This document shows, in pieces, positions 1-64,000 of a stretch of 64,000 bases of DNA; position 1 is the stretch's first letter, and each line of letters begins with the position of its first letter. The notes under the pieces were generated by a model. That model was not told the origin of the DNA, ran no database searches, and worked only from the letters and a program-made list of their open reading frames with translations. The stretch covers positions 744,001 through 808,000 of the forward strand of contig NZ_CP080647.1 in the NCBI RefSeq assembly GCF_019599145.1, in the 5' to 3' direction. The translations under genes and the position numbers were made by a program. Source of the stretch: Streptomyces akebiae (lineage in GTDB: Bacteria > Actinomycetota > Actinomycetes > Streptomycetales > Streptomycetaceae).

Positions 1-235
1 TTTCGACCGTGGCCAGCCGCTGCTCGAAGTCCACCATGTACTGGACTATGAGCGCGGAACCGCCGATGACGACAGCGACCGCGATCTTCCACAACTCGTC
101 GCCCGACTGATCCACCAGGTTGGTGAGCACGTAGGCGACAGTGCTCACGACGACGGTGATGAGGACCTTGAGCACGAGGGGCGCGACGCGCACCCCCATG
201 GTGGCCGGTCCAGGAGTGCCCGGATCTCCCTGCAT
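1..235 (-). CDS. Small membrane protein, N-terminal part (cut by left edge)
   Basis: The first 78 codons of a gene that runs off the left edge. It starts at ATG 235 behind a strong purine-rich ribosome binding site (GGGGGGAGAGG). Two hydrophobic stretches are visible, at about residues 17-41 and 51-67, so it is probably an integral membrane protein with a short glycine/proline-rich head. It lies 23 nt after the SCO2521-like gene in the same direction and is likely the next member of that operon. No family is recognised, and the missing C-terminus prevents a function call. Confidence 0.6.
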   Translation of the reverse strand, partial: MQGDPGTPGPATMGVRVAPLVLKVLITVVVSTVAYVLTNLVDQSGDELWKIAVAVVIGGSALIVQYMVDFEQRLATVE

Positions 236-258
236 GTACCTCTCCCCCCGTCAGATAC

Positions 259-1236
259 TCACAGGATGGTGCCCTGTCGGCCCGGCGCCGGCACCTCCTG
301 GTGCGAGCGAAGCGAAAGAAGCGTCAGCTGGTCCCGAATGCGCTGGGTGAGCGTCTTCCACTGCCTGCAGTAACCCGGCGTCTCGTCCAACTGCTCCCAT
401 ACGGGGTGCAGGACGCGGTCGACGCGGGCCCGGGGCATCCACAGGTGCAGCAGGTGCTCGACGAGCGGCCCCAGGACCCCGGGACCGGACCGGTCGCCGG
501 ACCGCAGTCCGTCGAGTTTGTCGGCGACGATGCTCAGCAGCCAGTCGTGCAGCGCCAGATCCTCGCAGAGTCCGGCTGCGTCCGCTGGTGCGGTGTCGGG
601 TGGCAGACGCAGCTCCACAACCCGCAGCCCGTCCCCGTCCTTGGTGAAGAGCACAGAGGGCGGGTCACCGGGGGCAGTCCGCGTGGCAGCCCAGCGCAGG
701 CGGGTGTCGACCGTGGTGAGGGGCGGGTCGTGGTCCAGGACCCGGTGCTGCCGGGAGATCCGCGCCATCAGGGACTCGGCGATCGACCCGATGTCCAGCT
801 GTCCAGGACGGTGACCGAGGAGAAGACCCCGGGCGACCGTCTGCTCGGGCAGTCGTCCGACGGGAACGAGCAGCCCGGGCCGGACCAGGTAGTGGCCCCA
901 GGGCTGACGCCGGTCGGTCCCGGCGGCGGCCAGGGAGAAGAACGCCGAGGACAGGAGCACGCGGCCCTCCACGAGTACCGCGCGGTTCCGCACCGTGCCC
1001 ACCGCGCGGACCCGCGTGCCCGTGTCGGCGGGCAACGGGCAGTCGACGCCGGTCAGCACTTCCGGAGAGACCACCTGGCGGCTCGGGTGCCGGGAGACCC
1101 TGACCCGTTCGTCGGTGCGCAGCCGCAACAGGCGCACGGCCGTCGCCTCGTCCAGCGGGTCGCGGGTGGGCAGCAGGCAGGTGCGGACCTCACCGCAGGC
1201 GAGGACGGAACCGGGGTCCGTGCGGGCGGTCGTCAT
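259..1236 (-). CDS. SCO2521 family protein (unknown function)
   Basis: A 325-residue soluble-looking protein with no signal peptide or membrane segment. ATG 1236 is preferred because it lies one base after the stop of the upstream gene and opens with a plausible N-terminus (MTTARTDPG), whereas a longer frame would overlap the upstream gene by 60 bases. The family call rests on its position between an SCO2522-like gene and the cassette end and on remembered resemblance (for example the ARISRQHRVLDHDPPL region); no catalytic motif can be named. The order in this cassette is methyltransferase, SCO2524, P-loop protein, SCO2522, SCO2521, all coupled, so the products probably act together. Function is unknown. 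Confidence 0.65.
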   Translation of the reverse strand: MTTARTDPGSVLACGEVRTCLLPTRDPLDEATAVRLLRLRTDERVRVSRHPSRQVVSPEVLTGVDCPLPADTGTRVRAVGTVRNRAVLVEGRVLLSSAFFSLAAAGTDRRQPWGHYLVRPGLLVPVGRLPEQTVARGLLLGHRPGQLDIGSIAESLMARISRQHRVLDHDPPLTTVDTRLRWAATRTAPGDPPSVLFTKDGDGLRVVELRLPPDTAPADAAGLCEDLALHDWLLSIVADKLDGLRSGDRSGPGVLGPLVEHLLHLWMPRARVDRVLHPVWEQLDETPGYCRQWKTLTQRIRDQLTLLSLRSHQEVPAPGRQGTIL

Positions 1237-1237
1237 G

Positions 1238-2224
1238 TCACAGCCCGGGCGGGAACACATAGGAGACACGGTCCGCGATGCCCGGAGGCACCTCGACACA
1301 CTCGGCGGCGGACCGCTGCGCCACCTGCCCGAGCGGCCCCTCCTCGACCTGGATCTGATCGAGGATCACGCGTACGGCGTGCTCGACGGGCAGGAAGCGG
1401 CCGGGGAGCACGCTGCAGGTGAGGTACGCCGTGAAGGGCGCGGCTGCTGGATTCAGCCGCAGCACGGGTGGCAGCGCGTCCCATTCCTCGGGGAAGTCCG
1501 GCCCTTCCCAGGGAACCGGCGTGAGCACCGCGCGGCCGTCGTCGCGGAGCAGTCCCAGCCGGACCAGCTGCCAGACCGCGGCGAGGAAGGCACAGGACCA
1601 CGTGCGCTGTCCTTCCGTCTCGCTCCACAGCTCGACGTCCATGAAGACGGAGTGGCCGCGCGCGTCGGTCTCCCTGGGCGGCTGCCAGACCGCTCCGGCC
1701 GGGTCCAGGGCGGCGGAGGTGCGCCGTGCCGGGGTGCGGCTGCCGTTGCTGAGCCATCCCGTGCGGCTGACGGGCGGCCGGAAGCCGCTGCTGCCCGGCG
1801 GTGGGGATTCCACCAGCCTGTGCATGACGGACTCGGCGGGGCGGATTTGCCTACGGTCGGCGCCGGGAGCGACCGCACAGGCGGATTCGCGAGCCAGGTA
1901 GTCGATGGTCAGTCCGGCACGGGTGGCCTCTTCTACGAGCGAGGGCAGCAGTTCGTCGGGAGCGGCGAGCCGGGAGAAGTAGTCGTCGATGAGGAAGCAC
2001 GTGCTGACGCGGGGGCGTGGGCCGGTGACGGATGTGCCGAGGCCGGACCGGACGGCGTCCACCCACGGCCGTACGGTGGCGAAGTGCCGCCGTAGCCGCT
2101 CGGGCCCCTGGACGATGTCTTCCATGTACAAGTGGCCGATCTCCAGGGAGAGGTGGGAGAACGGCAGGGATTCGGTGCGCGGCTCGGCGCTGGACTCCCG
2201 GAAGATCGGGGCGGGTCGGTTCAC
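1238..2224 (-). CDS. SCO2522 family protein (unknown function)
   Basis: A 328-residue protein starting at GTG 2224. The start overlaps the stop of the upstream P-loop gene in a GTGA quartet, the same junction seen one gene earlier, which decides it over longer in-frame starts. Recognisable stretches include SHLSLEIGHLYMEDI near the N-terminus, STCFLIDDYF, and SVFMDVELWSE in the middle. No signal peptide, membrane segment or enzyme motif is evident. It is the central member of the SCO2521-2525-like cassette and is translationally coupled to the variant P-loop protein, so an adaptor or partner role is an inference only. Confidence 0.65.
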   Translation of the reverse strand: MNRPAPIFRESSAEPRTESLPFSHLSLEIGHLYMEDIVQGPERLRRHFATVRPWVDAVRSGLGTSVTGPRPRVSTCFLIDDYFSRLAAPDELLPSLVEEATRAGLTIDYLARESACAVAPGADRRQIRPAESVMHRLVESPPPGSSGFRPPVSRTGWLSNGSRTPARRTSAALDPAGAVWQPPRETDARGHSVFMDVELWSETEGQRTWSCAFLAAVWQLVRLGLLRDDGRAVLTPVPWEGPDFPEEWDALPPVLRLNPAAAPFTAYLTCSVLPGRFLPVEHAVRVILDQIQVEEGPLGQVAQRSAAECVEVPPGIADRVSYVFPPGL

Positions 2225-3147
2225 CGTTCTCCCCAGAAACTGTTGTCGGTCAGCCGCTGGGCGAGGTCGCCGAGGGCCCGCCAGGTCTCCGGGTCGGCGA
2301 TCTGCCGGTCGTGCACGTCCTGGTCGGTGATGAGCCTCTCCTGCCACTGGAGGACGGGTTCCAGCGGGATCTTCGCGATCATGCCGGTCCGGCCCAGTCC
2401 CCGGTCGGAGGCGAGCTTCTCGAGCGCGCTGTCGCACTGGGTCATCCACGCGTACCTGGCCGGCCCCACGTGGGACCACAGGGGGGAGTCCGGATCGGGT
2501 ACGGCCGCCCGCACGAAGCGGATCGCGCCCCGCAGGACGTCCCGGTCGTGGCCCATTCCCTCGCCGGTGGTGAGGATGCCGCGCGGCCCGAAGGTGAGTT
2601 CCGCCGCCGCCGCGACGTGCTGCCGCGTCCACCGGTGGAAGATGAGCCACCGGTGGGCGAGCCGGTCGAGACCGCCGCGGGGCGAGGTGGCGTCCAGGAC
2701 CAGGTCGACGGCGTAGCTGCGTCCGGCACTCAGGTCCACAATGATCACGTCGAACTCACGTCTGAGGCGCAGGACGAGATCCGCACACCGGTGCACGTGC
2801 TCCTCACCGGTGACGAACTCTCCGCCGTAGCGGTCGCCCGGCAGGAGGACGAGACGGCCGGAGCCGTTGGGCCGTTCGCGCAGGTCGGCGTGTTCGGTGC
2901 GGGCCCAGACGTCGACGCGGAGGGGTTCACCGACGGAGCCCTGCAGGTAAGCGTGCAGGCCGGTCGTCTCGGCCTGGCGGTGGACGTCGGGAAGGTCGAA
3001 GACGGTGGCGGCGGTGGGGGATCCGAAGTCGAAGTCCAGGAAGCAGACGTCGGAGCCGTCCAGGGCGCACTGGTAGGCGAGGTTGGCGCTGGTGACGGAC
3101 CGGCCGGTGCCGCCCTTGTCCGAGGCCGCGAAGACGAGCACCGTCAC
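2221..3147 (-). CDS. SCO2523 family variant P-loop protein (ParA/MinD-like)
   Basis: A 308-residue cytosolic protein starting at GTG 3147, which overlaps the previous stop as GTGA. It has the ParA/MinD layout: a deviant Walker A at residues 10-17 (DKGGTGRS), a following LDFDFGSPT segment in the position of the second ParA motif, and IIVDLSAG as the Walker B region. In active ParA-type ATPases the loop reads KGGxGKT/S; here the conserved lysine is arginine, so ATP may be bound but hydrolysed poorly or not at all. KGGVGR-type variants are known in actinobacteria. It is coupled to the genes on both sides, suggesting a nucleotide-sensing or scaffold role, which is inferred. Confidence 0.75.
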   Translation of the reverse strand: MTVLVFAASDKGGTGRSVTSANLAYQCALDGSDVCFLDFDFGSPTAATVFDLPDVHRQAETTGLHAYLQGSVGEPLRVDVWARTEHADLRERPNGSGRLVLLPGDRYGGEFVTGEEHVHRCADLVLRLRREFDVIIVDLSAGRSYAVDLVLDATSPRGGLDRLAHRWLIFHRWTRQHVAAAAELTFGPRGILTTGEGMGHDRDVLRGAIRFVRAAVPDPDSPLWSHVGPARYAWMTQCDSALEKLASDRGLGRTGMIAKIPLEPVLQWQERLITDQDVHDRQIADPETWRALGDLAQRLTDNSFWGER

Positions 3148-4997
3148 ACCTTCCCGTCGGTGCCGCGGGCCCGGGCGAGGGTGTCCAGCCGGGCCAGGAC
3201 GTCGAGGGCGAGCGCGAGCGCCGTTCCCGCTTGTTCGCCGACGAGCCGGTGCGCCCTCTCCAGGTCGGCTTCCAGGCGCTTCATCCACTTCTCCTGGTCG
3301 GTGGCGCGGCGCGGGGCCGGGTACTGCTCCTGTTCTCTGCCCAGCAGGTGGGCGGCTTCACTGATCGCCTCCTGCGCCTGGCCGGAGAGGTCGCGACTGT
3401 GGCTCGGCGGCTGTATGTACAGGATGTGCGCGGCGACCATGCACTCGGCGACACGTTCCGTGATGCTCCAGGAGGGTCTTCCGGCCGGGACCGGTGTGTG
3501 GAGGCCGGTGACCGGCAGGCCGGTCCAGAGGCCGGCGCCCACACCGTCCTCGACGCGGTGGCTCCAGACGTGGTCGAGGGTCTCCTCCGCGAGGCGCAGC
3601 AGCTTCTCCTCCTCCGAGGTCTTCTGCGCCAGCGAGCACAACTGGACCGCTCGTTTCAGCAATTGGGTGGGAAAGTCACTCATCACCCATGCCATGGCGG
3701 GCCCGAGTGCCTCGCTGCCCGGCAGCGGCAGGGTGACCCCCGGGCTGTGCGGTCCTGCCTCTTGGCCGTCGCTCGTGGCTTTACCGGTGAACCGGCCGTG
3801 CTCGTTGAGGCGTTCCATGACCTTGATGAGGTTGTTGAGGTCGTGGCCGGTGGTACGCCGGCGCATCATGTCGTGCACCAGGACGGAGACGACGGAGAGG
3901 GAGAAGTATGCCGAGTCCGACTGCTGGGACGTGGTACGCCACGGGATCTTGGCGAGCGGCCAGCGGTCCTGGCCGAAGCGCGCGAGAGCCGACCAGTACT
4001 GGTGGGTGATCTCCCAGCGCAGCCGCAGCGCGTTGGCCAGTTTGTGCTGCTCGGGGTCGAGCAGGCCTCGGGTGAGGGTCCGTTCGGACATCAGGTCGAC
4101 TATGCCGTCCAGCGCGACGACCGTGAAGTGAAGGTTGGGCAGAGGGCTGGCGACACCGGCGGGCTGCGGGACCGCCTCGAACGCGGGGCCCTTGAAGGCA
4201 ACCTCCGGGGCGTCGCGCACGACGCTCCAGGCCCAGCCGCACTCGAACAGGCGGTTGGGGTTGGTGAGTTCGTCACGGACCTCGGCGGGCAGGTCGAGGC
4301 CGGGACTTTCGGTGATGGTCGCGCGCAGCGTCCCGAAGCGGTGCTGGAAGCGCTCGACGACCTGACGGTCGGAGAGTCCGTCCTCATGCAGGAGACCGGC
4401 GAGGACCCGGCCCTCCGGGGAGGCGATGTCGATCACGTGCACGGTGAAGGACCGCAGCAGACCCACGAGCGCGGCGGACAGCCGGACGCTGGTGTCGCTC
4501 TGGAGTTGGTCGATGCGGTCGAGCGTGGACTGCCGGCGGGTCGTGCTCCGGCACCCTTTGAGGAACTCCAGCACGGCCAGGCACAGGCTGACGGACATGG
4601 AGTAGGAGTCGACGACGTCGATGTCCCGTTGTTCCTCGGTGAGTTCGCATGTCGGGTCGACCGGGACGAAGTAGTGGCCCCCGTCGAAGACCGGTTCCCG
4701 TCCGCGGCGGTTGCGCTCCATGAACTCGCCGAGCACCTCGATCAGCCGGAGGGGGATGTCCGTGGTGTCTCCCAGCGCCCTCAGCGCCTTCGCCACGTCG
4801 AGCTGCGTGGTGTCGGGGTGGTCCAGTCGGAAGGCCGGGATCTCGGTGGCGGGATACAGCAGGCAGAGCAGCCGCTCGGCGTCCGCGACACTGCTGCGTC
4901 CGTCGGTGTCGTCCCAGGCCCACAGGCCCTCCGGGAAGGAATGCCGGGCCAGCGCCTGCCACATGTCCAGCAGATGCTGCCGTGGCCTGATCCGCAT
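3144..4997 (-). CDS. SCO2524 family protein (unknown function)
   Basis: A 617-residue, mostly helical-looking protein and the largest cassette member. It starts at ATG 4997 (MRIRPRQHLLDMW) behind a GGGGGAGA ribosome binding site. No signal peptide or membrane segment is seen and no catalytic motif is recognised. The stop overlaps the GTG of the P-loop gene by four bases, implying stoichiometric production. It follows the methyltransferase gene by 57 bases. Gene order and size fit the SCO2524 family, which has no established function. Confidence 0.65.
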   Translation of the reverse strand: MRIRPRQHLLDMWQALARHSFPEGLWAWDDTDGRSSVADAERLLCLLYPATEIPAFRLDHPDTTQLDVAKALRALGDTTDIPLRLIEVLGEFMERNRRGREPVFDGGHYFVPVDPTCELTEEQRDIDVVDSYSMSVSLCLAVLEFLKGCRSTTRRQSTLDRIDQLQSDTSVRLSAALVGLLRSFTVHVIDIASPEGRVLAGLLHEDGLSDRQVVERFQHRFGTLRATITESPGLDLPAEVRDELTNPNRLFECGWAWSVVRDAPEVAFKGPAFEAVPQPAGVASPLPNLHFTVVALDGIVDLMSERTLTRGLLDPEQHKLANALRLRWEITHQYWSALARFGQDRWPLAKIPWRTTSQQSDSAYFSLSVVSVLVHDMMRRRTTGHDLNNLIKVMERLNEHGRFTGKATSDGQEAGPHSPGVTLPLPGSEALGPAMAWVMSDFPTQLLKRAVQLCSLAQKTSEEEKLLRLAEETLDHVWSHRVEDGVGAGLWTGLPVTGLHTPVPAGRPSWSITERVAECMVAAHILYIQPPSHSRDLSGQAQEAISEAAHLLGREQEQYPAPRRATDQEKWMKRLEADLERAHRLVGEQAGTALALALDVLARLDTLARARGTDGKV

Positions 4998-5054
4998 CCG
5001 GTTCTCCCCCTCGCCGGCCGCGCCTCCCCGGGACGGTCATCGAAATCTACCCGC

Positions 5055-5819
5055 TCACCGGAAACCGCAACCGAGAATGATGTAGTCGTAGCCGGTGCGC
5101 ACTTCGCCTTGCTCGCCGATTTCGTGAATCTGCACGGAGTCGGTGAAGCGCCGGATGCTGGCCTCGATTTCCGTCCGGCTCACATTGCTCGCGGGAAACC
5201 AGAGATCACCTACTTGATATCCGGCGCTGTGCTCCATGAAGGCAGCCGCGAAGGGCGCGCCGGGGGTGAGGGCCTCCAGGAAGTGCTGGACGGCACGATG
5301 GAAGTCCTCGGTGTCCGTGGAGATCGACTCTGCGACGAAGAACATCGTGCCCGTCTGCCAGCGGTCCGGCAGGTCGACCGGCCGAAGAATGTCGCCTTCC
5401 TTCACCTGCGCGACCTCACGCAGGCGGGGCCAGGGACCGTCCGGGATCGCCGCGTAGGCATCGTCCTGGCACAGCTTCTGCCAGAACTTCTCCCAACTGC
5501 CGTCGTGCTCGTCGATCTGCCCGCGCAAGTAGGCGCGGTTGGACTTCGACCGGTCCAGCAGGGTGATGCGGTCGCACCAGGGCAGCATCAGAAATGCCGG
5601 GTAGAGATTGGCTCCCGCCCCCACGTCGATACCGTGGACCGGCAGATCGGACCGTTCCCGGAAATGATCACTGAAGTGGGCGCGGACGATCGACATGATC
5701 TCCTCGTCGACGGAGAGCACCTCGCTGTAGTTCTTCTCGACGTACCTCGCGGGGTCGAAGTCGTCCCACTGCGCGTCCCCGTTCAACTGTGCCTGTTCAT
5801 CCGATGATCCGAAAGGCAT
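5055..5819 (-). CDS. SCO2525 family SAM-dependent methyltransferase
   Basis: A 254-residue class I methyltransferase, first gene of the cassette. Motif I is GIDVGAGANLYPAF, followed by an acidic strand end (ITLLDRSKSN) for the ribose of S-adenosylmethionine. The DPARYVEKNYSEV start and the overall layout resemble the NNMT/PNMT/TEMT small-molecule methyltransferase family, but the substrate is unknown. ATG 5819 is taken as start, with GTGAGG just upstream. The gene is divergent from the GNAT acetyltransferase, and the 118-bp gap probably holds both promoters. In Streptomyces this family accompanies the SCO2521-2524 genes. Confidence 0.8.
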   Translation of the reverse strand: MPFGSSDEQAQLNGDAQWDDFDPARYVEKNYSEVLSVDEEIMSIVRAHFSDHFRERSDLPVHGIDVGAGANLYPAFLMLPWCDRITLLDRSKSNRAYLRGQIDEHDGSWEKFWQKLCQDDAYAAIPDGPWPRLREVAQVKEGDILRPVDLPDRWQTGTMFFVAESISTDTEDFHRAVQHFLEALTPGAPFAAAFMEHSAGYQVGDLWFPASNVSRTEIEASIRRFTDSVQIHEIGEQGEVRTGYDYIILGCGFR

Positions 5820-5937
5820 GCCTCACGGTATCAATACAGTCGGTGGAAGGGGACACGATGAACGCACAGCAGGACACGGCGCGCAATACCTGATCCGAGC
5901 CCTTGAACAGGCGGGGGCACCACGCAATTCTGGTGCG

Positions 5938-6408
5938 ATGCCAGCACCTTCGCTTCCGCCCGGCCTGCCTCGCGAGGCCAACGGGCAGGACATGTCCGAT
6001 CTTCTCAGCCTGGATCGGGCCGCCTTTCCTGACGATCCGATGCGGAACTCGACCTTGCGCCAGTTGCTGGACATGTACGCGGACCATCTGCTGGTGATCG
6101 AGGACGACGACGGCCACCTGTGCGCCTACGTGCTCGCCACACCGCCGTACAAGGGGGAGAGCTGGATCTTCAGTCTGGGCGTCGCGCCCGCGAGACGGGG
6201 GAAGGGGTTGGCCCGCACACTGATGACGCAGGCGCTGGAGACCGTGCGCGCCGAAGGGGCGAGCACCGTCCGGCTCTGGGTGGAGCCCGGCAACGACCCG
6301 GCCAGGGCTCTGTACGAGTCCCTCGGATTCACCCCCGATCCAGAGGGGCCTCACGCTGATCACTTCGGCCCCGGCGCTCACCGCCTCGGCATGACCCTCA
6401 AGCTGTGA
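5938..6408 (+). CDS. GNAT family N-acetyltransferase
   Basis: A 156-residue single-domain acetyltransferase. The acetyl-CoA loop is clear: VAPARRGKGLARTLM (R/Q-x-x-G-x-G/A), then a long helix and the terminal strand with RALYESLGF. ATG 5938 is chosen because the longer frame adds about 40 low-complexity residues within the promoter gap of the divergent methyltransferase. The substrate cannot be inferred. It stands alone between two minus-strand units, facing the TPR gene, with 200 bp between their ends and no strong hairpin seen. Confidence 0.8.
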   Translation: MPAPSLPPGLPREANGQDMSDLLSLDRAAFPDDPMRNSTLRQLLDMYADHLLVIEDDDGHLCAYVLATPPYKGESWIFSLGVAPARRGKGLARTLMTQALETVRAEGASTVRLWVEPGNDPARALYESLGFTPDPEGPHADHFGPGAHRLGMTLKL

Positions 6409-6608
6409 GGTCGAGGCGAGGGGTGCGAACGCGCGGGCTCAGTCCCCGTTCCTGACCCGGGCCAGGGCATGAGTCCTCCAGCACGGTCAGGACCAGGGCG
6501 AATTCCGGGACAGGTTCGGGCCGACCGCCCAGAGTCCTTCGCCCACGCCTTCCTCGACGCGTCGGCGTCACAGGTGCTCGAACTATCAGGAGTCGCTCGT
6601 TCGAGGAT

Positions 6609-8600
6609 CTACTCCCTGTCGTGGTCCGGGCCTGCGAAGTCCGGACTGCTGTAGTCCGGACTCGTGAAGCTCGGGCGGGTCGGCCCTTCCTCGGTGCTGC
6701 TGAAACCCGGGCCGTAGCCGAGGTGCGGGATGCGACTGGTCGTTCTCCGCGATGCCGTCCGGTGCGGCGCCGCAGCAGTGGCGGGGTCGGCGAGTGCATC
6801 CCGTAGGAACGGCAGGATGCCGCGCTCCAGCAGGGCCTCGCGCCAGGCTTCCCTGGCGCCGGCAACCTCTTCGCTCAGTTCACCGTAGGCTCCTGAGCCA
6901 CGTGAGCGCCGGTGGCGCAGAGCGGTCAGGAGGAGCCCGGCGGCTCCGACCAGAATCGCGGCAGCCGTCACGGCACCGAACACCCAACCGACGGTGAGCA
7001 TCGTCTGTGCGATCGCCTGCTCGGGGTTGAGAACCTTCAGGATGTAGCCGACGAGCAGGCAGATCACAGCAGCGGTGCCGGCGAGGACGGGTGCAAGGAC
7101 AGCGGCCACGGCGCCGGCGCCGGCGCCGGCGCCGGCTGATTGGGTGACTTCGTCGATGGTCGCGGCAAGCCCCACCTCGTTCGTGCTCCGCTTCGTTCGG
7201 CCTGTTTCACGGACGGACGACGGGGTGGACGCCGGTGAGCGCAGTTCATCGCGGACCTTCACGTAGTGCTCGTACTCGGTGGCTGCCGCCACGGTGATGA
7301 GTGCGGAGGCGTTGAGTGCCATGGCGCGAAGTTGTTCGGGGCTGATCCGCAGTACTCCGGCGGCCAGTTCCGGGCGGCGCGGTACGGAGCGCAGCGCCTC
7401 GTCGAGGATCCGTTCGAACTCCGCGCGGTCCTCGCTGAGCAGGTGGTGCCGGATCGACGGCCGCCACGACGAACCCGACGCGGGCCCCGAAGCGCTCCCG
7501 CTTGGGCCGCCGGGCCGCCGGGCCGCCGGTGGCGGATTCGGTGTGTGTGGCGAAGGTGGGGTGCTCTCGGCTGTACCTTCGCCGTCCGACTGCGAACCGC
7601 TTTGGGACGGCGGGCGCGTGGATCGATCGGCTTCTGGGGTGGCGGCAAGCCGTGGCAAAGGTGCTGGGGCCGCGCGTCGCTCACCTTCTGAACGCTCGAT
7701 CACGGCCACGAGCATGAGCCGCGCCCTCTCCAGGCGACGCTCATCGCCCAGTGTCTGGGCGGCCTCGGTCTCCGCGGTGGCGAGGTTGACCAGCGCGGAG
7801 CGGGACAGAGAATGGTGTGGGCCGAGTACGGCGGACACCTTTTGGGCGGCGATCGAGAGGACATCGGCGGCCTGCTCCCACCGTTCACGATCCCCTGCCG
7901 CCAGCGCCGATCCGAACTGGGCCCGGGCCACGGTGATCAGAGCGGAGAGTGACTTCGGATGGTCACCGCCGAGCAGCCGCACCAGTCGGCGTGCCGTAAG
8001 TGCGACGGCGTGCACGCGTTCATCCGCTTCGGTGTGGCGTCCCTGCTGGCGGTTGGCCTCCGCCACAACGGATTCCGCCAGGAGCCGGATTTCCATCGAC
8101 TCCGGTTCATGCAAGGAGTCGTCACAAGCCCCGAGCCTCAGCGCCTCCTCGGCCGCCCTCGTGGCCCCCGTGAGGTCTCCCAACCGCAGCTTGACCGACG
8201 CCAGATTGGCGACGCTCCTGGCCGCGGCGCCGGCTGGATCATTCTGCGCCTCCAGGACGAAGGCCGGCGACAGGACCCCGACCGCAGCCGAGATGAGACC
8301 ACGGTCGACCAGAATGACAGCCAGTTCATTGCGGGTATCGCCGGGCAGCGCGAGCGACTTCGGATCCCACTGAAGCTGCGCGACGACGCCCCGCAGCAAC
8401 GCGTCTGACTCTGCGGCAAGGCCGAGCGCTTCGAGCAGCGCCACCAGATAGGCAAGGTCCCGGCCAGGCTGCGCCCGCTGGAACAGATCGGGGGCCCTGC
8501 TCAGCAAGAGGGTGGCCGAAGCCGCTCTGCGCCGGGCACCAGTGTCTCCGCGCAGGCTCAGTTCAGCCTGGTCGATGGCTTCCTGCCAGAGGTCGATCAT
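6609..8600 (-). CDS. TPR-containing membrane protein of a Trypco1/trypsin unit
   Basis: A 663-residue modular protein. Residues 1-310 are helical repeats of TPR character (for example GDLTGATRAAEEALRLG, LGGDHPKSLSALITVARAQ). A Ser/Pro/Gly-rich linker follows (about 315-385), then a helical domain (about 386-470), an alternating Gly-Ala run, and two membrane segments at about 497-524 and 533-561. The tail repeats a short motif (TSPDYSSPDFAGPD). ATG 8600 overlaps the protease stop as ATGA, so the two are coupled. With a Trypco1-like protein and a trypsin-fold protease upstream, it could be the membrane-acting effector or target of a conflict system. No enzyme domain is recognised. Confidence 0.7.
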   Translation of the reverse strand: MIDLWQEAIDQAELSLRGDTGARRRAASATLLLSRAPDLFQRAQPGRDLAYLVALLEALGLAAESDALLRGVVAQLQWDPKSLALPGDTRNELAVILVDRGLISAAVGVLSPAFVLEAQNDPAGAAARSVANLASVKLRLGDLTGATRAAEEALRLGACDDSLHEPESMEIRLLAESVVAEANRQQGRHTEADERVHAVALTARRLVRLLGGDHPKSLSALITVARAQFGSALAAGDRERWEQAADVLSIAAQKVSAVLGPHHSLSRSALVNLATAETEAAQTLGDERRLERARLMLVAVIERSEGERRAAPAPLPRLAATPEADRSTRPPSQSGSQSDGEGTAESTPPSPHTPNPPPAARRPGGPSGSASGPASGSSWRPSIRHHLLSEDRAEFERILDEALRSVPRRPELAAGVLRISPEQLRAMALNASALITVAAATEYEHYVKVRDELRSPASTPSSVRETGRTKRSTNEVGLAATIDEVTQSAGAGAGAGAVAAVLAPVLAGTAAVICLLVGYILKVLNPEQAIAQTMLTVGWVFGAVTAAAILVGAAGLLLTALRHRRSRGSGAYGELSEEVAGAREAWREALLERGILPFLRDALADPATAAAPHRTASRRTTSRIPHLGYGPGFSSTEEGPTRPSFTSPDYSSPDFAGPDHDRE
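7110..7136. repeat. GGCGCC simple tandem repeat
   Basis: Four perfect GGCGCC units plus GGC inside the TPR/membrane gene. They encode the Gly-Ala alternation just before the first membrane segment. Such runs can vary in unit number between strains, here in steps of two codons without frameshift. Confidence 0.8.
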
Positions 8601-9418
8601 GCGTCGTCACCACGCAACTGACGTTCCATGGCCGCTTTTGCGGCGATGAACCTGAGTTCGGCGACTTGAGACGGATCGAGCAGCGCGCGCTGGGACCACT
8701 CGTCGATCCGATCGAACCATGATTCCACCGAGGAGGCCGCTCCCTCGACGGTCAGCGTTTGTGCGCTCAGGACCTGTGTGGGCGACGCGCTTGCCGGATG
8801 GACCACATCCAGCAGATGCTCCACATCGAACTGGTCGAAGCGGCGCAGGGCTTCCCCGATGGTGGCCGCGAAGAGCACGTTGGCGGCTCGGTCGGCAGCG
8901 GCTCGGTCGGGAGCCTGCTCCAGGAGGATGCCCACGATCACGGGCTCCTGGTCCTCGGGAAGGCCCTTGACGACGGGGCCGCCGGAATAGCCCGAGTAGT
9001 CACCCAGGGACTGGTGCGCTGTCAATTGCAGCGCCTCGATGACCCCGCCTCCCTCGCAAAGGTACTCCGTCATACCGTTGTCGACGTGTCCCCTGAGGTG
9101 TACTTCGGATGCCGCAGGACGGTACGGCCCGTGCCAGTCGTCTCCGCCATGGGCGACGCCGGCCCGGGGTATCGGCAGCAGTACCTCGTAAGCGTCGGAG
9201 ATCATGATCAGGGCGAGGTCCGCGTTCTTGTCACGGCGGCACACCTGGCCCGCCAGCCGGCTGCCGTCCGTCAGGACCACGTCCACGTGCTCGTCCAGTG
9301 TGTTGAGGCCCCGGAGGCAGTGCAGTGCCGTCAGCACATAGCGACGGGTCAAGAGGAACCCGCCGCCGAGGCGCTGTTGTGAGTGGAAGAGCTCGACCCA
9401 GTAACTCGCGTCGATCAC
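8597..9418 (-). CDS. Trypsin-like serine protease (conflict-system type)
   Basis: A 273-residue protein with a trypsin-fold domain in the first 190 residues. The catalytic triad is readable: His33 in TALHC, Asp67 in KNADLAL, Ser145 in GYSGGP. There is no signal peptide, so it should act in the cytoplasm, unlike secreted Streptomyces proteases. The C-terminal 80 residues are helical and may bind partners. GTG 9418 overlaps the Trypco1 stop and its own stop overlaps the TPR gene, forming a three-gene coupled unit. Trypsin-like proteins paired with Trypco domains are described in actinobacterial NTP-dependent conflict systems; cleavage of the neighbouring TPR protein is an inference. Confidence 0.85.
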   Translation of the reverse strand: MIDASYWVELFHSQQRLGGGFLLTRRYVLTALHCLRGLNTLDEHVDVVLTDGSRLAGQVCRRDKNADLALIMISDAYEVLLPIPRAGVAHGGDDWHGPYRPAASEVHLRGHVDNGMTEYLCEGGGVIEALQLTAHQSLGDYSGYSGGPVVKGLPEDQEPVIVGILLEQAPDRAAADRAANVLFAATIGEALRRFDQFDVEHLLDVVHPASASPTQVLSAQTLTVEGAASSVESWFDRIDEWSQRALLDPSQVAELRFIAAKAAMERQLRGDDA

Positions 9419-9726
9419 GGTGACTCCGGGACCCGCTCCACGCTGAGGGTGACCTCGAACGACGCCTCAGCCGACGCCTTGGACAGGATGACCCCGGCCT
9501 CCGCCGCCAACGTCAGCCCGAACGTCACCTCCATGCTCGCCACCCGCCAACCGTCGCGGCGTTGTACCTGCGAGAGGGACCGTTGAGCAATGTCCGATGC
9601 CTGGACAATGGCCTCCTCCAACTCGGCGGCCCGGTCACCGAGAGCAGAACTCGACCGCGTACGGCTGGAGATCTGCCGACTGCCCGTCGCGTCCACAGCA
9701 ACGGTTTCGATCCGAACATCCGCCAC
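9415..9726 (-). CDS. Trypco1 domain protein (CU044_2847-like)
   Basis: A 103-residue protein matching the trypsin-co-occurring domain 1 pattern: a strand-rich head, a helix (LGDRAAELEEAIVQ), then the family tail VTFGLTLAAEAGVILSKASAEASFEVTL. GTG 9726 is chosen because GGGGGA lies at ribosome-binding distance, and the longer frame to 9846 adds arginine-rich, non-family sequence. It is first in the unit and coupled to the protease by a GTGA overlap. The family has no known enzyme activity; it is thought to be a small regulatory or recruiting partner of the protease. Confidence 0.75.
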   Translation of the reverse strand: MADVRIETVAVDATGSRQISSRTRSSSALGDRAAELEEAIVQASDIAQRSLSQVQRRDGWRVASMEVTFGLTLAAEAGVILSKASAEASFEVTLSVERVPESP

Positions 9727-9889
9727 ATGTCCCCCTGTTGGCCGCAGTGAGGCTCGCACCGACTCTCGGTCCCCGGCAGAAGCGTAGCCAGCACCACGCG
9801 GCATCGGCGACCGATTCGCTGTCCTGCCCCCTCCTACGGCGACCACGGAAAACCGGGCGGGGTTACGGCCGCGGCGCGCGGCATCAGCA

Positions 9890-10243
9890 TCACGTCACGA
9901 TCACATAGACCTTGCGCACGGTTTCAACGGTCTTCCAGACACCGACGAAGCCCGGCTTCATGACAAAGCTGTCGCCCGCCTTGTAGACCTCCGGTTCGCC
10001 GCCTTCAGGCGTGAGTTCGACGATGCCGGAGAGGATGTGGCAGAACTCGAAGGTCTCGCCCTTGATCGAGCGCGTCTCGCCGGGCGTCGCTTCCCAGACG
10101 CCCGTACGGATCATGTCCCCGCGGGCGACGTCCTGGGCCCAGGTCTTGAAGGCGGGGTTGCCGGAGATCAGGCGTTCCGGGAGCGGGACGGACTCGTGTG
10201 GAGCGGAGGAGGGATTGGTGTCGATGGTCTTCAGAAGGGACAT
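9890..10243 (-). CDS. Small cupin-domain protein
   Basis: A 117-residue single cupin. The beta-barrel region contains GVWEATPGETRS, then ETFEFCHILSGIVELTPEGG and GDSFVMKPGFVGVW, the layout of the small cupin_3 group related to ureidoglycine aminohydrolase-type cupins. ATG 10243 has a good GAAAGGAAAGGG ribosome binding site; the longer frame is rejected for lack of one. It lies 106 bp after aspA in the same direction. It may be an auxiliary enzyme or sensor for the cluster; the substrate is unknown. Confidence 0.75.
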   Translation of the reverse strand: MSLLKTIDTNPSSAPHESVPLPERLISGNPAFKTWAQDVARGDMIRTGVWEATPGETRSIKGETFEFCHILSGIVELTPEGGEPEVYKAGDSFVMKPGFVGVWKTVETVRKVYVIVT

Positions 10244-10349
10244 GCCCTTTCCTTTCTTGAGCTTGAGAGGTTGGTGGCCACGGCACCGGTCGCGGCTCAC
10301 CACCCCGACGAAACCGCCTGTTGCCCGCCGGGCCGGTACGCCGGGCATG

Positions 10350-11759
<1,410 letters not shown>

Positions 11760-11913
11760 TCCGGAGCGGGCCCTTCCTCGATGCGGTTCAAGCGTGGACG
11801 TGAGTGGGTGCGGCAACAGGCCGCGGGACCGGAAGGCCGCGGGGACGTCCCAGGAGTCTTGCTGGGGAAGTCCCCGCGGTTTCGACGCCGTCGGCATCGG
11901 CATCGCCATCGGC

Positions 11914-13197
11914 TCAGAGCAGCTTGTCCTTCGCCTTGTAGTAGGCGCCGCCGAACGGCAGGAACCAGGGGGTGCCGTTGTAGAAGGGGACGGGCACCTT
12001 CGGGAAGCCCAGGCCGCGCAGCGGGTTGGCGTCGGGGTTGCCGTCCATCATCTCGGCGACGGCGCGGCCCATGTAGGTGGCCATCTGGACGCCGTGGCCG
12101 CAGTAACCCATGGAGTAGTAGAGGCCGTTGACCTCACCCGCGTGCGGAACGCGGTCCCAGGAGAAGCCGACCATGCCGCCCCACACGTAGTCGATGCGCA
12201 CCCCCGCCAGCTGCGGGAAGATCTCGGTCATCTCCCGCTTGAGGATGTCACCGCTCTTGACGTCGGAGGCCGGGTTGGAGGGGGCGAAGCGGGCCCGGCC
12301 GCCGAAGGCGAGGCGGTTGTCCGGAGTGAGGCGGACGTAGTGGCCGACGTTCTTGTGGGCGACCAGCAGGCGGCCGTTGGGGATGAGCTCCTTGGCGCGT
12401 GCCTCCCCCAGCGGCTCGGTGACGATGATGAAGCTGCCGACGTTGATCAGCCGCTTCCGGAACCACGGCATCGACTGGTCGGTGTAGGCGTCCGTGGCCG
12501 CCATGACCTGCTTGGCGCGGATGGTGCCGTGCAGGGTCTCCACCACGAAGCCGCCGCCGGGGAGGCGGGTGAGGCCGGTGGCGGCGTTGCGTTCGTGGAT
12601 CTCGGCGCCGGCGCGCTCGGCGGCGTGTGCCAGGCCACCGACGAACTTGCCCACGTGCAGGCCCGCGCTGAGCGGGTCGAGCAGGGCGCCGTGGTAGTAG
12701 TCCGTGCCGAGCTCGGCCCGCAGTTCGCTCTTGCTCAGGACGATGGTCTCGTGGCCGAAGTTGTCGGCCAGGTCGCGCTGCTTGGCCCGCAGTCCCTCGA
12801 AGTGCCCGGGCTTGCAGACCGCGCCGAGGCGGCCGGAGCGGTTGAAGTCGCAGTCGATGTTCTCGGCCCTGGTGAGGTCCTCCACGACGTCGACCGCCTC
12901 GCGGAAGGCGTCGTAGAGCTCACGGGCCCGTTCCTGCCCGTAGCGCTTGCGCGCCTCCGCGGGGCTGATGGTGATGCCCTGGGTGCACATGCTGCCGTTG
13001 CGCCCGGAGGCGCCCGAGCCGACCTTGTCCTTCTCGACGAGGACGGTACGGGCGCCCTTGCGGGCGGTGTGGTAAGCGGTGGACAGCCCGGTGAGGCCGC
13101 CGCCGATCACCACCACGTCCGCCTCGTCGGGCAGGTCCTTGCCGGAACGGTCGGGGAGGGCGGGGGCTGTGTCCAGCCAGTAGGGGATCTGCTTCAT
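11914..13197 (-). CDS. FAD-dependent amine/amino acid oxidase (DAO family)
   Basis: A 427-residue flavoprotein. The N-terminal dinucleotide motif is VVVIGGGLTGLSTAYHTAR, followed by GSGASGRNGS typical of the OrdL/PuuB branch that oxidises N-substituted amines such as gamma-glutamylputrescine. The C-terminal part (GYCGHGVQMATYMGRAVAEMM) is the second FAD-contact region. ATG 13197 fits the family start. It lies 49 bp after the HAD hydrolase gene. The substrate is not known; the neighbouring polyamine-type importer and aldehyde dehydrogenase suggest oxidative deamination to an aldehyde. Confidence 0.85.
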   Translation of the reverse strand: MKQIPYWLDTAPALPDRSGKDLPDEADVVVIGGGLTGLSTAYHTARKGARTVLVEKDKVGSGASGRNGSMCTQGITISPAEARKRYGQERARELYDAFREAVDVVEDLTRAENIDCDFNRSGRLGAVCKPGHFEGLRAKQRDLADNFGHETIVLSKSELRAELGTDYYHGALLDPLSAGLHVGKFVGGLAHAAERAGAEIHERNAATGLTRLPGGGFVVETLHGTIRAKQVMAATDAYTDQSMPWFRKRLINVGSFIIVTEPLGEARAKELIPNGRLLVAHKNVGHYVRLTPDNRLAFGGRARFAPSNPASDVKSGDILKREMTEIFPQLAGVRIDYVWGGMVGFSWDRVPHAGEVNGLYYSMGYCGHGVQMATYMGRAVAEMMDGNPDANPLRGLGFPKVPVPFYNGTPWFLPFGGAYYKAKDKLL

Positions 13198-13246
13198 GGC
13201 GTGCGTCCTCTGTGTTCTCGGTCTGGTTCGCCGGTTACGCCGTCGG

Positions 13247-13918
13247 TCAGCAGCCGAGCAGCTTCGGCAGGCCCGACAGGTCGGGCAGCTCGTCGTACGG
13301 CTGGTAGTCGGCGCTGCCGGGGCGGCCGTAACGGTTGATCCACACACGGCGCTTCAGGCCGAGGTCACGGGTCGGGATGTGGTCGTACTCCCAGCCCTGG
13401 GCGGTGTGGATGACCTGGGACGGCTCGACGCCCATGGTCCGGAAGGCGTGCTTGAAGGTCTGGCGGTCCGGCTTGTAGGCGCCCGCCTGCTGGGCGGTGA
13501 TGACGTAGTCGAACTCGACGCCGATGTTCTCGACGTTCCGCGCGATCAGGTTGTCGTCGGTGTTGGAGATGATGGCGATCTCGTACTTGGTCTTCAGCGC
13601 GCGCAGGGCCTCCGGCACCTCCGGGAAGGGGCCGAAGGTGGGGACCGCGTCCACCAGGGCCTCGCCGTCGGAGTCGCGGTACTCCAGGCCGTGCAGGCGC
13701 ATGGCGTTGCGCAGGCTGGAGGGCAGGGCCTCGTGGTAGGGGCGGTAGGCCTCCAGGACGGCCTGGAAGCGCATGACGCGGAAGTCGTCGAGGAACTCGT
13801 CGACGTCCAGGTTGTCCAGGTCCAGCCGGCCGGAGTCGGAAAGGATCTTCAGAGTGGTGGGGCCGAGCTGGAAGTCGATCAGGGTTCCATAGGCGTCGAA
13901 GGTGACGATCTCTCGCAT
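13247..13918 (-). CDS. HAD superfamily hydrolase, haloacid dehalogenase type II-like
   Basis: A 223-residue HAD protein. The nucleophile is Asp8 in TFDAYGTL, the type II haloacid dehalogenase form; motif II is ISNTDDN and a lysine follows in AGAYKPDRQTF. The usual phosphatase DxD is absent (DAY), as in L-2-haloacid dehalogenases, but many such enzymes act on other substrates. It sits 57 bp after the aldo/keto reductase gene and before the flavin oxidase. A dehalogenase role is unproven. Confidence 0.8.
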   Translation of the reverse strand: MREIVTFDAYGTLIDFQLGPTTLKILSDSGRLDLDNLDVDEFLDDFRVMRFQAVLEAYRPYHEALPSSLRNAMRLHGLEYRDSDGEALVDAVPTFGPFPEVPEALRALKTKYEIAIISNTDDNLIARNVENIGVEFDYVITAQQAGAYKPDRQTFKHAFRTMGVEPSQVIHTAQGWEYDHIPTRDLGLKRRVWINRYGRPGSADYQPYDELPDLSGLPKLLGC

Positions 13919-13975
13919 GGTGTTCAGCCTCGATCTCGCGGGATTTCGGATTTTCCGGGGGTGAGGATGGGGGCT

Positions 13976-14914
13976 TCAGACGACGCGTTCACCGGGGGTG
14001 ACGATCGCGTCGAGCGCGGCCAGGTCGGCCGGGGTGGGAATCCAGTCGGCCGCCGCCGCGTTGGCGGTGACCTGTTCGGGGGTCATGGCGCCGCAGATGA
14101 CGGAGCCGACGGCGGGGAGCGCGGCCAGTGCGCCCACGGCGACTTGGAGGAGGGTGCGTCCTCGTTCGGCACCGTACGCGGTGAGCGCATCGGCCCTGTC
14201 GAGGGCGGCGTCGGTGAGCCAGCCCTGGCGCCAGGACAGCCGGCTGCCGGCCGGGGGTTGCTCGCCGCGCCGGTACTTGCCGCTGAGCAAACCGTTGGCC
14301 AGCGGGTAGTACGGCAGCAGTCCGACGCCGTGGCGCAGGCAGGCCGGGATCAGGTCCCGCTCCACCGCCCGGTCGAGCAGGTGGTAGCGGGCCTGGGTGG
14401 AGACGAAGGCGTCGGTGAGGTCCTCGGCCGGAAGGTTGGAGCAGCCGATGTACCGGATCTTGCCCTCGTCCACCAGTTCCCGGAGCGCGGCGACCGTCTC
14501 CTCCAGCGGGGTGACGCCGTCCGGCTCGTGGTACTGGTACAGGTCGATCCGATCCGTGCCGAGTCGGCGCAGCGACGCCTCGACGGCGTACCGGATGTAG
14601 GGGCGGGCGCCGCGCCGGCCGTAGAGGTCGGCCTCCTGCCCCATCTCCATGCCGAACTTGGTGGCCAGCACGATCTCGTCGCGGCGCCCCTTGAGGGCGG
14701 CGCCGAGGAGCCGTTCGCCGTCACCGCGCCCGCTGTCGCTCTCGCCGAACCCGCCGTACATGTCGGCGGTGTCGAACAGGGTGATGCCCGCGTCCAGGGC
14801 CGCGTGGACGACCGCCTTCGTGCCGTCCTCGTCCAGACGGGAGCCGAAGTTGTTGCCGCCGACACCGACCACGGAGACGGTCGGGCCGCGCTCGCCCAGC
14901 GTGCGATATCTCAT
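13976..14914 (-). CDS. Aldo/keto reductase
   Basis: A 312-residue TIM-barrel oxidoreductase using NADPH. Family features: GVGGNNFG near the start, the catalytic Asp/Tyr pair in FDTADMYGGFGESD, the catalytic Lys in ATKFGM, and the active-site His in YQYHEPD. ATG 14914 overlaps the aldehyde dehydrogenase stop as ATGA. It probably reduces an aldehyde or ketone intermediate, acting beside the dehydrogenase that would oxidise it. No specific substrate can be given. Confidence 0.88.
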   Translation of the reverse strand: MRYRTLGERGPTVSVVGVGGNNFGSRLDEDGTKAVVHAALDAGITLFDTADMYGGFGESDSGRGDGERLLGAALKGRRDEIVLATKFGMEMGQEADLYGRRGARPYIRYAVEASLRRLGTDRIDLYQYHEPDGVTPLEETVAALRELVDEGKIRYIGCSNLPAEDLTDAFVSTQARYHLLDRAVERDLIPACLRHGVGLLPYYPLANGLLSGKYRRGEQPPAGSRLSWRQGWLTDAALDRADALTAYGAERGRTLLQVAVGALAALPAVGSVICGAMTPEQVTANAAAADWIPTPADLAALDAIVTPGERVV

Positions 14915-16371
14915 GACCGCCTCCCGAAGCCGATGCAGACGTTCTTGGTCTGCGTGTAGCTGTCGAGGGCCGCGAGACCCTTCTCCCGCCCCCAGCCGCT
15001 GTGCTTGTAGCCGCCGAAGGGGAGCTCGACGCCGGTGCCGACGCCGGTGGCGTTGACGTAGACCTGGCCGGCCCGGATGCCCTCGGCCAGGCGCATCGCC
15101 TTGTCGATGTCGCGGGTCCAGACGTAGGACGCGAGGCCGTACGGGCTGTCGTTGGCGATGTCCAGGGCCTCGTCGGTGTCGTCGAACTCGATGACGGTGA
15201 CGACGGGGCCGAAGATCTCCTCGCGGGCGCACCGGGCGTCGTTGGTGACGCCGGTGAGGACGGTCGGCTCGACGTAGTAGCCGTCGGCGAGGGCCGGGTC
15301 GGTCGGCGCTCGGCCGCCGGCCCGTGCCACGGCGCCCTCTTCGCGGGCCAGGTCCAGGTAGCCGAGGACCCGGTCGCGCTGCCGAGCGGCGACCAGCGGG
15401 CCGACGTCCGGGTCGGTGAGCCCCGGGCCGACGCGCAGGGAGGCGGCGTGGTCGACCAGCTTGTCGAGGAACTCCTCGGCGCCGCGCTGGAGCAGCAGCC
15501 GGGTGCCGGCCGAGCAGGTCTGGCCGGCGTTGCCGAAGGCCGAGGCCGCGACGGCGGTGAGCGCCAGGTCGAAGTCGGCGTCGGCGAAGACGACGACCGG
15601 TGACTTGCCGCCCAGTTCGGTGACGGAGGGCACCACGTTGGCGGCGGCGGCCTGGGCGACCTTGATGCCGGTCGGCACCGAGCCGGTGAAGGTGACCTGG
15701 TTGATGTCCGGGTGTCCGGCGAGGGCCGCGCCGGTCTCGCCGTCACCGGGGACGACGTTGAGGACGCCCGGCGGCAGGCCGCACTCCAGGGCGATCCTGC
15801 CGATCTCCAGCGGGGTGAGCGGCGCCTCGGGCGAGGGCTTGAGCACCACCGTGCAACCGGCCGCCAGTGCGGGGGCGGAGCCCCTGGCGGTGTTCTGCAG
15901 GGGGTAGTTGAACGGGATGATCTGGCCGGAGACACCGATCGGCTCACGCACGGTGTAGTCGATCAGGCCGGGCCCGAGGGGGATCGTGGTACCGCCGAGT
16001 TTGTCGGCGACGCCCGCGTAGAACTCGAAGTAGCGGGCCGCCGCCTCGACATCGGCCTTGGCCTGGCTCAGCGGCTTGCCGACGTCCTGGCTCTCCAGCC
16101 GGGCCAGCCGTTCGCCCTGGTAGCGGATGGCCTCCGCGATCCGGTGGAGGACCCGGCCCCGGTCGGCGGCGCGCATGCGGGCCCACGCGGGAGAGGTGAG
16201 GGCCGAGCGGGCCGCCGCCACCGCCTGGTCCACGTCCGCCGCGCCGGCCAGCGCCACCTGGGCGATGGCGGTGCCGTCGGACGGGTCGAGGACGGTGAAG
16301 GAGCGGCCGTCGGCGGCGGGCACCTGCTTGCCGTCGATGAGCAGCTCGGTCAACCGCAGTTCGCCGGTCAT
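14911..16371 (-). CDS. NAD(P)-dependent aldehyde dehydrogenase
   Basis: A 486-residue aldehyde dehydrogenase. The general-base glutamate is in TELGGKSP and the catalytic cysteine in GNAGQTCSAGTR; the cofactor loop is FTGSVPTG and the C-terminal EIFGPVVTV and LPFGGYKHSGWGRE are normal. ATG 16371 overlaps the deacylase stop as ATGA. The sequence is of the betaine/aminoaldehyde dehydrogenase type. In this cluster it probably oxidises the aldehyde produced by the aminotransferase or the flavin oxidase. Confidence 0.9.
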   Translation of the reverse strand: MTGELRLTELLIDGKQVPAADGRSFTVLDPSDGTAIAQVALAGAADVDQAVAAARSALTSPAWARMRAADRGRVLHRIAEAIRYQGERLARLESQDVGKPLSQAKADVEAAARYFEFYAGVADKLGGTTIPLGPGLIDYTVREPIGVSGQIIPFNYPLQNTARGSAPALAAGCTVVLKPSPEAPLTPLEIGRIALECGLPPGVLNVVPGDGETGAALAGHPDINQVTFTGSVPTGIKVAQAAAANVVPSVTELGGKSPVVVFADADFDLALTAVAASAFGNAGQTCSAGTRLLLQRGAEEFLDKLVDHAASLRVGPGLTDPDVGPLVAARQRDRVLGYLDLAREEGAVARAGGRAPTDPALADGYYVEPTVLTGVTNDARCAREEIFGPVVTVIEFDDTDEALDIANDSPYGLASYVWTRDIDKAMRLAEGIRAGQVYVNATGVGTGVELPFGGYKHSGWGREKGLAALDSYTQTKNVCIGFGRRS

Positions 16372-17321
16372 GGCCGGATCTCTCCCTGCACCTCGCCGAA
16401 GATGACGACCTCGTCGCCGGGGCGGACGGTACGGATCCGGCGGACCCAGAGCACGATGCCGTCCTGCGGGGCGAGGACCTCCTCCAGCGTGTCGCCGTAG
16501 TGGTCGGTGATGGTGGCGATCAGGTCGCCTTCCTTGCAGGTGTCCCCCGGCTCGGCGTGGCCGACGAAGAAGCCGCCGGCGTCGGAGCGGGCGAAAGTGC
16601 CGGAGACAGTGGTGTAGGTGTCCCGCAGCTCCGCCGCACCGTCGATCATGCCGAGTTGCCGGAGGATGTTGCGGATGGAGTGCATGTGCAGGGCGACGTT
16701 CTCCTCGCGGTAGGTGCCGCCGCCGACCTCGATGGTGATGGCGGGCTTGCCCGCCGCGAGGGTGGGATGGCGCACCGTGCCGCCCCACTTGCCACCCTTC
16801 CAGACCAGCTCGTGCCCGGCCGCGAGGGCCATGTCCGTCGCCAGTTCCTCGTAGCCGCCCTGAAGGATGACCAGCGGGGCGATCTCACCGAACGTGCCGC
16901 CGGTGTGCAGGTCGACCAGGGCGTCGATGGCCGGGACGACCTGCTCGACGAAGGTGGCGGCCAGGCGCAGCGAGTACGAGCCGTCCGCGTCACCGGGGAA
17001 GATGCGGTTGAGGTTGAGGTGGTCCAGGCCGCTGGTGCGGGCCGCCGCCTCGAAGGCCGGGGTGTTCATGCAGGGGATGGCGACGAGCGTGCCGCGCAGG
17101 GTGGCCGGGTCGATCTCGGCGACCACGCGGCGGACGGCTTCCTGGCCGTCGTACTCGTCGCCGTGCACGCCGGCGTCCACACACAGCACCGGGCCGTCCT
17201 GCGCGCCGTTGACGACGATCAGTGGGATGCCGAGTTCCACACCGTAGCTGCTGGTGCCGACCGGGATGAGGCCTTGGGCGCGCTCGCCGGGGGCGACGGT
17301 CAGCGGACCGATGGAGTACAT
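16368..17321 (-). CDS. Succinylglutamate desuccinylase/aspartoacylase family deacylase (DoeB-like) 1
   Basis: A 317-residue zinc-dependent amidohydrolase of the M14-like aspartoacylase family. Zinc ligands are seen in GVHGDEYDG and DLHTGG, and the catalytic glutamate in TIEVGGGTY. The N-terminal NLNRIFPGD and the C-terminal barrel (VRPGDEVVIFGEVQ) match DoeB, which deacetylates N-alpha-acetyl-2,4-diaminobutyrate in ectoine catabolism. It lies 23 bp after the aminotransferase gene and couples to the aldehyde dehydrogenase. A second, divergent copy lies at 22770. The true acyl substrate is unknown. Confidence 0.85.
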   Translation of the reverse strand: MYSIGPLTVAPGERAQGLIPVGTSSYGVELGIPLIVVNGAQDGPVLCVDAGVHGDEYDGQEAVRRVVAEIDPATLRGTLVAIPCMNTPAFEAAARTSGLDHLNLNRIFPGDADGSYSLRLAATFVEQVVPAIDALVDLHTGGTFGEIAPLVILQGGYEELATDMALAAGHELVWKGGKWGGTVRHPTLAAGKPAITIEVGGGTYREENVALHMHSIRNILRQLGMIDGAAELRDTYTTVSGTFARSDAGGFFVGHAEPGDTCKEGDLIATITDHYGDTLEEVLAPQDGIVLWVRRIRTVRPGDEVVIFGEVQGEIRP

Positions 17322-17344
17322 GTCGTTCCTTTCCGAAACATGGA

Positions 17345-18703
17345 TCAGATGCGGGTGGACGCCTCGGCGAGGGTCTCCGCGAGGATGTCGGCGATACGGT
17401 CGAGAAGGGCCCGGTCGCTGATCAGCGGGGGCGCGATCTGGACCAGTGGCGCGGACCGGTTGTAGACGCGGGCGAGGAGGCCGGCCTCGCGCAGCCGGCG
17501 CGGGATCAGGTCGGCGATCAGGTCGGCGCGGGCGGTGTCGCCGAAGCCGCCGTCCTCTTGGTCGCCGACGAGTTCGCAGGCGTAGAAGAACCCGGCTCCC
17601 CGGACGTCGCCGACGATTCTCAGGTCCGCGAGGGATGCCATGCGGCCCGCCAGGTGGCCTTGGAGGTCACGGACGTTCTCCAGGATCCGGTCCCGCTCCA
17701 TGATCTCCAGGTTGCGCAGGGCGATGGCCGCGCTCAGCGGGTGCCCGGCGAAGGTGTAGCCGTGGTTGAGGACCGTGCCGGGCCGGTTGATGACCTCGAC
17801 GACACCCTGGCTGACCAGAGTCGCCCCCAGGGGGGCGTAACCGGCGGTGATGCCCTTGGCAACGGTGACCATGTCCGGGCGGGCGCCGTAGCGGTCCCCG
17901 CCGAACCACTCCCCGAGGCGGCCGAAGGCCGTGATCACCTCGTCGGCGACGAGCAGGAGTCCGTACCGGTCGGCCAGCGCCCGCAGACCCTGCCAGTAAC
18001 CCTGGGGCGGGGTGATGCAGCCGCCCCGGTTCTGCACCGGCTCGGCGATCAGCATGGCGATGGTCTCCGGCCCCTCGGCCAGAATCGCGTCCTCCAGCTC
18101 GGCGAGCAGCCGGGCCGTGTACAGGCCGTCGTCCGCGTATTCCGGTGCGAGACCGAAGCGGTTGGTGTTGGCCACGAACCGGGTGTCGATCGCCGGCGGG
18201 CCGTACGGCTCCGTCAGGCCGGGGTCGTCGGTGAGGGAGAGGGCACCGATGGTCAGTCCGTGGTAGGCGCCGCGCCGAGCGATGGCCTTGGTGCGGCCCG
18301 GTTCGCCGCGCAGAGCGTGGTAGCGGCGGGCGATCTTCCAGGCGGTCTCGACGGCTTCGGCGCCGCCGCTGGAGAAGAAGGTGTGCTCGATGTCGACGGG
18401 GGCGATCCGCGACAGGCGCTCGGCGAGTTCGATCGCCGTGGGGTGCGCGGAGCCGGACCACAGCGGGCTGTAGCACAGCTCGCGCAGCTGCTTCTCGGCC
18501 GCCTCGGCGAACTCGGGGCCGTAGGAGTAGCCGAGCTGGCAGCAGTACAGCCCTGACAGTCCGTCGATGTAGCGGTTGCCGTCCGCGTCGTCGATGTACG
18601 GGCCCTCGCCGCGGCTGACGACGAACAGTTCCTGGCCCGGCATCGCGAGCGATCCGTTGGCGGTCATGTGCAGCAGCAGGTGCCGCTGAGCGGTGTCGAT
18701 CAT
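17345..18703 (-). CDS. Class III aminotransferase
   Basis: A 452-residue PLP enzyme (omega-amino acid or diamine:pyruvate type). The PLP lysine is in TVAKGITAGYAPLGA; conserved GLSGLYCCQLGY, SSGGAEAVETAWKI and LLVADEVITAFGRLG blocks are present. ATG 18703 overlaps the permease stop as ATGA, tying it to the importer. The likely role is removing a terminal amino group from the imported compound to give an aldehyde for the downstream dehydrogenase. Related enzymes act on putrescine, beta-alanine or 2,4-diaminobutyrate; the choice here is open. Confidence 0.88.
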   Translation of the reverse strand: MIDTAQRHLLLHMTANGSLAMPGQELFVVSRGEGPYIDDADGNRYIDGLSGLYCCQLGYSYGPEFAEAAEKQLRELCYSPLWSGSAHPTAIELAERLSRIAPVDIEHTFFSSGGAEAVETAWKIARRYHALRGEPGRTKAIARRGAYHGLTIGALSLTDDPGLTEPYGPPAIDTRFVANTNRFGLAPEYADDGLYTARLLAELEDAILAEGPETIAMLIAEPVQNRGGCITPPQGYWQGLRALADRYGLLLVADEVITAFGRLGEWFGGDRYGARPDMVTVAKGITAGYAPLGATLVSQGVVEVINRPGTVLNHGYTFAGHPLSAAIALRNLEIMERDRILENVRDLQGHLAGRMASLADLRIVGDVRGAGFFYACELVGDQEDGGFGDTARADLIADLIPRRLREAGLLARVYNRSAPLVQIAPPLISDRALLDRIADILAETLAEASTRI

Positions 18704-19566
18704 ACGGTCTCACCTCCGGGGGCGGCGACGCCCACCGTGTTCTCGACCGAGAGCAGGGATTCCTGCCGTCCGGTGCCGATCCAGCGGACCAGGGCGACGA
18801 GGCCGAGGGCGAGGACGGCGAAGGCGATGAGGATGGCGCTCACTGCGGTCACACTGGGGTCGATCTCGAAGGTGAGCGAGTTGTAGACCTGCACGGGCAG
18901 GGTGACGGTGTCGACGGACGAGAGGAACTGGGAGATGTAGAACTCGTCGAAGCTGGTGATGAAGGAGAAGATCGCTGCCGCGATCATTCCGGGGGCGGCG
19001 AGGGGGAAGGTGATCTTCCGGGCGATGGTGAGGCGGCCGGCGCCCATGCTGGCGGCGGCGTCCTCCAGGCGTTCGTCGATGCCGCGCAGGGTGGCGATCA
19101 GGATCAGGACCGCGATGGGTGAGGCGAGCACGGTGTGGCCGAGCGCGATGGCGATCGGGCTGCCGAGCATCGCGGCCGGCTCGAAGAGCAGGAACAGCCC
19201 GAGTGCGGTGACGATCTGCGGGATGAGCAGGGGTCCGAGGACCAGGGCGAACACCGCCGAGCGCAGCGGGAGTTCGCTGCGGACCAGGGCGGTCGCCGCG
19301 GTCACCCCGATGATGAGGGAGAACACGGTGCTCAGCGCGGCGACCAGGGCGCTCAGGGAGAGCGCGGCGGGCCATTTGCTGCCGTCGGCGAAGAGGGCCC
19401 TGTACCAGTTCAGCGTCCACGCCTCGGGCGGGAAGGCGGCGAAGGCGTTGTTGCTGAAGGAGGTGACGAGGATGACGACGATCGGCAGGGCCAGGAACAG
19501 CAGGATCAGGGTGGCGACGACGGTCAGGGCGATTCGGCCGGTGAGGGTCTTGCGCAGCTCCATCAT
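18700..19566 (-). CDS. ABC transporter permease, polyamine (PotC) type
   Basis: A 288-residue inner-membrane permease with about six hydrophobic segments. The cytoplasmic EAA loop is LEDAAASMGAGRLTIARKITFPL, which contacts the ATPase. Sequence and gene order match PotC of spermidine/putrescine importers. Two ATG codons in tandem (19566, 19563) are possible; the first overlaps the PotB-like stop by four bases. It works with the PotB-, PotA- and PotD-like products encoded just upstream. Confidence 0.88.
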   Translation of the reverse strand: MMELRKTLTGRIALTVVATLILLFLALPIVVILVTSFSNNAFAAFPPEAWTLNWYRALFADGSKWPAALSLSALVAALSTVFSLIIGVTAATALVRSELPLRSAVFALVLGPLLIPQIVTALGLFLLFEPAAMLGSPIAIALGHTVLASPIAVLILIATLRGIDERLEDAAASMGAGRLTIARKITFPLAAPGMIAAAIFSFITSFDEFYISQFLSSVDTVTLPVQVYNSLTFEIDPSVTAVSAILIAFAVLALGLVALVRWIGTGRQESLLSVENTVGVAAPGGETV

Positions 19567-20453
19567 GAGGCGTTCCTCTTCTTACGGCTGGCGCCCAGGG
19601 AGCTGACGACCTTGACCAGCAGCAGTCCGGCCAGGGTGAGGACCAGCAGGATGACGCCCTGCGCGGCCGCCCCGTTCCACTGGTTCTCCTTCGTCACCTG
19701 CTGGTTGATGAGGGTGGCGATCATCGTCTGGTTGGGTCCGCCCATCAGGGCCGGAGTGATGTAGTACCCCAGTGACAGGATGAAGCTGAGCAGGCCGGCA
19801 CTGGCCAGGCCAGGCGCGACCAGCGGCAGATAGACCCGGCGGAAGATCGTCACCTTGCCCGCGCCCATGCTCGACGCGGCCGCCAGCAGCCGCCGGTCCA
19901 CCCCTCGCATCACCCCATAAAGGAGCAGCACCGTGTAGGGGAGCATCATCGAGGTGGTGCCGATGACGACGCCCAGTTCGTTGTAGAGCAGCTGGTAGGG
20001 CGCCCCCGGGGCCCACGCCAGGGTTTCGTTCACCAGGCCCTTGTCGCCGAGCATGATGATCCAGCCGTAGGTGCGCACCAGGGCGGACACGAAGTGCGGG
20101 ACGACCACGACCAGCATCGCCAGACCCGCCCACACCGGCTTCAGCCGGGTGATCGCCTGGGCCAGGACGAACCCGAAGACCAGGCTGAGCACGGCCGTTT
20201 CGGCGGAGATCCGCAGCGTGGTGAACAGCACCGACAGATTCACCCCGGTCAGGGCGTCGGCGTACCAGTGCAAGGTGAACGATCCGTCGGCGTCCTTCAG
20301 GCTCAGCACCAGCGTGCTGAAGATCGGGTAGACGAACAGCACCAGCAGATAGACCACGACCGGCAGCGCGTACAGGATCCCGACCCGGGTCCGGCGCGAG
20401 GCCAGGAGCTTGCGCGGACGGGCGGGAGCGCCCGCGGTGAGGGTGGCTGCCAT
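19563..20453 (-). CDS. ABC transporter permease, polyamine (PotB) type
   Basis: A 296-residue permease with a short charged N-terminus and about six membrane segments starting at LYALPVVVYLLVLFVYP. The EAA loop is LAAASSMGAGKVTIFRRVYLPL. It pairs with the PotC-like permease to form the membrane channel. The start ATG 20453 lies three bases after the ATPase gene stop. Confidence 0.88.
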   Translation of the reverse strand: MAATLTAGAPARPRKLLASRRTRVGILYALPVVVYLLVLFVYPIFSTLVLSLKDADGSFTLHWYADALTGVNLSVLFTTLRISAETAVLSLVFGFVLAQAITRLKPVWAGLAMLVVVVPHFVSALVRTYGWIIMLGDKGLVNETLAWAPGAPYQLLYNELGVVIGTTSMMLPYTVLLLYGVMRGVDRRLLAAASSMGAGKVTIFRRVYLPLVAPGLASAGLLSFILSLGYYITPALMGGPNQTMIATLINQQVTKENQWNGAAAQGVILLVLTLAGLLLVKVVSSLGASRKKRNAS

Positions 20454-20456
20454 GGC

Positions 20457-21596
20457 TCACCCTCCCTGTTCGTCGGCGAAGAGGTTGACGTCCTCGGGGT
20501 CGGCGGAGATCCCGACCCGCTCACCGGCGACCGGGCCACGGCCGGCCGGGACCTCCAGCCGCAGCAGCGGCGCCTCCTTGCCGTCGATGCGCACCCCCGC
20601 GCGGACCAGGGTGCCCACGTAGGTGGCCATCTCGACCGTGCCGGTACAGAACCCGTCGTCGGTGGCGACGGCCCGCAGCCGGCCCGGCTGCACAGCGACC
20701 TTCACCTGCGTACCCAGGGCCAACTGGTGACGGCGCGCCTCCAGCAAGCCGCCGGACCTGTCCAGGCGGACGAGGGTGTGCTCTTCGGTGTGCCGCTCCA
20801 CGCGGCCGGGCAGGAAGTTGGCCGCGCCGAGGAAGTCCGCGACGAACGGCGTCCTCGGCCGCTCGAACAGCTCCCGGGGGGTGTCGAACTGCTCGATCAG
20901 GCCGTTGCGCATCACCGCGATGCGGTCCGACATGACCAGCGCCTCTTCCTGATCGTGCGTCACGTAGATGACGGTCAGGCCGAGTTCCTGCTGGATGGTC
21001 TTGATCTCGACCTGGAGCTGGTCGCGGAGCTTCTTGTCCAGGGCGCCGAGCGGTTCGTCCATGAGGATGACCGGCGGCCGGTAGACCAGCGCGCGGCACA
21101 AGGCCACACGCTGCTGCTGACCACCGGACAGCTCACGCGGCTTACGGCCACCGAACCCCGACAGGCCCGCGATCTCCAGCGTCTCGCCCACCCGGCGGCG
21201 GATCTCGTCCTTGCCCACCCCGCGCAGCGTCAGCGGGAAAGCGACGTTCTCGCTCACGGTCATGTGAGGGAAGAGCAGGTACTGCTGGAAGACGAAACCC
21301 AGGTTCCGCCTCTGCGGGGCGAGGCGGGTGACGTCACGGTCCCCGACGGAGATGGTGCCGGAGTCGGGTTCGCAGAACCCGGCGATCATCATCAGCGTCG
21401 TGGTCTTGCCCGACCCGGAGGAGCCGAGGAAAGTGACGAACTCCCCGGCCGCGATCTCCATGGATGCCTCGTCGACGGCGACGACGTCGCCGTAGGTCTT
21501 GCGCAGAGCCACCACCGACAGCGACTTGCCGGTCGCGGTGGCCGACTTGTTGCCGGCCACCTTGACGGACGGTGTGGCGATACCGAATTCAGCCAC
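20457..21596 (-). CDS. ABC transporter ATP-binding protein, polyamine (PotA) type
   Basis: A 379-residue ATPase. Walker A is GSSGSGKTT, the Q-loop is VFQQYLLFP, the signature is LSGGQQQR, Walker B is VILMDEP and the switch His is in VTHDQEEA. The C-terminal 120 residues form the TOBE-type regulatory domain of the MalK/PotA branch. It overlaps the substrate-binding protein gene by eight bases, so all four importer genes are co-translated. It powers uptake of the compound degraded by the surrounding enzymes. Confidence 0.92.
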   Translation of the reverse strand: MAEFGIATPSVKVAGNKSATATGKSLSVVALRKTYGDVVAVDEASMEIAAGEFVTFLGSSGSGKTTTLMMIAGFCEPDSGTISVGDRDVTRLAPQRRNLGFVFQQYLLFPHMTVSENVAFPLTLRGVGKDEIRRRVGETLEIAGLSGFGGRKPRELSGGQQQRVALCRALVYRPPVILMDEPLGALDKKLRDQLQVEIKTIQQELGLTVIYVTHDQEEALVMSDRIAVMRNGLIEQFDTPRELFERPRTPFVADFLGAANFLPGRVERHTEEHTLVRLDRSGGLLEARRHQLALGTQVKVAVQPGRLRAVATDDGFCTGTVEMATYVGTLVRAGVRIDGKEAPLLRLEVPAGRGPVAGERVGISADPEDVNLFADEQGG

Positions 21597-22692
21597 GAGC
21601 CCACTCCAGCCAGCGCTTGGTGACGGCCGGTTCGTTCTTCAGCCACCAGTCGACATCTGCGTCGAAGCCCTTGTCGTAGTACTTCGGCGCACCCGCGAGC
21701 GCGTTGCGCTCGTTCTCGGTGAGCTTGGCGTAGGCCAGGGGGGAGGACGGGTTCGACGGGAACGCCTTCGCCAGGGCGGCCTGGCTCTCCGCGCGCAGCG
21801 CGAAATCCATCAGCAGGTAGGCGTTGTCCACGTGGGCCGCGTCCTTGGCGATGGCGTAGCCCGAGAACTGACGGCGCATGCCGTTCAGCTGCCGGGTGAC
21901 CGGAACGCCCTGCTTCTCCAGATCGGCGATCCGGCCGTCCCAGACGGTGGACATCGTCACTTCCTGGCGGCTGAGCAGCACACCGGGGAGCGGGCCGCTG
22001 TCCCAGAACTTCTTGATGTCGCCTCGCAGCCGGGTCAGCGCCTTGAAGGCACGGTCCACATCGAGCGGGTACAGCTTGTCCATGGGAACGCCGTCGGCCA
22101 GCAGCGCGAACTCCAGCTCCGGCAAGTCACCGGACGGGCTGCACATCGACCGGCCGCCCTTGAACGCCTTGGTGTCGAAGAAGTCCGCCCACGACTCCGG
22201 CTTGGCGCCGCCGAACGCGTCCGTGCGGTACGCGATGCACTGCCCGTAGAAGCTGTGGCCGATCGCATGGTCGGTGATCTGGGCCTCGGGGATCTTCGCG
22301 CTCTTCAGGCTCTTGAGCCGGTCGGGGTCCAGCGCCTCCAGCGCGTCCTGCTTGACGTACTTGTTGTGGGACATCATCGAGTTGTTGATGAGGTCGCACT
22401 GCGGGCGGCCCTGCTTGATCTGGGCGAGCAGCGGGGCGTCGTCCACGTTGAGCACCTTGACGGCGATCCCGGTCTCCTGGGTGAACGGCGTGTAGATCGC
22501 CTTCTGGAGGGCCGCGCCGTAGGAACCGCCGCTGTCGCGGACGACCACCGTCTTGCCGCTCTTGCCGCCGCTGCCGACGGACCGGCTGGTGCCGGTGCCG
22601 CAGGCGCCGAGGGTGGTCGCGGCGGCGACGCCCGCCGTGACCCCGCCTATTCCTCGCAGGAACAGTCTGCGGTCTATCCGGGCTTCTTTCAT
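21589..22692 (-). CDS. ABC transporter substrate-binding lipoprotein, polyamine (PotD) type
   Basis: A 367-residue extracellular solute-binding protein. The N-terminus has a twin-arginine motif (DRRLFLRG), a hydrophobic stretch, and a lipobox ending at Cys31 (TLGAC), so it is a Tat-exported lipoprotein. The body (VVVRDSGGSYGAALQKAI) resembles PotD/PotF-type proteins. ATG 22692 is preceded by AGGAGG. A 77-bp gap separates it from the second deacylase gene, possibly with its own promoter. Polyamine-like cargo is inferred from family only. Confidence 0.88.
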   Translation of the reverse strand: MKEARIDRRLFLRGIGGVTAGVAAATTLGACGTGTSRSVGSGGKSGKTVVVRDSGGSYGAALQKAIYTPFTQETGIAVKVLNVDDAPLLAQIKQGRPQCDLINNSMMSHNKYVKQDALEALDPDRLKSLKSAKIPEAQITDHAIGHSFYGQCIAYRTDAFGGAKPESWADFFDTKAFKGGRSMCSPSGDLPELEFALLADGVPMDKLYPLDVDRAFKALTRLRGDIKKFWDSGPLPGVLLSRQEVTMSTVWDGRIADLEKQGVPVTRQLNGMRRQFSGYAIAKDAAHVDNAYLLMDFALRAESQAALAKAFPSNPSSPLAYAKLTENERNALAGAPKYYDKGFDADVDWWLKNEPAVTKRWLEWARG

Positions 22693-22769
22693 TGTGTGCC
22701 TCCTGGTGGTGCGGCCGTGAGAAGAGGGGCGGCTGGGGACGTGGAAAGGGGGATGGTGGGAACGGTGGT

Positions 22770-23837
22770 CTAGGCGCGGGGGCCCGCCTCGTCGGACCCG
22801 GCGCCCACACCGGGCGTCCGGAGGGTGTCGGTCCGCGCGGCCGTGTCGGGGTCCCACGGCACGGCGAGGGCGGCGAGTTCGGCGCCGGGGGCGACGGTGA
22901 GACCGTGCATGGCGTAGAAGATCCGTCCGCCGGCCGGGGCGTGGACCGTGTGCTCCGTGCCGTCGGCCGGGTCGACGATGCGGCCGAGGAGGTCGCCTTC
23001 GTTCACTTCGCCGATGACGTCGGCGTCGAAGGAGAACTCCGGGTACCACAGGCCGGTGGCCTCGGCGGTGACGCCGGCGGACCAGACCCACTCACGGATC
23101 GGGGCCGGGGCGGATCCGTCCTGATCGAGGACGCCCAGGTGGCGCAGTGCCGTGAGGAGTCCGTCGACGCGGCGCAGGGCCGTGGGCTCGTCCCGCTGTC
23201 CGAGTGAGCCGACCTCGACCAGGACCGCCGAGATGCCCCGGCGGGCGGCGGCCGCGTGGCTGTTGCCGCCGTCGGCCTTCAGTCCGAGGATGACGTCCTC
23301 GATGCCGAAGGAGCCTGCCAGTTCGCCCGTGGCCTTGTCGAGGTCCGGGTCACCGGTGAGGCGGTAGCCGACGAAGTCCCGCAGGACCTGGTCGATGCCG
23401 CCGCAGTGCAGGTCGACGTAGACGTCGGCGCCGTCGACCAGGTGGGTGAAGAGCCAGGCGGCCAGCCGCTCGGTGGGGCCGCCTGCCGGGTCGCCGGGGA
23501 AGACGCGGTTGAGGTTCACGCCGTCGACCGGGGAGATGTTGAGCCTGCCCTCGTACACGGCGGGCGGGTTGGCGACGGGGCAGATGATCACCTGCCCGTG
23601 CACCTGGCCGGGTTCCAGCCTGTCCGCCAGTCGTACGACGGCGTCGATGGGCGTGAACTCGCCGCCGTGCACGCCCGCGGTGATGACGACCCGGGGGCCG
23701 GGGCGGACGCCGTTGACCAGGGTCAGCGGGATGTCGACGGTGAGGGTGCCGAGGTCGACCCGGACGGTGCCGCGGACCTTGGTGCCGGGCTGGGCTTCGA
23801 TGGAGCCGACGGTGAGGGTGGTGTCGTTCATGGTCAT
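22770..23837 (-). CDS. Succinylglutamate desuccinylase/aspartoacylase family deacylase (DoeB-like) 2
   Basis: A 355-residue homologue of the deacylase at 16368. Zinc ligands lie in TAGVHGGEFTP and DLHCGG; NLNRVFPGDP is conserved. The glutamate segment reads LVEVGSLGQ rather than IEVGGG, so substrate or activity may differ. Two start codons are possible: ATG 23837, overlapping the oxidase stop as ATGA, and ATG 23831. Having two divergent deacylases in one catabolic cluster suggests two different N-acyl bonds or substrates. Confidence 0.82.
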   Translation of the reverse strand: MTMNDTTLTVGSIEAQPGTKVRGTVRVDLGTLTVDIPLTLVNGVRPGPRVVITAGVHGGEFTPIDAVVRLADRLEPGQVHGQVIICPVANPPAVYEGRLNISPVDGVNLNRVFPGDPAGGPTERLAAWLFTHLVDGADVYVDLHCGGIDQVLRDFVGYRLTGDPDLDKATGELAGSFGIEDVILGLKADGGNSHAAAARRGISAVLVEVGSLGQRDEPTALRRVDGLLTALRHLGVLDQDGSAPAPIREWVWSAGVTAEATGLWYPEFSFDADVIGEVNEGDLLGRIVDPADGTEHTVHAPAGGRIFYAMHGLTVAPGAELAALAVPWDPDTAARTDTLRTPGVGAGSDEAGPRA

Positions 23838-24973
23838 GCCTCCGTACGGCCGACGGTGGAGATGAAGTCGATGGGCTGGGGCGAGGTGCCGTCCAGAGCC
23901 AGGTCGGCGGCGATGTCACCGAAGGCGGGCGAGAGCTTGAAGCCGTGGCCGGAGAAGCCGGCGAGCAGGATCACGTTCTCGGCGCCGGGCAGGGGGCCGA
24001 CCAGGGGGCGGCTGCTCTCGGTGTAGCCCTCCATGTAGACGGAGAGGCGGGTCGGGTCCGGGTGCAGGTCCGGCATGTGACGCCCGATCAGCTCGGAGAA
24101 GATCTCCAGTTCCTCGGGCTGCACCGTCCGGTCCAGCTGGTTCGGGTCGCCCGCGGGCTGGTGCAGGGCCCGGGAGAGGCCGAGCTTGACGGAGATGCCG
24201 TCCGGGGAGGGCAGGCCGTAGCAGTGGGTGGGTGCCGTGCGGATGAACGCCGGGCGCTCCTCGCCGAACCAGGCCTCGGGGGCGGTCGGCACGTACCAGG
24301 CGCTGACCAGGCGGCGGACGTCCACCTCCCACGGCAGGTCGGGCAGCAGGTCGTTGACCCAGGGGCCGGGGGTGACGACGGCGGTGTCGAAGCGCTCGCT
24401 GCCGGCGTCGGTGCGGATCTCTACGCCACCCGCGACGGGGACGATCTCGCGGACCGTGCTGTAGCGGTGGATCACCGCGCCCAGCTGCTCGGCGCGGCGG
24501 GCGGCGCTCTGGATGGTCAGCTCCGGGCGGATGAAACCGGCGCGGCGGTCGAGCACGGCCGCGTCGCCGTCCTCGATGCGGTACTGGGAGAAACGTTTCG
24601 CCAGAAGCTCGGCATCCAGCACCTCGTGGTCGAGGTCGTGCTCCGCGATGGACTCCAGGACGGTGGCCATCTGGTGGTGCCCGGTCGGCCCCATCAGCAG
24701 ACATCCGGTCAGCCGGCGCAGCTCACGGCCGGTCTCCTGCTGCAGTTGCTCCCACAGGGCGTCGGCGTGCTTGAGCAGCGGGACGTAGCGGGAGTCCTCG
24801 AAGTGCGCGCTGCGGAAGATCCGGGTCTCACCGCCTGCGGCACCGCGGTCGTGGCCGGGGGCGAACCGGTCGTACCCGACGACCTCGGCGCCTCGGGCCG
24901 CCAGCCGCCAGGCGGCCTGGCTGCCCATCGTTCCGACGCCGACGACGGCGACGCGCTTCCTGGCAGCTGACAC
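23834..24973 (-). CDS. Monomeric sarcosine oxidase/N-methyltryptophan oxidase-like flavoenzyme
   Basis: A 379-residue flavin oxidase of the MSOX/SolA family. The FAD motif is VVGVGTMGSQAAWRLA, followed by GAAGGETRIFR, which is diagnostic of this family, and LLAGFSGHGFKLSPAFGDI at the C-terminus. GTG 24973 has GAAAGGA upstream; an earlier in-frame ATG lies in the promoter region and is rejected. It would oxidise an N-methyl or secondary amine, releasing an aldehyde and H2O2. It is the first gene of the minus-strand catabolic operon, divergent from the IclR gene. Confidence 0.88.
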   Translation of the reverse strand: MSAARKRVAVVGVGTMGSQAAWRLAARGAEVVGYDRFAPGHDRGAAGGETRIFRSAHFEDSRYVPLLKHADALWEQLQQETGRELRRLTGCLLMGPTGHHQMATVLESIAEHDLDHEVLDAELLAKRFSQYRIEDGDAAVLDRRAGFIRPELTIQSAARRAEQLGAVIHRYSTVREIVPVAGGVEIRTDAGSERFDTAVVTPGPWVNDLLPDLPWEVDVRRLVSAWYVPTAPEAWFGEERPAFIRTAPTHCYGLPSPDGISVKLGLSRALHQPAGDPNQLDRTVQPEELEIFSELIGRHMPDLHPDPTRLSVYMEGYTESSRPLVGPLPGAENVILLAGFSGHGFKLSPAFGDIAADLALDGTSPQPIDFISTVGRTEA

Positions 24974-25142
24974 AGGACTTTCCTTTCGTAACGTCGAGGC
25001 GCATGCTGAGCGCCCGACGTGAGACTGGTCGATTCGAGTCGGTTTGGACGGGGGCCGGGCCCTTTCTTCGGGCCCTTGGCTCACAGCCGCCGTGTCTCGC
25101 GGTACCGGCCCACTTCTTCGGGATCCATCCGCTTGGGCCGTG

Positions 25143-25176
25143 CCACATTGTGGAACGCTGTGCTAGAATCTGGCAC
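25143..25176 (+). promoter_or_regulatory. Promoter/operator region of the first IclR gene
   Basis: Two inverted repeats lie side by side: CCACATTGTGG (25143-25153) and GTGC-9 nt-GCAC (25160-25176). The second encloses TAGAAT, a plausible -10 box. A near copy precedes the second IclR gene, with GTGC/GCAC replaced by ATGC/GCAT, so pairing is kept while sequence changes. It is probably the site where the IclR protein(s) control themselves and perhaps the divergent catabolic operon. Confidence 0.6.
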
Positions 25177-25250
25177 GAGAATGACAGTGGCTCGGAGGGG
25201 AGTCAAGAGGTGTCCAGCAGAAATTCCGCGGATTAACGGGGGGAAACCGG

Positions 25251-26003
25251 ATGGAAATGAAGAGCGTCACGAGATCGCTGCGGGTTCTGGAAGCGGTCGC
25301 CCAGCATCAGCCGGTCACCGTCGGGGAGTTGACGAAACTCTTCGGCCTGCCGAAGTCGACCGTGCAGCGCACCCTGGTCACCCTGGCGGAGGCGGGCTGG
25401 CTGCGCGCGAACCGCAAGGACACCACCCGCTGGGAGATCGGCGCCCGTGTACTGGCCGTACGGCCCGCAGCCCTGCAGGGCTCCAGCCTGTTCGCCGCCG
25501 CCCGCGAACCCATGATCCGCCTCCGCGACACGGTGAACGAGACCATCCACCTCTCGGTGCCCGACGCACTGCACAGCATGGTCGTCGTCGACCGCGTCGA
25601 CTGCGACCATCCCGTACGGACCTTCCACACCATCGGCGACACGTCACCGCTGCACGCCACGGCCACCGGGCGCGCGATCCTCTCCCAGCTTTCGAAGCAG
25701 GACGTCGAGGAACTCATCGCCCAGGGCCTGGAGCGCTTCAGCGACACGACCCCCGCCGACCCCGACGAGCTGCGCGCCGAACTGGACCGGATCCGCGCCG
25801 ACGGCTACGCGATCAACCGGAACCAGTACCGGCCGGGCGTCTGCGCCCTCGCCGCACCCGTGCTCGACGAGAGCGGGACACCGTTGGCCGCCGTGGCCAT
25901 CTCGATGCCCGACTCCCGGTACGACGTGCAACGGGAGTCCGAGTGGGGTGGCCTCGTGGCCGGCGCGGCAGAGGAGATCAGCGGACGCCTACTGGGCGGC
26001 TGA
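25251..26003 (+). CDS. IclR family transcriptional regulator 1
   Basis: A 250-residue regulator. The N-terminal winged helix-turn-helix covers QPVTVGELTKLFGLPKSTVQRTL; the C-terminal effector domain holds DTSPLHATATGRAIL and PGVCALAAPVLDESG. ATG 25251 follows GGGGGAAA. It is divergent from the MSOX-led catabolic operon and is followed by a strong terminator. The first 150 residues are almost identical to the IclR gene at 26322, while the last 90 differ, suggesting a shared operator but different ligands. Likely a repressor or activator of the flanking catabolic genes. Confidence 0.92.
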   Translation: MEMKSVTRSLRVLEAVAQHQPVTVGELTKLFGLPKSTVQRTLVTLAEAGWLRANRKDTTRWEIGARVLAVRPAALQGSSLFAAAREPMIRLRDTVNETIHLSVPDALHSMVVVDRVDCDHPVRTFHTIGDTSPLHATATGRAILSQLSKQDVEELIAQGLERFSDTTPADPDELRAELDRIRADGYAINRNQYRPGVCALAAPVLDESGTPLAAVAISMPDSRYDVQRESEWGGLVAGAAEEISGRLLGG

Positions 26004-26033
26004 CGGAAGGTGGTGGCCCAAGAAGGCCCCGCC

Positions 26034-26081
26034 GGAGAGGGCCGGCTTGCACGCGTCGAAGCGTGCGAGCCGGCCCTCTCC
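26034..26081 (+). terminator. Strong hairpin terminator after the first IclR gene
   Basis: A 21-bp stem (arms GGAGAGGGCCGGCT... and ...AGCCGGCCCTCTCC) with one G-U-type mismatch and a six-base loop GTCGAA, 31 bp after the stop codon. No U-tract follows, as is usual in Streptomyces. It separates the two IclR transcription units. Confidence 0.85.
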
Positions 26082-26233
26082 GCTTGTCAGGGCAGCCGTC
26101 ACCCCGGGCCCTGCGGGGGTGTCGGGCCCGGGCGGCCACCGCGCGGCACGGCGCGACGGGGGCAGAAGCGAACACCCGCCGCTCATCGATGGAAGGCCAT
26201 GGGCCTCATCCCCCATGCCGTATTGTGGAACGC

Positions 26234-26252
26234 CATGCTAGAATGCGGCATG
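26234..26252 (+). promoter_or_regulatory. Operator-like inverted repeat before the second IclR gene
   Basis: CATGC-9 nt-GCATG around TAGAAT, preceded by ATTGTGGAACGC as at the first IclR gene. Both arms changed together relative to the first copy, which supports protein binding to the repeat. Confidence 0.6.
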
Positions 26253-26321
26253 AACGTGCCTGCGGCTCCGGGGAGGGAGTCAAGGTGAGCGACGAAGCCA
26301 CGCGACTGATGGGGGCCCCGG

Positions 26322-27071
26322 ATGGAAATGAAGAGCGTCATCAGGTCACTGCGCATCCTGGAGGCGGTCGCCCGGCATCAGCCGGTCACCGTGGGCGAGT
26401 TGACGAAACTCTTCGGCCTGCCGAAGTCGACCGTGCAGCGCACTCTGGTCACCCTCAACGAGGCGGGCTGGCTCCGGGCCAACCGCAGGGACACCACGCG
26501 CTGGGAGATCGGCGCCCGGGTGCTGGCCGTACGGCCCGCAGCCCTGCAGGGCTCCAGCCTGTTCGCCGCCGCCCGCGAACCCATGATCCGCCTCCGCGAC
26601 ACGGTCAACGAGACCATCCACCTCTCGGTGCCCGACGCACTGCACAGCATGGTCGTCGTCGACCGCGTCGACTGCGACCATCCCGTACGGACCTTCCACA
26701 CCATCGGCGACACCTCACCCCTGCACGCCACGGCCACCGGGCACGCGATCCTCTCCCATCTCCCGCGTCCTGAGGTCGACGAGTTCGCGACGGGCACCTT
26801 CGAGGGGTACGGCGAGGACACCATCACCGACGCCGAGGAGCTGCGCACGGAGCTCCAGCGGGTCAGGGAGCGTGGCTACGCCGTCAACCACAACCAGTAC
26901 CTCCAGGGGATCTGCGCCATCGCCGCACCCGTCCTGGACGGTGAGGGCGTCCCGCTGGCCGCCGTGGCCGTCTCCCTGCCTGATTCACGCTTCGAGCCCG
27001 GTCGGCTCGCGGAGCTGGGGCGACTGGTGACCGAGACGGCGGCGGAGATCACCGCACGCCACCTGCGCTGA
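26322..27071 (+). CDS. IclR family transcriptional regulator 2
   Basis: A 249-residue paralogue of the preceding regulator with the same winged helix (GELTKLFGLPKSTVQRTL) and effector domain layout. A 236-bp block (26523-26758) differs from 25452-25687 at only four bases, three of them synonymous, whereas flanking coding sequence is clearly diverged; this looks like recent gene conversion. ATG 26322 follows GGGGGCCCC. It faces the GABA operon end across a terminator. It could regulate either the polyamine-type cluster or the GABA operon. Confidence 0.92.
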   Translation: MEMKSVIRSLRILEAVARHQPVTVGELTKLFGLPKSTVQRTLVTLNEAGWLRANRRDTTRWEIGARVLAVRPAALQGSSLFAAAREPMIRLRDTVNETIHLSVPDALHSMVVVDRVDCDHPVRTFHTIGDTSPLHATATGHAILSHLPRPEVDEFATGTFEGYGEDTITDAEELRTELQRVRERGYAVNHNQYLQGICAIAAPVLDGEGVPLAAVAVSLPDSRFEPGRLAELGRLVTETAAEITARHLR

Positions 27072-27116
27072 GGGCGCCTTCGGCCCGGCCCGCCCGCCGC
27101 GAGGCAGGGCCCTCCC

Positions 27117-27151
27117 CGTGCCCGGCCAGGAGGACAGAGCGGCCGGGCACG
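27117..27151. terminator. Hairpin terminator between convergent genes
   Basis: An 11-bp perfect stem (CGTGCCCGGCC / GGCCGGGCACG) with a 13-base loop, between the second IclR gene and the end of the gabD-like gene. Its symmetry suits termination from both directions. Confidence 0.75.
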
Positions 27152-27201
27152 GCGTGGCCCGCGCGGTGCGCGATGCGGCGTAGGTCAGGGCAGGACCGCC
27201 G

Positions 27202-28641
27202 TCATCGCACAGGCACCGCGAGGTACTGGTACTCCAGGAACTCGTCGAGCCCGACCCGGCCGCCCTCGCGGCCGAGCCCGGACTGCTTGACACCGCCGAA
27301 GGGGGCGGCCGGGTTGGAGACGAGGCCGGTGTTGACGCCGACCATGCCGACCTCCAGACGCTCGCTGACCCGCAGGGCGCGGTCCAGGCCCTCGGTGAAG
27401 ACGTAGCCGACGAGTCCCCAGGGGGTGTCGTTGGCGCGGCGGATCACCTCGTCCTCGTCGTCGAAGGTGAGGATCGCCGCGACCGGGCCGAAGATCTCCG
27501 TGTCCATCAGGCGACTGTCGGAGGCGACGTCGGTGAGCACGGTCGGCGGGTAGAAGCAGCCCGGCCCCTCGGGCGTACGGCCGCCGACGAGCACCCGGGC
27601 GCCGCGCTCCACCGCGTCGGCCACCAGTTCCTCGACCTTGGCCCGTCCGACCCTGTCGATCAGCGGGCCGACGTCGACACCGTCCCGGGTGCCGGGGCCC
27701 ACGACCAGCGCGCCCATGCGCTCGGCCAGGCGCCGCCCGAACTCCTCCGCCACGGAGGAGTGGACGAAGAAGCGGTTGGCGGCGGTGCAGGCCTCGCCCA
27801 TGTTGCGCATCTTGGCGACCATCGCGCCGTCGACCGCCTTGTCCAGGTCGGCGTCCTCGAACACGACGAACGGCGCGTTGCCGCCCAGCTCCATCGAGGT
27901 CCGCACGACCGCCTCCGCGCTCTGGGCGAGCAGCAGGCGTCCCACGTTGGTGGAGCCGGTGAAGGACAACTTGCGAATCCGCCCGCCGCGCAGGAGCGGT
28001 TCGCACACCTCCCCCGCACGGGAGGTGGTGACGACGTTGAGCACGCCGTCCGGCAGCCCGGCCTCCTTCAGGATCGCGGCGAGAGCCAGGCTGGACAGAG
28101 GGGTCTGCGGGGCCGGCTTGAGGATCATCGTGCAGCCGGCGGCGATCGCCGGGCCGATCTTGCGGGTGCCCATGGCCAGCGGGAAGTTCCACGGGGTGAT
28201 CAGCAGACAGGGGCCGACCGGGCGGCGGGAGAGCAGCATGCGGTTGCGGCCGTCGGGCAGGACGCCGTGGCCGCCCTCGATACGCACGGCCTCCTCGGAG
28301 AACCAGCGGAAGAACTCAGCCGCGTACGCCACCTCTCCCCTGGCCTCGGCCAGGGGCTTGCCCATCTCGGCCGTCATCAGGTGGGCCAGCTCGTCGGTGC
28401 GCTCGACGATGATCTCGTAGGCCCGGCGCAGGATCTCGCTGCGGACCCGGGGCGCCGTACGGGCCCACTCCTCCTGCGCCTGGACGGCGGCCTCCTCGGC
28501 GCGCTGGGCGTCCTTGGCGCCCGCGTCGGCGACGTGCGCGATGATCTCACCGGTCGCGGGGTCGTCCACGGGCATGGTGGCGCCGTCCGAGGCGTCCACC
28601 CAGGCCCCGCCGATGAACAACTGCGTGGGGGTGTCGGTCAT
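27202..28641 (-). CDS. gabD: Succinate-semialdehyde dehydrogenase
   Basis: A 479-residue aldehyde dehydrogenase. The general-base Glu is in MELGGNAPF, the catalytic Cys in MGEACTAANR, and the C-terminal PFGGVKQSGLGREGG is the GabD/SSADH form. ATG 28641 overlaps the stop of the flavin/Fe-S enzyme gene as ATGA. It completes GABA degradation by oxidising succinate semialdehyde to succinate with NAD(P). The operon order is aminotransferase, flavin/Fe-S enzyme, dehydrogenase, which supports the GABA assignment. Confidence 0.85.
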   Translation of the reverse strand: MTDTPTQLFIGGAWVDASDGATMPVDDPATGEIIAHVADAGAKDAQRAEEAAVQAQEEWARTAPRVRSEILRRAYEIIVERTDELAHLMTAEMGKPLAEARGEVAYAAEFFRWFSEEAVRIEGGHGVLPDGRNRMLLSRRPVGPCLLITPWNFPLAMGTRKIGPAIAAGCTMILKPAPQTPLSSLALAAILKEAGLPDGVLNVVTTSRAGEVCEPLLRGGRIRKLSFTGSTNVGRLLLAQSAEAVVRTSMELGGNAPFVVFEDADLDKAVDGAMVAKMRNMGEACTAANRFFVHSSVAEEFGRRLAERMGALVVGPGTRDGVDVGPLIDRVGRAKVEELVADAVERGARVLVGGRTPEGPGCFYPPTVLTDVASDSRLMDTEIFGPVAAILTFDDEDEVIRRANDTPWGLVGYVFTEGLDRALRVSERLEVGMVGVNTGLVSNPAAPFGGVKQSGLGREGGRVGLDEFLEYQYLAVPVR

Positions 28642-31514
28642 GGGGTTCCTCCTGGTCGAGCGGCTTGATCGGCGGTGGGGTCCAGCAGTTCCGCGAGGTG
28701 CAGGGCGCGGATGCCCCGGTCACCGGCGAGGTGGTCGATCTGGGTGGCGCAGCTGAAGCCGTCGGCCACGACGACGGTCCGTCCCTCGGCGTCGATGCCG
28801 TCGAGTCGTGGCTTGAGGGCGAGGTCGGCGACGGCCATCGAGGTGTCATAGTGCTGCGCCTCGAAGCCGAAGTTCCCGGCGAGTCCACAGCAGCCCTCGG
28901 CCTCGTCGACCTTGGCCACACCCAATCGGCGCAGCAGGTCGGTGGGGCGGCTGCCCTTGAAGGTGGCGTACTCGTGGCAGTGGGTCTGCAGGACGACGTC
29001 GGCCGGCAGCTCCGGCGGGGTCCAGTCCGGCGCGGCCAGGTCGGTCAGGGCGCCGGTGAAGGTGTGGACGCGCTCCGCGACCCGACGGGCGGCGTCCGTG
29101 CCGAGGAGCTCGGGCACGTCGCGTTTGAGTGCGGCGGCGCAGCTGGGTTCGGCCACGATGATGGGCCGCTCGTCACCGTTGTCGAGGTGGGCGACCGTAC
29201 GGGCCATGATGCGACGGGCCGTGGACAGCTGGCCGGTGCTGACCCAGGTCAGGCCGCAGCACAGGCCGTCCTCGGCCGTGCACGGGATGCCGGCGTCGGC
29301 GAGCACGCGGCTCGCGGCGCCCGCCACCTCGGGGCGGAAGGCGCGGGTGAAACTGTCGACGAAGAGCAGGGCCTTCGCCGGTTCACCGGTCCTCGCCTTG
29401 CGCAGGGCCCCGCGGAGCGCGCGCCGGGAGGCGAAGGCCGGGATCCGGCGCTTCGTGGTCACCCCTCCCAGCCGGGCGAGCAGCTTGCCGACCGGTCCGC
29501 GCAGCAGCGCGTTGAGGGGGCGGGCGGCGAATCCGGCCAGGGCCGAGGTCAGCGGCAGCCAGCCCAGCGAGTAGTGGGAGCGGGGCCGGATCCTGCCCTT
29601 GTAGTGCTGGTGCAGGAACTCCGCCTTGTACGTGGCCATGTCGACGCCGACCGGGCAGTCACTGGAGCACGCCTTGCAGGACAGACACAGATCGAGGGCG
29701 TCCCGTACCTCCGTCGAGCGCCAGCCGTCCTCGACGAGGTCGCCCCGGACCATCTCCTGGAGGAGTCGGGCCCGGCCCCGGGTGGAGTCTGTCTCCTCCC
29801 CGGTGGCCCGGTAGCTCGGGCACATCACACCGCCCGCGTCGCTGCGGCAGCGGCCCACGCCGACGCAGCGTCGTACCGCGCCCGCGAAGCCGTCCTCGTC
29901 ATGCGGGAAGGAGAACTCCGTCGCCAGGGGCTGGATCTGGTGCAGCGCGAGATCGGCGTCGAGCGGGGCCGGGGCCACGATCACGCCCGGGTTGAGCAGC
30001 CCCTCGGGGTCGAACACATCCTTGAAGGCGGCGAAGGCCCGGATCATGCGATGGCTGTACATGACCTCCAGCAGCTCACCGCGCGCCCGCCCGTCGCCGT
30101 GCTCGCCGGACAGGGTCCCGCCGTGCGCGACGACCAGGGCGGCCGCCTCGTGCAGGAAGCGGCGGGCGGCAGTGCGGCCCACGTCCGTCGCGAGGTCGAA
30201 GTCGATGCGCACATGGACGCACCCCGCGCCGAAGTGCCCGTACATCACGCCGGTGAGTACGTGGGAGGCGAGCAACTCGCGGAAGTCCCGCAGATAGCCG
30301 GCGAGGTTCTCGGGCGCGACCGCCGAGTCCTCCCAGCCGGGCCAGGACTCCCCACCGTCGACGAGGCGGGCGGCCAGGCCGGCCCCGTCCTCGCGGACGC
30401 GCCACAAGGAGCGCCGTTCGGCCGCGCTCTCCACGACCCGCCCGCCGGTCATCCGGCCCTGTGCCTTGAGCACGTCGAGGAGCTGGGCCGCGCGGGTGTT
30501 GACCGTGGCCTCGTCGTCGCCGTCGAGTTCGACGTACAGCCAGGCCCGCCCTTCGGGCAGTCCGGTCACGGAGTCCGGGCCGCGGCGGGCGCGCATGGTG
30601 GCGACGATCGCCTCGTCCATGCCCTCCACGGCGGTGGGATTCCAGCGCAGGATCTCCGGCACGTCCTCGGCCGCGTCGACGACATCGTCGTAGCCGAGAG
30701 TGAGAAGCGTGGAAGCCTGTGCGGTCGCCACCAAGCGGACCGTCGCGGCGGTGACGACCGCACAGGAGCCCTCGGTGCCGACCAGGGCGCGGGCCATGTC
30801 GAAGCCGTGCTCGGGCAGCAGGTGGTGCAGCTGATAGCCGGAGACCTGACGGGGAATGCGGCCCAGCTCGGTACGGATCGGCGCCAGGTTGTCCGCGATC
30901 AGACGGCGTACCTCCGCCTCGAGACGGGCGAGGGGTCCGGCGTCCTGCGGGTCCACCGCGTGCAGTCCGGTGCGGTCGGCGACGGCGCGCACGCCGTCGA
31001 CCGTCACGATCTCCAGCGCCTCGATGTGCGAGCTGGTACGCCCGTGCCGCACGGACCGGTTGCCGCACGCGTCGTTGCCGATCATGCCGCCGAGTGTGCA
31101 GCGGCTGTGCGAGGACGGGTCGGGGCCGAAGGAGAGCCCGTGCAGGGCGGTCGCGCTCTGCAGCGCGTCGAGGACGACTCCGGCCTCGACACGCGCGGTC
31201 CCGCCGGCCGGGTCGATGTCCAGGATCCGGTTCATGTACCGGGAGAAGTCCAGGACGACGCCCGGCCCGACCGCGTTGCCGGCCATGCTGGTCCCGCCGC
31301 CGCGCGCGGTGACGGGGACGCCCGTCTCCTTGCAGGCCCGCAGCACCGCGACCACGTCGTCGGCGCTGCGGGGGAAGGCCACAGCCTGCGGGGGGACACG
31401 GTAGTTGGAGGCGTCGTAGGCGTACTGGCCGAGGGCGCCCTGGCCGGACTCCACCCGCAGGCCGGGAGCCGTCTCGGTGAGGCGGGCGGTCAGCCGCGCC
31501 ACGCTCTCGCTCAT
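28638..31514 (-). CDS. FAD/Fe-S 2-hydroxyacid dehydrogenase (D-2-hydroxyglutarate dehydrogenase-like, YdiJ type)
   Basis: A 958-residue two-part enzyme. The N-terminal half is a PCMH-type FAD domain (VTARGGGTSMAGNAVG, TLGGMIGNDACGNRS) plus FAD-linked oxidase C domain (SGEHGDGRARGELL). The C-terminal half has ferredoxin-type clusters (CLSCKACSSDCP; an earlier CVGVGRC...MCPSY) and CCG domains (GLCCGLTW, EGCCGLAGNFG). This architecture matches YdiJ-like D-2-hydroxyglutarate dehydrogenases and is longer than GlcD or D-lactate dehydrogenases. ATG 31514 overlaps the gabT-like stop. It probably passes electrons to a membrane acceptor. Confidence 0.85.
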   Translation of the reverse strand: MSESVARLTARLTETAPGLRVESGQGALGQYAYDASNYRVPPQAVAFPRSADDVVAVLRACKETGVPVTARGGGTSMAGNAVGPGVVLDFSRYMNRILDIDPAGGTARVEAGVVLDALQSATALHGLSFGPDPSSHSRCTLGGMIGNDACGNRSVRHGRTSSHIEALEIVTVDGVRAVADRTGLHAVDPQDAGPLARLEAEVRRLIADNLAPIRTELGRIPRQVSGYQLHHLLPEHGFDMARALVGTEGSCAVVTAATVRLVATAQASTLLTLGYDDVVDAAEDVPEILRWNPTAVEGMDEAIVATMRARRGPDSVTGLPEGRAWLYVELDGDDEATVNTRAAQLLDVLKAQGRMTGGRVVESAAERRSLWRVREDGAGLAARLVDGGESWPGWEDSAVAPENLAGYLRDFRELLASHVLTGVMYGHFGAGCVHVRIDFDLATDVGRTAARRFLHEAAALVVAHGGTLSGEHGDGRARGELLEVMYSHRMIRAFAAFKDVFDPEGLLNPGVIVAPAPLDADLALHQIQPLATEFSFPHDEDGFAGAVRRCVGVGRCRSDAGGVMCPSYRATGEETDSTRGRARLLQEMVRGDLVEDGWRSTEVRDALDLCLSCKACSSDCPVGVDMATYKAEFLHQHYKGRIRPRSHYSLGWLPLTSALAGFAARPLNALLRGPVGKLLARLGGVTTKRRIPAFASRRALRGALRKARTGEPAKALLFVDSFTRAFRPEVAGAASRVLADAGIPCTAEDGLCCGLTWVSTGQLSTARRIMARTVAHLDNGDERPIIVAEPSCAAALKRDVPELLGTDAARRVAERVHTFTGALTDLAAPDWTPPELPADVVLQTHCHEYATFKGSRPTDLLRRLGVAKVDEAEGCCGLAGNFGFEAQHYDTSMAVADLALKPRLDGIDAEGRTVVVADGFSCATQIDHLAGDRGIRALHLAELLDPTADQAARPGGTP

Positions 31515-32779
31515 CGCGGCGATGCTCCTGAGGTACCGGCTTCCACCGCGGTCGCCCACGCCTGGAGGCCCTCGTCCACCGCCGTCTCGTCGATGACGAG
31601 CGCCGGGATCATGCGCACGACCTGGTTCCACGCGCCGCACAGCAGCAGGAGCAGGCCCTCGTCGATGGCGGCTCGCTGCACACGGGCGGCGGTCTCGGGG
31701 TCGGGGCTGCCGTCCTCGGTGACGAACTCGGTGGCCAGCATCAGGCCCAGGCCCCGAACGTCACCGATGCCCGGCGTGCGGTCGGCCACCGCCTCCAGGC
31801 CGTGACGCAGCCGCTTGCCCATCGCGTCGGCGTTCTCGACGAGCCTCTCGTCGCGTACGACGTCGAGGGTGGCGACGGCCGCCGCGCACGCCACGGCGTT
31901 GGCGCCGTAGGTGCCGCCCTGCGAGCCCGGCCATGCCTTGGCCATCAGTTCCTCGGAGGCTGCGATGCCGGACAGCGGGAAGCCGCTGGCCAGGCCCTTG
32001 GCGGTGACGAGGATGTCCGGGGTGACACCGAAGTGGTCGTGGCCCCAGAAGCGGCCGGTGCGGCCGACGCCGGTCTGCACCTCGTCCAGGATGAGCAGGA
32101 AGCCGTGGCGGTCCGCACGCTCCCGCAGGCCTTCCATGAAGGCGCGGGTGGCGGGCACGTAGCCGCCCTCGCCGAGTACCGGCTCGACGATGATCGCGGC
32201 CGTGTCGGCGGGCGAGGAGATCGTCTGGAGGGTGTAGTCCAGCTCCCGCAGGGCGAAGCGGGTGGCGGTCTCCTCGTCCCAGCCGTAGCGGTACGCCGAC
32301 GGGAACGGGGTGACGACCACACCGCTCATCAGCGGCGAGAAACCGGAGCGGAAGCGGGTACCGGAGGTGGTCATGGAGGCGGCGGCGACCGTACGACCGT
32401 GGAAGCCGCCGTGGCACACGATGACGTTCGGCCGGCCGGTGGCCTGGCGGGCAAGACGCAGCGCGGACTCGACGGCCTCGCTGCCGGAGTTGGTGAAGAA
32501 CAGGCTGTCCAGGCCGGCCGGCAGCACTTCGCCGAGCTTCTCGACGAGCTGCCGCAGCGGCCGGTGCATGACGGTCGTGTACTGGCCGTGCACCAGCGTG
32601 CCCACCTGCTCCTGCGCCGCCGCCACGACCTTCGGATGGCAGTGCCCGGTGCTGGTGACGCCGATACCGGCGGTGAAGTCGAGGTAGCGGCGGCCGTCCT
32701 CACCGTAGAGGTGGACGCCCTCGCCCCGGACCGCCACCACTGGCGTGGCCTGGCGAAGGTGCGGCGACAGTGCGGTCAT
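31511..32779 (-). CDS. gabT: 4-aminobutyrate aminotransferase (class III)
   Basis: A 422-residue PLP aminotransferase. The PLP lysine is in VTAKGLASGFPLSG; TNSGSEAVESALRLAR and ILDEVQTGVGRTG are characteristic of GABA/ornithine-type enzymes. ATG 32779 is the first in-frame start after the divergent promoter gap. With the downstream gabD-like gene it would convert GABA plus 2-oxoglutarate to succinate semialdehyde and glutamate. Other omega-amino acids such as 5-aminovalerate remain possible. Confidence 0.82.
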   Translation of the reverse strand: MTALSPHLRQATPVVAVRGEGVHLYGEDGRRYLDFTAGIGVTSTGHCHPKVVAAAQEQVGTLVHGQYTTVMHRPLRQLVEKLGEVLPAGLDSLFFTNSGSEAVESALRLARQATGRPNVIVCHGGFHGRTVAAASMTTSGTRFRSGFSPLMSGVVVTPFPSAYRYGWDEETATRFALRELDYTLQTISSPADTAAIIVEPVLGEGGYVPATRAFMEGLRERADRHGFLLILDEVQTGVGRTGRFWGHDHFGVTPDILVTAKGLASGFPLSGIAASEELMAKAWPGSQGGTYGANAVACAAAVATLDVVRDERLVENADAMGKRLRHGLEAVADRTPGIGDVRGLGLMLATEFVTEDGSPDPETAARVQRAAIDEGLLLLLCGAWNQVVRMIPALVIDETAVDEGLQAWATAVEAGTSGASPR

Positions 32780-33035
32780 GTTCGTCTCCCGGCCTCGATG
32801 TTCGGTCTGCTGCGGTGTCCCGAGCATCTCCGCCGCCCGGCGGCGAGCCAACGCGCGATCTGTCCGGTACGGGCCCGCTGTTCGGACGTTCTGTCAAGCA
32901 CGGGCCGGAACCACGGCGCTCACCGCCTCATCCACCGAGACAGGACGCCCTTGCGCAGGTCAGCAAGGCTTGTCACAGTGGCCGGGCACTCCCCCTCTCG
33001 GCTTCGCTCGGGCGGGGCACCCCCATGGAGACACC

Positions 33036-34691
33036 GTGAACGACAGCCGTTCGACGGCACGACCGCCGGACATGGGCGGCCAGGACCGCACCCCGCCCGC
33101 CCGCGCCCTCACCGTCGCCGACGTCCTTGCTCTGCCGGTCCTGGCCGCCGGCCGGCCCCAGGTCGTGACCGGCGTGACCTTGCTCGACCGGACGGTCCGC
33201 TGGGTCCACATCACCGAGCTGACGGATCCCGCGTCCTTCCTCAAGGGCGGCGAACTCGTTCTGACCACCGGCATGCCCCTGCCCGAGGAGTCCGCAGGCA
33301 TCCAACGCTACGTCGACGAACTCGCCCGCATCGGGGCGGCGGCCCTGGTCATCGAACTCGTACGGCGCTACCACCGCCCGCCGGACGCACTCGTCCACGC
33401 CTGCCGCACCCGCGGGCTGCCCCTGATCACCCTCGCCAAGGACGTCAACTTCCTCGAGGTCACCCAGGTCGTGCACGGCCTCATCCTCGGCCACCAGGCC
33501 GAGGCGATGCGCCGCACCCAGCGCATCCACGAGGCGTTCACCACGCTGACGCTGCGCGGCGCCGGACCGGAGGACGTCATACGCGCGGCAGCCGAGATGA
33601 GCGGCCGCACGGTCGTCCTGGAAAATCTGGTCCACCAGGCACTGATCTGCGAACCCTCCGGCGCCACCCTGGAGGAAGCGCTCACCGACTGGGAGCAACG
33701 CTCCAGAGCGACGCCGCCCGGCGACCGCACGAGCCGACGCGGCCCGGAAGGCTGGCTCACGGCATCGGTCGAGTATCAAGGTGAACGTTGGGGCCGCGTG
33801 GCCATGCTGCCCGTCCCCACCACCGAACCGCCCTTCGGACCGGAGCACATCACCGTCCTGGAAAGGACGGCGATGGCCCTGACCGTCGCGCGCCTCACCC
33901 ACCCGACCCCCTGGGAAGGCACCGCGCACCGCAACGCCCTGCGCGACCTCGTCGAGCAGCGCCACCGCTCCGCAGCGGACGCCTGCGCCCGGCTGGCCGC
34001 ACTGGGCCTGCCCACCGAGAACAGCCGCTTCCTCACGGTCGTGGTGGACCTCCCCGCAATGGACACCACAGCGCATCCCGAGGCCCGCCTCTCCCAAGTC
34101 CTGCGCGCCACGGGAATCCCGGCACTCACCGGCGAACTGTCCCCCGGCCGCCTGGGAGTACTGCTCGCCCTGAGCCCCTCACACCCCTGGCAACCCGTGG
34201 TCGAACGGCTGAGCCACATGGCGCGCGACCTTTCCCCGCGGGCCGTCGTGAGCGTCGGCCTGGAGGTCGACCACCTCACTGACACTCCTCGTTCCTTCCA
34301 CCAGGCGAGCCGCGTGGCCGAGGCCACCCCACCCGACCAGCCTCTCCCTGCGGGCCGCTCCTTCCACGAACTCCGCGATGTCGACCTGCGCCGCCTGCTG
34401 TACGCGCTCCGCGAGGACACCCGGATCCAGGAATACGCCGAACGACGACTCGGCCGGCTCCTCGATCACGACGCCCGACACGGCACCGACCTGCTGACGA
34501 CCCTCCGCCACTACCTCGACGTGGCCGGCAACAAGACCAGCGCCGCCCGCCGCGGCGGTCTGTCGCGCGAGACGTTCTACCAACGCCTGCGCACCGTCGA
34601 ACGCCTCCTCGACTGTGACCTCGAATCCGGCGCACAGCGCACCGAACTGCACGTGGCCCTCACGGCTCTCGACATGCTGCGAGTGCGCTGA
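33036..34691 (+). CDS. PucR family transcriptional regulator (GabR-like position)
   Basis: A 551-residue regulator. The N-terminal PucR domain (ALTVADVLALPVLAAG; FLKGGELVLTTGMPLPEE) senses metabolites. A central region follows, and the C-terminal helix-turn-helix is TLRHYLDVAGNKTSAARRGG with LSRETFYQRL. GTG 33036 is taken as start because the nearby ATG 33024 frame closes at once. It is divergent from the GABA operon across 256 bp. In Corynebacterium glutamicum a PucR-type GabR activates gabTDP, so activation of the neighbouring operon by GABA or a derivative is likely but inferred. Confidence 0.9.
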   Translation: MNDSRSTARPPDMGGQDRTPPARALTVADVLALPVLAAGRPQVVTGVTLLDRTVRWVHITELTDPASFLKGGELVLTTGMPLPEESAGIQRYVDELARIGAAALVIELVRRYHRPPDALVHACRTRGLPLITLAKDVNFLEVTQVVHGLILGHQAEAMRRTQRIHEAFTTLTLRGAGPEDVIRAAAEMSGRTVVLENLVHQALICEPSGATLEEALTDWEQRSRATPPGDRTSRRGPEGWLTASVEYQGERWGRVAMLPVPTTEPPFGPEHITVLERTAMALTVARLTHPTPWEGTAHRNALRDLVEQRHRSAADACARLAALGLPTENSRFLTVVVDLPAMDTTAHPEARLSQVLRATGIPALTGELSPGRLGVLLALSPSHPWQPVVERLSHMARDLSPRAVVSVGLEVDHLTDTPRSFHQASRVAEATPPDQPLPAGRSFHELRDVDLRRLLYALREDTRIQEYAERRLGRLLDHDARHGTDLLTTLRHYLDVAGNKTSAARRGGLSRETFYQRLRTVERLLDCDLESGAQRTELHVALTALDMLRVR

Positions 34692-34715
34692 CGGCTCCCG
34701 GGAAACCTCGGCTCA

Positions 34716-34980
34716 CGCAGCGCCGACGCCGACTACGGCGTACCCCGGACGCGAAAGCGCGCCTTCCTGCTCGCCTCCCGCGTCCGTACCGCCGAACCGC
34801 CCTCGCCCGCCCATGCCCAGGTCGCCGAGCCCGAGTCGCTGTTCGGTCCGGGTGGCGCCCGGTGGGTGTCCATGGCCGAGGCCCTCGGCTGGGTCGCCAC
34901 CGGGCGGCCCGTCCCCACGGTGTGTGCCGACGGCGGACCAGGAGGCGGCCCCGACCCTTCCCCTCCGCTCACGCCGGCCA
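34716..34980 (+). pseudogene. DNA cytosine-5 methyltransferase fragment
   Basis: An open stretch without start or stop context encoding ADYGVPRTRKRAFLLASR, the conserved DYGVPQxRxR region of C5-methyltransferases, then LFGPGGARWVSMAEALGW, familiar from Streptomyces enzymes of this class. The catalytic PCQ region and the target-recognition end are missing. It begins 25 bp after the PucR stop and breaks off where a minus-strand glycosidase remnant begins. An internal relic, not a functional gene. Confidence 0.6.
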
Positions 34981-35029
34981 GCCGCCTGCCGCCAGTCCAC
35001 GCACCCCGGTGTGGACCATCGCCGTGCGG

Positions 35030-35235
35030 GATGGGATGCGTGGTCCACACCGCCTGCCGGTCGAAGCGGCCGGGCAGGCCGACGCCGAAGGCAGTGCCCT
35101 GCGGCTGCCAGTGGACCAGGTCGGCGGACGTGGCGCGGCCGTAGGAGGTCTCTATCCGCAGGTGGTAGAACTCGGCTGTCAGAGGCCGGGCGGGGCGTAT
35201 CGCATACACAGTTCCTGTCACGTCAGAGCGCCCGA
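35030..35235 (-). pseudogene. Glycoside hydrolase (GH32/GH43-like) fragment
   Basis: About 65 codons encoding EFYHLRIETSYGRATSADLVHWQ, the substrate-site strand pair of five-bladed propeller glycosidases (GHAxSxDLVHW pattern), then GRFDRQAVWTTHP. Both ends are missing and no start exists. Assigned by motif only; subgroup uncertain. Confidence 0.4.
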
Positions 35236-35388
35236 ACGCATGCGCTGACCATCGATTCAAACGGACTCTTTCGGACGTCAGCCCAAGTAAGCGGGGCGCG
35301 GTGCGGCGACCTCGCCGCGGCGCTCGCGTGCGTCGGCGGCACCGGCCAGGCATGCGGCCGCGGTTGGTCGGTGGGATCGCGATGCGGA

Positions 35389-35740
35389 TCAGGCCTTCGG
35401 CGAGGTGCTCGTCAGTGAGGACACAGACGCGTCGGCCGGAACCTCCTGCCGCCATTCCGGATAGCGGTGGCAGGTCACGACCCGCCCGTCGGCCAGCTCG
35501 CGAGGTTCGGGACGGCTCTGCCGGCACGGCTCCGTCGCGAACGGACAGGGAGGCGAACGCGCATCCGCTCAGCGGCTGCCCGGGGGTGTCGGCCGGGCGG
35601 CCGCCGCCGTCACACTGCGCCGTTGCCGCTGCACCTCCGGATCGGCCACCGGGGCGGCCGACAGAAGGGCGCGGGTGTACGGGTGCGCCGGCTCGTGCGC
35701 CACCAGATGGGTCGGCCCCGCCTCCATGACCGAGCTGCAC
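35389..35740 (-). pseudogene. Oligopeptide/dipeptide ABC ATPase C-terminal remnant (OppF/DppF type)
   Basis: The C-terminal oligo_HPY region of an OppF-like ATPase spread over three frames. One frame gives HEPAHPYTRALLSAAPVADP, the next SGCAFAS, and the third CPFATEPCRQSRPEPRELADG and VTCHRYPEWRQEV to a stop at 35389. The order and spacing match intact homologues, so at least two frameshifts have accumulated. The ATPase core (Walker A and B) is gone. Confidence 0.7.
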
Positions 35741-35948
35741 CGGTGCCCTGCCCGGCACCTGAAACGAGTTGCGGCCGTGCACGCACACCATCCACCACGA
35801 CGCCGACGCGGTTTCTCGCGTGTTCCTGCCGACGCCGTCCGCTTGAGGAAACCGGGTCCGAGCGGATCGCCGGAGGTCGGCCTCACAGGGAGCGCAGCCG
35901 TCCAGCCCCTCGTGCCACACCGGTTCCTGCGACTTCGCCGTCGCCGCA

Positions 35949-36200
35949 TCAGGCACCTGCGAAATCTTTCCGGTCCGCTGCTCGGCGGCCTGCGCGGTCC
36001 GGTCGGCCCGGGGCGTGGTCCTGCATGGTTTCGTCCGCCGGGGCCAGCACCTCGCCGACCCGCGAGCGGGCGATGGCCCACTCCTGCCATTCCCGCTCGG
36101 CCACGGCCAGCTCGGCCTGGATGCGGTCGGCCTCCTCCCGCAGCTCGGCCACACGACGGCGAGCGCCCAGCTCCCGCTGTTCCGACAGCCCATACCGACG
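35949..36200 (-). pseudogene. Coiled-coil protein fragment of unknown family
   Basis: A reading frame encoding LSEQRELGARRRVAELREEA and WQEWAIARSRVGEVLAP, an alanine/glutamate-rich coiled coil, followed by a short tail to the stop. No clear start or ribosome binding site is present in this broken context. It resembles small conserved actinobacterial coiled-coil proteins found near transposase genes, but no function can be given. Confidence 0.35.
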
Positions 36201-36263
36201 GCATCCAGGACCTCCCGGGCAGCGACAGCACGACAGGGCACTACTCCCAAGGGACCGCCGACC

Positions 36264-36715
36264 CTACGCCCGACGGTCCAGCTCCTTGACGATGTCCGCA
36301 ACCTGGTCCGGCATCGACAGGAACGGCGAGTGGGAGGCGTCCAGCGCCACCACGGATGTCGGATTGTCCGGGAAAGCGGCGTCGGCTTCCGTGATGAATC
36401 TGCGCTGCGCTGCCGGGCGTATCGCCATGTCCTGCGCGCAGGTGACGTAGGTGCGTGGAATCGATCCCCAGCCGTCTCGGGTCAGGGTGGTGGCACCGAG
36501 TGCGATACCGACCGGGGCGTCGGGGGAAAGCAGGCCGAGGGCGGCCCCGGCGGCGTCCGGATCCACGTCACCGAAGAATGCCTGACGCAGCTGCCGGCGG
36601 TAGGCGGTGTCCTGCGACGCTAGGTCCAAGCGCAGTGCGCCGATCACGGTGGGGTCGGCACGCAGCGACGGCCCCACCAGTTCGCCTTCGTTGTCGTCCG
36701 ACTGGATGTACAGGG
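36264..36715 (-). pseudogene. Alpha/beta hydrolase, C-terminal half
   Basis: About 150 codons encoding the second half of an alpha/beta hydrolase: the cap region, RTYVTCAQDMAIRPAAQRRF, and the catalytic histidine segment LDASHSPFLSMPDQVADI. The N-terminal half with the nucleophile elbow (GxSxG) is absent. The homology stops near 36715, where the plus-strand tap remnant begins, marking a deletion or recombination junction. Confidence 0.65.
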
Positions 36716-37926
36716 CAGCCGCCGTCAGTGCGTGCAGCTGTGCATCCCCTGCTGGCGGGCCCTGGACGGCCGTGCCTGGGGCCATGCCGCCCAACTTGAG
36801 CCTGCGGAACTCGCCAGGGTGCTGGGGGTGTACGCGACCCGGGTGATGACGCCGGTCGGCTCCACCGCCGTGACGGGGCTGCAGCTGATGACCGCGCTCA
36901 GCCCCCCGACCCGCGCCAGCGAGCCGGACGAGAACGGCAGGCGGCAGGCGGCACCGCGAGCACCGGCCAGGCTCGCTGGGTACGGAGCCGTTGGACCCCG
37001 CGCCGTGCGAGGCGACCGACGGGCACCCCGTCCTGGCCGATCTGCCCCGCTTCCACGTGCGCGGGCCCGATGAGAGGCTGTTCGAGGAGGCCTACGACTG
37101 GGCGCGGGACCTGAGCGATGACGAGTGCATGCAGCGGCACCTGGTCGGCCTGGATGTGAACCTCGCCTTCGGTGCGGCCGCCAACGGCGCCGTCGTCGGC
37201 CTGGCCGCACCTCCCGTGCACGTCACCCGCCCGGTCTTCGATGCGGCGGCGGCCGGCTCCTGGCTGGTCGACCTCTCCCACGTCGACCTGTCCCGGGTGA
37301 AGGTCGGCAAGCAGTGGCGCGACCTGGACGGCGTGCTGCTGCCCAGCCCGTTCACGCCGACCGGCAAGCGCCCCGAGGGCCCGGCCTGGTACGCCACCCC
37401 CACCGTGGCGTAGGCCGTCGAACTCGGCTACGACGTCACACCGCTGGAGGCATGGGTGCGGCCGGAGAGCGGCCGGTTCCTGGACGGCTGGTACAAGCGG
37501 CTGCGTGATGCCTATGTCGCCACCATGGCGGACCTCGGCGTCGCGGAGAAGCTGTCCCCGGCCGAGTGCCTGGAGGCGATGGACGGCTACAAGCAGCGTG
37601 ATCCGGAGCTGGGGATCGTGGTGGACGCGGTCAAGATGACCGTGAAGGGCGGCATCGGCAAGCTGCAGGAGAAGGCGCGCGGCGGGGGCTGGAAGCCGGG
37701 TCAGGCCTGGCCCGCCCTCGCCCGCCCGACATGGCGCCCCGACATCCGCGCCACCGTCATCTCCCGGGCCCGCATCAACATGCACCGCAAGATGCTCAAC
37801 CTCGCGGCGGCCACCGGCCGTTACCCGGTCGCGGTCCTCTCGGACTGCGCGGTGTACGCGGCCGACGGCCCCAGCCCGCTCGACGTCCTGCCCTACGACG
37901 CCGACGGCAAGACCGCGAACGAGGCA
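36700..37926 (+). pseudogene. tap: Telomere-associated protein gene (tap), decayed
   Basis: Homology to the C-terminal half or more of Streptomyces Tap, the protein that recruits the terminal protein Tpg to linear telomeres. Piece one (about 36700-36955) has WRALDGRAWGHAAQ and ARVLGVYATRVMTP; a frameshift in the linker leads to piece two (DPAPCEATDGHPVLADL to GPAWYATPTVA); TAG at 37411-37413 replaces a Tyr codon; piece three continues in the same frame (VELGYDVTPLEAWVRP, KMTVKGGIGKL, RPTWRPDIRATVIS, VYAADGPSPLDVLP) until the IS21 boundary near 37930. The N-terminal half is missing, so it cannot make a working Tap. Confidence 0.75.
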
Positions 37927-37971
37927 CGATGTGGCTGCGTTTGGTGCCTGCCTCGCTCACCGCGACTGATC

Positions 37972-38787
37972 TCAGCTACTCCGTGGCGTCGTGACGGTGT
38001 ACTTCGCGGCGTCGTTCTTCTGCGCCTTCGTGCGGGCCAGGCGGTAGGACTCGGTTCCGGTCTCGATAATGGTGGCGTTGAACGTGAGGCGGTCCACGAT
38101 CGCCGCGCAGAGCCGTGGGTCGGTGAAGGTCCGGCTCCAGCCGGTGAACGCCTCGTTGGAAGCGATCGCGATGCTGTTCTTTTCCTCGCGTTCAGTGAGG
38201 ACCTGGAAGAGCATTTCCGCGCCACGGCGGTCGAGCTCCAGGTAGCCCAGCTCGTCGATTTCGAGAAGGTCGACCCGTCCGTAGCGGGCGATGGTCTTGC
38301 CCAGCTGCTTGTCGTCGGCCGCTTCGACCAGTTCGTTCACCAGGGCTGCGGCGGTGGTGTAGCGGACGCGGTAGCCGGCCATGGCGGCTGCGGTGCCCAG
38401 CGCGATCAGCAGGTGCGACTTGCCCGTGCCGGAGTCCCCGATCAGACACAGCGGGTGCCCCTTGGCGATCCACTCGCAGGTGGCGAGATTGTGGATGACC
38501 GCAGGATCGACGTGGGGATTGACGCTGTAGTCGAACTCCCGCAGCGACTTCTCGCGGGGGAAGTGAGCTGCTCGGATGCGGCGTTCGGCCCGGCGCCGGT
38601 CCCGGTCCTCGCATTCGGCCATCAGCAACTCGGCGAGAAAACCCGCGTAGGAAAGGCCTTCGCGTTCGGCCCGGGCGATCGTGTCGGCGGCCTGGGCTCG
38701 CCTGGTGGGCAGCCGCAGCAGGCGGCAGGCGGTGTCGATCGCCGCGTCGGATGCCTGCGCGGTCAGCGCGTGATGGGCGGTGGTCAT
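37972..38787 (-). CDS. istB: IS21-family helper ATPase IstB
   Basis: A 271-residue AAA+ ATPase that controls target choice by the IstA transposase. Walker A is GDSGTGKSH, Walker B is LLEIDELGYL, and the region CAAIVDRLTFNATIIETG is typical of IstB. ATG 38787 overlaps the istA stop as ATGA, the usual translational coupling. Unlike istA, the frame is fully open. Confidence 0.92.
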   Translation of the reverse strand: MTTAHHALTAQASDAAIDTACRLLRLPTRRAQAADTIARAEREGLSYAGFLAELLMAECEDRDRRRAERRIRAAHFPREKSLREFDYSVNPHVDPAVIHNLATCEWIAKGHPLCLIGDSGTGKSHLLIALGTAAAMAGYRVRYTTAAALVNELVEAADDKQLGKTIARYGRVDLLEIDELGYLELDRRGAEMLFQVLTEREEKNSIAIASNEAFTGWSRTFTDPRLCAAIVDRLTFNATIIETGTESYRLARTKAQKNDAAKYTVTTPRSS

Positions 38788-40414
38788 GATGAGTCCTTCC
38801 GGCGAAGCTGCAACAACTCGTCCCACTGCTCCAAGCGGGGCAGCGGACGCTGGTCGGCGGGCAAAGCATGGGCGAGACGACGCGGAGTCAGCGGGGTGAC
38901 CTGGGCCGGGTCCCGATCCAGCGGCTCCGGGGCTAGGGTGTCTGCGGTGACGGTCGGTGCCGCCCGGCCGTCTGGGCCGCCTTGCGGGCCTCCAGCGCGA
39001 TGACGTCCTCGTTGAAGGTGCCCGCCCCGAGAGCCCCGTGGATCCCGGCCACCACGTCGCCGTGCTGCTGATGCCGGTGCAGCAACAGCACCTTCACCAG
39101 GGCTTTCGTTCCCTCGGCATCGCCGAGGGCCTTCTTGGCGGCGGCTCAGAACGCTTCATGGACGGCTGTGAAGGTGCCTTCGGCGCGGGCCTGGTGGAGG
39201 GCCTCGGAGCGTTCCAGCGCCCCCGGCTTGGTCAGCTGGGCTTCCAGGTAGTGGTCCAGCACGAGGTGTTCGGCACCACGTTCGGTCAGCCGCCGGTGTC
39301 GGGCAATCTCCCGCCGGCCGTCATAGACGGTCAGGTCGTCGCAGGTGAGGGTGACAGTGACCTTGCGGTCGATGTAGCGGACCGGGACCGAGTACCGGCA
39401 CATCTTCACGGTGATCAGGCCATAGCGGTCGACGCGGGGCGTGAGTGTGATGCCGGTGGTGAACGGATCGTCCGGCAACGGCAGCAGGTGACCGGCCTCG
39501 CGGGCGAAGTCCTGCGCGATCGTCCGCATCCTCGCACCGATCCGCCGCTCGTCCTCCTTCGCCTCGAACTCGGCTAATCGGGCGTTGAGTTCATCCAGGC
39601 TGTCCACCTGCGGCACCGGGGTGAGGTAGTTGCGGCGGAAGTAGCCGACCTGGCCTTCGACACCGCCTTTCTCGTGGGCGCCGCGCAGTCCCGGCTCGCA
39701 GTAGAACGGGGTGAATCCGTAGTACTCGTGGAAAGCGGTCCAGCGCGGGTTCTCCTCCCGCGAGCGACTGTGGAAGACCACCTTCTTCACGGCCGGAGTG
39801 AGGTTGTCGTAGCGAACTTGGCCGGCCGGCACCCCGTTCAGCGTGGTCAGCGCGTGGACGTGGCCTTCGAAGAACGCCTGCTGACCTCACGATCGTGAGA
39901 TGCGGTGCACGGCCTTGCCCGAGTAGGCCAGCCGGAAGGCGAACAGATAGCAGCGGGTGCGCTGGCCGGCCAGGTCCACGTAGACGTCCCCGAAGTCGAC
40001 CTCGGCATCCGCGCCGAGCGCGTTGTGCCGGGTCACGAACGCCTCAACGGGCGCTCCCACCTGGGCGGCGATCTCCTTGCGGCGGGCCGCGACGTAGTCC
40101 CGGACCGTCGGATACGGGATCGCCTCGCCGAACTCCTCCTCGATCCGCGCAGTGATCCGCCGCACGGTGTGCCGCTGCTTGCGCGGAGCTTCCAGATCAG
40201 CCCGCAGCCAGGCATCGACCGTCTTCTTGTACGGCTCCATCCGAGGCGACGTCCGCACCGGCCGACGGCGCGGCGTGGGCACCGGCGAGGACAAAGCCTC
40301 GCGTACGAGTCGGCGGTGGACGCCGTACTTCTTCGACAGAGCCCGGATCGACATCTGCCGCTGCCAGCTGTCCCGCCGGATCCGGTCGAACAGCTCTTGC
40401 TTGGACAAAGACAT
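38784..40414 (-). pseudogene. istA: IS21-family transposase IstA, inactivated
   Basis: Starts at ATG 40414 (MSLSKQELFDRIRRD) with the helix-turn-helix IRALSKKYGVHRRLVREAL and the first catalytic strand DAEVDFGDVYVD. The frame is then stopped by TGA at 39887-39889 after HRISRS, resumes unchanged with GQQAFFEGHVHAL through GGVEGQVGYFRRNYL, stops again at TGA 39146-39148 after VHEAF, and finally needs a frameshift near 38975 to reach the true end (LEQWDELLQLRRKDS) at the istB overlap. Three lesions make it a pseudogene. Confidence 0.88.
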
Positions 40415-40868
40415 CCACAGCACCGCCCCTGCCGAAAACCACAGGAACCGTCTCACCGCAAGAGCTGAGGTGGGGCCACTTCGCCCCGTCACCACCCCCC
40501 AATGCACCCGCGAGCCCCATCAACTGGGGCCGCTGGAAGACGTCACGCCGGGGCCGTTGGACAACGTCACAGCCAGGCTGGAGCCTGCCGCCTTGGGACA
40601 ACACCGGGCGCCGTCGACCCTCGCAAGCGTCTCGGTCGCTCTCGGCTTGGGCTGCGCCGACTACCTCGGCCGCGCGCATGAGCGGGTCCGCCAGGGATCA
40701 GCTGCCTCCGCGTCGACACGCACGTCAGCCCGAGATGTCTTCGTACGAAGGTGGAACGTCTGCGCAGGGGTATCGACGTGTGGCGCCGCCCCTGACACTC
40801 GTGCCCCACTCCGGGATCTTCTGGCCATCCTGGCCCTACCAGGGAGCCAGGAGGAGAGGGCGATCCGG

Positions 40869-41258
40869 GTGGAGGACTGGGCAGAGATCCGCAGGCTGCA
40901 CCACGCCGACAGCGTGCCTGTCCGGGCTGTCGCCCGGCACCTGGGCATCTCGAAGAACACCGTGAAGAAGGCTGTGAACCGCCCGGCCGCGGAAGTACAC
41001 GCGTGTCCCGGCCGGCTTCGCGGGCGATGCGTTCGAGCCCGCGATCCGCGAGTTGCTGAAGGCCACCCCCACCATGTCCGCCGCCGTCATCGCCCAGGGG
41101 ACCGGCCGGCGGCGTGGCATGACCGTGCTCAGGGAGCGGGTGCGCGGGCTACGGCCCGTCTGTCCGCCCGCCGACCCGGTCTCGCGCACGTCTACCCGCC
41201 CGGCGAGATCGCCCAGTGCGATCCGTGGTTCCGAGGGGACGATTCGCCGCGGCCGTGA
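40869..41258 (+). pseudogene. Second IS21-type istA remnant
   Basis: The N-terminus of a different IstA subgroup: VEDWAEIRRLHHADSVPVRA and GISKNTVKKAVNRPA, then a shift into another frame (LLKATPTMSAAVIAQ, VLRERVRGLRPV) and back to HVYPPGEIAQCDPWF. The rest of the gene is absent. The preceding 293 bp (40576-40868) show no recognisable gene, nor do the 160 bp after it. Confidence 0.7.
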
Positions 41259-41419
41259 CCGCGATGCCGACCGTTCGCATAAGCCCTTGCCACGGTCGAG
41301 GAGGCCCAGCGCGAGGTCGAGCGGGCCAGTGAAGCCGGTCGAAGCCGGGGCCGCCCGGACGGCTTCCGCCTCCCGGCTTTCCCTGACGTGATATAGCCTC
41401 GCTGGGTGTCAAGCGGCCA

Positions 41420-43645
41420 TCACAGGACCGGTTCGGGGCTCCCGCTGCCCGGGAGGAGCTGTTCGGCCCAGATGACTTTTCCTTCGCGGTTGTGCCGCGT
41501 GCCCCAGTGCTGGGCGAGCTGGGCGACCAGGAGCAGGCCGCGGCCGCCCTCGTCGGACACCCGGGCACGGCGCAGGTGCGGGGCGGTGCTGCTGGCGTCG
41601 GAGACTTCGCACGTCAGAGTGGACTGGAGGATCATGCGCAGCTGGATGGGGGCTTTGCCGTAGCGGATGGCGTTCGTCACCAGCTCGCTGACCATGAGTT
41701 CCGTGGTGAAGGCCATGTCTTCCAGCCCCCAGGCGGCCAGTTGGTCGGATGCCTGGGCGCGGGCCCCGGAGACGACCGCTGGGTCGGTGGCAAGGTCCCA
41801 CGTGGCGACGCGGTCGGCGTCGAGCGCTCGGGTTCGCGCCAAGAGGAGAGCGATGTCGTCAGCGGGGCGGCTGGGCAGCAGCGCCGACAGGAGTTTGTCG
41901 CAGGTCTCCTCCAGTGACGCCGACGCTTGGGCAAGCACATCGCGTAGCAGTGTCTGGGCGATGTCCACGTCGCGCGTGCGGCTTTCGACGAGTCCGTCGG
42001 TGTACAGGGCCAGGAGACTGCCTTCCGGCAGTTCGAACTGGGCTGTTTCGAAGGGGAACCCGCCCAGGCCGAGAGGTACACCGATCGGTATCTTCGGGAG
42101 GTCGACCGCACGCGAGGCCGGGCCGCCGCTGCCGGAGACTGGGGGAGTGACGACGGCTGGGGGAACATGTCCGGCGCTGGCCAGGGAGCACAGACGGTAG
42201 ACCGGGTCGTACACCGCGTACAGGCAGGTGGCGCTGATCCCGTCCGCCCCCCGTTCCTCCTCACGCTGCAGGCGGATGACCACGTCATCGAGGTGGGTGA
42301 GCAGTTCGTCGGGTGGCAGGTCGATGTCCGCGAAAGCACGGACAGCCGTGCGCAGTCGGCCCATGGTGGCGGAGGCGTGGAGGCCGCGGCCGACCACGTC
42401 CCCCACGACGAGGGCGACACGTGCTCCGGAGAGCGGAATCACGTCGTACCAGTCGCCGCCCACGCCCGCGCGGGATCCGCTGGGCAGGTAACGGGATGCT
42501 GTATCGACGGCGGACTGTTCGGGCATCCGGTGCTGGAGCAAGCTGCGCTGGAGGGTGAGCGCGGTGGAACGCTCGTGGGCGTAGCGACGGGCGTTGTCGA
42601 TGTAGACGGCTGCTCTGGAGGCGATCTCCTGGGCCAGGAGCAGGTCTTCGTCGTCGAAGGGGTCCGCGGTCCGGTGGCGGAGGAACTGTGCGAGGCCCAG
42701 GGGGGTTCCGCGGGCCCACAGTGGAACCAGGAGCGCCGAGTGGATACCGAGGGTTCGCAGCGTACGTCTGTGGTCCGCAGACACCGCCAGCCAGGTGGGA
42801 ATGTCGGAGGCCGTGATGCGGTGCCGCAGGGGCTGTCCGGTGGCCAGCGCGCGAGCCGGCTCCGACCCCTCGGGGTAGGTGTGCGTCTCCCCCGTACCGT
42901 CTGCTGAGTCCGCCCAATCGTCCAGCACTGACTGCTGGGCGACGCGACGGACTACCGACGGAACGGGTGTCGGCCCCGTGTCCTCTTCCCGGAGTGCGGA
43001 GTCGAGCAGGTCAACGGTGACGAGATCAGCGAACTGGTCGGTACCTACCTCAGCCAGTTCCTGGGCGGTGCGCGTGGTGTCCAGGGTGGTCCCGATCCGC
43101 ACGCTCGCCTCATTGACCATGATCAGACGCCGCTGCAGCCAGCGGTCGCGTTCCGTCTGGTACGCCGCCGCGGCCCCTTCCGCGGTGCGATCGACGTACT
43201 CGAAACCCATCGTGCTCAGTGTGATCGTCGCCGCGTGGATCAGCTCCGGGGACTTGGTGAGGCGGGCCATCTCCTCAGAGAACAGCCGGATCAGACCGGC
43301 GTGGACGAACCGGTAGGACCGTAGGAGCTCACTTATCTGCACCCCGTGCTTGGCGAGTCGGCGAGCGAGCTCAATGCCGGCGGGTGGCGTCGTGACCTCG
43401 GTCAGATCATTGCCGTGCTGAAGAATTTCCAGAACGGCGGTGACGTGTTGGGACACGGTCGTGGGTATCAGAGCGGCGACGTCCTCGTACTTCCACACCT
43501 CGGGAAGCTCGCGGCGGAAGCGTTCTACCATCGCATCGACGAGCTGGTCCGCTTGCGGCTCGAGCCCTCGGGCGAGATCGCGAAGGAAGGAATGGGTGTC
43601 GGTTCCCACAATCCAAGTGTACGGGTAAGTGATATGGGCGGGCAT
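41420..43645 (-). CDS. Multidomain SpoIIE-type PP2C phosphatase with GAF and ATPase domains
   Basis: A 741-residue signalling protein. Order: an N-terminal helical domain of RsbR/PucR-sensor type (about 1-170), GAF domain (about 175-375), SpoIIE phosphatase (about 385-600; GVGGDWYDVIPL, VGDVVGRGLHASA and YTDGLVESR hold the metal-binding acids), and an RsbW-like ATPase at the C-terminus (LMVSELVTNAIRYG, DEGGRGLLLVAQLA). It should switch an anti-sigma/anti-anti-sigma pathway by dephosphorylation and possibly phosphorylation. ATG 43645 is given; GTG 43609 is an alternative start. No partner gene lies next to it. Confidence 0.9.
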   Translation of the reverse strand: MPAHITYPYTWIVGTDTHSFLRDLARGLEPQADQLVDAMVERFRRELPEVWKYEDVAALIPTTVSQHVTAVLEILQHGNDLTEVTTPPAGIELARRLAKHGVQISELLRSYRFVHAGLIRLFSEEMARLTKSPELIHAATITLSTMGFEYVDRTAEGAAAAYQTERDRWLQRRLIMVNEASVRIGTTLDTTRTAQELAEVGTDQFADLVTVDLLDSALREEDTGPTPVPSVVRRVAQQSVLDDWADSADGTGETHTYPEGSEPARALATGQPLRHRITASDIPTWLAVSADHRRTLRTLGIHSALLVPLWARGTPLGLAQFLRHRTADPFDDEDLLLAQEIASRAAVYIDNARRYAHERSTALTLQRSLLQHRMPEQSAVDTASRYLPSGSRAGVGGDWYDVIPLSGARVALVVGDVVGRGLHASATMGRLRTAVRAFADIDLPPDELLTHLDDVVIRLQREEERGADGISATCLYAVYDPVYRLCSLASAGHVPPAVVTPPVSGSGGPASRAVDLPKIPIGVPLGLGGFPFETAQFELPEGSLLALYTDGLVESRTRDVDIAQTLLRDVLAQASASLEETCDKLLSALLPSRPADDIALLLARTRALDADRVATWDLATDPAVVSGARAQASDQLAAWGLEDMAFTTELMVSELVTNAIRYGKAPIQLRMILQSTLTCEVSDASSTAPHLRRARVSDEGGRGLLLVAQLAQHWGTRHNREGKVIWAEQLLPGSGSPEPVL

Positions 43646-43980
43646 CCCTTGGAGGTGCGGGACTCAAGGGCCCGATCGTTTTGACGAAGCGGCGGCCGAC
43701 AGGCAGCTGACCACCGGCGTCCTGGCTTCCAGCCTGGTTCGGCCCGCTCCGCATCACGCCCGAGCGACGGGGCCCTCGCTGAGCGTGACCAGGTATTGCC
43801 GCAGGTACGGGTCGTGGAACGTCACCGGCCCATGGGTCCGGGAACCCGGTCGATGAACAGGTGGCGTAGTGCCCAAATACGAGCCGGGCAAGCACCAGTA
43901 ACAGCAGAGGGAACGCAGGGGGCGACGCTGGCTTGCCAGATGGTGCCCGCCGGTGATCATCAGGGCAATAGGCTCGGGGC
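43646..43980. other. Intergenic region, no gene recognised
   Basis: 335 bp between the phosphatase start and the small hypothetical gene. A minus-strand stretch encodes HGPVTFHDPYLRQYLV and a stop, which might be the tail of a lost gene, but no family is recognised. The promoters of both flanking genes should lie here; no clear -35/-10 pair was identified. Confidence 0.4.
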
Positions 43981-44274
43981 GTGACCGATGAGACACTGTT
44001 CACCGATGTGTGCCAAACACTGGCGCGTGCTGGCTTCGACATCGCGTCGGCCCAGTCAGGGGAGGGGACGGGGCTGCGAATCCGCCAGGAAGGGGACTTT
44101 GTGGTGGTGAGCTGGGTGCCCTCCAGTGAACTAGATCCTGTCAACCGTCAGGATGCGGAATATGAGGGCATCCGTGCTGCTCTGAGGCAGGCCCTGACGG
44201 AGATTCTCACGCAGGCCGGCTATGTGGCACAGCCGAACGAGGACAGCACCGAAGGATGGGTGAGCCGGGCTTGA
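43981..44274 (+). CDS. Small hypothetical protein
   Basis: A 97-residue acidic protein starting at GTG 43981. It shows a helix (LFTDVCQTLARAGFDI), two strands (GLRIRQEGDFVVVSWVPSS) and a helix (AALRQALTEILTQAGY), a compact alpha/beta fold. Codon bias is typical of a real gene but no family is recognised. It follows the phosphatase gene divergently. The 251 bp after it show nothing recognisable. Confidence 0.5.
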   Translation: MTDETLFTDVCQTLARAGFDIASAQSGEGTGLRIRQEGDFVVVSWVPSSELDPVNRQDAEYEGIRAALRQALTEILTQAGYVAQPNEDSTEGWVSRA

Positions 44275-44525
44275 TCCGCCGTTGAGGCGAAATCGGGGCA
44301 GCGATGGTCCCGGCGGCTGTCGTGTCTGCCTCCGGCGTCCGGAGTGACGGTTGTCGTCGTCTGGATCGACGGGACGGTGGCGGCGGGGGAGGGTTCGGCG
44401 TGTGCACAACGGCCGGTGCGGTGCGGAGGTCGTCGCGAGGCTCAGGGTCATGGCCTGGGTGAAGCTGTAAGGCAGCGACCGCAGCACCCACCGTCTGCAG
44501 AGACTCCTGGCGAAGACGGGGCGCG

Positions 44526-45095
44526 TCAGTGCATGCCCGCCGTGTCGAGCAGGGTGGCCACCGTGGGCGTGATGAGCCCGGTCAGTCTGTCGGCTCCAAT
44601 GCCTGCGCGGGCACTGGCGCCGTCGAAGACCAGGATCAGCTGCCGGGCCAGTAGGTCGGGATCGCTCGCCCCGCCCCGCTCGGCCTCGGCACGGAAGAAG
44701 GCCGTCAGGTTCGCCTTGACCCGGTGCGCGACCCGGCTCGCGGGGTGGTTCTGGTCCTTCAGCTCGATCTGAGCAGCCAGGTATCGACAGCCTAGGAAGT
44801 TGGGTGTACCCGCCTGCTCCTCCAACTGATCGAAGACGTGCAGGATCCGCTCGCGGGGTGAGCGGCTGTCGTCCGCCGCGGGCAGAAGGGTCGCCACGAA
44901 TGCGGCGGAGCGCTCCTCCAGGCTCGCCGCGAGCAGTTCGTCCTTGCTCTCGAACAGCTGGTACATGGAGCGCTTCGACACGCCCGCCGCCTTGCACAGC
45001 GTGTCGACGCCGATGACGACACCGTCTCGGTAGGTGAGCGCGGCCGCCGCCTCCAGCAGCCGCTCCCTGGGGCTCAGTTTCACTTCGGTGGTCAT
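44526..45095 (-). CDS. TetR family transcriptional regulator
   Basis: A 189-residue repressor-type protein. The helix-turn-helix is GVDTLCKAAGVSKRSMYQLF followed by SKDELL; the C-terminal ligand domain contains NFLGCRYLAAQIEL, close to the TetR_C subgroup controlling efflux or redox genes. ATG 45095 is used. A perfect palindrome lies 33 bp upstream. The genes it once controlled may be lost, since the adjacent sequence is a broken membrane-protein gene and an IS. Confidence 0.88.
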   Translation of the reverse strand: MTTEVKLSPRERLLEAAAALTYRDGVVIGVDTLCKAAGVSKRSMYQLFESKDELLAASLEERSAAFVATLLPAADDSRSPRERILHVFDQLEEQAGTPNFLGCRYLAAQIELKDQNHPASRVAHRVKANLTAFFRAEAERGGASDPDLLARQLILVFDGASARAGIGADRLTGLITPTVATLLDTAGMH

Positions 45096-45127
45096 ACCGC
45101 GAGGTTAACTCGCTCGCGACGAAATGA

Positions 45128-45141
45128 AAACCGATCGGTTT
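45128..45141. promoter_or_regulatory. TetR operator-like palindrome
   Basis: AAACCGATCGGTTT, a perfect 14-bp palindrome upstream of the TetR start. Its position suggests autoregulation. AT-rich arms in a GC-rich genome add weight. Confidence 0.65.
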
Positions 45142-45480
45142 ACGTCGCTTTTTCGGGGCGACCTTCGCGCTGCCGCGGTCGAGCGGAGGGGGAGTACGGC
45201 TCCGCTCTGCCGCTCTGCGGTCTTCTCGGGCTTCGTCTGGGCCGGCACGCCTTGTGCCCCTTTGCGGCCGTGGTAGCCCGTCACCCCGAAGAGTGCGGCC
45301 ATGATGAGACCGACGGCCACGTGCACGCAGCCCCGGCCAGGCCCGCGTTTCCTTCGGTGCCGTTGTAGAGGATCGAGCAGGTACCGGCGGTGATCTGGGG
45401 CAGGGGTGTCCATCCCCATGAGGCCGGCGGAGCCGGCCATGGCCAGCGTGACCAACAGCCTCGGGAATTCGGGCCACATT
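45142..45480 (-). pseudogene. Broken small membrane-protein gene
   Basis: Frames on the minus strand combine to FPRLLVTLAMAGSAGLMG, then ITAGTCSILYNGTEGNAGLA in a second frame, then AVGLIMAALFGVTGYHGRK in the first. Two hydrophobic segments suggest a short membrane protein or the end of a transporter. Two frameshifts and the IS701 border at 45506 leave no intact gene. Family unknown. Confidence 0.35.
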
Positions 45481-45505
45481 GTGACGCCGGTTTGTGGAAG
45501 GTGCT

Positions 45506-47091
45506 TGTACTACAGCCGGAGATCTTGAGGGTCGGTGATGGGTGGGATCGGCCGGTGGTGGGCCCAGGGTCGGAGGGGGTCCGGGAGCGGGTCTCCGCGG
45601 CGTCGGTAGTGGCTGACCATGGCTCGGGTCTGGTGGAGCCGACGCCATAACTCGCAGGTCAGGACGGTCTCCACGGGGTGGCGCGGGTTGAGGTGGGTGG
45701 CGGCCAGGCAGTGCCGGATGGTGTGGACCGAGGGCCGCAGGAGCGAGCTGGGGATCAGCCAGCGGCCTCGCTCTCGTCGATGCTCGGAGCTTTTCCCTGA
45801 TCGGGGGCCTGCTCCGGGTCGGCGTCCGGCTCGGATTCGGGGGTCTGGCCGGGTTCGGGGATGGCGGCGCGTTGGATGCTGAGGAACGCGGTGGCCAGCA
45901 TGCAGGCGGTGGCGTGACGGTGCCAGGGGGTCCACTTGCGGACCTGGTACTGGGCCAGGCCGGCGAGCTGCTTGTTGATCTCGTTGTCCTCCTCGATCTG
46001 CCAGCGGCCGCCGGCTCTGGCGATGACCTGCGAGACCGTGGTGGCGGCGGGGGCGTGGACGAGGAAGCAGGCGATTTCCCGGTGGAGTTGTCCGTCCTTG
46101 CCGCGTCGGTTGGGGTGCAGGGACCGGCGCAGTACCAGCCAGTGCGTGAAGCCGTCGGCCGGGTTCTCGTCTTTGACCTGCACGGCGAAGGCCGTCCAGT
46201 CGTAGAGGCGCTCGCCCTTGGCGCCGTCGCCGCAGGAGCGGCGTTCCCACTGGTCACGGGTTTTCGCGTAGTGGAGCAGGTCATCGGCGCGCTTCACGGC
46301 CGGCTGGCGCGGCTTGCCCGGCGGGCCGTCGATCGGGAGGTCGACCGGGACGCCGAACACGTACGGCACCTGCCGCCCGTGGCACCAGGCCCGAAGCTGC
46401 GGGTCACGGCCGTAGCCGGCGTCGGCCAGCACCCAGGAGAACGGCACCTGGGCCGCGCGGGCCTGCTCCAGCATCGTGATGGCCAGTTCGGGCTTGGTGG
46501 CAAAGGTGATCTCGTCGGGCACCCCCGCCTGGCGGCACCGGTCGCGGTCGTCCGTCCATTCCTCGGGCAGATACAAGCGGCGGTCGATGAAGGCGTGCCC
46601 GGCGGCGGTGGCGTAGGTGAGCATCACCATGGTCTGGCAGATGCGGACATCGCCGGTCAGCCCACAGTGTTGGAAGGCCACCCCGACCGACTTGGTGCCC
46701 TTCTTCTGAGCCTGGGTGTCATCGATGACGAGTGAGGCGTCCTGGCCGCCCAGGTGCGTGATGACGTAATCGCGGACCGCGTCACGCAGCCGGTCGGCGT
46801 CCCACACCGACCCGTTGAGCAGCCACTGCATCCGGTCCGCGGTCACATGCCCGGCACGCTCCGACAGTGTCCAGCCGTTCTTCTTCGGCAGCTCCGCCAG
46901 CAGCCCCTCGATGAACTGCGCGAACACCACCCGAGGCTCCGGCCGGTTGAACAAGTACCCCAACGAACCAGTCAACGCGGACAATTCAATTCAGCATCCC
47001 ACCCGGCTATCTGCTCAGCCGTCACACCCAGCATCATGCCCGGTCAACGACGCCACACAGGCTCCGTCACAAGATCTCCGGCTGTAGTACA
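45506..47091. mobile_element. IS701-family insertion sequence
   Basis: A 1586-bp element bounded by perfect 22-bp inverted repeats (45506-45527 and 47070-47091, starting TGTACTACAGCCGG). It carries one transposase gene with two frameshifts. The four bases flanking each end differ (GCTT and GGGA), so no target duplication remains, hinting at a later deletion or recombination. Confidence 0.88.
45510..47037 (-). pseudogene. IS701-family transposase, frameshifted
   Basis: The expected N-terminus starts at ATG 47037 (MMLGVTAEQIAGWDAELNCP) but leaves frame near 46985. The main part (SALTGSLGYLFNRPEPR; LVIDDTQAQKKG; VLADAGYG; GGRWQIEEDNEINKQ) runs open from 46984 to 45755 and holds the DDE residues. 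The C-terminal tail (RPSVHTIRHCLAATHL; WRRLHQTRAMVSHYRRRG) follows in a third frame. The central 409-codon frame might be read from a TTG start but would lack both ends. Confidence 0.75.
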
Positions 47092-47162
47092 GGGACTGCG
47101 GGCTCAACCAGGTATCACCGGTTCCGTTCGGCGCGCTCCGTTCCCGTCATGAAGGAGCTGCA

Positions 47163-47945
47163 ATGGCAGAGCACACCGACGACGTGGTGCGAGTCCACAT
47201 CGAAGACGGCATCGCCACCCTCACCCTCGACTCGCCGGGCAATCGCAACGCTCTGTCCGCCGCGCTGGTGGGACAGGTGCACGACGGCCTGACCCGGGCC
47301 GCGGCCGACGAAACCGTTCGCGCGATCGTCCTCTCCCACACCGGGCCGACGTTCTGTGCGGGCGCGGACCTCAAAGAAGCCGCGCAGGGCGGTATGCAGC
47401 AGGGCGCCGAGACGTTGCTGGGATTGCTGCGGCGGATCGTGGAGACCCCGGTCCCTGTCATAGCGCACCTGAAGGGCAATGCCCGGGCCGGTGGGCTGGG
47501 CATCGTCGCGGCCGCCGACATGGCGGTTGCGCCCGCCGACACGACCTTCTCCTTCTCCGAGGTCCGTCTCGGTCTGGCGCCCGCCATCATCTCCCTCACC
47601 GTCCTGCCCCGCATCGACGAACGGGCAGCCGGACGTTACTTCCTGACGGGTGAGACGTTCGACGGCGCGATGGCGGTGAGCATGGGCCTGCTGACCGAGG
47701 CTCCGCGTGACGCCGGGGGTGTGGAGAACGGCGTCCGGGAGATCGTCAGCGCTCTGCGGCTGTGTTCCCGGCAGGGTCTGGTCGAGTCCAAGAAGCTGAC
47801 TGCAGCGCGGCTGCGTGATGTGCTCGAGCAGCAGGGTGATGCCATGGTCAGGCTCTCCGCCGACCTCTTCGCGTCCGAGGAGGCCGCGGAAGGCATGCGC
47901 GCCTTCCGTGAACGCCGGCCGCCGCGCTGGGCGCTCTCCGGCTGA
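47163..47945 (+). CDS. Enoyl-CoA hydratase/isomerase family protein
   Basis: A 260-residue crotonase-fold enzyme. The oxyanion-hole segments are FCAGADLKEAA and NARAGGLGIVAAADMAVA. The second lacks the glutamate of the classical hydratase (GGG-E pattern less clear), so isomerase or methylglutaconyl-CoA hydratase activity is equally possible. ATG 47163 follows GAAGGAG. It starts 72 bp after the IS701 end and converges on the CoA-transferase genes across a terminator. In leucine/isovalerate clusters a homologue hydrates 3-methylglutaconyl-CoA. Confidence 0.88.
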   Translation: MAEHTDDVVRVHIEDGIATLTLDSPGNRNALSAALVGQVHDGLTRAAADETVRAIVLSHTGPTFCAGADLKEAAQGGMQQGAETLLGLLRRIVETPVPVIAHLKGNARAGGLGIVAAADMAVAPADTTFSFSEVRLGLAPAIISLTVLPRIDERAAGRYFLTGETFDGAMAVSMGLLTEAPRDAGGVENGVREIVSALRLCSRQGLVESKKLTAARLRDVLEQQGDAMVRLSADLFASEEAAEGMRAFRERRPPRWALSG

Positions 47946-47953
47946 CAACATCC

Positions 47954-47995
47954 GGCTGTCCCTTTGCCCGTGGGTCGCGGGGCAAAAGGACAGCC
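47954..47995. terminator. Bidirectional hairpin terminator
   Basis: Arms GGCTGTCCCTTTGCCC and its complement GGGCAAAAGGACAGCC with one mismatch and a short loop, nine bp after the hydratase stop and before the convergent CoA-transferase end. Confidence 0.8.
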
Positions 47996-48067
47996 GCGTC
48001 ACTCACGAACGATGCCTCCCCGGCAGCGGAATCGACACCGCCGTCCTGTGCCCGGCAGGCGTCGAGG

Positions 48068-48733
48068 TCACGCGGCGCTCTCCCCCACGGCGTCGAGCGC
48101 CTCGGCCACCGCCAGCTCGGCGTCGGTGCTGCTTCGGATCTCCGCCACCGTGACCCCCGGCGCGGTCTCGGTGAGTACCAGCCCGTGCTCGGTGATGTCG
48201 ATGACGCCCAGGTCGGTGATGATCCGCTGAACGCAGCGCTTGCCGGTCAGCGGCAGGGTGCATTCCTCGACGACCTTCGGTGTGCCGTCCTTGGCCACGT
48301 GCTCCATGAGCACGACCACTTTCCGTGCGCCATGGACGAGGTCCATCGCCCCGCCCATCCCCTTGATCATCTTTCCGGGGATGGTCCAGTTCGCCAGGTC
48401 GCCCACGGCCGAGACCTGCATGGCACCGAGGATCGCCGCGTCGATGTGCCCGCCGCGGATCATCCCGAAGGACAGGGAGGAGTCGAAGAAGGAGGCGCCC
48501 GGCAGCACGGCGACGGTCTCCTTGCCGGCGTTGATCAGGTCGGGATCGACCTGATCGGCGGTGGGGTACGGGCCGACGCCCAGGATGCCGTTCTCCGACT
48601 GCAGCACCACGTGCACGCCGGGTGACAAATGGTTGGGCACCAGCGTCGGCAGTCCGATGCCGAGGTTCACATACGACCCGTCGGTCAGCTCGCGCGCCGC
48701 CCGAGCGGCCATCTCGTCCCTGGACCAAGCCAT
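48068..48733 (-). CDS. scoB: 3-oxoacid CoA-transferase subunit B
   Basis: A 221-residue beta subunit. The catalytic glutamate is in [25 protein letters not shown] and [14 protein letters not shown] are family blocks. ATG 48731-48733 shares one base with the stop of the A subunit gene, as usual for this heterodimer. It activates acetoacetate or another 3-oxoacid with succinyl-CoA or acetyl-CoA. Placed directly after the acyl-CoA dehydrogenase and A-subunit genes in an acyl-CoA degradation operon. Confidence 0.9.
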
Positions 48734-49545
48734 CAGTTTCGCCCTCCTGCCGTCTCGCGCTGCCCCGGCACCCCTTCGGTGATCGCGGGGACCGGGCGTA
48801 CGGTCGTCTTCTCGATGCGTTTGTCGGCGGCTTCCTCGGCGCTCAGGGCGAGCACCGACTGCACGAACACGCCTGGCAGATGGATCGTGTCCGGGTCGAG
48901 TTCGCCGGGCTCGACCAGTTCCTCGACCTCCGCTATGGTCACCCGTCCGGCCATCGCCGCGAGCGGGTTGAAGTTCCGGGCGGACTTGTCGAAGACGAGG
49001 TTGCCGTGCCGGTCCCCTCGGGCCGCGCGGACCAGGGCGAAGTCGGTGGTGATCGACTCCTCCAGCACGTACTCCGCCCCGTGGTACTGGCGTACCTCTT
49101 TCTTCGGCGAGGCGACGGCCACGCCGCCGTGTGCGTCGTAACGCCACGGGAGGCCGCCTTCGGCGATCTGGGTGCCGACGCCGGCGGGGGTGAAGAAGGC
49201 CGGTATGCCGCAGCCGCCGGCCCGCAGGCGTTCGGCGAGGGTGCCCTGAGGCACCAGTTCCAACTCGATCTCGCCAGAGAGGTACTGGCGAGCGAACTCC
49301 TTGTTCTCGCCGACGTAGGACCCGGTGACACGGGAGATGCGGCGGGTTTCCAGCAGCATCCCCAGGCCCCACCCGTCGACTCCGCAGTTGTTCGACACGA
49401 CGCGCAGGTCGGTGGTGCCCTGCGCGTGCAAGGCCTGGATGAGTACGGAGGGTATGCCGCAGAGGCCGAAGCCGCCGACGGCCAGTGAGGCCCCGTCGGG
49501 TATGACCGCGACCGCCTCCATGGCCGAGGTGACGACCTTGTCCAT
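48733..49545 (-). CDS. scoA: 3-oxoacid CoA-transferase subunit A
   Basis: A 270-residue alpha subunit. [14 protein letters not shown] is the CoA-binding start; [17 protein letters not shown] and [16 protein letters not shown] segments are typical of ScoA/AtoD. It shares one base with the acyl-CoA dehydrogenase stop and one with the B subunit start, so three genes are co-translated. Partner of the ScoB-like protein. Confidence 0.9.
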
Positions 49546-50723
49546 CAGCGTGCTCCGTTCAGGTCGGCGAGGCCGAGTTCGCGGGCGATGAGCAGGCGCT
49601 GGATCTCGCTGGTGCCCTCACCGATCTCGAGGATCTTGGCGTCGCGCCAGAAGCGGGCGACGGCGTACTCGTTCATGAAGCCGTAGCCGCCGTGGATCTG
49701 GGTGGCGTCACGGGCGTTGTCCACGGCTGTTTCGGAGCTGTAGAGCTTGGCGAGCGCGGCTTCCTTCTTGAAGCGCTCGCCGGCGACCAGCTTCGAGGCG
49801 GCGTGGCGCCATGCCAGTCGGGCGGTGTGCGCGCGCATCTCCATGTCGGCGAGCTTGAACTGAATGGCCTGGTTGGCTCCGATGGGGCGGCCGAACGCCT
49901 TTCGTTCGCGGGCGTACTTCAGCGACTCGTCGACACAGCCCTGGGCAAGGCCCGTGGCGAGGGCGGCGATGGCGATGCGGCCCTCGTCGAGAATCCTCAG
50001 GAACTGGGCATAGCCGCGGCCCCGCTCGCCCAGCAGGTTCCGCACCGGGACGCGGACGTCGGTGAAGGCCAGCTCCCGGGTGTCGGAAGCGTTCCAGCCC
50101 ACCTTGGAGTACGGCGCGGCCACGGTCAGGCCCGGGGTTCCCGCGGGGACGATGATCGCGCTGATCTCCTTGCGCCCGTCCGGCGTGGTGCCGGTGACCG
50201 CGGTCACGGTGATCAACCCGGTGATGTCGGTGCCGGAGTTGGTGATGAAGCACTTGCTGCCGTTGATCACCCATTCGTTCGTGGCCTCGTCCAGGCGGGC
50301 CGTGGTCCGGGTGGCTCCGGCGTCCGAGCCGCCGTCGGGCTCGGTGAGGCCGAACGCCCCGAGGATCTCGCCCGAGCAGAGGCGGGGAAGCCACTCGGCC
50401 TTCTGCTCCTGGGTGCCGAAGAGGTGGATGGGCATGGCGCCGAGCGAGACACCGGCCTCGAGAGTGATGGCCACCGAGGAGTCGACCCGGGCAAGCTCCT
50501 CCAAAACCAGGCCGAGCGCGAGGTAGTCCCCGCCCATGCCTCCGTGCTCCTCGGGGAAGGGCAGCCCGAACAGGCCCAGCTTCCCCATCTCCCGGACGAT
50601 GTCGTACGGGAATTCGTGCCGCTCGTAGTAGTCGCCGATCACCGGGGCGATCACATCGCGGGCGAACTCCGCGACCGTACGGCGGAGTTGTTCATGCTCA
50701 TCACTGAGCCGGTGGTTCAACAT
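49545..50723 (-). CDS. Acyl-CoA dehydrogenase (isovaleryl/short-chain type)
   Basis: A 392-residue FAD enzyme. FAD and substrate contacts are in [15 protein letters not shown] and CFITNSGTD; the C-terminal [20 protein letters not shown] and [11 protein letters not shown] contain the base-region residues, with Glu in GEGTSE as in short/branched-chain enzymes. ATG 50723 has GAGGA upstream. Located between carboxylase and CoA-transferase genes, it may oxidise isovaleryl-CoA to 3-methylcrotonyl-CoA. The 106-bp gap upstream holds a GCGGAA triple repeat at 50747-50768. Confidence 0.9.
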
Positions 50724-50829
50724 GCGGTCCTCGATCTCACGCGAATGCGGAAGCGGAAGCGGAAGCGGTACAGGGGGCCGAACAGCTGGGTTGCGGCCGT
50801 CCAATGGATGGATGGGGTGACGGTGGGCG

Positions 50830-52887
50830 TCAGGTTGCTTCCTCGCTCGGGGACGCGTCGGCCGCGTCGGATGCGGGCGCGACGACGGCGAGTGTCTCGT
50901 CCATCGCCACGGTGGTGCCGGGTGCCGCGCGCAGTTCGGCCACCACTCCGTCGAAGGGGGCGGTCAGAGCGTGCTCCATCTTCATCGCCTCGACGACGAG
51001 AAGGGTCTGACCTGCTGTGACGAGGTCTCCGACGGCGGCCTTCACCAGCGTGACGGTGCCCGGCATGGGGGCGGTGAGAGCGCCGCCGGCAGCTGCCGCG
51101 GAGCCGGTCCCGGCCGCGACGGCCGGATCGAAGGTGCGCAGCCGCCACGTGTCGGCGCCGCGCGAGAGCCAGTGCACGACCTCGCCGTTCGCGGTGGTCT
51201 CCAGCGTGTGGTCCAGTCGCTGAACGGTCCCGTTCCAGGTCAGCAGCACACCGCCGGATCCGTCGGTGCGCAGGTCGGCCGACTCGGCCTCCCCGCCGCC
51301 GCGCGAGACCTCGTACAGGGCCGGGCCGAAGGGGGTGCGACGGACGCGTATCTCGAACGCTTCGCTGTCGCTGTCGAGGAAGCGGTGGGTGGTCCAGGCG
51401 GGTCCGCCGATCCGCCAGCCCGACGGCACGGAGAACGGGTCGACCCATGCGTGCGCGTCTCGCTGCGCGGGCTCCCTTGCCGACTCGACAGCGAGTGCGG
51501 CCGCCAGCGCGATCTCGTCCGGCATCGGGGCGTCGACGAGGGAGTCCAGCCGGGCCTCGACCAGCCCGGTGTCCAGCCGGCCGGCGATCACGTCGCTGTC
51601 CTCCAGCAGTCTGCGCAGGAACCCGGTGTTGAGCGTGACGCCATGCACACGCGTCCGGTCGAGGGCGGCCCGCAGGCGACGCAGCGCGGTTTCCCGGTCC
51701 GGACCGTGGGCGATCACCTTGGCGAGCATGGGGTCGTATGTGCTGCCGACCTCGTAGCCCTCCACCAGGCCGGAGTCGACGCGTATGCCCTCGCCGGCCG
51801 GTTCGCGCAGGGTCAGCACCCGCCCGCCGCTGGGCAGGAAGCCCTTCGCGGGGTCCTCGGCATACAGGCGCACCTCGACGGCGTGGCCGTCGAAGCCGAC
51901 CTGATCCTGGCCGAACGTCAGGGCTTCGCCGGCGGCGATGCGTATCTGCCAGTCGACCAGGTCCAGGCCGGTCACCATCTCGGTCACCGGGTGCTCGACC
52001 TGGAGCCTGGTGTTCATCTCCATGAAGAAGTACTCGTCCGGGCGGTCGGCGGAGACGATGAACTCCACCGTGCCCGCGCCGACATACCCACAGGAGCGGG
52101 CCGCCTCGACCGCCGCTGCGCCCATCGCCGCCCGGGTGTCGTCGTCGAGCAGGACCGAGGGGGCCTCCTCGACGATCTTCTGGTGGCGGCGCTGGAGGCT
52201 GCACTCGCGCTCGCCGAGGTGCACCACGTTCCCGTGGGTGTCGGCCAGCACCTGGATCTCGATGTGGCGGGGGCGGTCTATCCAGCGCTCGACCAGGAGG
52301 GTGTCGTCCCCGAAGGCACCGCTCGCCTCGCGCCGTGCGGCGGCGATCTCCTCGTGGAGCACGGCCGGGTCGCGGACCAGGCGCATGCCCTTGCCGCCAC
52401 CGCCCGCCGACGGCTTGAGCAGCACCGGCAGGCCGACCGTGCGTGCCGCCTCGGCGAGCTGGTCATTCGTCAGTCCGCTGCCGCTGCTGCCGGGCACCAC
52501 CGGCACGCCGTTGGCCCGCACGGTGTCCTTGGCACGGATCTTGTCGCCCATCAGCTGGATCGCGGTCGCCGGTGGTCCGACGAAGGCCAGTCCGGCATCG
52601 GTGACAGCCCGGGCGAAAAGCTGGTTCTCGGACAGGAAGCCGTAGCCGGGGTGGATCGCCTGGGCACCCGTGCGAAGTGCGGCCTCCACGATCTGCTCGA
52701 TGTCGAGATAGCCGTCGGCCGGTCCGCCGGGGCGCAGGGCCACGGCCGTGTCGGCCTCGCGTACGTGCCGGGCGTGGGCGTCCGCGGTGCTGTGGACGGC
52801 GACCGCGCGGATGCCGAGCCGGGGCAGCGTGCGGATGACCCGTACCGCTATTTCGCCACGGTTGGCGATCAGGACGGTGTCGAACAC
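50830..52887 (-). CDS. Acyl-CoA carboxylase alpha subunit (biotin carboxylase + BCCP)
   Basis: A 685-residue biotin-dependent enzyme starting at GTG 52887. Biotin carboxylase motifs: IANRGEIAVRV at the start, ATP loop KPSAGGGGKGM, and MEMNTRLQVEHPVTE. The carrier domain at the end has the biotinylated lysine in VEAMKMEHAL. The size and the adjacent carboxyltransferase suit methylcrotonyl-CoA or related carboxylase. It lies 36 bp after the beta subunit gene. Confidence 0.92.
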   Translation of the reverse strand: MFDTVLIANRGEIAVRVIRTLPRLGIRAVAVHSTADAHARHVREADTAVALRPGGPADGYLDIEQIVEAALRTGAQAIHPGYGFLSENQLFARAVTDAGLAFVGPPATAIQLMGDKIRAKDTVRANGVPVVPGSSGSGLTNDQLAEAARTVGLPVLLKPSAGGGGKGMRLVRDPAVLHEEIAAARREASGAFGDDTLLVERWIDRPRHIEIQVLADTHGNVVHLGERECSLQRRHQKIVEEAPSVLLDDDTRAAMGAAAVEAARSCGYVGAGTVEFIVSADRPDEYFFMEMNTRLQVEHPVTEMVTGLDLVDWQIRIAAGEALTFGQDQVGFDGHAVEVRLYAEDPAKGFLPSGGRVLTLREPAGEGIRVDSGLVEGYEVGSTYDPMLAKVIAHGPDRETALRRLRAALDRTRVHGVTLNTGFLRRLLEDSDVIAGRLDTGLVEARLDSLVDAPMPDEIALAAALAVESAREPAQRDAHAWVDPFSVPSGWRIGGPAWTTHRFLDSDSEAFEIRVRRTPFGPALYEVSRGGGEAESADLRTDGSGGVLLTWNGTVQRLDHTLETTANGEVVHWLSRGADTWRLRTFDPAVAAGTGSAAAAGGALTAPMPGTVTLVKAAVGDLVTAGQTLLVVEAMKMEHALTAPFDGVVAELRAAPGTTVAMDETLAVVAPASDAADASPSEEAT

Positions 52888-52923
52888 CTGGAAGCTCCTC
52901 GAAGTGGAAGGGGGAAGGAGGGG

Positions 52924-54606
52924 TCACATGCGGAAGACGCCGAACTGCGGTTCGACCAGGGGAGCGTTGGCGCAGGCGGTCAGGGCCAGCCCCAGCACGG
53001 TACGAGTGTCGAGGGGGTCGATGATCCCGTCGTCCCACAACCGCGCGGTGGAGTAGTAGGCGCTGCCCTGCTCGTCGTACTGCTCGCGGATCGGCTGCTT
53101 GAACTGCTCTTCCGCTTCGGCGGTCCACTCCTGGCCGCGCGCCTCCAGCTGGTCGCGCTTGACGGTCGCGAGCACGGTCGCGGCCTGCTCACCGCCCATC
53201 ACGGAGATCTTGGCGCCCGGCCACATCCACAGGAACCGGGGTGAGTACGCACGCCCGCACATCGAGTAGTTGCCCGCGCCGTGCGATCCGCCGACGACGA
53301 CCGTCAGCTTCGGTACGCGGGTGGTGGCCACCGCGGTGACCATCTTCGCGCCGTGCTTGGCGATGCCGCCGTGCTCGTAGGCGCGGCCGACCATGAAGCC
53401 GGTGATGTTCTGCAGGAAGACCAGGGGTATGCCGCGCTGGTCGCACAGTTCGATGAAGTGGGCGCCCTTCTGCGCTGATTCGGCGAAGAGGATGCCGTTG
53501 TTGGCCACGAGCCCCACCGGATGCCCATGGATGCGGGCGAAGCCGGCGACCAGCGTCTGGCCGTACTCGGCCTTGAACTCGGCGAAACGCGACCCGTCCG
53601 TGATCCGGGCGATGACCTCACGAATGTCGAAGGGGGTCCGGTTGTCCGCCGGGACGACGCCGTAGAGACCGGCGGGATCCACGGCCGGCTCTTCCACCGG
53701 TGCGACATCCCACGGCCTCGGGGCCCGCGGGCCGAAGGTGGCGACGATGGACCGGACCGTGCGCAGAGCGTGCGCGTCGTCCTCGGCCAGGTGGTCGACG
53801 ACGCCGGAGACGCGGGCATGAACCTCTCCCCCGCCCAGCTCCTCGGCCGTGACCACCTCTCCGGTGGCGGCCTTCACCAGGGGCGGACCTCCCAGGAAGA
53901 TCGTCCCCTGGTTCCGCACGATGACCGTCTCGTCGCTCATCGCGGGGACGTACGCCCCGCCGGCCGTGCAGGAGCCCAGTACCGCGGATATCTGCGGTAT
54001 GCCCGCCCCGGACATCTGCGCCTGGTTGTAGAAGATCCGCCCGAAGTGCTCACGGTCGGGGAACACCTCGTCCTGCATCGGCAGATACGCGCCCCCGGAG
54101 TCCACGAGGTAGATGCAGGGCAGCCGGTTCTCCAACGCCACCTGCTGCGCGCGCAGATGCTTCTTGACGGTCATCGGGTAGTACGTGCCGCCCTTGACCG
54201 TGGCGTCGTTGGCGACGATGACACACTCACGGCCTGCGACACGGCCTATTCCTGCCACCACTCCGGCTGCCGGCGCGTCGCCGCCGTACATCCCGTACGC
54301 CGCCAGCGGCGCCAGCTCCAGGAACGGTGAACCAGGGTCGAGCAGGGTCTCCACCCGGTCACGGGGCAGCAACTTGCCGCGGGCGACGTGCTTCTCCCTG
54401 GCCCGCTCACCGCCCCCCTCGGCGGCTTCGGACAACCGACGGCGAAGCGCCTCCACCGCTGCTGCGTGCGCGTCCCGGTTTCGGCGGTAGTCCTCCGACA
54501 GTGGATCGACGCCGGTCGGGAGTCTGAGACCGGTCGGCCAGTGCTTCCCGGTCGCGGAGGGTGAGGGGGCCGGGCCCCGCTGGAGCTGTGTGGCCGGAGT
54601 CGTCAT
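52924..54606 (-). CDS. Acyl-CoA carboxylase beta subunit (methylcrotonyl-CoA type carboxyltransferase)
   Basis: A 560-residue carboxyltransferase. [19 protein letters not shown] and [19 protein letters not shown] are hallmarks of methylcrotonyl/geranyl-CoA carboxylase beta subunits; [20 protein letters not shown] and [17 protein letters not shown] form the second acyl-CoA site. ATG 54606 follows AGGAAG; a longer frame to 54651 is rejected. It is the first gene of the minus-strand operon and lies under two palindromic operator-like sites. Confidence 0.9.
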
Positions 54607-54665
54607 CACTGCTTCCTTGCGCTGCCCGCTCGGCAGACGAGCCAGGGGCACTGTGCGTGATCGAT

Positions 54666-54711
54666 GTTAGTTAACGTTAACTTACAGCCCTGGAGGTTAG
54701 CGTTCGTTAAC
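54666..54711 (-). promoter_or_regulatory. Operator-like palindromes upstream of the carboxylase operon
   Basis: AGTTAACGTTAACT is a perfect 14-bp palindrome at 54669-54682, extendable to 20 bp with one mismatched pair. A second imperfect copy, GTTAGCGTTCGTTAAC, lies at 54696-54711. This AT-rich pair 60-105 bp before the start of the first gene suggests a TetR-type site controlling the operon and perhaps the gene on the far side. The regulator is not identified here. Confidence 0.6.
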
Positions 54712-54733
54712 TCACTTCGTCCAGTGGGTGCGG

Positions 54734-55347
54734 CTACCAAATGGCGTCAGGGCCGCCCCAAGGCCTGAACATGACAGCCCAGGGCGGAGATTGGGCGGCG
54801 GCATCCACGTCCACGCGCACCCAAGCGCCGGGCCGCACGGCATGACACGCCACCCCGACGACAATGCCCCGCAGCACGAACCCCTCGGCCATGACGACCA
54901 ACGAGAAGTTGTGCGGCACATCGTCCCGGCGCACGACCAGGGAACGGCCGACGACGCCAGTGCCCCACTGCGCTCCAGATCCAGGTCGTCCGAGGCGCAG
55001 GCGGGACAGAACACGCGCCGGAAGACCGGAGTCCGGCACCATCGGCAGCGCTGGAAGTGGAGCGCACCATCTTTGAGCCCGCCAAAACGGCCCGCATGAT
55101 CGAAGTCGGAGATCGGACCGCCTTTGGACGGGCTGACACAAGCGGCTTCGACGGCCAGGTCACGATGCCTGGGTACGGGGAGCGGGATCGACGTCACGAT
55201 GTCCGACATGAACGTCAGCGCCGTGCGGTCAGCGGTCACGCTCGCACGGTGGCGGAATCCGACAGCCTGCGGATGCAGCACCTCGCGGGCCACCTGGCCG
55301 CAGAGCGGGACCTCGGTCATCTCGTAGGGAAGCTGCTGATCGCTCAC
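54734..55347 (-). pseudogene. Zn-ribbon/OB-fold (DUF35-type) protein, frameshifted
   Basis: A GTG start at 55347 with GAGGAG upstream opens VSDQQLPYEMTEVPL; the frame continues to a zinc-ribbon (CRWC...CPAC). Near 54975 the homology jumps frame to RSLVVRRDDVPHNFSLVVMAEGF, the OB-fold half, ending at 54734. Such proteins bind acyl-CoA and partner thiolases or hydratases. One lesion makes it a probable pseudogene, unless the shift is a sequencing error. Confidence 0.55.
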
Positions 55348-55421
55348 AGGACTCCTCGCTTCGTTGTCCGTTTCGAGGGCAGGCGGGCCACACCGCAGAA
55401 GCGGCCCGCCTGCCACAGCGA

Positions 55422-56411
55422 TCAGGACGTCGCGGCCGCGGCGGTTCCCGGTACTGCGGGAGGCCCGCCGTCGATGACCACGTCCTTGGTGTCCTTCATC
55501 GCCAGCACGCACAGAGTGCTGATCAGCCCGAGCGCCGTGAGGTAGAACCCGACCCCGATACCGCCGAATTCGGCCGCCAGCGGCGGTGCCACGATCAGCG
55601 GGAGCGCACCCCCGAGGATGCCGCCCAGGTTGTAGCCCATGCCGGCGCCGGTGTAGCGGTACCGGGTGTGGAAGAGTTCCGGCAGGTAGGCGGCGGCCGG
55701 GCCGTAGGGGATGCCGAGCACCACCATCAGCAGGCTGATTCCGACGAAGAACGACAGCATGCTTCCGGGCTGCATGATGAGGAACGCCGAGGGCCCCACA
55801 ATCATCGAGGCGACGGTGCCGACCAGCAGGACCCGCCGCCTGCCGATCCGGTCGGAGTACAGGGCCGAAGTGATGACGGCGACGCAGAAGACAAGCCCTG
55901 CGATGATGCCGCCGACCAGGACCGTGGGGCGCGACAGGCCCAGCACGCCGACGCCCGGCGCCTGGCCCGCGTGACTGGTGAGGTACACGCTGCTGGTGTA
56001 GAAGACTCCGAAGGTCATGGTCAGCATGCCGCCGGTCAGCAGCACCTGTCGCCACTGGTCACGCAGCGCCTCCACGAAGGGCAGCTTGACCTGCTCGCGG
56101 CGGGCCGTGGACTGCTTGAAGGCCGGTGTCTCCTCGATGTTCAGCCGGATGTACAGGCCGACTGCGACCAGCACGAAGCTGAGCAGGAACGGGATCCGCC
56201 AACCCCAGGCCGCGAAGCTCTCGGGGCTCATCGCCAATGCGGTGATGAGGAAGGTGGTGCTGGACATCGCCAGCGCTACACCTGGGCCGAGCTGCGGGAA
56301 CATGCTGTACAAACCGCGCTTGCCCGACGGCGCGTACTCGGCGGTGAGCAGCGCCGCACCTGCCCACTCGCCACCGACCGCGAGCCCTTGCAACGCCCGG
56401 AGGGTCACTAG
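55422..56411 (-). pseudogene. MFS transporter (metabolite:H+ symporter type), N-terminus lost
   Basis: About 330 codons of an MHS-family permease from the LQGLAVGGEWAGA segment (loop 4-5 region) to the C-terminus, with FPQLGPGVALAMSS, SDRIGRRRVLLVGT and many hydrophobic segments. The first 120 or so residues, including the first membrane helices, are missing. Homology ends at CTAG 56408-56411, where an IS end begins. An aromatic or short carboxylic acid substrate is typical of the family. Not functional as it stands. Confidence 0.8.
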
Positions 56412-56506
56412 TACTGCAACGGTGCTTGTTCTGAGTACTGGGCAGTTCAGGGGCTGTGTCCGCGTCGTTTTTAGTGGCTGATGCGGGCTTGGTGCTGGCG
56501 GCGGCG
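56409..56506 (-). mobile_element. Insertion sequence remnant
   Basis: A 98-bp leftover between the truncated transporter and the IS256 end. On the minus strand it encodes RRRQHQARISH and, after a TAA, KRRGHSP and a stop, like the tail of IS701/IS4-type transposases. It abuts CTAG, the target preferred by the IS701 family. Too short for firm classification. Confidence 0.5.
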
Positions 56507-56515
56507 GGGTGTGTC

Positions 56516-56523
56516 AATTTAAC
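56516..56523. repeat. ISL3 target-site duplication (left copy)
   Basis: AATTTAAC directly before the ISL3 left end. The identical octamer at 58153-58160 follows the right end. Eight bp is the usual duplication for the ISL3 family. Confidence 0.92.
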
Positions 56524-58152
56524 GGCCCTGTCTCACATTCGGTGGTGACGCAGCGTTGTGACACGTCGTTGACCGTCACGTGAGGGATGTCAACGAGCTT
56601 GTCCAGATGGTGTTTTCGGGCCTGTGCCCGCTGGTCATAGACGAAGTGGTCGACGAGGGTGAGCGGATCGTGGTGCGGGCGCGGACACCGCAGGACATGG
56701 CGCCGTGTCCGGTGTGCGGGGTGTCGTCGGGGCGGGTGCACGGCTACCACTGGCGGACTGTGGCTGACGTGCCGGTCGACGGGAGGCGGGTGGTGGTCCG
56801 TGTGCGGGTGCGGCGTCTGGTGTGCCCCACGCGCGGCTGCCGACATACCTTCCGCGAGCAGGTGCCCGGAGTGCTCGACCGATACCAGCGGCGCACTACT
56901 CGTCTGACCAGGCAGGTCAAGGCCGTGGTCGCGGAGTTAGCGGGGCGGGCGGGGGCACGTTTGCTGGCTGCACTCGCGGCGGGCGTCTCGCGTCATACGG
57001 CTCTGCGTATCCTGCTGCGCATCCCGCTGCCCGCAGCGCGGACGCCCCGCGTGATCGGCGTCGACGACTTCGCTCTGCGCCGGCGCCACCGCTATGCCAC
57101 CGTGATCATCGACGCCGAGACCCACGAGCGGATCGCCGTGCTGCCCGACCGCACGGCCGACACCCTGGAAGCGTGGCTGCGCGAACATCCGGGCATCGAG
57201 GTCGTGTGCCGTGACGGCTCGGCGACCTACGCCGAGGCCATCCGCCGCGCTCTGCCCCGTGCGACGCAGGTCGGTGATCGGTGGCATTTGTGGAAGAACC
57301 TGTGTGAAGCCGCCCTCGGCGAGGTGAAGGCACACAGCACCTGCTGGGCCACCGTACTGGACGCACCTATTTACGCCGGACCCCGCGCCCAGACCACCCT
57401 GGAACGCTGGCACCAGGTCCATGGTCTGCTCGAACAGGGCGTGGGCCTGCTCGAATGCGCCCGCCGCCTGCAAGTGGCCCTGAACACCGTCAAACGCTAC
57501 GCCCGCGCGGACCGGCCCGAGCGGATGCTCCGCGTCCCCAAGTACCGTGCCAGCCTGGTCGATCCCTACCGTGAGCACCTGCGAAAACGCCGGGCCGAGG
57601 ACCCTGGCGTCCCCGTCCTGCACCTCTTCGAAGAGATCAAAGCCCTGGGCTTCACGGGCTGCCTGAACCTCCTGCACAAGTACATCAACCAAGGCCGCGC
57701 GGACGCCGACCGCAGCCATATCTCCCCGCGCCGGCTCGCCCGGATGCTGCTGACCAGGCCGGACAACCTCAAGGCCGAGCAGCACGAGCGCCTGGCCAAG
57801 CTCACCGCCGCCTGCCCAGAGATGATCCAACTGGCGTCAGCTATCAGGGACTTCGCCCCGCTCCTTGCACCCCACGCCGACAATGCCGACGCGCTCTCAC
57901 ATTGGATCGTCCAGGTCCGCGGCGCCGACCTGCCCCACCTGCATGCCTTCGCCCGAGGTCTGGAACGAGACCGCGACGCCGTAAACGCCGCCCTCACACT
58001 TCCGTACAGCAACGGCCCCACCGAGGGCGTCAACACCAAGACCAAACGGATCGCGCGCCAGATGCACGGACGAGCAGGCTTCCCCCTTCTTCGCCACCGC
58101 ATCCTCCTCGGATAGCAGCACGCTCCGTCACCACCGAAAGCGAGACAGGGCC
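56524..58152. mobile_element. ISL3-family insertion sequence (complete)
   Basis: A 1629-bp element with terminal inverted repeats at 56524-56555 and 58121-58152 (GGCCCTGTCTC...; 28 of 32 positions match) and an 8-bp target duplication. It carries one intact transposase gene. The clean duplication shows a recent insertion into the left inverted repeat of the IS256 element. Confidence 0.92.
56580..58115 (+). CDS. ISL3-family transposase
   Basis: A 511-residue transposase starting at GTG 56580. The N-terminal zinc ribbon has CPVCG and later CPTRGCRHTF; the DDE core starts at VIGVDDFALRRRH, continues with CRDGSATYAEAIRRALP and VGDRWHLWKNL, and ends with SNGPTEGVNTKTKRIARQMHGRAGF, all typical of ISL3. 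The gene is complete and probably active. Confidence 0.95.
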   Translation: MRDVNELVQMVFSGLCPLVIDEVVDEGERIVVRARTPQDMAPCPVCGVSSGRVHGYHWRTVADVPVDGRRVVVRVRVRRLVCPTRGCRHTFREQVPGVLDRYQRRTTRLTRQVKAVVAELAGRAGARLLAALAAGVSRHTALRILLRIPLPAARTPRVIGVDDFALRRRHRYATVIIDAETHERIAVLPDRTADTLEAWLREHPGIEVVCRDGSATYAEAIRRALPRATQVGDRWHLWKNLCEAALGEVKAHSTCWATVLDAPIYAGPRAQTTLERWHQVHGLLEQGVGLLECARRLQVALNTVKRYARADRPERMLRVPKYRASLVDPYREHLRKRRAEDPGVPVLHLFEEIKALGFTGCLNLLHKYINQGRADADRSHISPRRLARMLLTRPDNLKAEQHERLAKLTAACPEMIQLASAIRDFAPLLAPHADNADALSHWIVQVRGADLPHLHAFARGLERDRDAVNAALTLPYSNGPTEGVNTKTKRIARQMHGRAGFPLLRHRILLG

Positions 58153-58160
58153 AATTTAAC
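58153..58160. repeat. ISL3 target-site duplication (right copy)
   Basis: AATTTAAC following the ISL3 right end, identical to 56516-56523. It also restores the left inverted repeat of the IS256 element. Confidence 0.92.
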
Positions 58161-58182
58161 GGCTGATCTTGGTTGTTGATGG

Positions 58183-59484
58183 TCAGTTGTTGCTCGGGGT
58201 GAGGCGGCCTTCGAAGGCGATCTGGAACGCGTTCAGGGGTGCTTTCCAGCGCATGGTCCACCTCTTGCGGCCCTTGCCGGTCGGGTCCAGGCTCATCAGC
58301 GCCATGTAGATGCACTTGAGGGCGGCGGCCTCGTTGGGGAAGTGCCCGCGGGCCCGGACGGCCCTGCGGATGCGGGCGTTGACGCTCTCGATCGCGTTCG
58401 TGCTGCAGATGACCTTGCGGATCTCGACGTCGAAGGAGAGGAAGGGCACGAACTCGGCCCAGGCGTCCGACCACAGCTTCACGATCGCCGGATACTTTCG
58501 GCCCCGCGTCTCCTGGAACTCGAGGAACCGCTCCGTCGCCGCGTCCTCGCTGGGCGCGGTGTAGACGGGCTTGAGAGCCTTGGCGACCTTGTCCCAGTCC
58601 TGGCGGGCCGCATATCGGAACGAGTTCCGCAGCAGGTGAACCACACACGTCTGGACGATCGTGCGAGGCCAGACGGTCTCCACCGCCTCGGGAAGGCCCT
58701 TCAGCCCGTCGCAGACCAGCATCAGCACGTCGTCCAGGCCGCGGTTCTTCAGCTCGGTGAACACGTGCAGCCAGTACTTGGCGCCCTCTCCGCCGTCGCC
58801 GGCCCAGATGCCGAGGATGTCGCGGGTCCCGTCCACCGTCACCGCCATCACGACATAGACCGGACGGTTCGCGACCTGCCCGTCCCTGATCTTGACGTTG
58901 ATGGCATCCACGAACAAAACCGGGTAAACACGGTCGAGGGGACGGTTCTGCCACTCGGCCATGCCCTCCATCACCTTGTCGGTAATGGTGGAGATGGTCT
59001 GCTTGGACACCTCGGCCCCGTAGACCTCGGCCAGGTGAGCGGCGATCTCGCCGTGCGTGAGCCCCTTCGCGGACAACGACAGCACCATCTCGTCGACCCC
59101 GGTCAGCCGCCGCTGCCGCTTCCTGACGATCTGCGGCTCGAACGTGCCCGCAGTGTCACGCGGCACCTTGACCTCGACCGGCCCGACGTCGGTCAGCACA
59201 GTCTTGGCCCGGCCCCCGTTTCGGGAGTTGCCACTGCCCCGGCCGGCCGCATCGTGCTTCTCATAGCCGAGGTGATCGGCGATCTCACCTTCCAGCGCAG
59301 ACTCCAGGACCCGCTTGGTCAGCTGCTGCAGCAGCCCACCCTGCCCAGTCAGCTGCAGTCCCTCCGACCGGGCCCGTTCCACCAGCATCGCGACCAGCTG
59401 CTCATCCGACACGGGGACGGACGGCCCGGACTGGGCACTCTCGACAGGTGCCACGGTCTCCAACTCAACGGCGGTATCAGCCAC
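58183..59484 (-). CDS. IS256-family (mutator-type) transposase
   Basis: A 433-residue transposase. Catalytic regions: [16 protein letters not shown] (first Asp), [14 protein letters not shown] (second Asp), and the C-terminal [14 protein letters not shown] (Glu). [19 protein letters not shown] is characteristic. The frame is intact. The end of the gene faces the ISL3 insertion, which left the coding part untouched. Confidence 0.95.
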
Positions 59485-59498
59485 TTGACGTCTCTCCC

Positions 59499-61154
59499 AT
59501 GATCGTCGGATCCGCCGTTAGATTTACACTCCCCGTCTCTGAGACGCCATTGCTGGACGAGACCATCGGCGGCAATTTCGACCGTATGGTGGCTGCCTTC
59601 GGCGAACGTGAAGCTCTTGTCGACGTCCCGACGGAGCGGCGATGGACCTACCGAGAGCTTGCCGAGGAGGTGGACGCGGTCGCGCTCGGACTGCTGGAGT
59701 CGGGCGTGGTCAAGGGTGATCGGGTGGGCATCTGGTCGCCGAACTGCGCGGAGTGGACGCTCGTTCAGTACGCGACCGCGAAGATCGGCGCCATCCTGGT
59801 TAACATCAACCCCAGCTACCGCACTCACGAGCTGGAGTACGTCCTCAACCAGGCGGGCGTCCGCACGGTGGTGGCCATGCCGACCTTCAAGACCTCCGAC
59901 TACGCCGCGATGCTCGCCCGAGCGCTTCCGAACTGTCCGACGGTGAAGGATGTTCTGCTGATCGGCCAGGATTCGTGGAGCGAGCTCATCGAGACCGGCT
60001 TCTCCGGAGACAGGGCGCGTCTGACCGACATCGGTGCGGGCCTGAGCCCAGACGACCCAATCAACATTCAGTACACGTCGGGGACGACGGGCTTTCCCAA
60101 AGGGGCGACCCTGTCGCACCACAACATCCTGAACAACGGATTCTTCGTAGGCGAGTTGTGTCACTACACCGAGGAGGACCGGGTCTGTATCCCGGTGCCC
60201 TTCTACCACTGCTTCGGCATGGTCATGGGCAATCTCGCGTGTACCAGCCACGGCGCGACGATGGTGATCCCCGGGCCTTCGTTCGACCCCAAAGCCACCC
60301 TCGAGGCAGTGGCGGCGGAGCGGTGCACCTCGCTGTACGGAGTGCCGACCATGTTCATCGCCGAGCTGGCCGATCCGGACTTCGATTCCTACGACCTGTC
60401 CAGTCTGCGAACCGGCATCATGGCGGGTTCGCCCTGTCCAATCAACGTGATGAAGCAGGTCATCGAGCGGATGGGAATGGAGGAGGTCTCCATTTGCTAC
60501 GGGATGACCGAGACCTCTCCCGTTTCGACCCAAACCCGGGCGGATGACTCACTGGACCGTCGTGTTTCCACGGTGGGCCGGGTGGGACCGCACCTGGAGG
60601 TCAAGGTGGTGGACCCGGTGACCGGCCTGACCGTGCCCCGAGACGAGGCCGGCGAGCTGTGCACGCGTGGGTACTCGGTCATGCTGGGCTACTGGGACCA
60701 GCCGGAGAAAACCGCCGAGGCCATCGACGCCGAGCACTGGATGCACACCGGAGATCTGGCGGTCATGGACGACGAGGGCTATGTCAGTATCACCGGCCGG
60801 ATCAAGGACATGGTCATCCGCGGCGGCGAGAACATCTACCCCCGCGAGATCGAGGAGTTCCTCTACACCCATCCCGACATCCTCGACGCACAGGTCGTCG
60901 GTGTGCCCGACGCGAAGTACGGCGAAGAGCTGATGGCCTGGCTGCGCATGAAGGACGGCGCTGAGCCGCTCACCACCGAGGCCGTCCACGAGTTCTGCCG
61001 AGGCAAGCTCGCCCACTACAAGATCCCGCGCTACGTACGCACCATCGACGAATTCCCCATGACCGTCACCGGAAAGATCCGCAAGGTGGAACTGCGCGAG
61101 ATCGCCGCCCAGCAGTTCGGTCTCGGCGATGCCACCCCCACCACCCACGGCTGA
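59499..61154 (+). CDS. Acyl-CoA ligase (AMP-binding), 5' end altered by IS256
   Basis: An adenylating acyl-CoA synthetase of 551 residues as called. The AMP loop is [51 protein letters not shown] and the catalytic Lys in TVTGKIRK are all present. Homology starts around [13 protein letters not shown]; the preceding residues ([13 protein letters not shown]) come from the IS256 end, so the native start is lost and ATG 59499 within IS sequence may serve instead. ATG 59585 is another option. It probably activated an acid for the acyl-CoA cluster upstream. Confidence 0.82.
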
Positions 61155-61257
61155 CGCACTCGCCGGGATCGTGGCCCCACCCTTCTGCGCATCCTGGAGG
61201 AGATCCGTGCGGGTTCTGCACGAACGTGTAGTGATCCCCTGCACCGTCCGGCTCGCG

Positions 61258-61840
61258 TCAAAGCATGTACGGGCCCGCTCCGGCCGTCCCCTGGTCCAGC
61301 GTCTTGGGGGCGGCCACCGCCTTGGGACTCCCGATGTACCCGGCACCGAACGCCTGCGCGAAGAAGAAGGTCAGGTTGGGATCGGAGGAACCCAGCTCGA
61401 TACGGACGGTCAGCGGCCCCGTGACCTTGATGGACGTGACGCGGCCCTGCAATACGGCCAGCGAACTGGTATTCCGCTTCCTCTCGTAGTCCAGGTAGGT
61501 CTTCACGGCCTGCGCGTCGAGAGGCGTGCCAACTTGACTCCCTTGCGCAGAGTCAGCTCATAGGCGCGATCCCCCTTTCTGACGTAACCCACTTCACGGC
61601 CAAGGCCGGCGCCGTAGCTGCCGTCCGGCCCATGACGACCAGCGGGTCGTACGCCAACTGGTAGAAGGAGCCGTACGCAGGATCGCCGAGGGCGGGAATC
61701 AGGCTCGGGGGCGACAGGGGTGCGCCGAAAGTGACCTTTTCACCGAGGCCCCAGGCTGCGGCCCCTCCGCCCGACGAGGCGCCACCGGAGCAGCCGACCG
61801 CGGGCAGCACGGCGACAAGAGCGACGACAAGAGCGGCGAT
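61258..61840 (-). pseudogene. Peptide ABC transporter substrate-binding lipoprotein, truncated
   Basis: Pieces of a family 5 solute-binding protein: a lipobox-like start (AVLPAVGCSGG), GAPLSPPSLIPALGDPAYGS, then a frame change to YELTLRKGVK and another to VKTYLDYERKRNTSSLA through GTAGAGPYML, where a stop at 61258 ends it. About two thirds of the protein is missing and no good start codon exists. The 103 bp between the ligase stop and this remnant hold nothing recognisable. Confidence 0.7.
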
Positions 61841-62094
61841 TCTGCGTGGGTGAAGGTCGGCTGCACCGGAACGGTCGCCGGATCCAGGGCCTGCGCCGCC
61901 GGGCGGCGCATCGGAGCCGATGGCACAGGACCGATTCGTTGCCGGACTACCCCCGGCATGGGGGCCGACTGTTGGCCACGAGGTGCCGGTCTCGGCACCA
62001 GGCCGATGCGGCGAGCGCTCACCGGGACCTGGTGGCGGATGTGCGCCTCTTGCCGGGCTTCCGTGAAGCTCTTGCGGCCCTTGGTGTGAGGACG

Positions 62095-62660
62095 GCCTGA
62101 GTGACGATCGCTTCGCTGTTCCTTACGAAATGCGCGCCCGACTCGACCAGGCCAACGGTCACCACGACAACCAGATCGTCTGGACGGGCGTGCCTGCCGT
62201 CGCAAGCGATAACGACGCCAACGAGACGGCGTTCGTGCTCATGGACAGATGGCTGGCTCGCATCGAGGCCGACACATCCACCGACCCGATCGAGACCAAG
62301 GTGGTGCGCAACAAGCCGGCCGACGCGGTCGACGCGTGCTGGATCGCCGACCGCAAGATCACCGACATGTCGGTCTGCCGAGCCGCCTACCCCTACTTCG
62401 GTCTGCCCCGAACCGCCGCCGAGGGCCCACTGGCCAACAACATCGTCAAGTGCGCGCTCAAGCCACTCGACCGAGGCGACTACACCGTCGACTTCACCAA
62501 CGCCCAGTGGGACCGGCTGCGGACGACCTTCCCCGAGGGGGTGTGCGACTACCGCAAGCCAGGCGTGGCCCAGCAGCCCTCGCTGCCATCGCTGACCTTT
62601 GCCGGCGGACCCGGCGGGCAACCGCTGGGTGCCCCACCGCAGTCCAGCCCGGCGCCGTGA
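62095..62660 (+). pseudogene. DUF6351-like protein, C-terminal fragment
   Basis: About 185 codons matching the end of secreted DUF6351 proteins: QANGHHDNQIVWTGVPAVAS, then MDRWLARIEADTSTDP, ANNIVKCALKPLDRGDYTV and FPEGVCDYRKPGVAQQPS. Cysteines suggest an extracellular protein. The N-terminal two thirds with signal peptide are missing. The upstream 225 bp (61870-62094) show no recognisable gene. Confidence 0.6.
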
Positions 62661-62827
62661 AACGCCCTTTCATCACTCCTGTGCCCCGCGGCGTGGTGCG
62701 TTCCCCATCAGACGCTAGGCCGCGGGCACCCAGCCCCTCGTACCACTGTCACGAGAAGAGACCCGGTCCGGTGGTCGTTGCCGACGAAGCATGGCTCGAT
62801 GCGACCGCGTCCGCCCGGTCTTGAGAT

Positions 62828-62941
62828 GAGATCGACCGCGCGACCGGCCGGACCATACGACGCTACGAACGTGACAGGCCCGGCGAGCTGATGCACGTGG
62901 ACATCAAGAAGCTCGGCAACATCCCCGACGGCGGAGGCTTC
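62828..62941 (+). pseudogene. IS481-family transposase fragment
   Basis: About 38 codons: EIDRATGRTIRRYERDRPGE then LMHVDIKKLGNIPDGGG, which is the first catalytic Asp region of IS481 transposases. Both sides break off, so it is a scar of an old insertion. Confidence 0.75.
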
Positions 62942-63001
62942 CTCACGCCAGACGACCGTCCGGTGGCCGTCGAGCTTCATCTCAATGTCCTGGCCGGTCG
63001 G

Positions 63002-63997
63002 CTAGGTCGTCTCGCGGTGGATGAGGGCGAGAATGTCGCCCGCCTCGGGGCGGCTCGGCGTTGCCGGGGCCGGAGCGCCGACCGTCGAGAGGATGCTGGT
63101 GGTGAGATTGCCGGCTGCCGCGGTGAGGTCCATGCCGATGGTGGTCAGGGCCGGTACGGCGAGCGAGCTCACGGGGAGGTCGTCGACGCCGATGAGCGCC
63201 AGGTCGTGCGGGACGTCGATGTGCTGCGTGCGGCAGCTCGCCAGGATGGCGAGAGCGATCAGATCGTTGAAGGCGGCGACTGCCGTGACCGGGGTGGCGC
63301 CCTGCGTCCAGTCCACGACGGCAGCCCGGGCGCCGGCCCGCGAGTAGCGCATGCTGACCACCTGTGGCGTCGGCAGGCCCAGGTCGTTGCAGGCCCGGGT
63401 GGCTCCCTGCAGGCGGGGCCGGCAGAAGGGAAGCTCTCGGGGGTCGTCCACCGCGGCGTAGCCGATGTGCCGGTGCCCGCGTGCGGCGAGGTGCTCGATC
63501 TGCAGGCGTCCGATGTCTTCCTGGCTCAGCCCGGTCAGGCGGGTGTTGTCCGGTGTGAACACCCCGTCGAGCAGGGGGATTTCCGCCCGATGCAGTGACT
63601 GTGCGTCGGCGGGCGGCAGAGTGCCGAACGCGACGACCACCGCCGGCTGGACGTGCTGCCACAGCTCGGCCAGCGGCGTGGCCGTCCCGTCGTGGTGCAG
63701 GTACACGCAGGTGTAACCGGCCTCGCCCAGTGATCGGACGAGGGCCAGCTTGAACTGCTCCATGGCCTCCGCGACGGGGAGGTCCGGAACCACGCAGAGC
63801 ACGACGTTGCTGCGGCCCCTGCGCAGCGCACGGCCGGCCCCCGACGGTACGTATCCGAGACGCTTCGCCGTCTCCAACACCCGTCGGCGGGTCTCCGCGG
63901 AGAGCCCGTGCTCGTCCCTGCCGTTGAGCACGAAGCTCACGGTGGTCTGGGAGACCCCGGCCTCTCGCGCCACGTCCTTGCTGGTGACCCTTGGCAA
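63002..63997 (-). CDS. LacI family transcriptional regulator
   Basis: A 331-residue regulator with the LacI helix-turn-helix at the start (VTSKDVAREAGVSQTTVSFVLNG) and hinge (RRVLETAKRLGYVPSGAGRALR), then a periplasmic-binding-protein-like sensor domain with ALIGVDDLPVSSLAVPALTTI. TTG 63997 is the only start in view, three bases from the edge; a start outside the window is possible. Likely a sugar-responsive repressor of genes beyond the edge. Confidence 0.88.
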   Translation of the reverse strand: MPRVTSKDVAREAGVSQTTVSFVLNGRDEHGLSAETRRRVLETAKRLGYVPSGAGRALRRGRSNVVLCVVPDLPVAEAMEQFKLALVRSLGEAGYTCVYLHHDGTATPLAELWQHVQPAVVVAFGTLPPADAQSLHRAEIPLLDGVFTPDNTRLTGLSQEDIGRLQIEHLAARGHRHIGYAAVDDPRELPFCRPRLQGATRACNDLGLPTPQVVSMRYSRAGARAAVVDWTQGATPVTAVAAFNDLIALAILASCRTQHIDVPHDLALIGVDDLPVSSLAVPALTTIGMDLTAAAGNLTTSILSTVGAPAPATPSRPEAGDILALIHRETT

Positions 63998-64000
63998 AGC

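What the first reader, a model, noticed from the sequence alone, without database searches (positions are those of the whole stretch)
6609..9726. Compact Trypco1-protease-TPR/membrane triad, candidate conflict or defence system
A Trypco1-like protein, a cytoplasmic trypsin-fold protease with intact His33-Asp67-Ser145, and a TPR protein with two membrane helices are joined by GTGA and ATGA overlaps. Trypco domains and trypsin-like proteins are known from actinobacterial NTP-dependent conflict systems, but here no NTPase is next door. It may be a reduced version in which the protease acts on or releases a membrane effector.
Basis: partly seen in the sequence, partly recalled or inferred. Interest (0 to 1): 0.75.

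Follow-up and report, generated by a model that had tools for sequence, protein, structure and literature searches.

The report
Protease system baited with host proteins
In a bacterium that is likely a Streptomyces, three overlapping genes encode a small conserved protein, a trypsin-like protease with an intact catalytic triad, and a scaffold protein whose far end is a diverged copy of a membrane protein that the same genome also encodes separately; sister loci carry copies of other host proteins, including ribosomal protein S1, and such copies likely act as baits that would detect phage attack.

Summary
In detail: Trypco1, protease (His33-Asp67-Ser145) and TPR/membrane protein overlap by GTGA and ATGA. 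A survey changes what the third gene is. In 35 of 40 loci examined the protease is followed directly by the same ~300-residue TPR domain. The TPR protein's C-terminus is a swappable module, and several modules belong to ordinary host families: sigma factor, NsdA-family regulator, SARP/NB-ARC regulator, DUF742, almost complete ribosomal protein S1. In the window it is a near full-length copy of a membrane protein that the genome also encodes elsewhere (68% identical). The nearest relative (protease 89% identical) has SARP-NB-ARC instead. One fused S1 is 99.7% identical in DNA to its genome's own rpsA, though the fusion looks older, which suggests gene conversion. Of 21 pairs with Trypco1, 20 have an intact triad (one gene is split); of 14 without, 13 have lost the serine. 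I favour host-protein baits (integrated decoys) over releasable effectors. Defence itself is untested. Membership of VMAP ternary systems is not supported: no MoxR or vWA match among 17 genes tested.

The parts
9415..9726 (-). Trypco1 protein (103 aa, GTG start)
   Evidence: PF19493 5.2e-15; in alignment A3 67-93% identical to 16 other triad loci, 59% to L118, 41% and 38% to L125 and L126; mean column identity 76%
8597..9418 (-). Trypsin-fold serine protease (273 aa), His33-Asp67-Ser145 intact, no hydrophobic segment above the limit used
   Evidence: PF13365/PF00089; triad alignment; hydropathy; part-matches the trypsin parts of Avs1b and LmuA models
7674..8600 (-). Constant TPR domain of the third protein (about residues 1-309)
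   Evidence: found in 35 of 40 loci, aligned for 18; AlphaFold2 pLDDT 89.7, TPR superhelix closest to designed TPRs and kinesin light chain
7455..7673 (-). Pro/Ser/Ala/Gly-rich linker (residues 310-382)
   Evidence: composition of residues 309-382; model confidence under 50 from residue 306 on
6609..7454 (-). Swapped C-terminal module (residues 383-663 + stop): copy of a conserved Streptomyces membrane protein, two hydrophobic segments
   Evidence: 60 loci with separate homologues, 36-69% identity; own-genome separate copy 68%; not found in the other 39 loci examined; dN/dS 0.32 against the own copy

Best explanation
The locus is one member of a family of operons, seen so far in one genus that is likely Streptomyces, in which a trypsin-like protease gene is followed by a TPR scaffold gene whose C-terminal end is a swappable module, here a copy of a conserved host membrane protein, and this host-protein copy likely acts as a bait whose attack by a phage would switch on the protease. 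Shown: the gene order, the constant TPR domain, the swapped ends, that the window's module and the L115 S1 are copies of proteins their genomes also encode separately, and the intact triad in 20 of 21 pairs with Trypco1 against a lost serine in 13 of 14 without. Inferred: the TPR domain binds the protease and holds the module on a flexible linker; Trypco1 restrains or licenses the active protease; damage to or binding of the bait by an invader opens the complex and the protease cuts its targets, stopping growth of the infected cell. The window's version would watch the membrane; versions with S1, sigma factor or regulators would watch translation and transcription. In pseudoprotease clades another partner (pentapeptide-like or short helical protein) would take over output.
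For: Constant core: protease then TPR domain in 35 of 40 loci; 24 of 24 single-query TPR places at such loci. Swapping: the nearest relative L097 (protease 89%, TPR 81%, Trypco1 92%) carries SARP-NB-ARC, not the membrane module. Host copies: the window module matches separate proteins in 60 of 60 genome-contig loci, none with the protease or Trypco1 in the stretch fetched by tblastn at 1e-3, and one in its own genome; dN/dS against that copy is 0.32. S1: NCBIfam S1 equivalog, 947.6 bits, cut-off 691; 4 mismatches in 1457 bases from the genome's own rpsA against 91-96% identity to seven other genomes' rpsA, while junction and TPR part are shared with L117, whose TPR part is only 77% identical: the copy seems to have been made equal to the real protein again. 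Further host-type modules: SigB/SigF/SigG family sigma factor (308.7 bits, cut-off 234.35), NsdA family (427 bits, cut-off 75), DUF742 (136.5 bits, cut-off 27). The HAD module has Gly at the nucleophile position where 3 of 3 aligned plasmid homologues (of 7 found) have Asp, as a bait but not an enzyme effector could. Several differently ended operons can share a genome (G319 three; G183 and G247 two each).
Against: No phage, toxicity or binding data. Not every module is an evident host copy: CHAT (L105) is a usual conflict effector with candidate His and Cys present; one cluster of 8, the TM/hydrolase-like cluster of 3, and L110 are unassigned, and L113 is named only by its tail. Sigma factor and SARP modules would also fit a regulated effector. 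Own-genome parents were tested for two modules only. Whether the window's module came from its own lineage is unsettled: it pairs with the own-genome copy in the tree (89/91, below the star threshold), but both have long branches and by path length and identity it is slightly nearer to L003 and L007. The fused membrane version is a single case. The window's tested neighbours are mostly metabolic genes, with no defence gene recognised. The fused S1 of G024 is diverged (89% to the query over 63 residues, against 98% for what is presumably that genome's own rpsA start), so homogenisation is not general.
Confidence: 0.4

Rival explanations
1. Releasable effector: the TPR part keeps the C-terminal module inactive and the protease cuts the linker to free it (free sigma factor, SARP, CHAT protease, membrane protein), as proposed for VMAP systems and as shown for trypsin-like proteases that activate pro-nucleases.
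For: Module slot after a flexible linker; sigma and SARP modules are recognised over family cut-offs and CHAT keeps His and Cys; precedents PMC7159879 (passages) and PMC12799240 (abstract and passages).
Against: 13 of 35 pairs have no catalytic Ser yet keep the TPR-module gene; a freed S1 almost identical to the cell's own would change little; the HAD module lacks its nucleophile.
Confidence: 0.25
2. Address tag: the host copy assembles into host machinery (membrane complex, RNA polymerase, ribosome) and so places the protease there; when triggered, the protease cuts that machinery.
For: Modules such as S1 and sigma factor are nearly whole proteins that dock on defined machinery (established knowledge); S1 kept almost identical in L115.
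Against: The S1-carrying loci have a dead protease (no Ser); no targets known.
Confidence: 0.18
3. Developmental or stress regulator without a defence role: protease and Trypco1 control a set of regulators.
For: SARP, sigma factor and NsdA-family modules are regulator-type; hits in the class survey were confined to the own genus (5 of 394 genomes).
Against: Patchy presence (20 of 392 genus genomes by single query), several differently ended copies per genome, swapping between near relatives and CHAT/NB-ARC modules are unlike a conserved developmental circuit.
Confidence: 0.13

Closest known systems
VMAP (MoxR-vWA) ternary conflict systems with Trypco1 and trypsin (PMC7159879, passages)
   Same: Trypco1 gene beside a trypsin-like protease; a constant component with variable C-terminal domains; differently equipped copies in one genome; actinobacteria with multicellular habit
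   Different: No MoxR or vWA match among 17 genes tested around the window; the constant carrier is a TPR domain; several modules are host-type proteins; many relatives have a dead protease and no Trypco1
Nuclease-protease pairs of Hachiman, AVAST, Lamassu and DRT (PMC12799240, abstract and passages)
   Same: Trypsin-like protease paired with a partner gene; our protease part-matches Avs1b and LmuA models
   Different: Gene upstream is Trypco1, not an MBL nuclease; the protease is a separate gene, not fused to the sensor; the partner carries exchangeable modules
EACC1/EACC2 caspase systems (PMC7159879, PMC8195603, passages)
   Same: Constant protease component and variable C-terminal domains, with multi-TM domains and sigma factors among the partners
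   Different: Trypsin fold, not caspase; the variable part is on the next gene
Plant NLR receptors with integrated decoys (recalled; search listing only)
   Same: Scaffold fused to copies of host proteins, a different copy in different members
   Different: TPR + protease instead of NB-LRR; immune role not shown here

Membership tests
Trypco1 (PF19493) | Pfam match above the curated cut-off, next to a trypsin-like peptidase | tested here: met
   56.3 bits, cut-off 24.6, overlapping the protease gene
VMAP ternary system | MoxR AAA+ gene beside the peptidase | tested here: not met
   no such Pfam match in 17 genes between window 0.26 and 18.7 kb, the triad included
VMAP ternary system | vWA protein with variable effector domains | tested here: not met
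   no vWA match in the same 17 genes
VMAP ternary system | VMAP-C protein | tested here: inconclusive
   no match named so in the 17 genes, but I did not check that Pfam holds a VMAP-C model
Avs1/Lamassu/Hachiman nuclease-protease pair | MBL-type nuclease gene upstream and protease fused to the defence enzyme | tested here: not met
   upstream gene is Trypco1; protease is a 273-aa protein with only trypsin matches over cut-off
Trypsin-fold active serine protease | His-Asp-Ser catalytic triad | tested here: met
   H33, D67, S145 in an alignment of 35; activity itself not testable here
Integrated-decoy receptors (works-like) | fused domain is a copy of a host protein | tested here: met
   for the two modules tested: window module against own separate copy 68%; L115 S1 against own rpsA 99.7% in DNA
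Integrated-decoy receptors (works-like) | pathogen factor acts on the fused copy and triggers immunity | not testable with these tools
   needs phage and binding experiments

The most novel reading that the evidence does not exclude
Streptomyces has an NLR-integrated-decoy-like immune architecture: a protease-coupled TPR scaffold onto which nearly whole host proteins (ribosomal S1, sigma factor, regulators, a core membrane protein) are repeatedly fused as baits, and gene conversion with the real host gene can bring the bait up to date; Trypco1 is the partner of the catalytically active protease and disappears where the protease is dead.
Probability: 0.33. Interest if true: 0.95.

Novelty: new variant of a known kind. 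Interest (0 to 1): 0.82.

Why it matters
Fusing copies of host targets to an immune scaffold is best known from plants (recalled). A bacterial version, with the bait readable from the genome, would point directly to what the phages of these bacteria attack (S1, sigma factors, a core membrane protein) and would give testable pairs of bait and phage factor. It also gives a functional handle on Trypco1: of 21 pairs with Trypco1, 20 have an intact triad and one a split gene, while of 14 pairs without it 13 have lost the catalytic serine.

Tried and rejected
Rejected: VMAP membership (no MoxR or vWA match in 17 genes); a chance fusion or degenerate tail as source of the C-terminus (dN/dS 0.32, near full length); assembly artefact for the fused S1 (G007 is a single contig and the copy differs from rpsA at 4 sites).

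Led nowhere: plasmid search with the protease (no match); the Trypco1 model is of low confidence (pLDDT 65.8) with no PDB match at E 0.001; PDB sequence search with the protease gave only weak trypsin-fold matches, best E 0.075; mixed alignment A2 of full-length, TPR-only and separate proteins looked misaligned and was not used; the triad part took wrong frames for several loci and was redone (from only the HAD alignment and the Ser in the second piece of L116 are used); plasmid searches with L110 (no match) and L111 (2 partial) did not name those modules; PADLOC gave nothing for the third proteins except sigma-factor-type matches (MzaA, HTH_VI) for L100.

Limits: the genome search scored only about 5-6 candidates per genome in these searches, so the counts are lower bounds. 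The PF19493 survey (305 of 392 genomes) shows that Trypco1 is common in other contexts; I did not open those. Four genomes with only weak TPR-profile places (G245, G070, G121, G044) were not opened. Three weak places opened (L165-L167) have no protease beside them, and L125/L126 have trypsin + Trypco1 without the TPR gene: these are the 5 of 40 without the pair. L116 (split gene) was dropped from the protease tree. L121's third protein seems broken and its clustering is set aside. The SARP+NB-ARC label of L098, L101, L102 and L103 rests on clustering, length and (L098, L101, L103) a Walker-type motif, not on their own Pfam run. 'Pentapeptide-like' rests on one sub-cut-off match (L117) and on reading the sequences. 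The Trypco1/serine link covers few independent lineages (3 label changes on the tree). Own-genome parents of the sigma, NsdA, SARP, DUF742 and HAD modules were not searched (cap reached).
Full report
OBSERVATION. Gene 1 is a Trypco1 protein (PF19493), gene 2 a trypsin-fold protease with His33, Asp67 and Ser145, gene 3 a 663-residue protein with weak TPR matches and two hydrophobic segments at 488-526 and 533-562. Downstream lie a + strand GNAT gene and an SCO2525/SCO2524-type operon with a ParA/MinD-like gene; upstream lie a cupin, a fumarase/aspartase-type lyase and other metabolic genes.

THE C-TERMINUS IS A COPY OF A HOST PROTEIN. A scan of genome contigs with gene 3 gave 60 loci, all matching only the C-terminal part (from residue 353-386 on), as separate proteins called at 235-377 residues; none of the 60 stretches has the protease or Trypco1 by tblastn at 1e-3. 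In the loci read gene by gene (L003, L012, L025, L062 and the own-genome L127) the gene before it is one that I recognise from memory as phosphoesterase-like, and in L003, L012 and L127 the neighbour on the other side is one that I recognise from memory as thiC. The window's own genome holds this separate copy, 68% identical. In a tree of 63 sequences the fused module pairs with the own-genome copy (89/91, under the star threshold), but both have long branches, the highest identity is 69% to L007, and by path length L003 and L007 are nearer (0.52 each) than the own copy. So it is a copy of this Streptomyces protein; whether of the own lineage's is open. dN/dS against the own copy is 0.32.

THE CORE PAIR. 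The protease was searched in 392 same-genus genomes: 25 with a match, 32 places, which I count as 31 genes including the window's. The TPR domain (residues 1-315) was found at 24 places in 20 of 392 genomes, all 24 at loci with a protease homologue (one search compared with 37). A profile of 18 TPR domains (A1) gave 33 of 382 genus genomes, five of them with weak places only (G044, G070, G121, G146, G245), and 5 of 394 genomes across the class, all 5 in the own genus. Of 40 loci examined with local profiles (window, 30 from the protease search, 9 from TPR-profile hits), 35 have the protease followed on the same strand within 300 bases by the TPR domain. The five without are L125 and L126 (trypsin + Trypco1, no TPR gene) and L165-L167 (TPR matches only). 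The class survey used a profile built from this genus and few scored candidates per genome, so absences are soft.

THE MODULES. Behind the TPR domain the 35 proteins fall into 13 groups by BLAST (one, L121, is probably a broken member of another group): SARP-type (10; NB-ARC by Pfam in L097, L099, L106; four other long ones by clustering and length; L104, L107 and L108 without NB-ARC), an unassigned group of 8, an S1-related group of 5 (S1 domains by Pfam in L115, L117, L120, L122; none in L114), a group of 3 that reads as multi-TM with a weak hydrolase match in L160, and singles: the window's membrane protein, a SigB/SigF/SigG-family sigma factor (L100, 308.7 bits, cut-off 234.35), CHAT (L105), an NsdA-family regulator (L109, 427 bits, cut-off 75), HAD (L112), a protein with an SCO5555-family tail (L113, 92.2 bits, cut-off 40), DUF742 (L159), and L110 without a name. 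The window's nearest relative L097 (protease 89%, TPR 81%, Trypco1 92%) has SARP-NB-ARC, so the swap is recent on the scale of this family. Genome G319 has three pairs, G183 and G247 two each.

RIBOSOMAL PROTEIN S1. L115 carries S1 almost complete (NCBIfam PRK07899.1, 947.6 bits, cut-off 691, positions 6-485 of 486); the start of rpsA is replaced by the TPR protein and linker. That genome has its separate rpsA elsewhere; over 1457 bases the fused copy differs from it at 4, while the rpsA of seven other genomes is 91-96% identical to it. L117 in another genome has the same junction; between the two loci the protease DNA is 82%, the TPR part 77% and the available S1 part (193 bases) 93% identical. 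So the fusion seems to predate the split of the two loci, and the S1 of L115 to have been made equal to the genome's own rpsA afterwards; gene conversion is the simplest reading. The G024 copy was not so kept (89% over 63 residues, contig end).

PROTEASE AND TRYPCO1. Of 35 pairs, 21 have Trypco1 directly upstream; in 20 of these the triad is intact, and in L116 the gene is split, with His and Asp in one piece and Ser in the other. Of the 14 without Trypco1, 13 lack the serine (Ala, Gly or Tyr), 5 of them also His and Asp; L108 has an intact triad without Trypco1. On the tree the Trypco1 label needs 3 changes, so the number of independent events is small. In those 13 loci the gene upstream is a pentapeptide-like protein (L114, L115, L117, L120, L122; weak Pfam support in L117 only of two tested) or a short protein that by eye has one hydrophobic helix (L119, L121, L123, L124, L161-L164). 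The inference is that Trypco1 regulates proteolysis.

OTHER STRUCTURE AND FUNCTION CLUES. The TPR domain model is confident (pLDDT 89.7) and most like TPR superhelices such as designed TPRs and kinesin light chain; order ends at residue 306, where the Pro/Ser-rich linker begins. The HAD module of L112 has Gly at the nucleophile position where 3 of 3 aligned plasmid homologues, of 7 found, have Asp. The CHAT module keeps candidate His and Cys.

MECHANISM. The pattern is a constant protease-TPR core with, in several members, nearly whole host proteins in the exchangeable slot. A release model has good precedent: PMC12799240 (abstract and passages seen) shows trypsin-like proteases activating pro-nucleases in Hachiman and AVAST, and PMC7159879 (passages seen) proposes proteolytic release in VMAP systems. 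It explains sigma factor, SARP and CHAT, but not an S1 almost identical to the cell's own, a HAD without nucleophile, or the 13 pairs with a dead protease. A bait (integrated decoy) explains these: a bait must look like the real target, need not be active, and gains from gene conversion with it. An address tag explains S1 and membrane modules as well. I commit to bait at 0.40; every step from bait to protease activation is inferred.

COMPARISON AND NOVELTY. The word start 'trypco' occurs in 2 papers of the library: PMC7159879 and PMC10907252. In the passages I saw neither describes this protease-TPR pair or host-protein modules; 'sigma factor', 'sigma-70' and 'SARP' have no occurrence in the main text of PMC7159879; supplements were not read. 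PMC8195603 (12 of 19 places seen) describes EACC2-caspase systems with variable ends and linked sigma factors, a parallel but not the same. A search for integrated decoy with bacteria and phage listed plant, fungal and unrelated papers (15 of 18 listed); searches listed nothing that by title or abstract start describes this system. So it was not found in print in those searches; subscription papers are mostly not held.

Noticed in passing
L037:9581-10876, L063:6808-8822, L064:4995-7035: Second copies of the membrane-protein family in another setting, two of them on plasmids, each preceded by a small conserved gene (motif YFDPxxDxxAAxVHSxMGAGxAVLFGxTGQI in L063 and L064, similar in L037). The plasmid match in L064 has stops in frame in part.
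   Followed up: partly
L114, L115, L117, L120, L122: Trypco1-less loci with a pseudoprotease have a pentapeptide-like gene upstream and a gene of about 530-900 aa on the opposite strand beside it; these may be further parts of that variant.
   Followed up: no
L118, L119, L123, L124, L161-L164 (third protein C-terminus): An unassigned module family (8 members, motif like RxIAxGGxSY...IISNPW), seen with and without Trypco1; no Pfam name beyond TPR in the members scanned.
   Followed up: partly
L116 (protease): Protease gene split into two overlapping frames, His and Asp in one, Ser in the other.
   Followed up: no
window 25251-26003 and 26322-27071: Two regulator-like genes in tandem on the + strand whose first 40 residues are nearly identical (starts MEMKSV..RSLR.LEAVA).
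   Followed up: no
window 10350-24973: Metabolic gene run (lyase, FAD oxidoreductase, aldo/keto reductase, aldehyde dehydrogenase, aspartoacylase-like, aminotransferase, then transporter-like genes by eye), perhaps a solute or amino-acid catabolic cluster.
   Followed up: no
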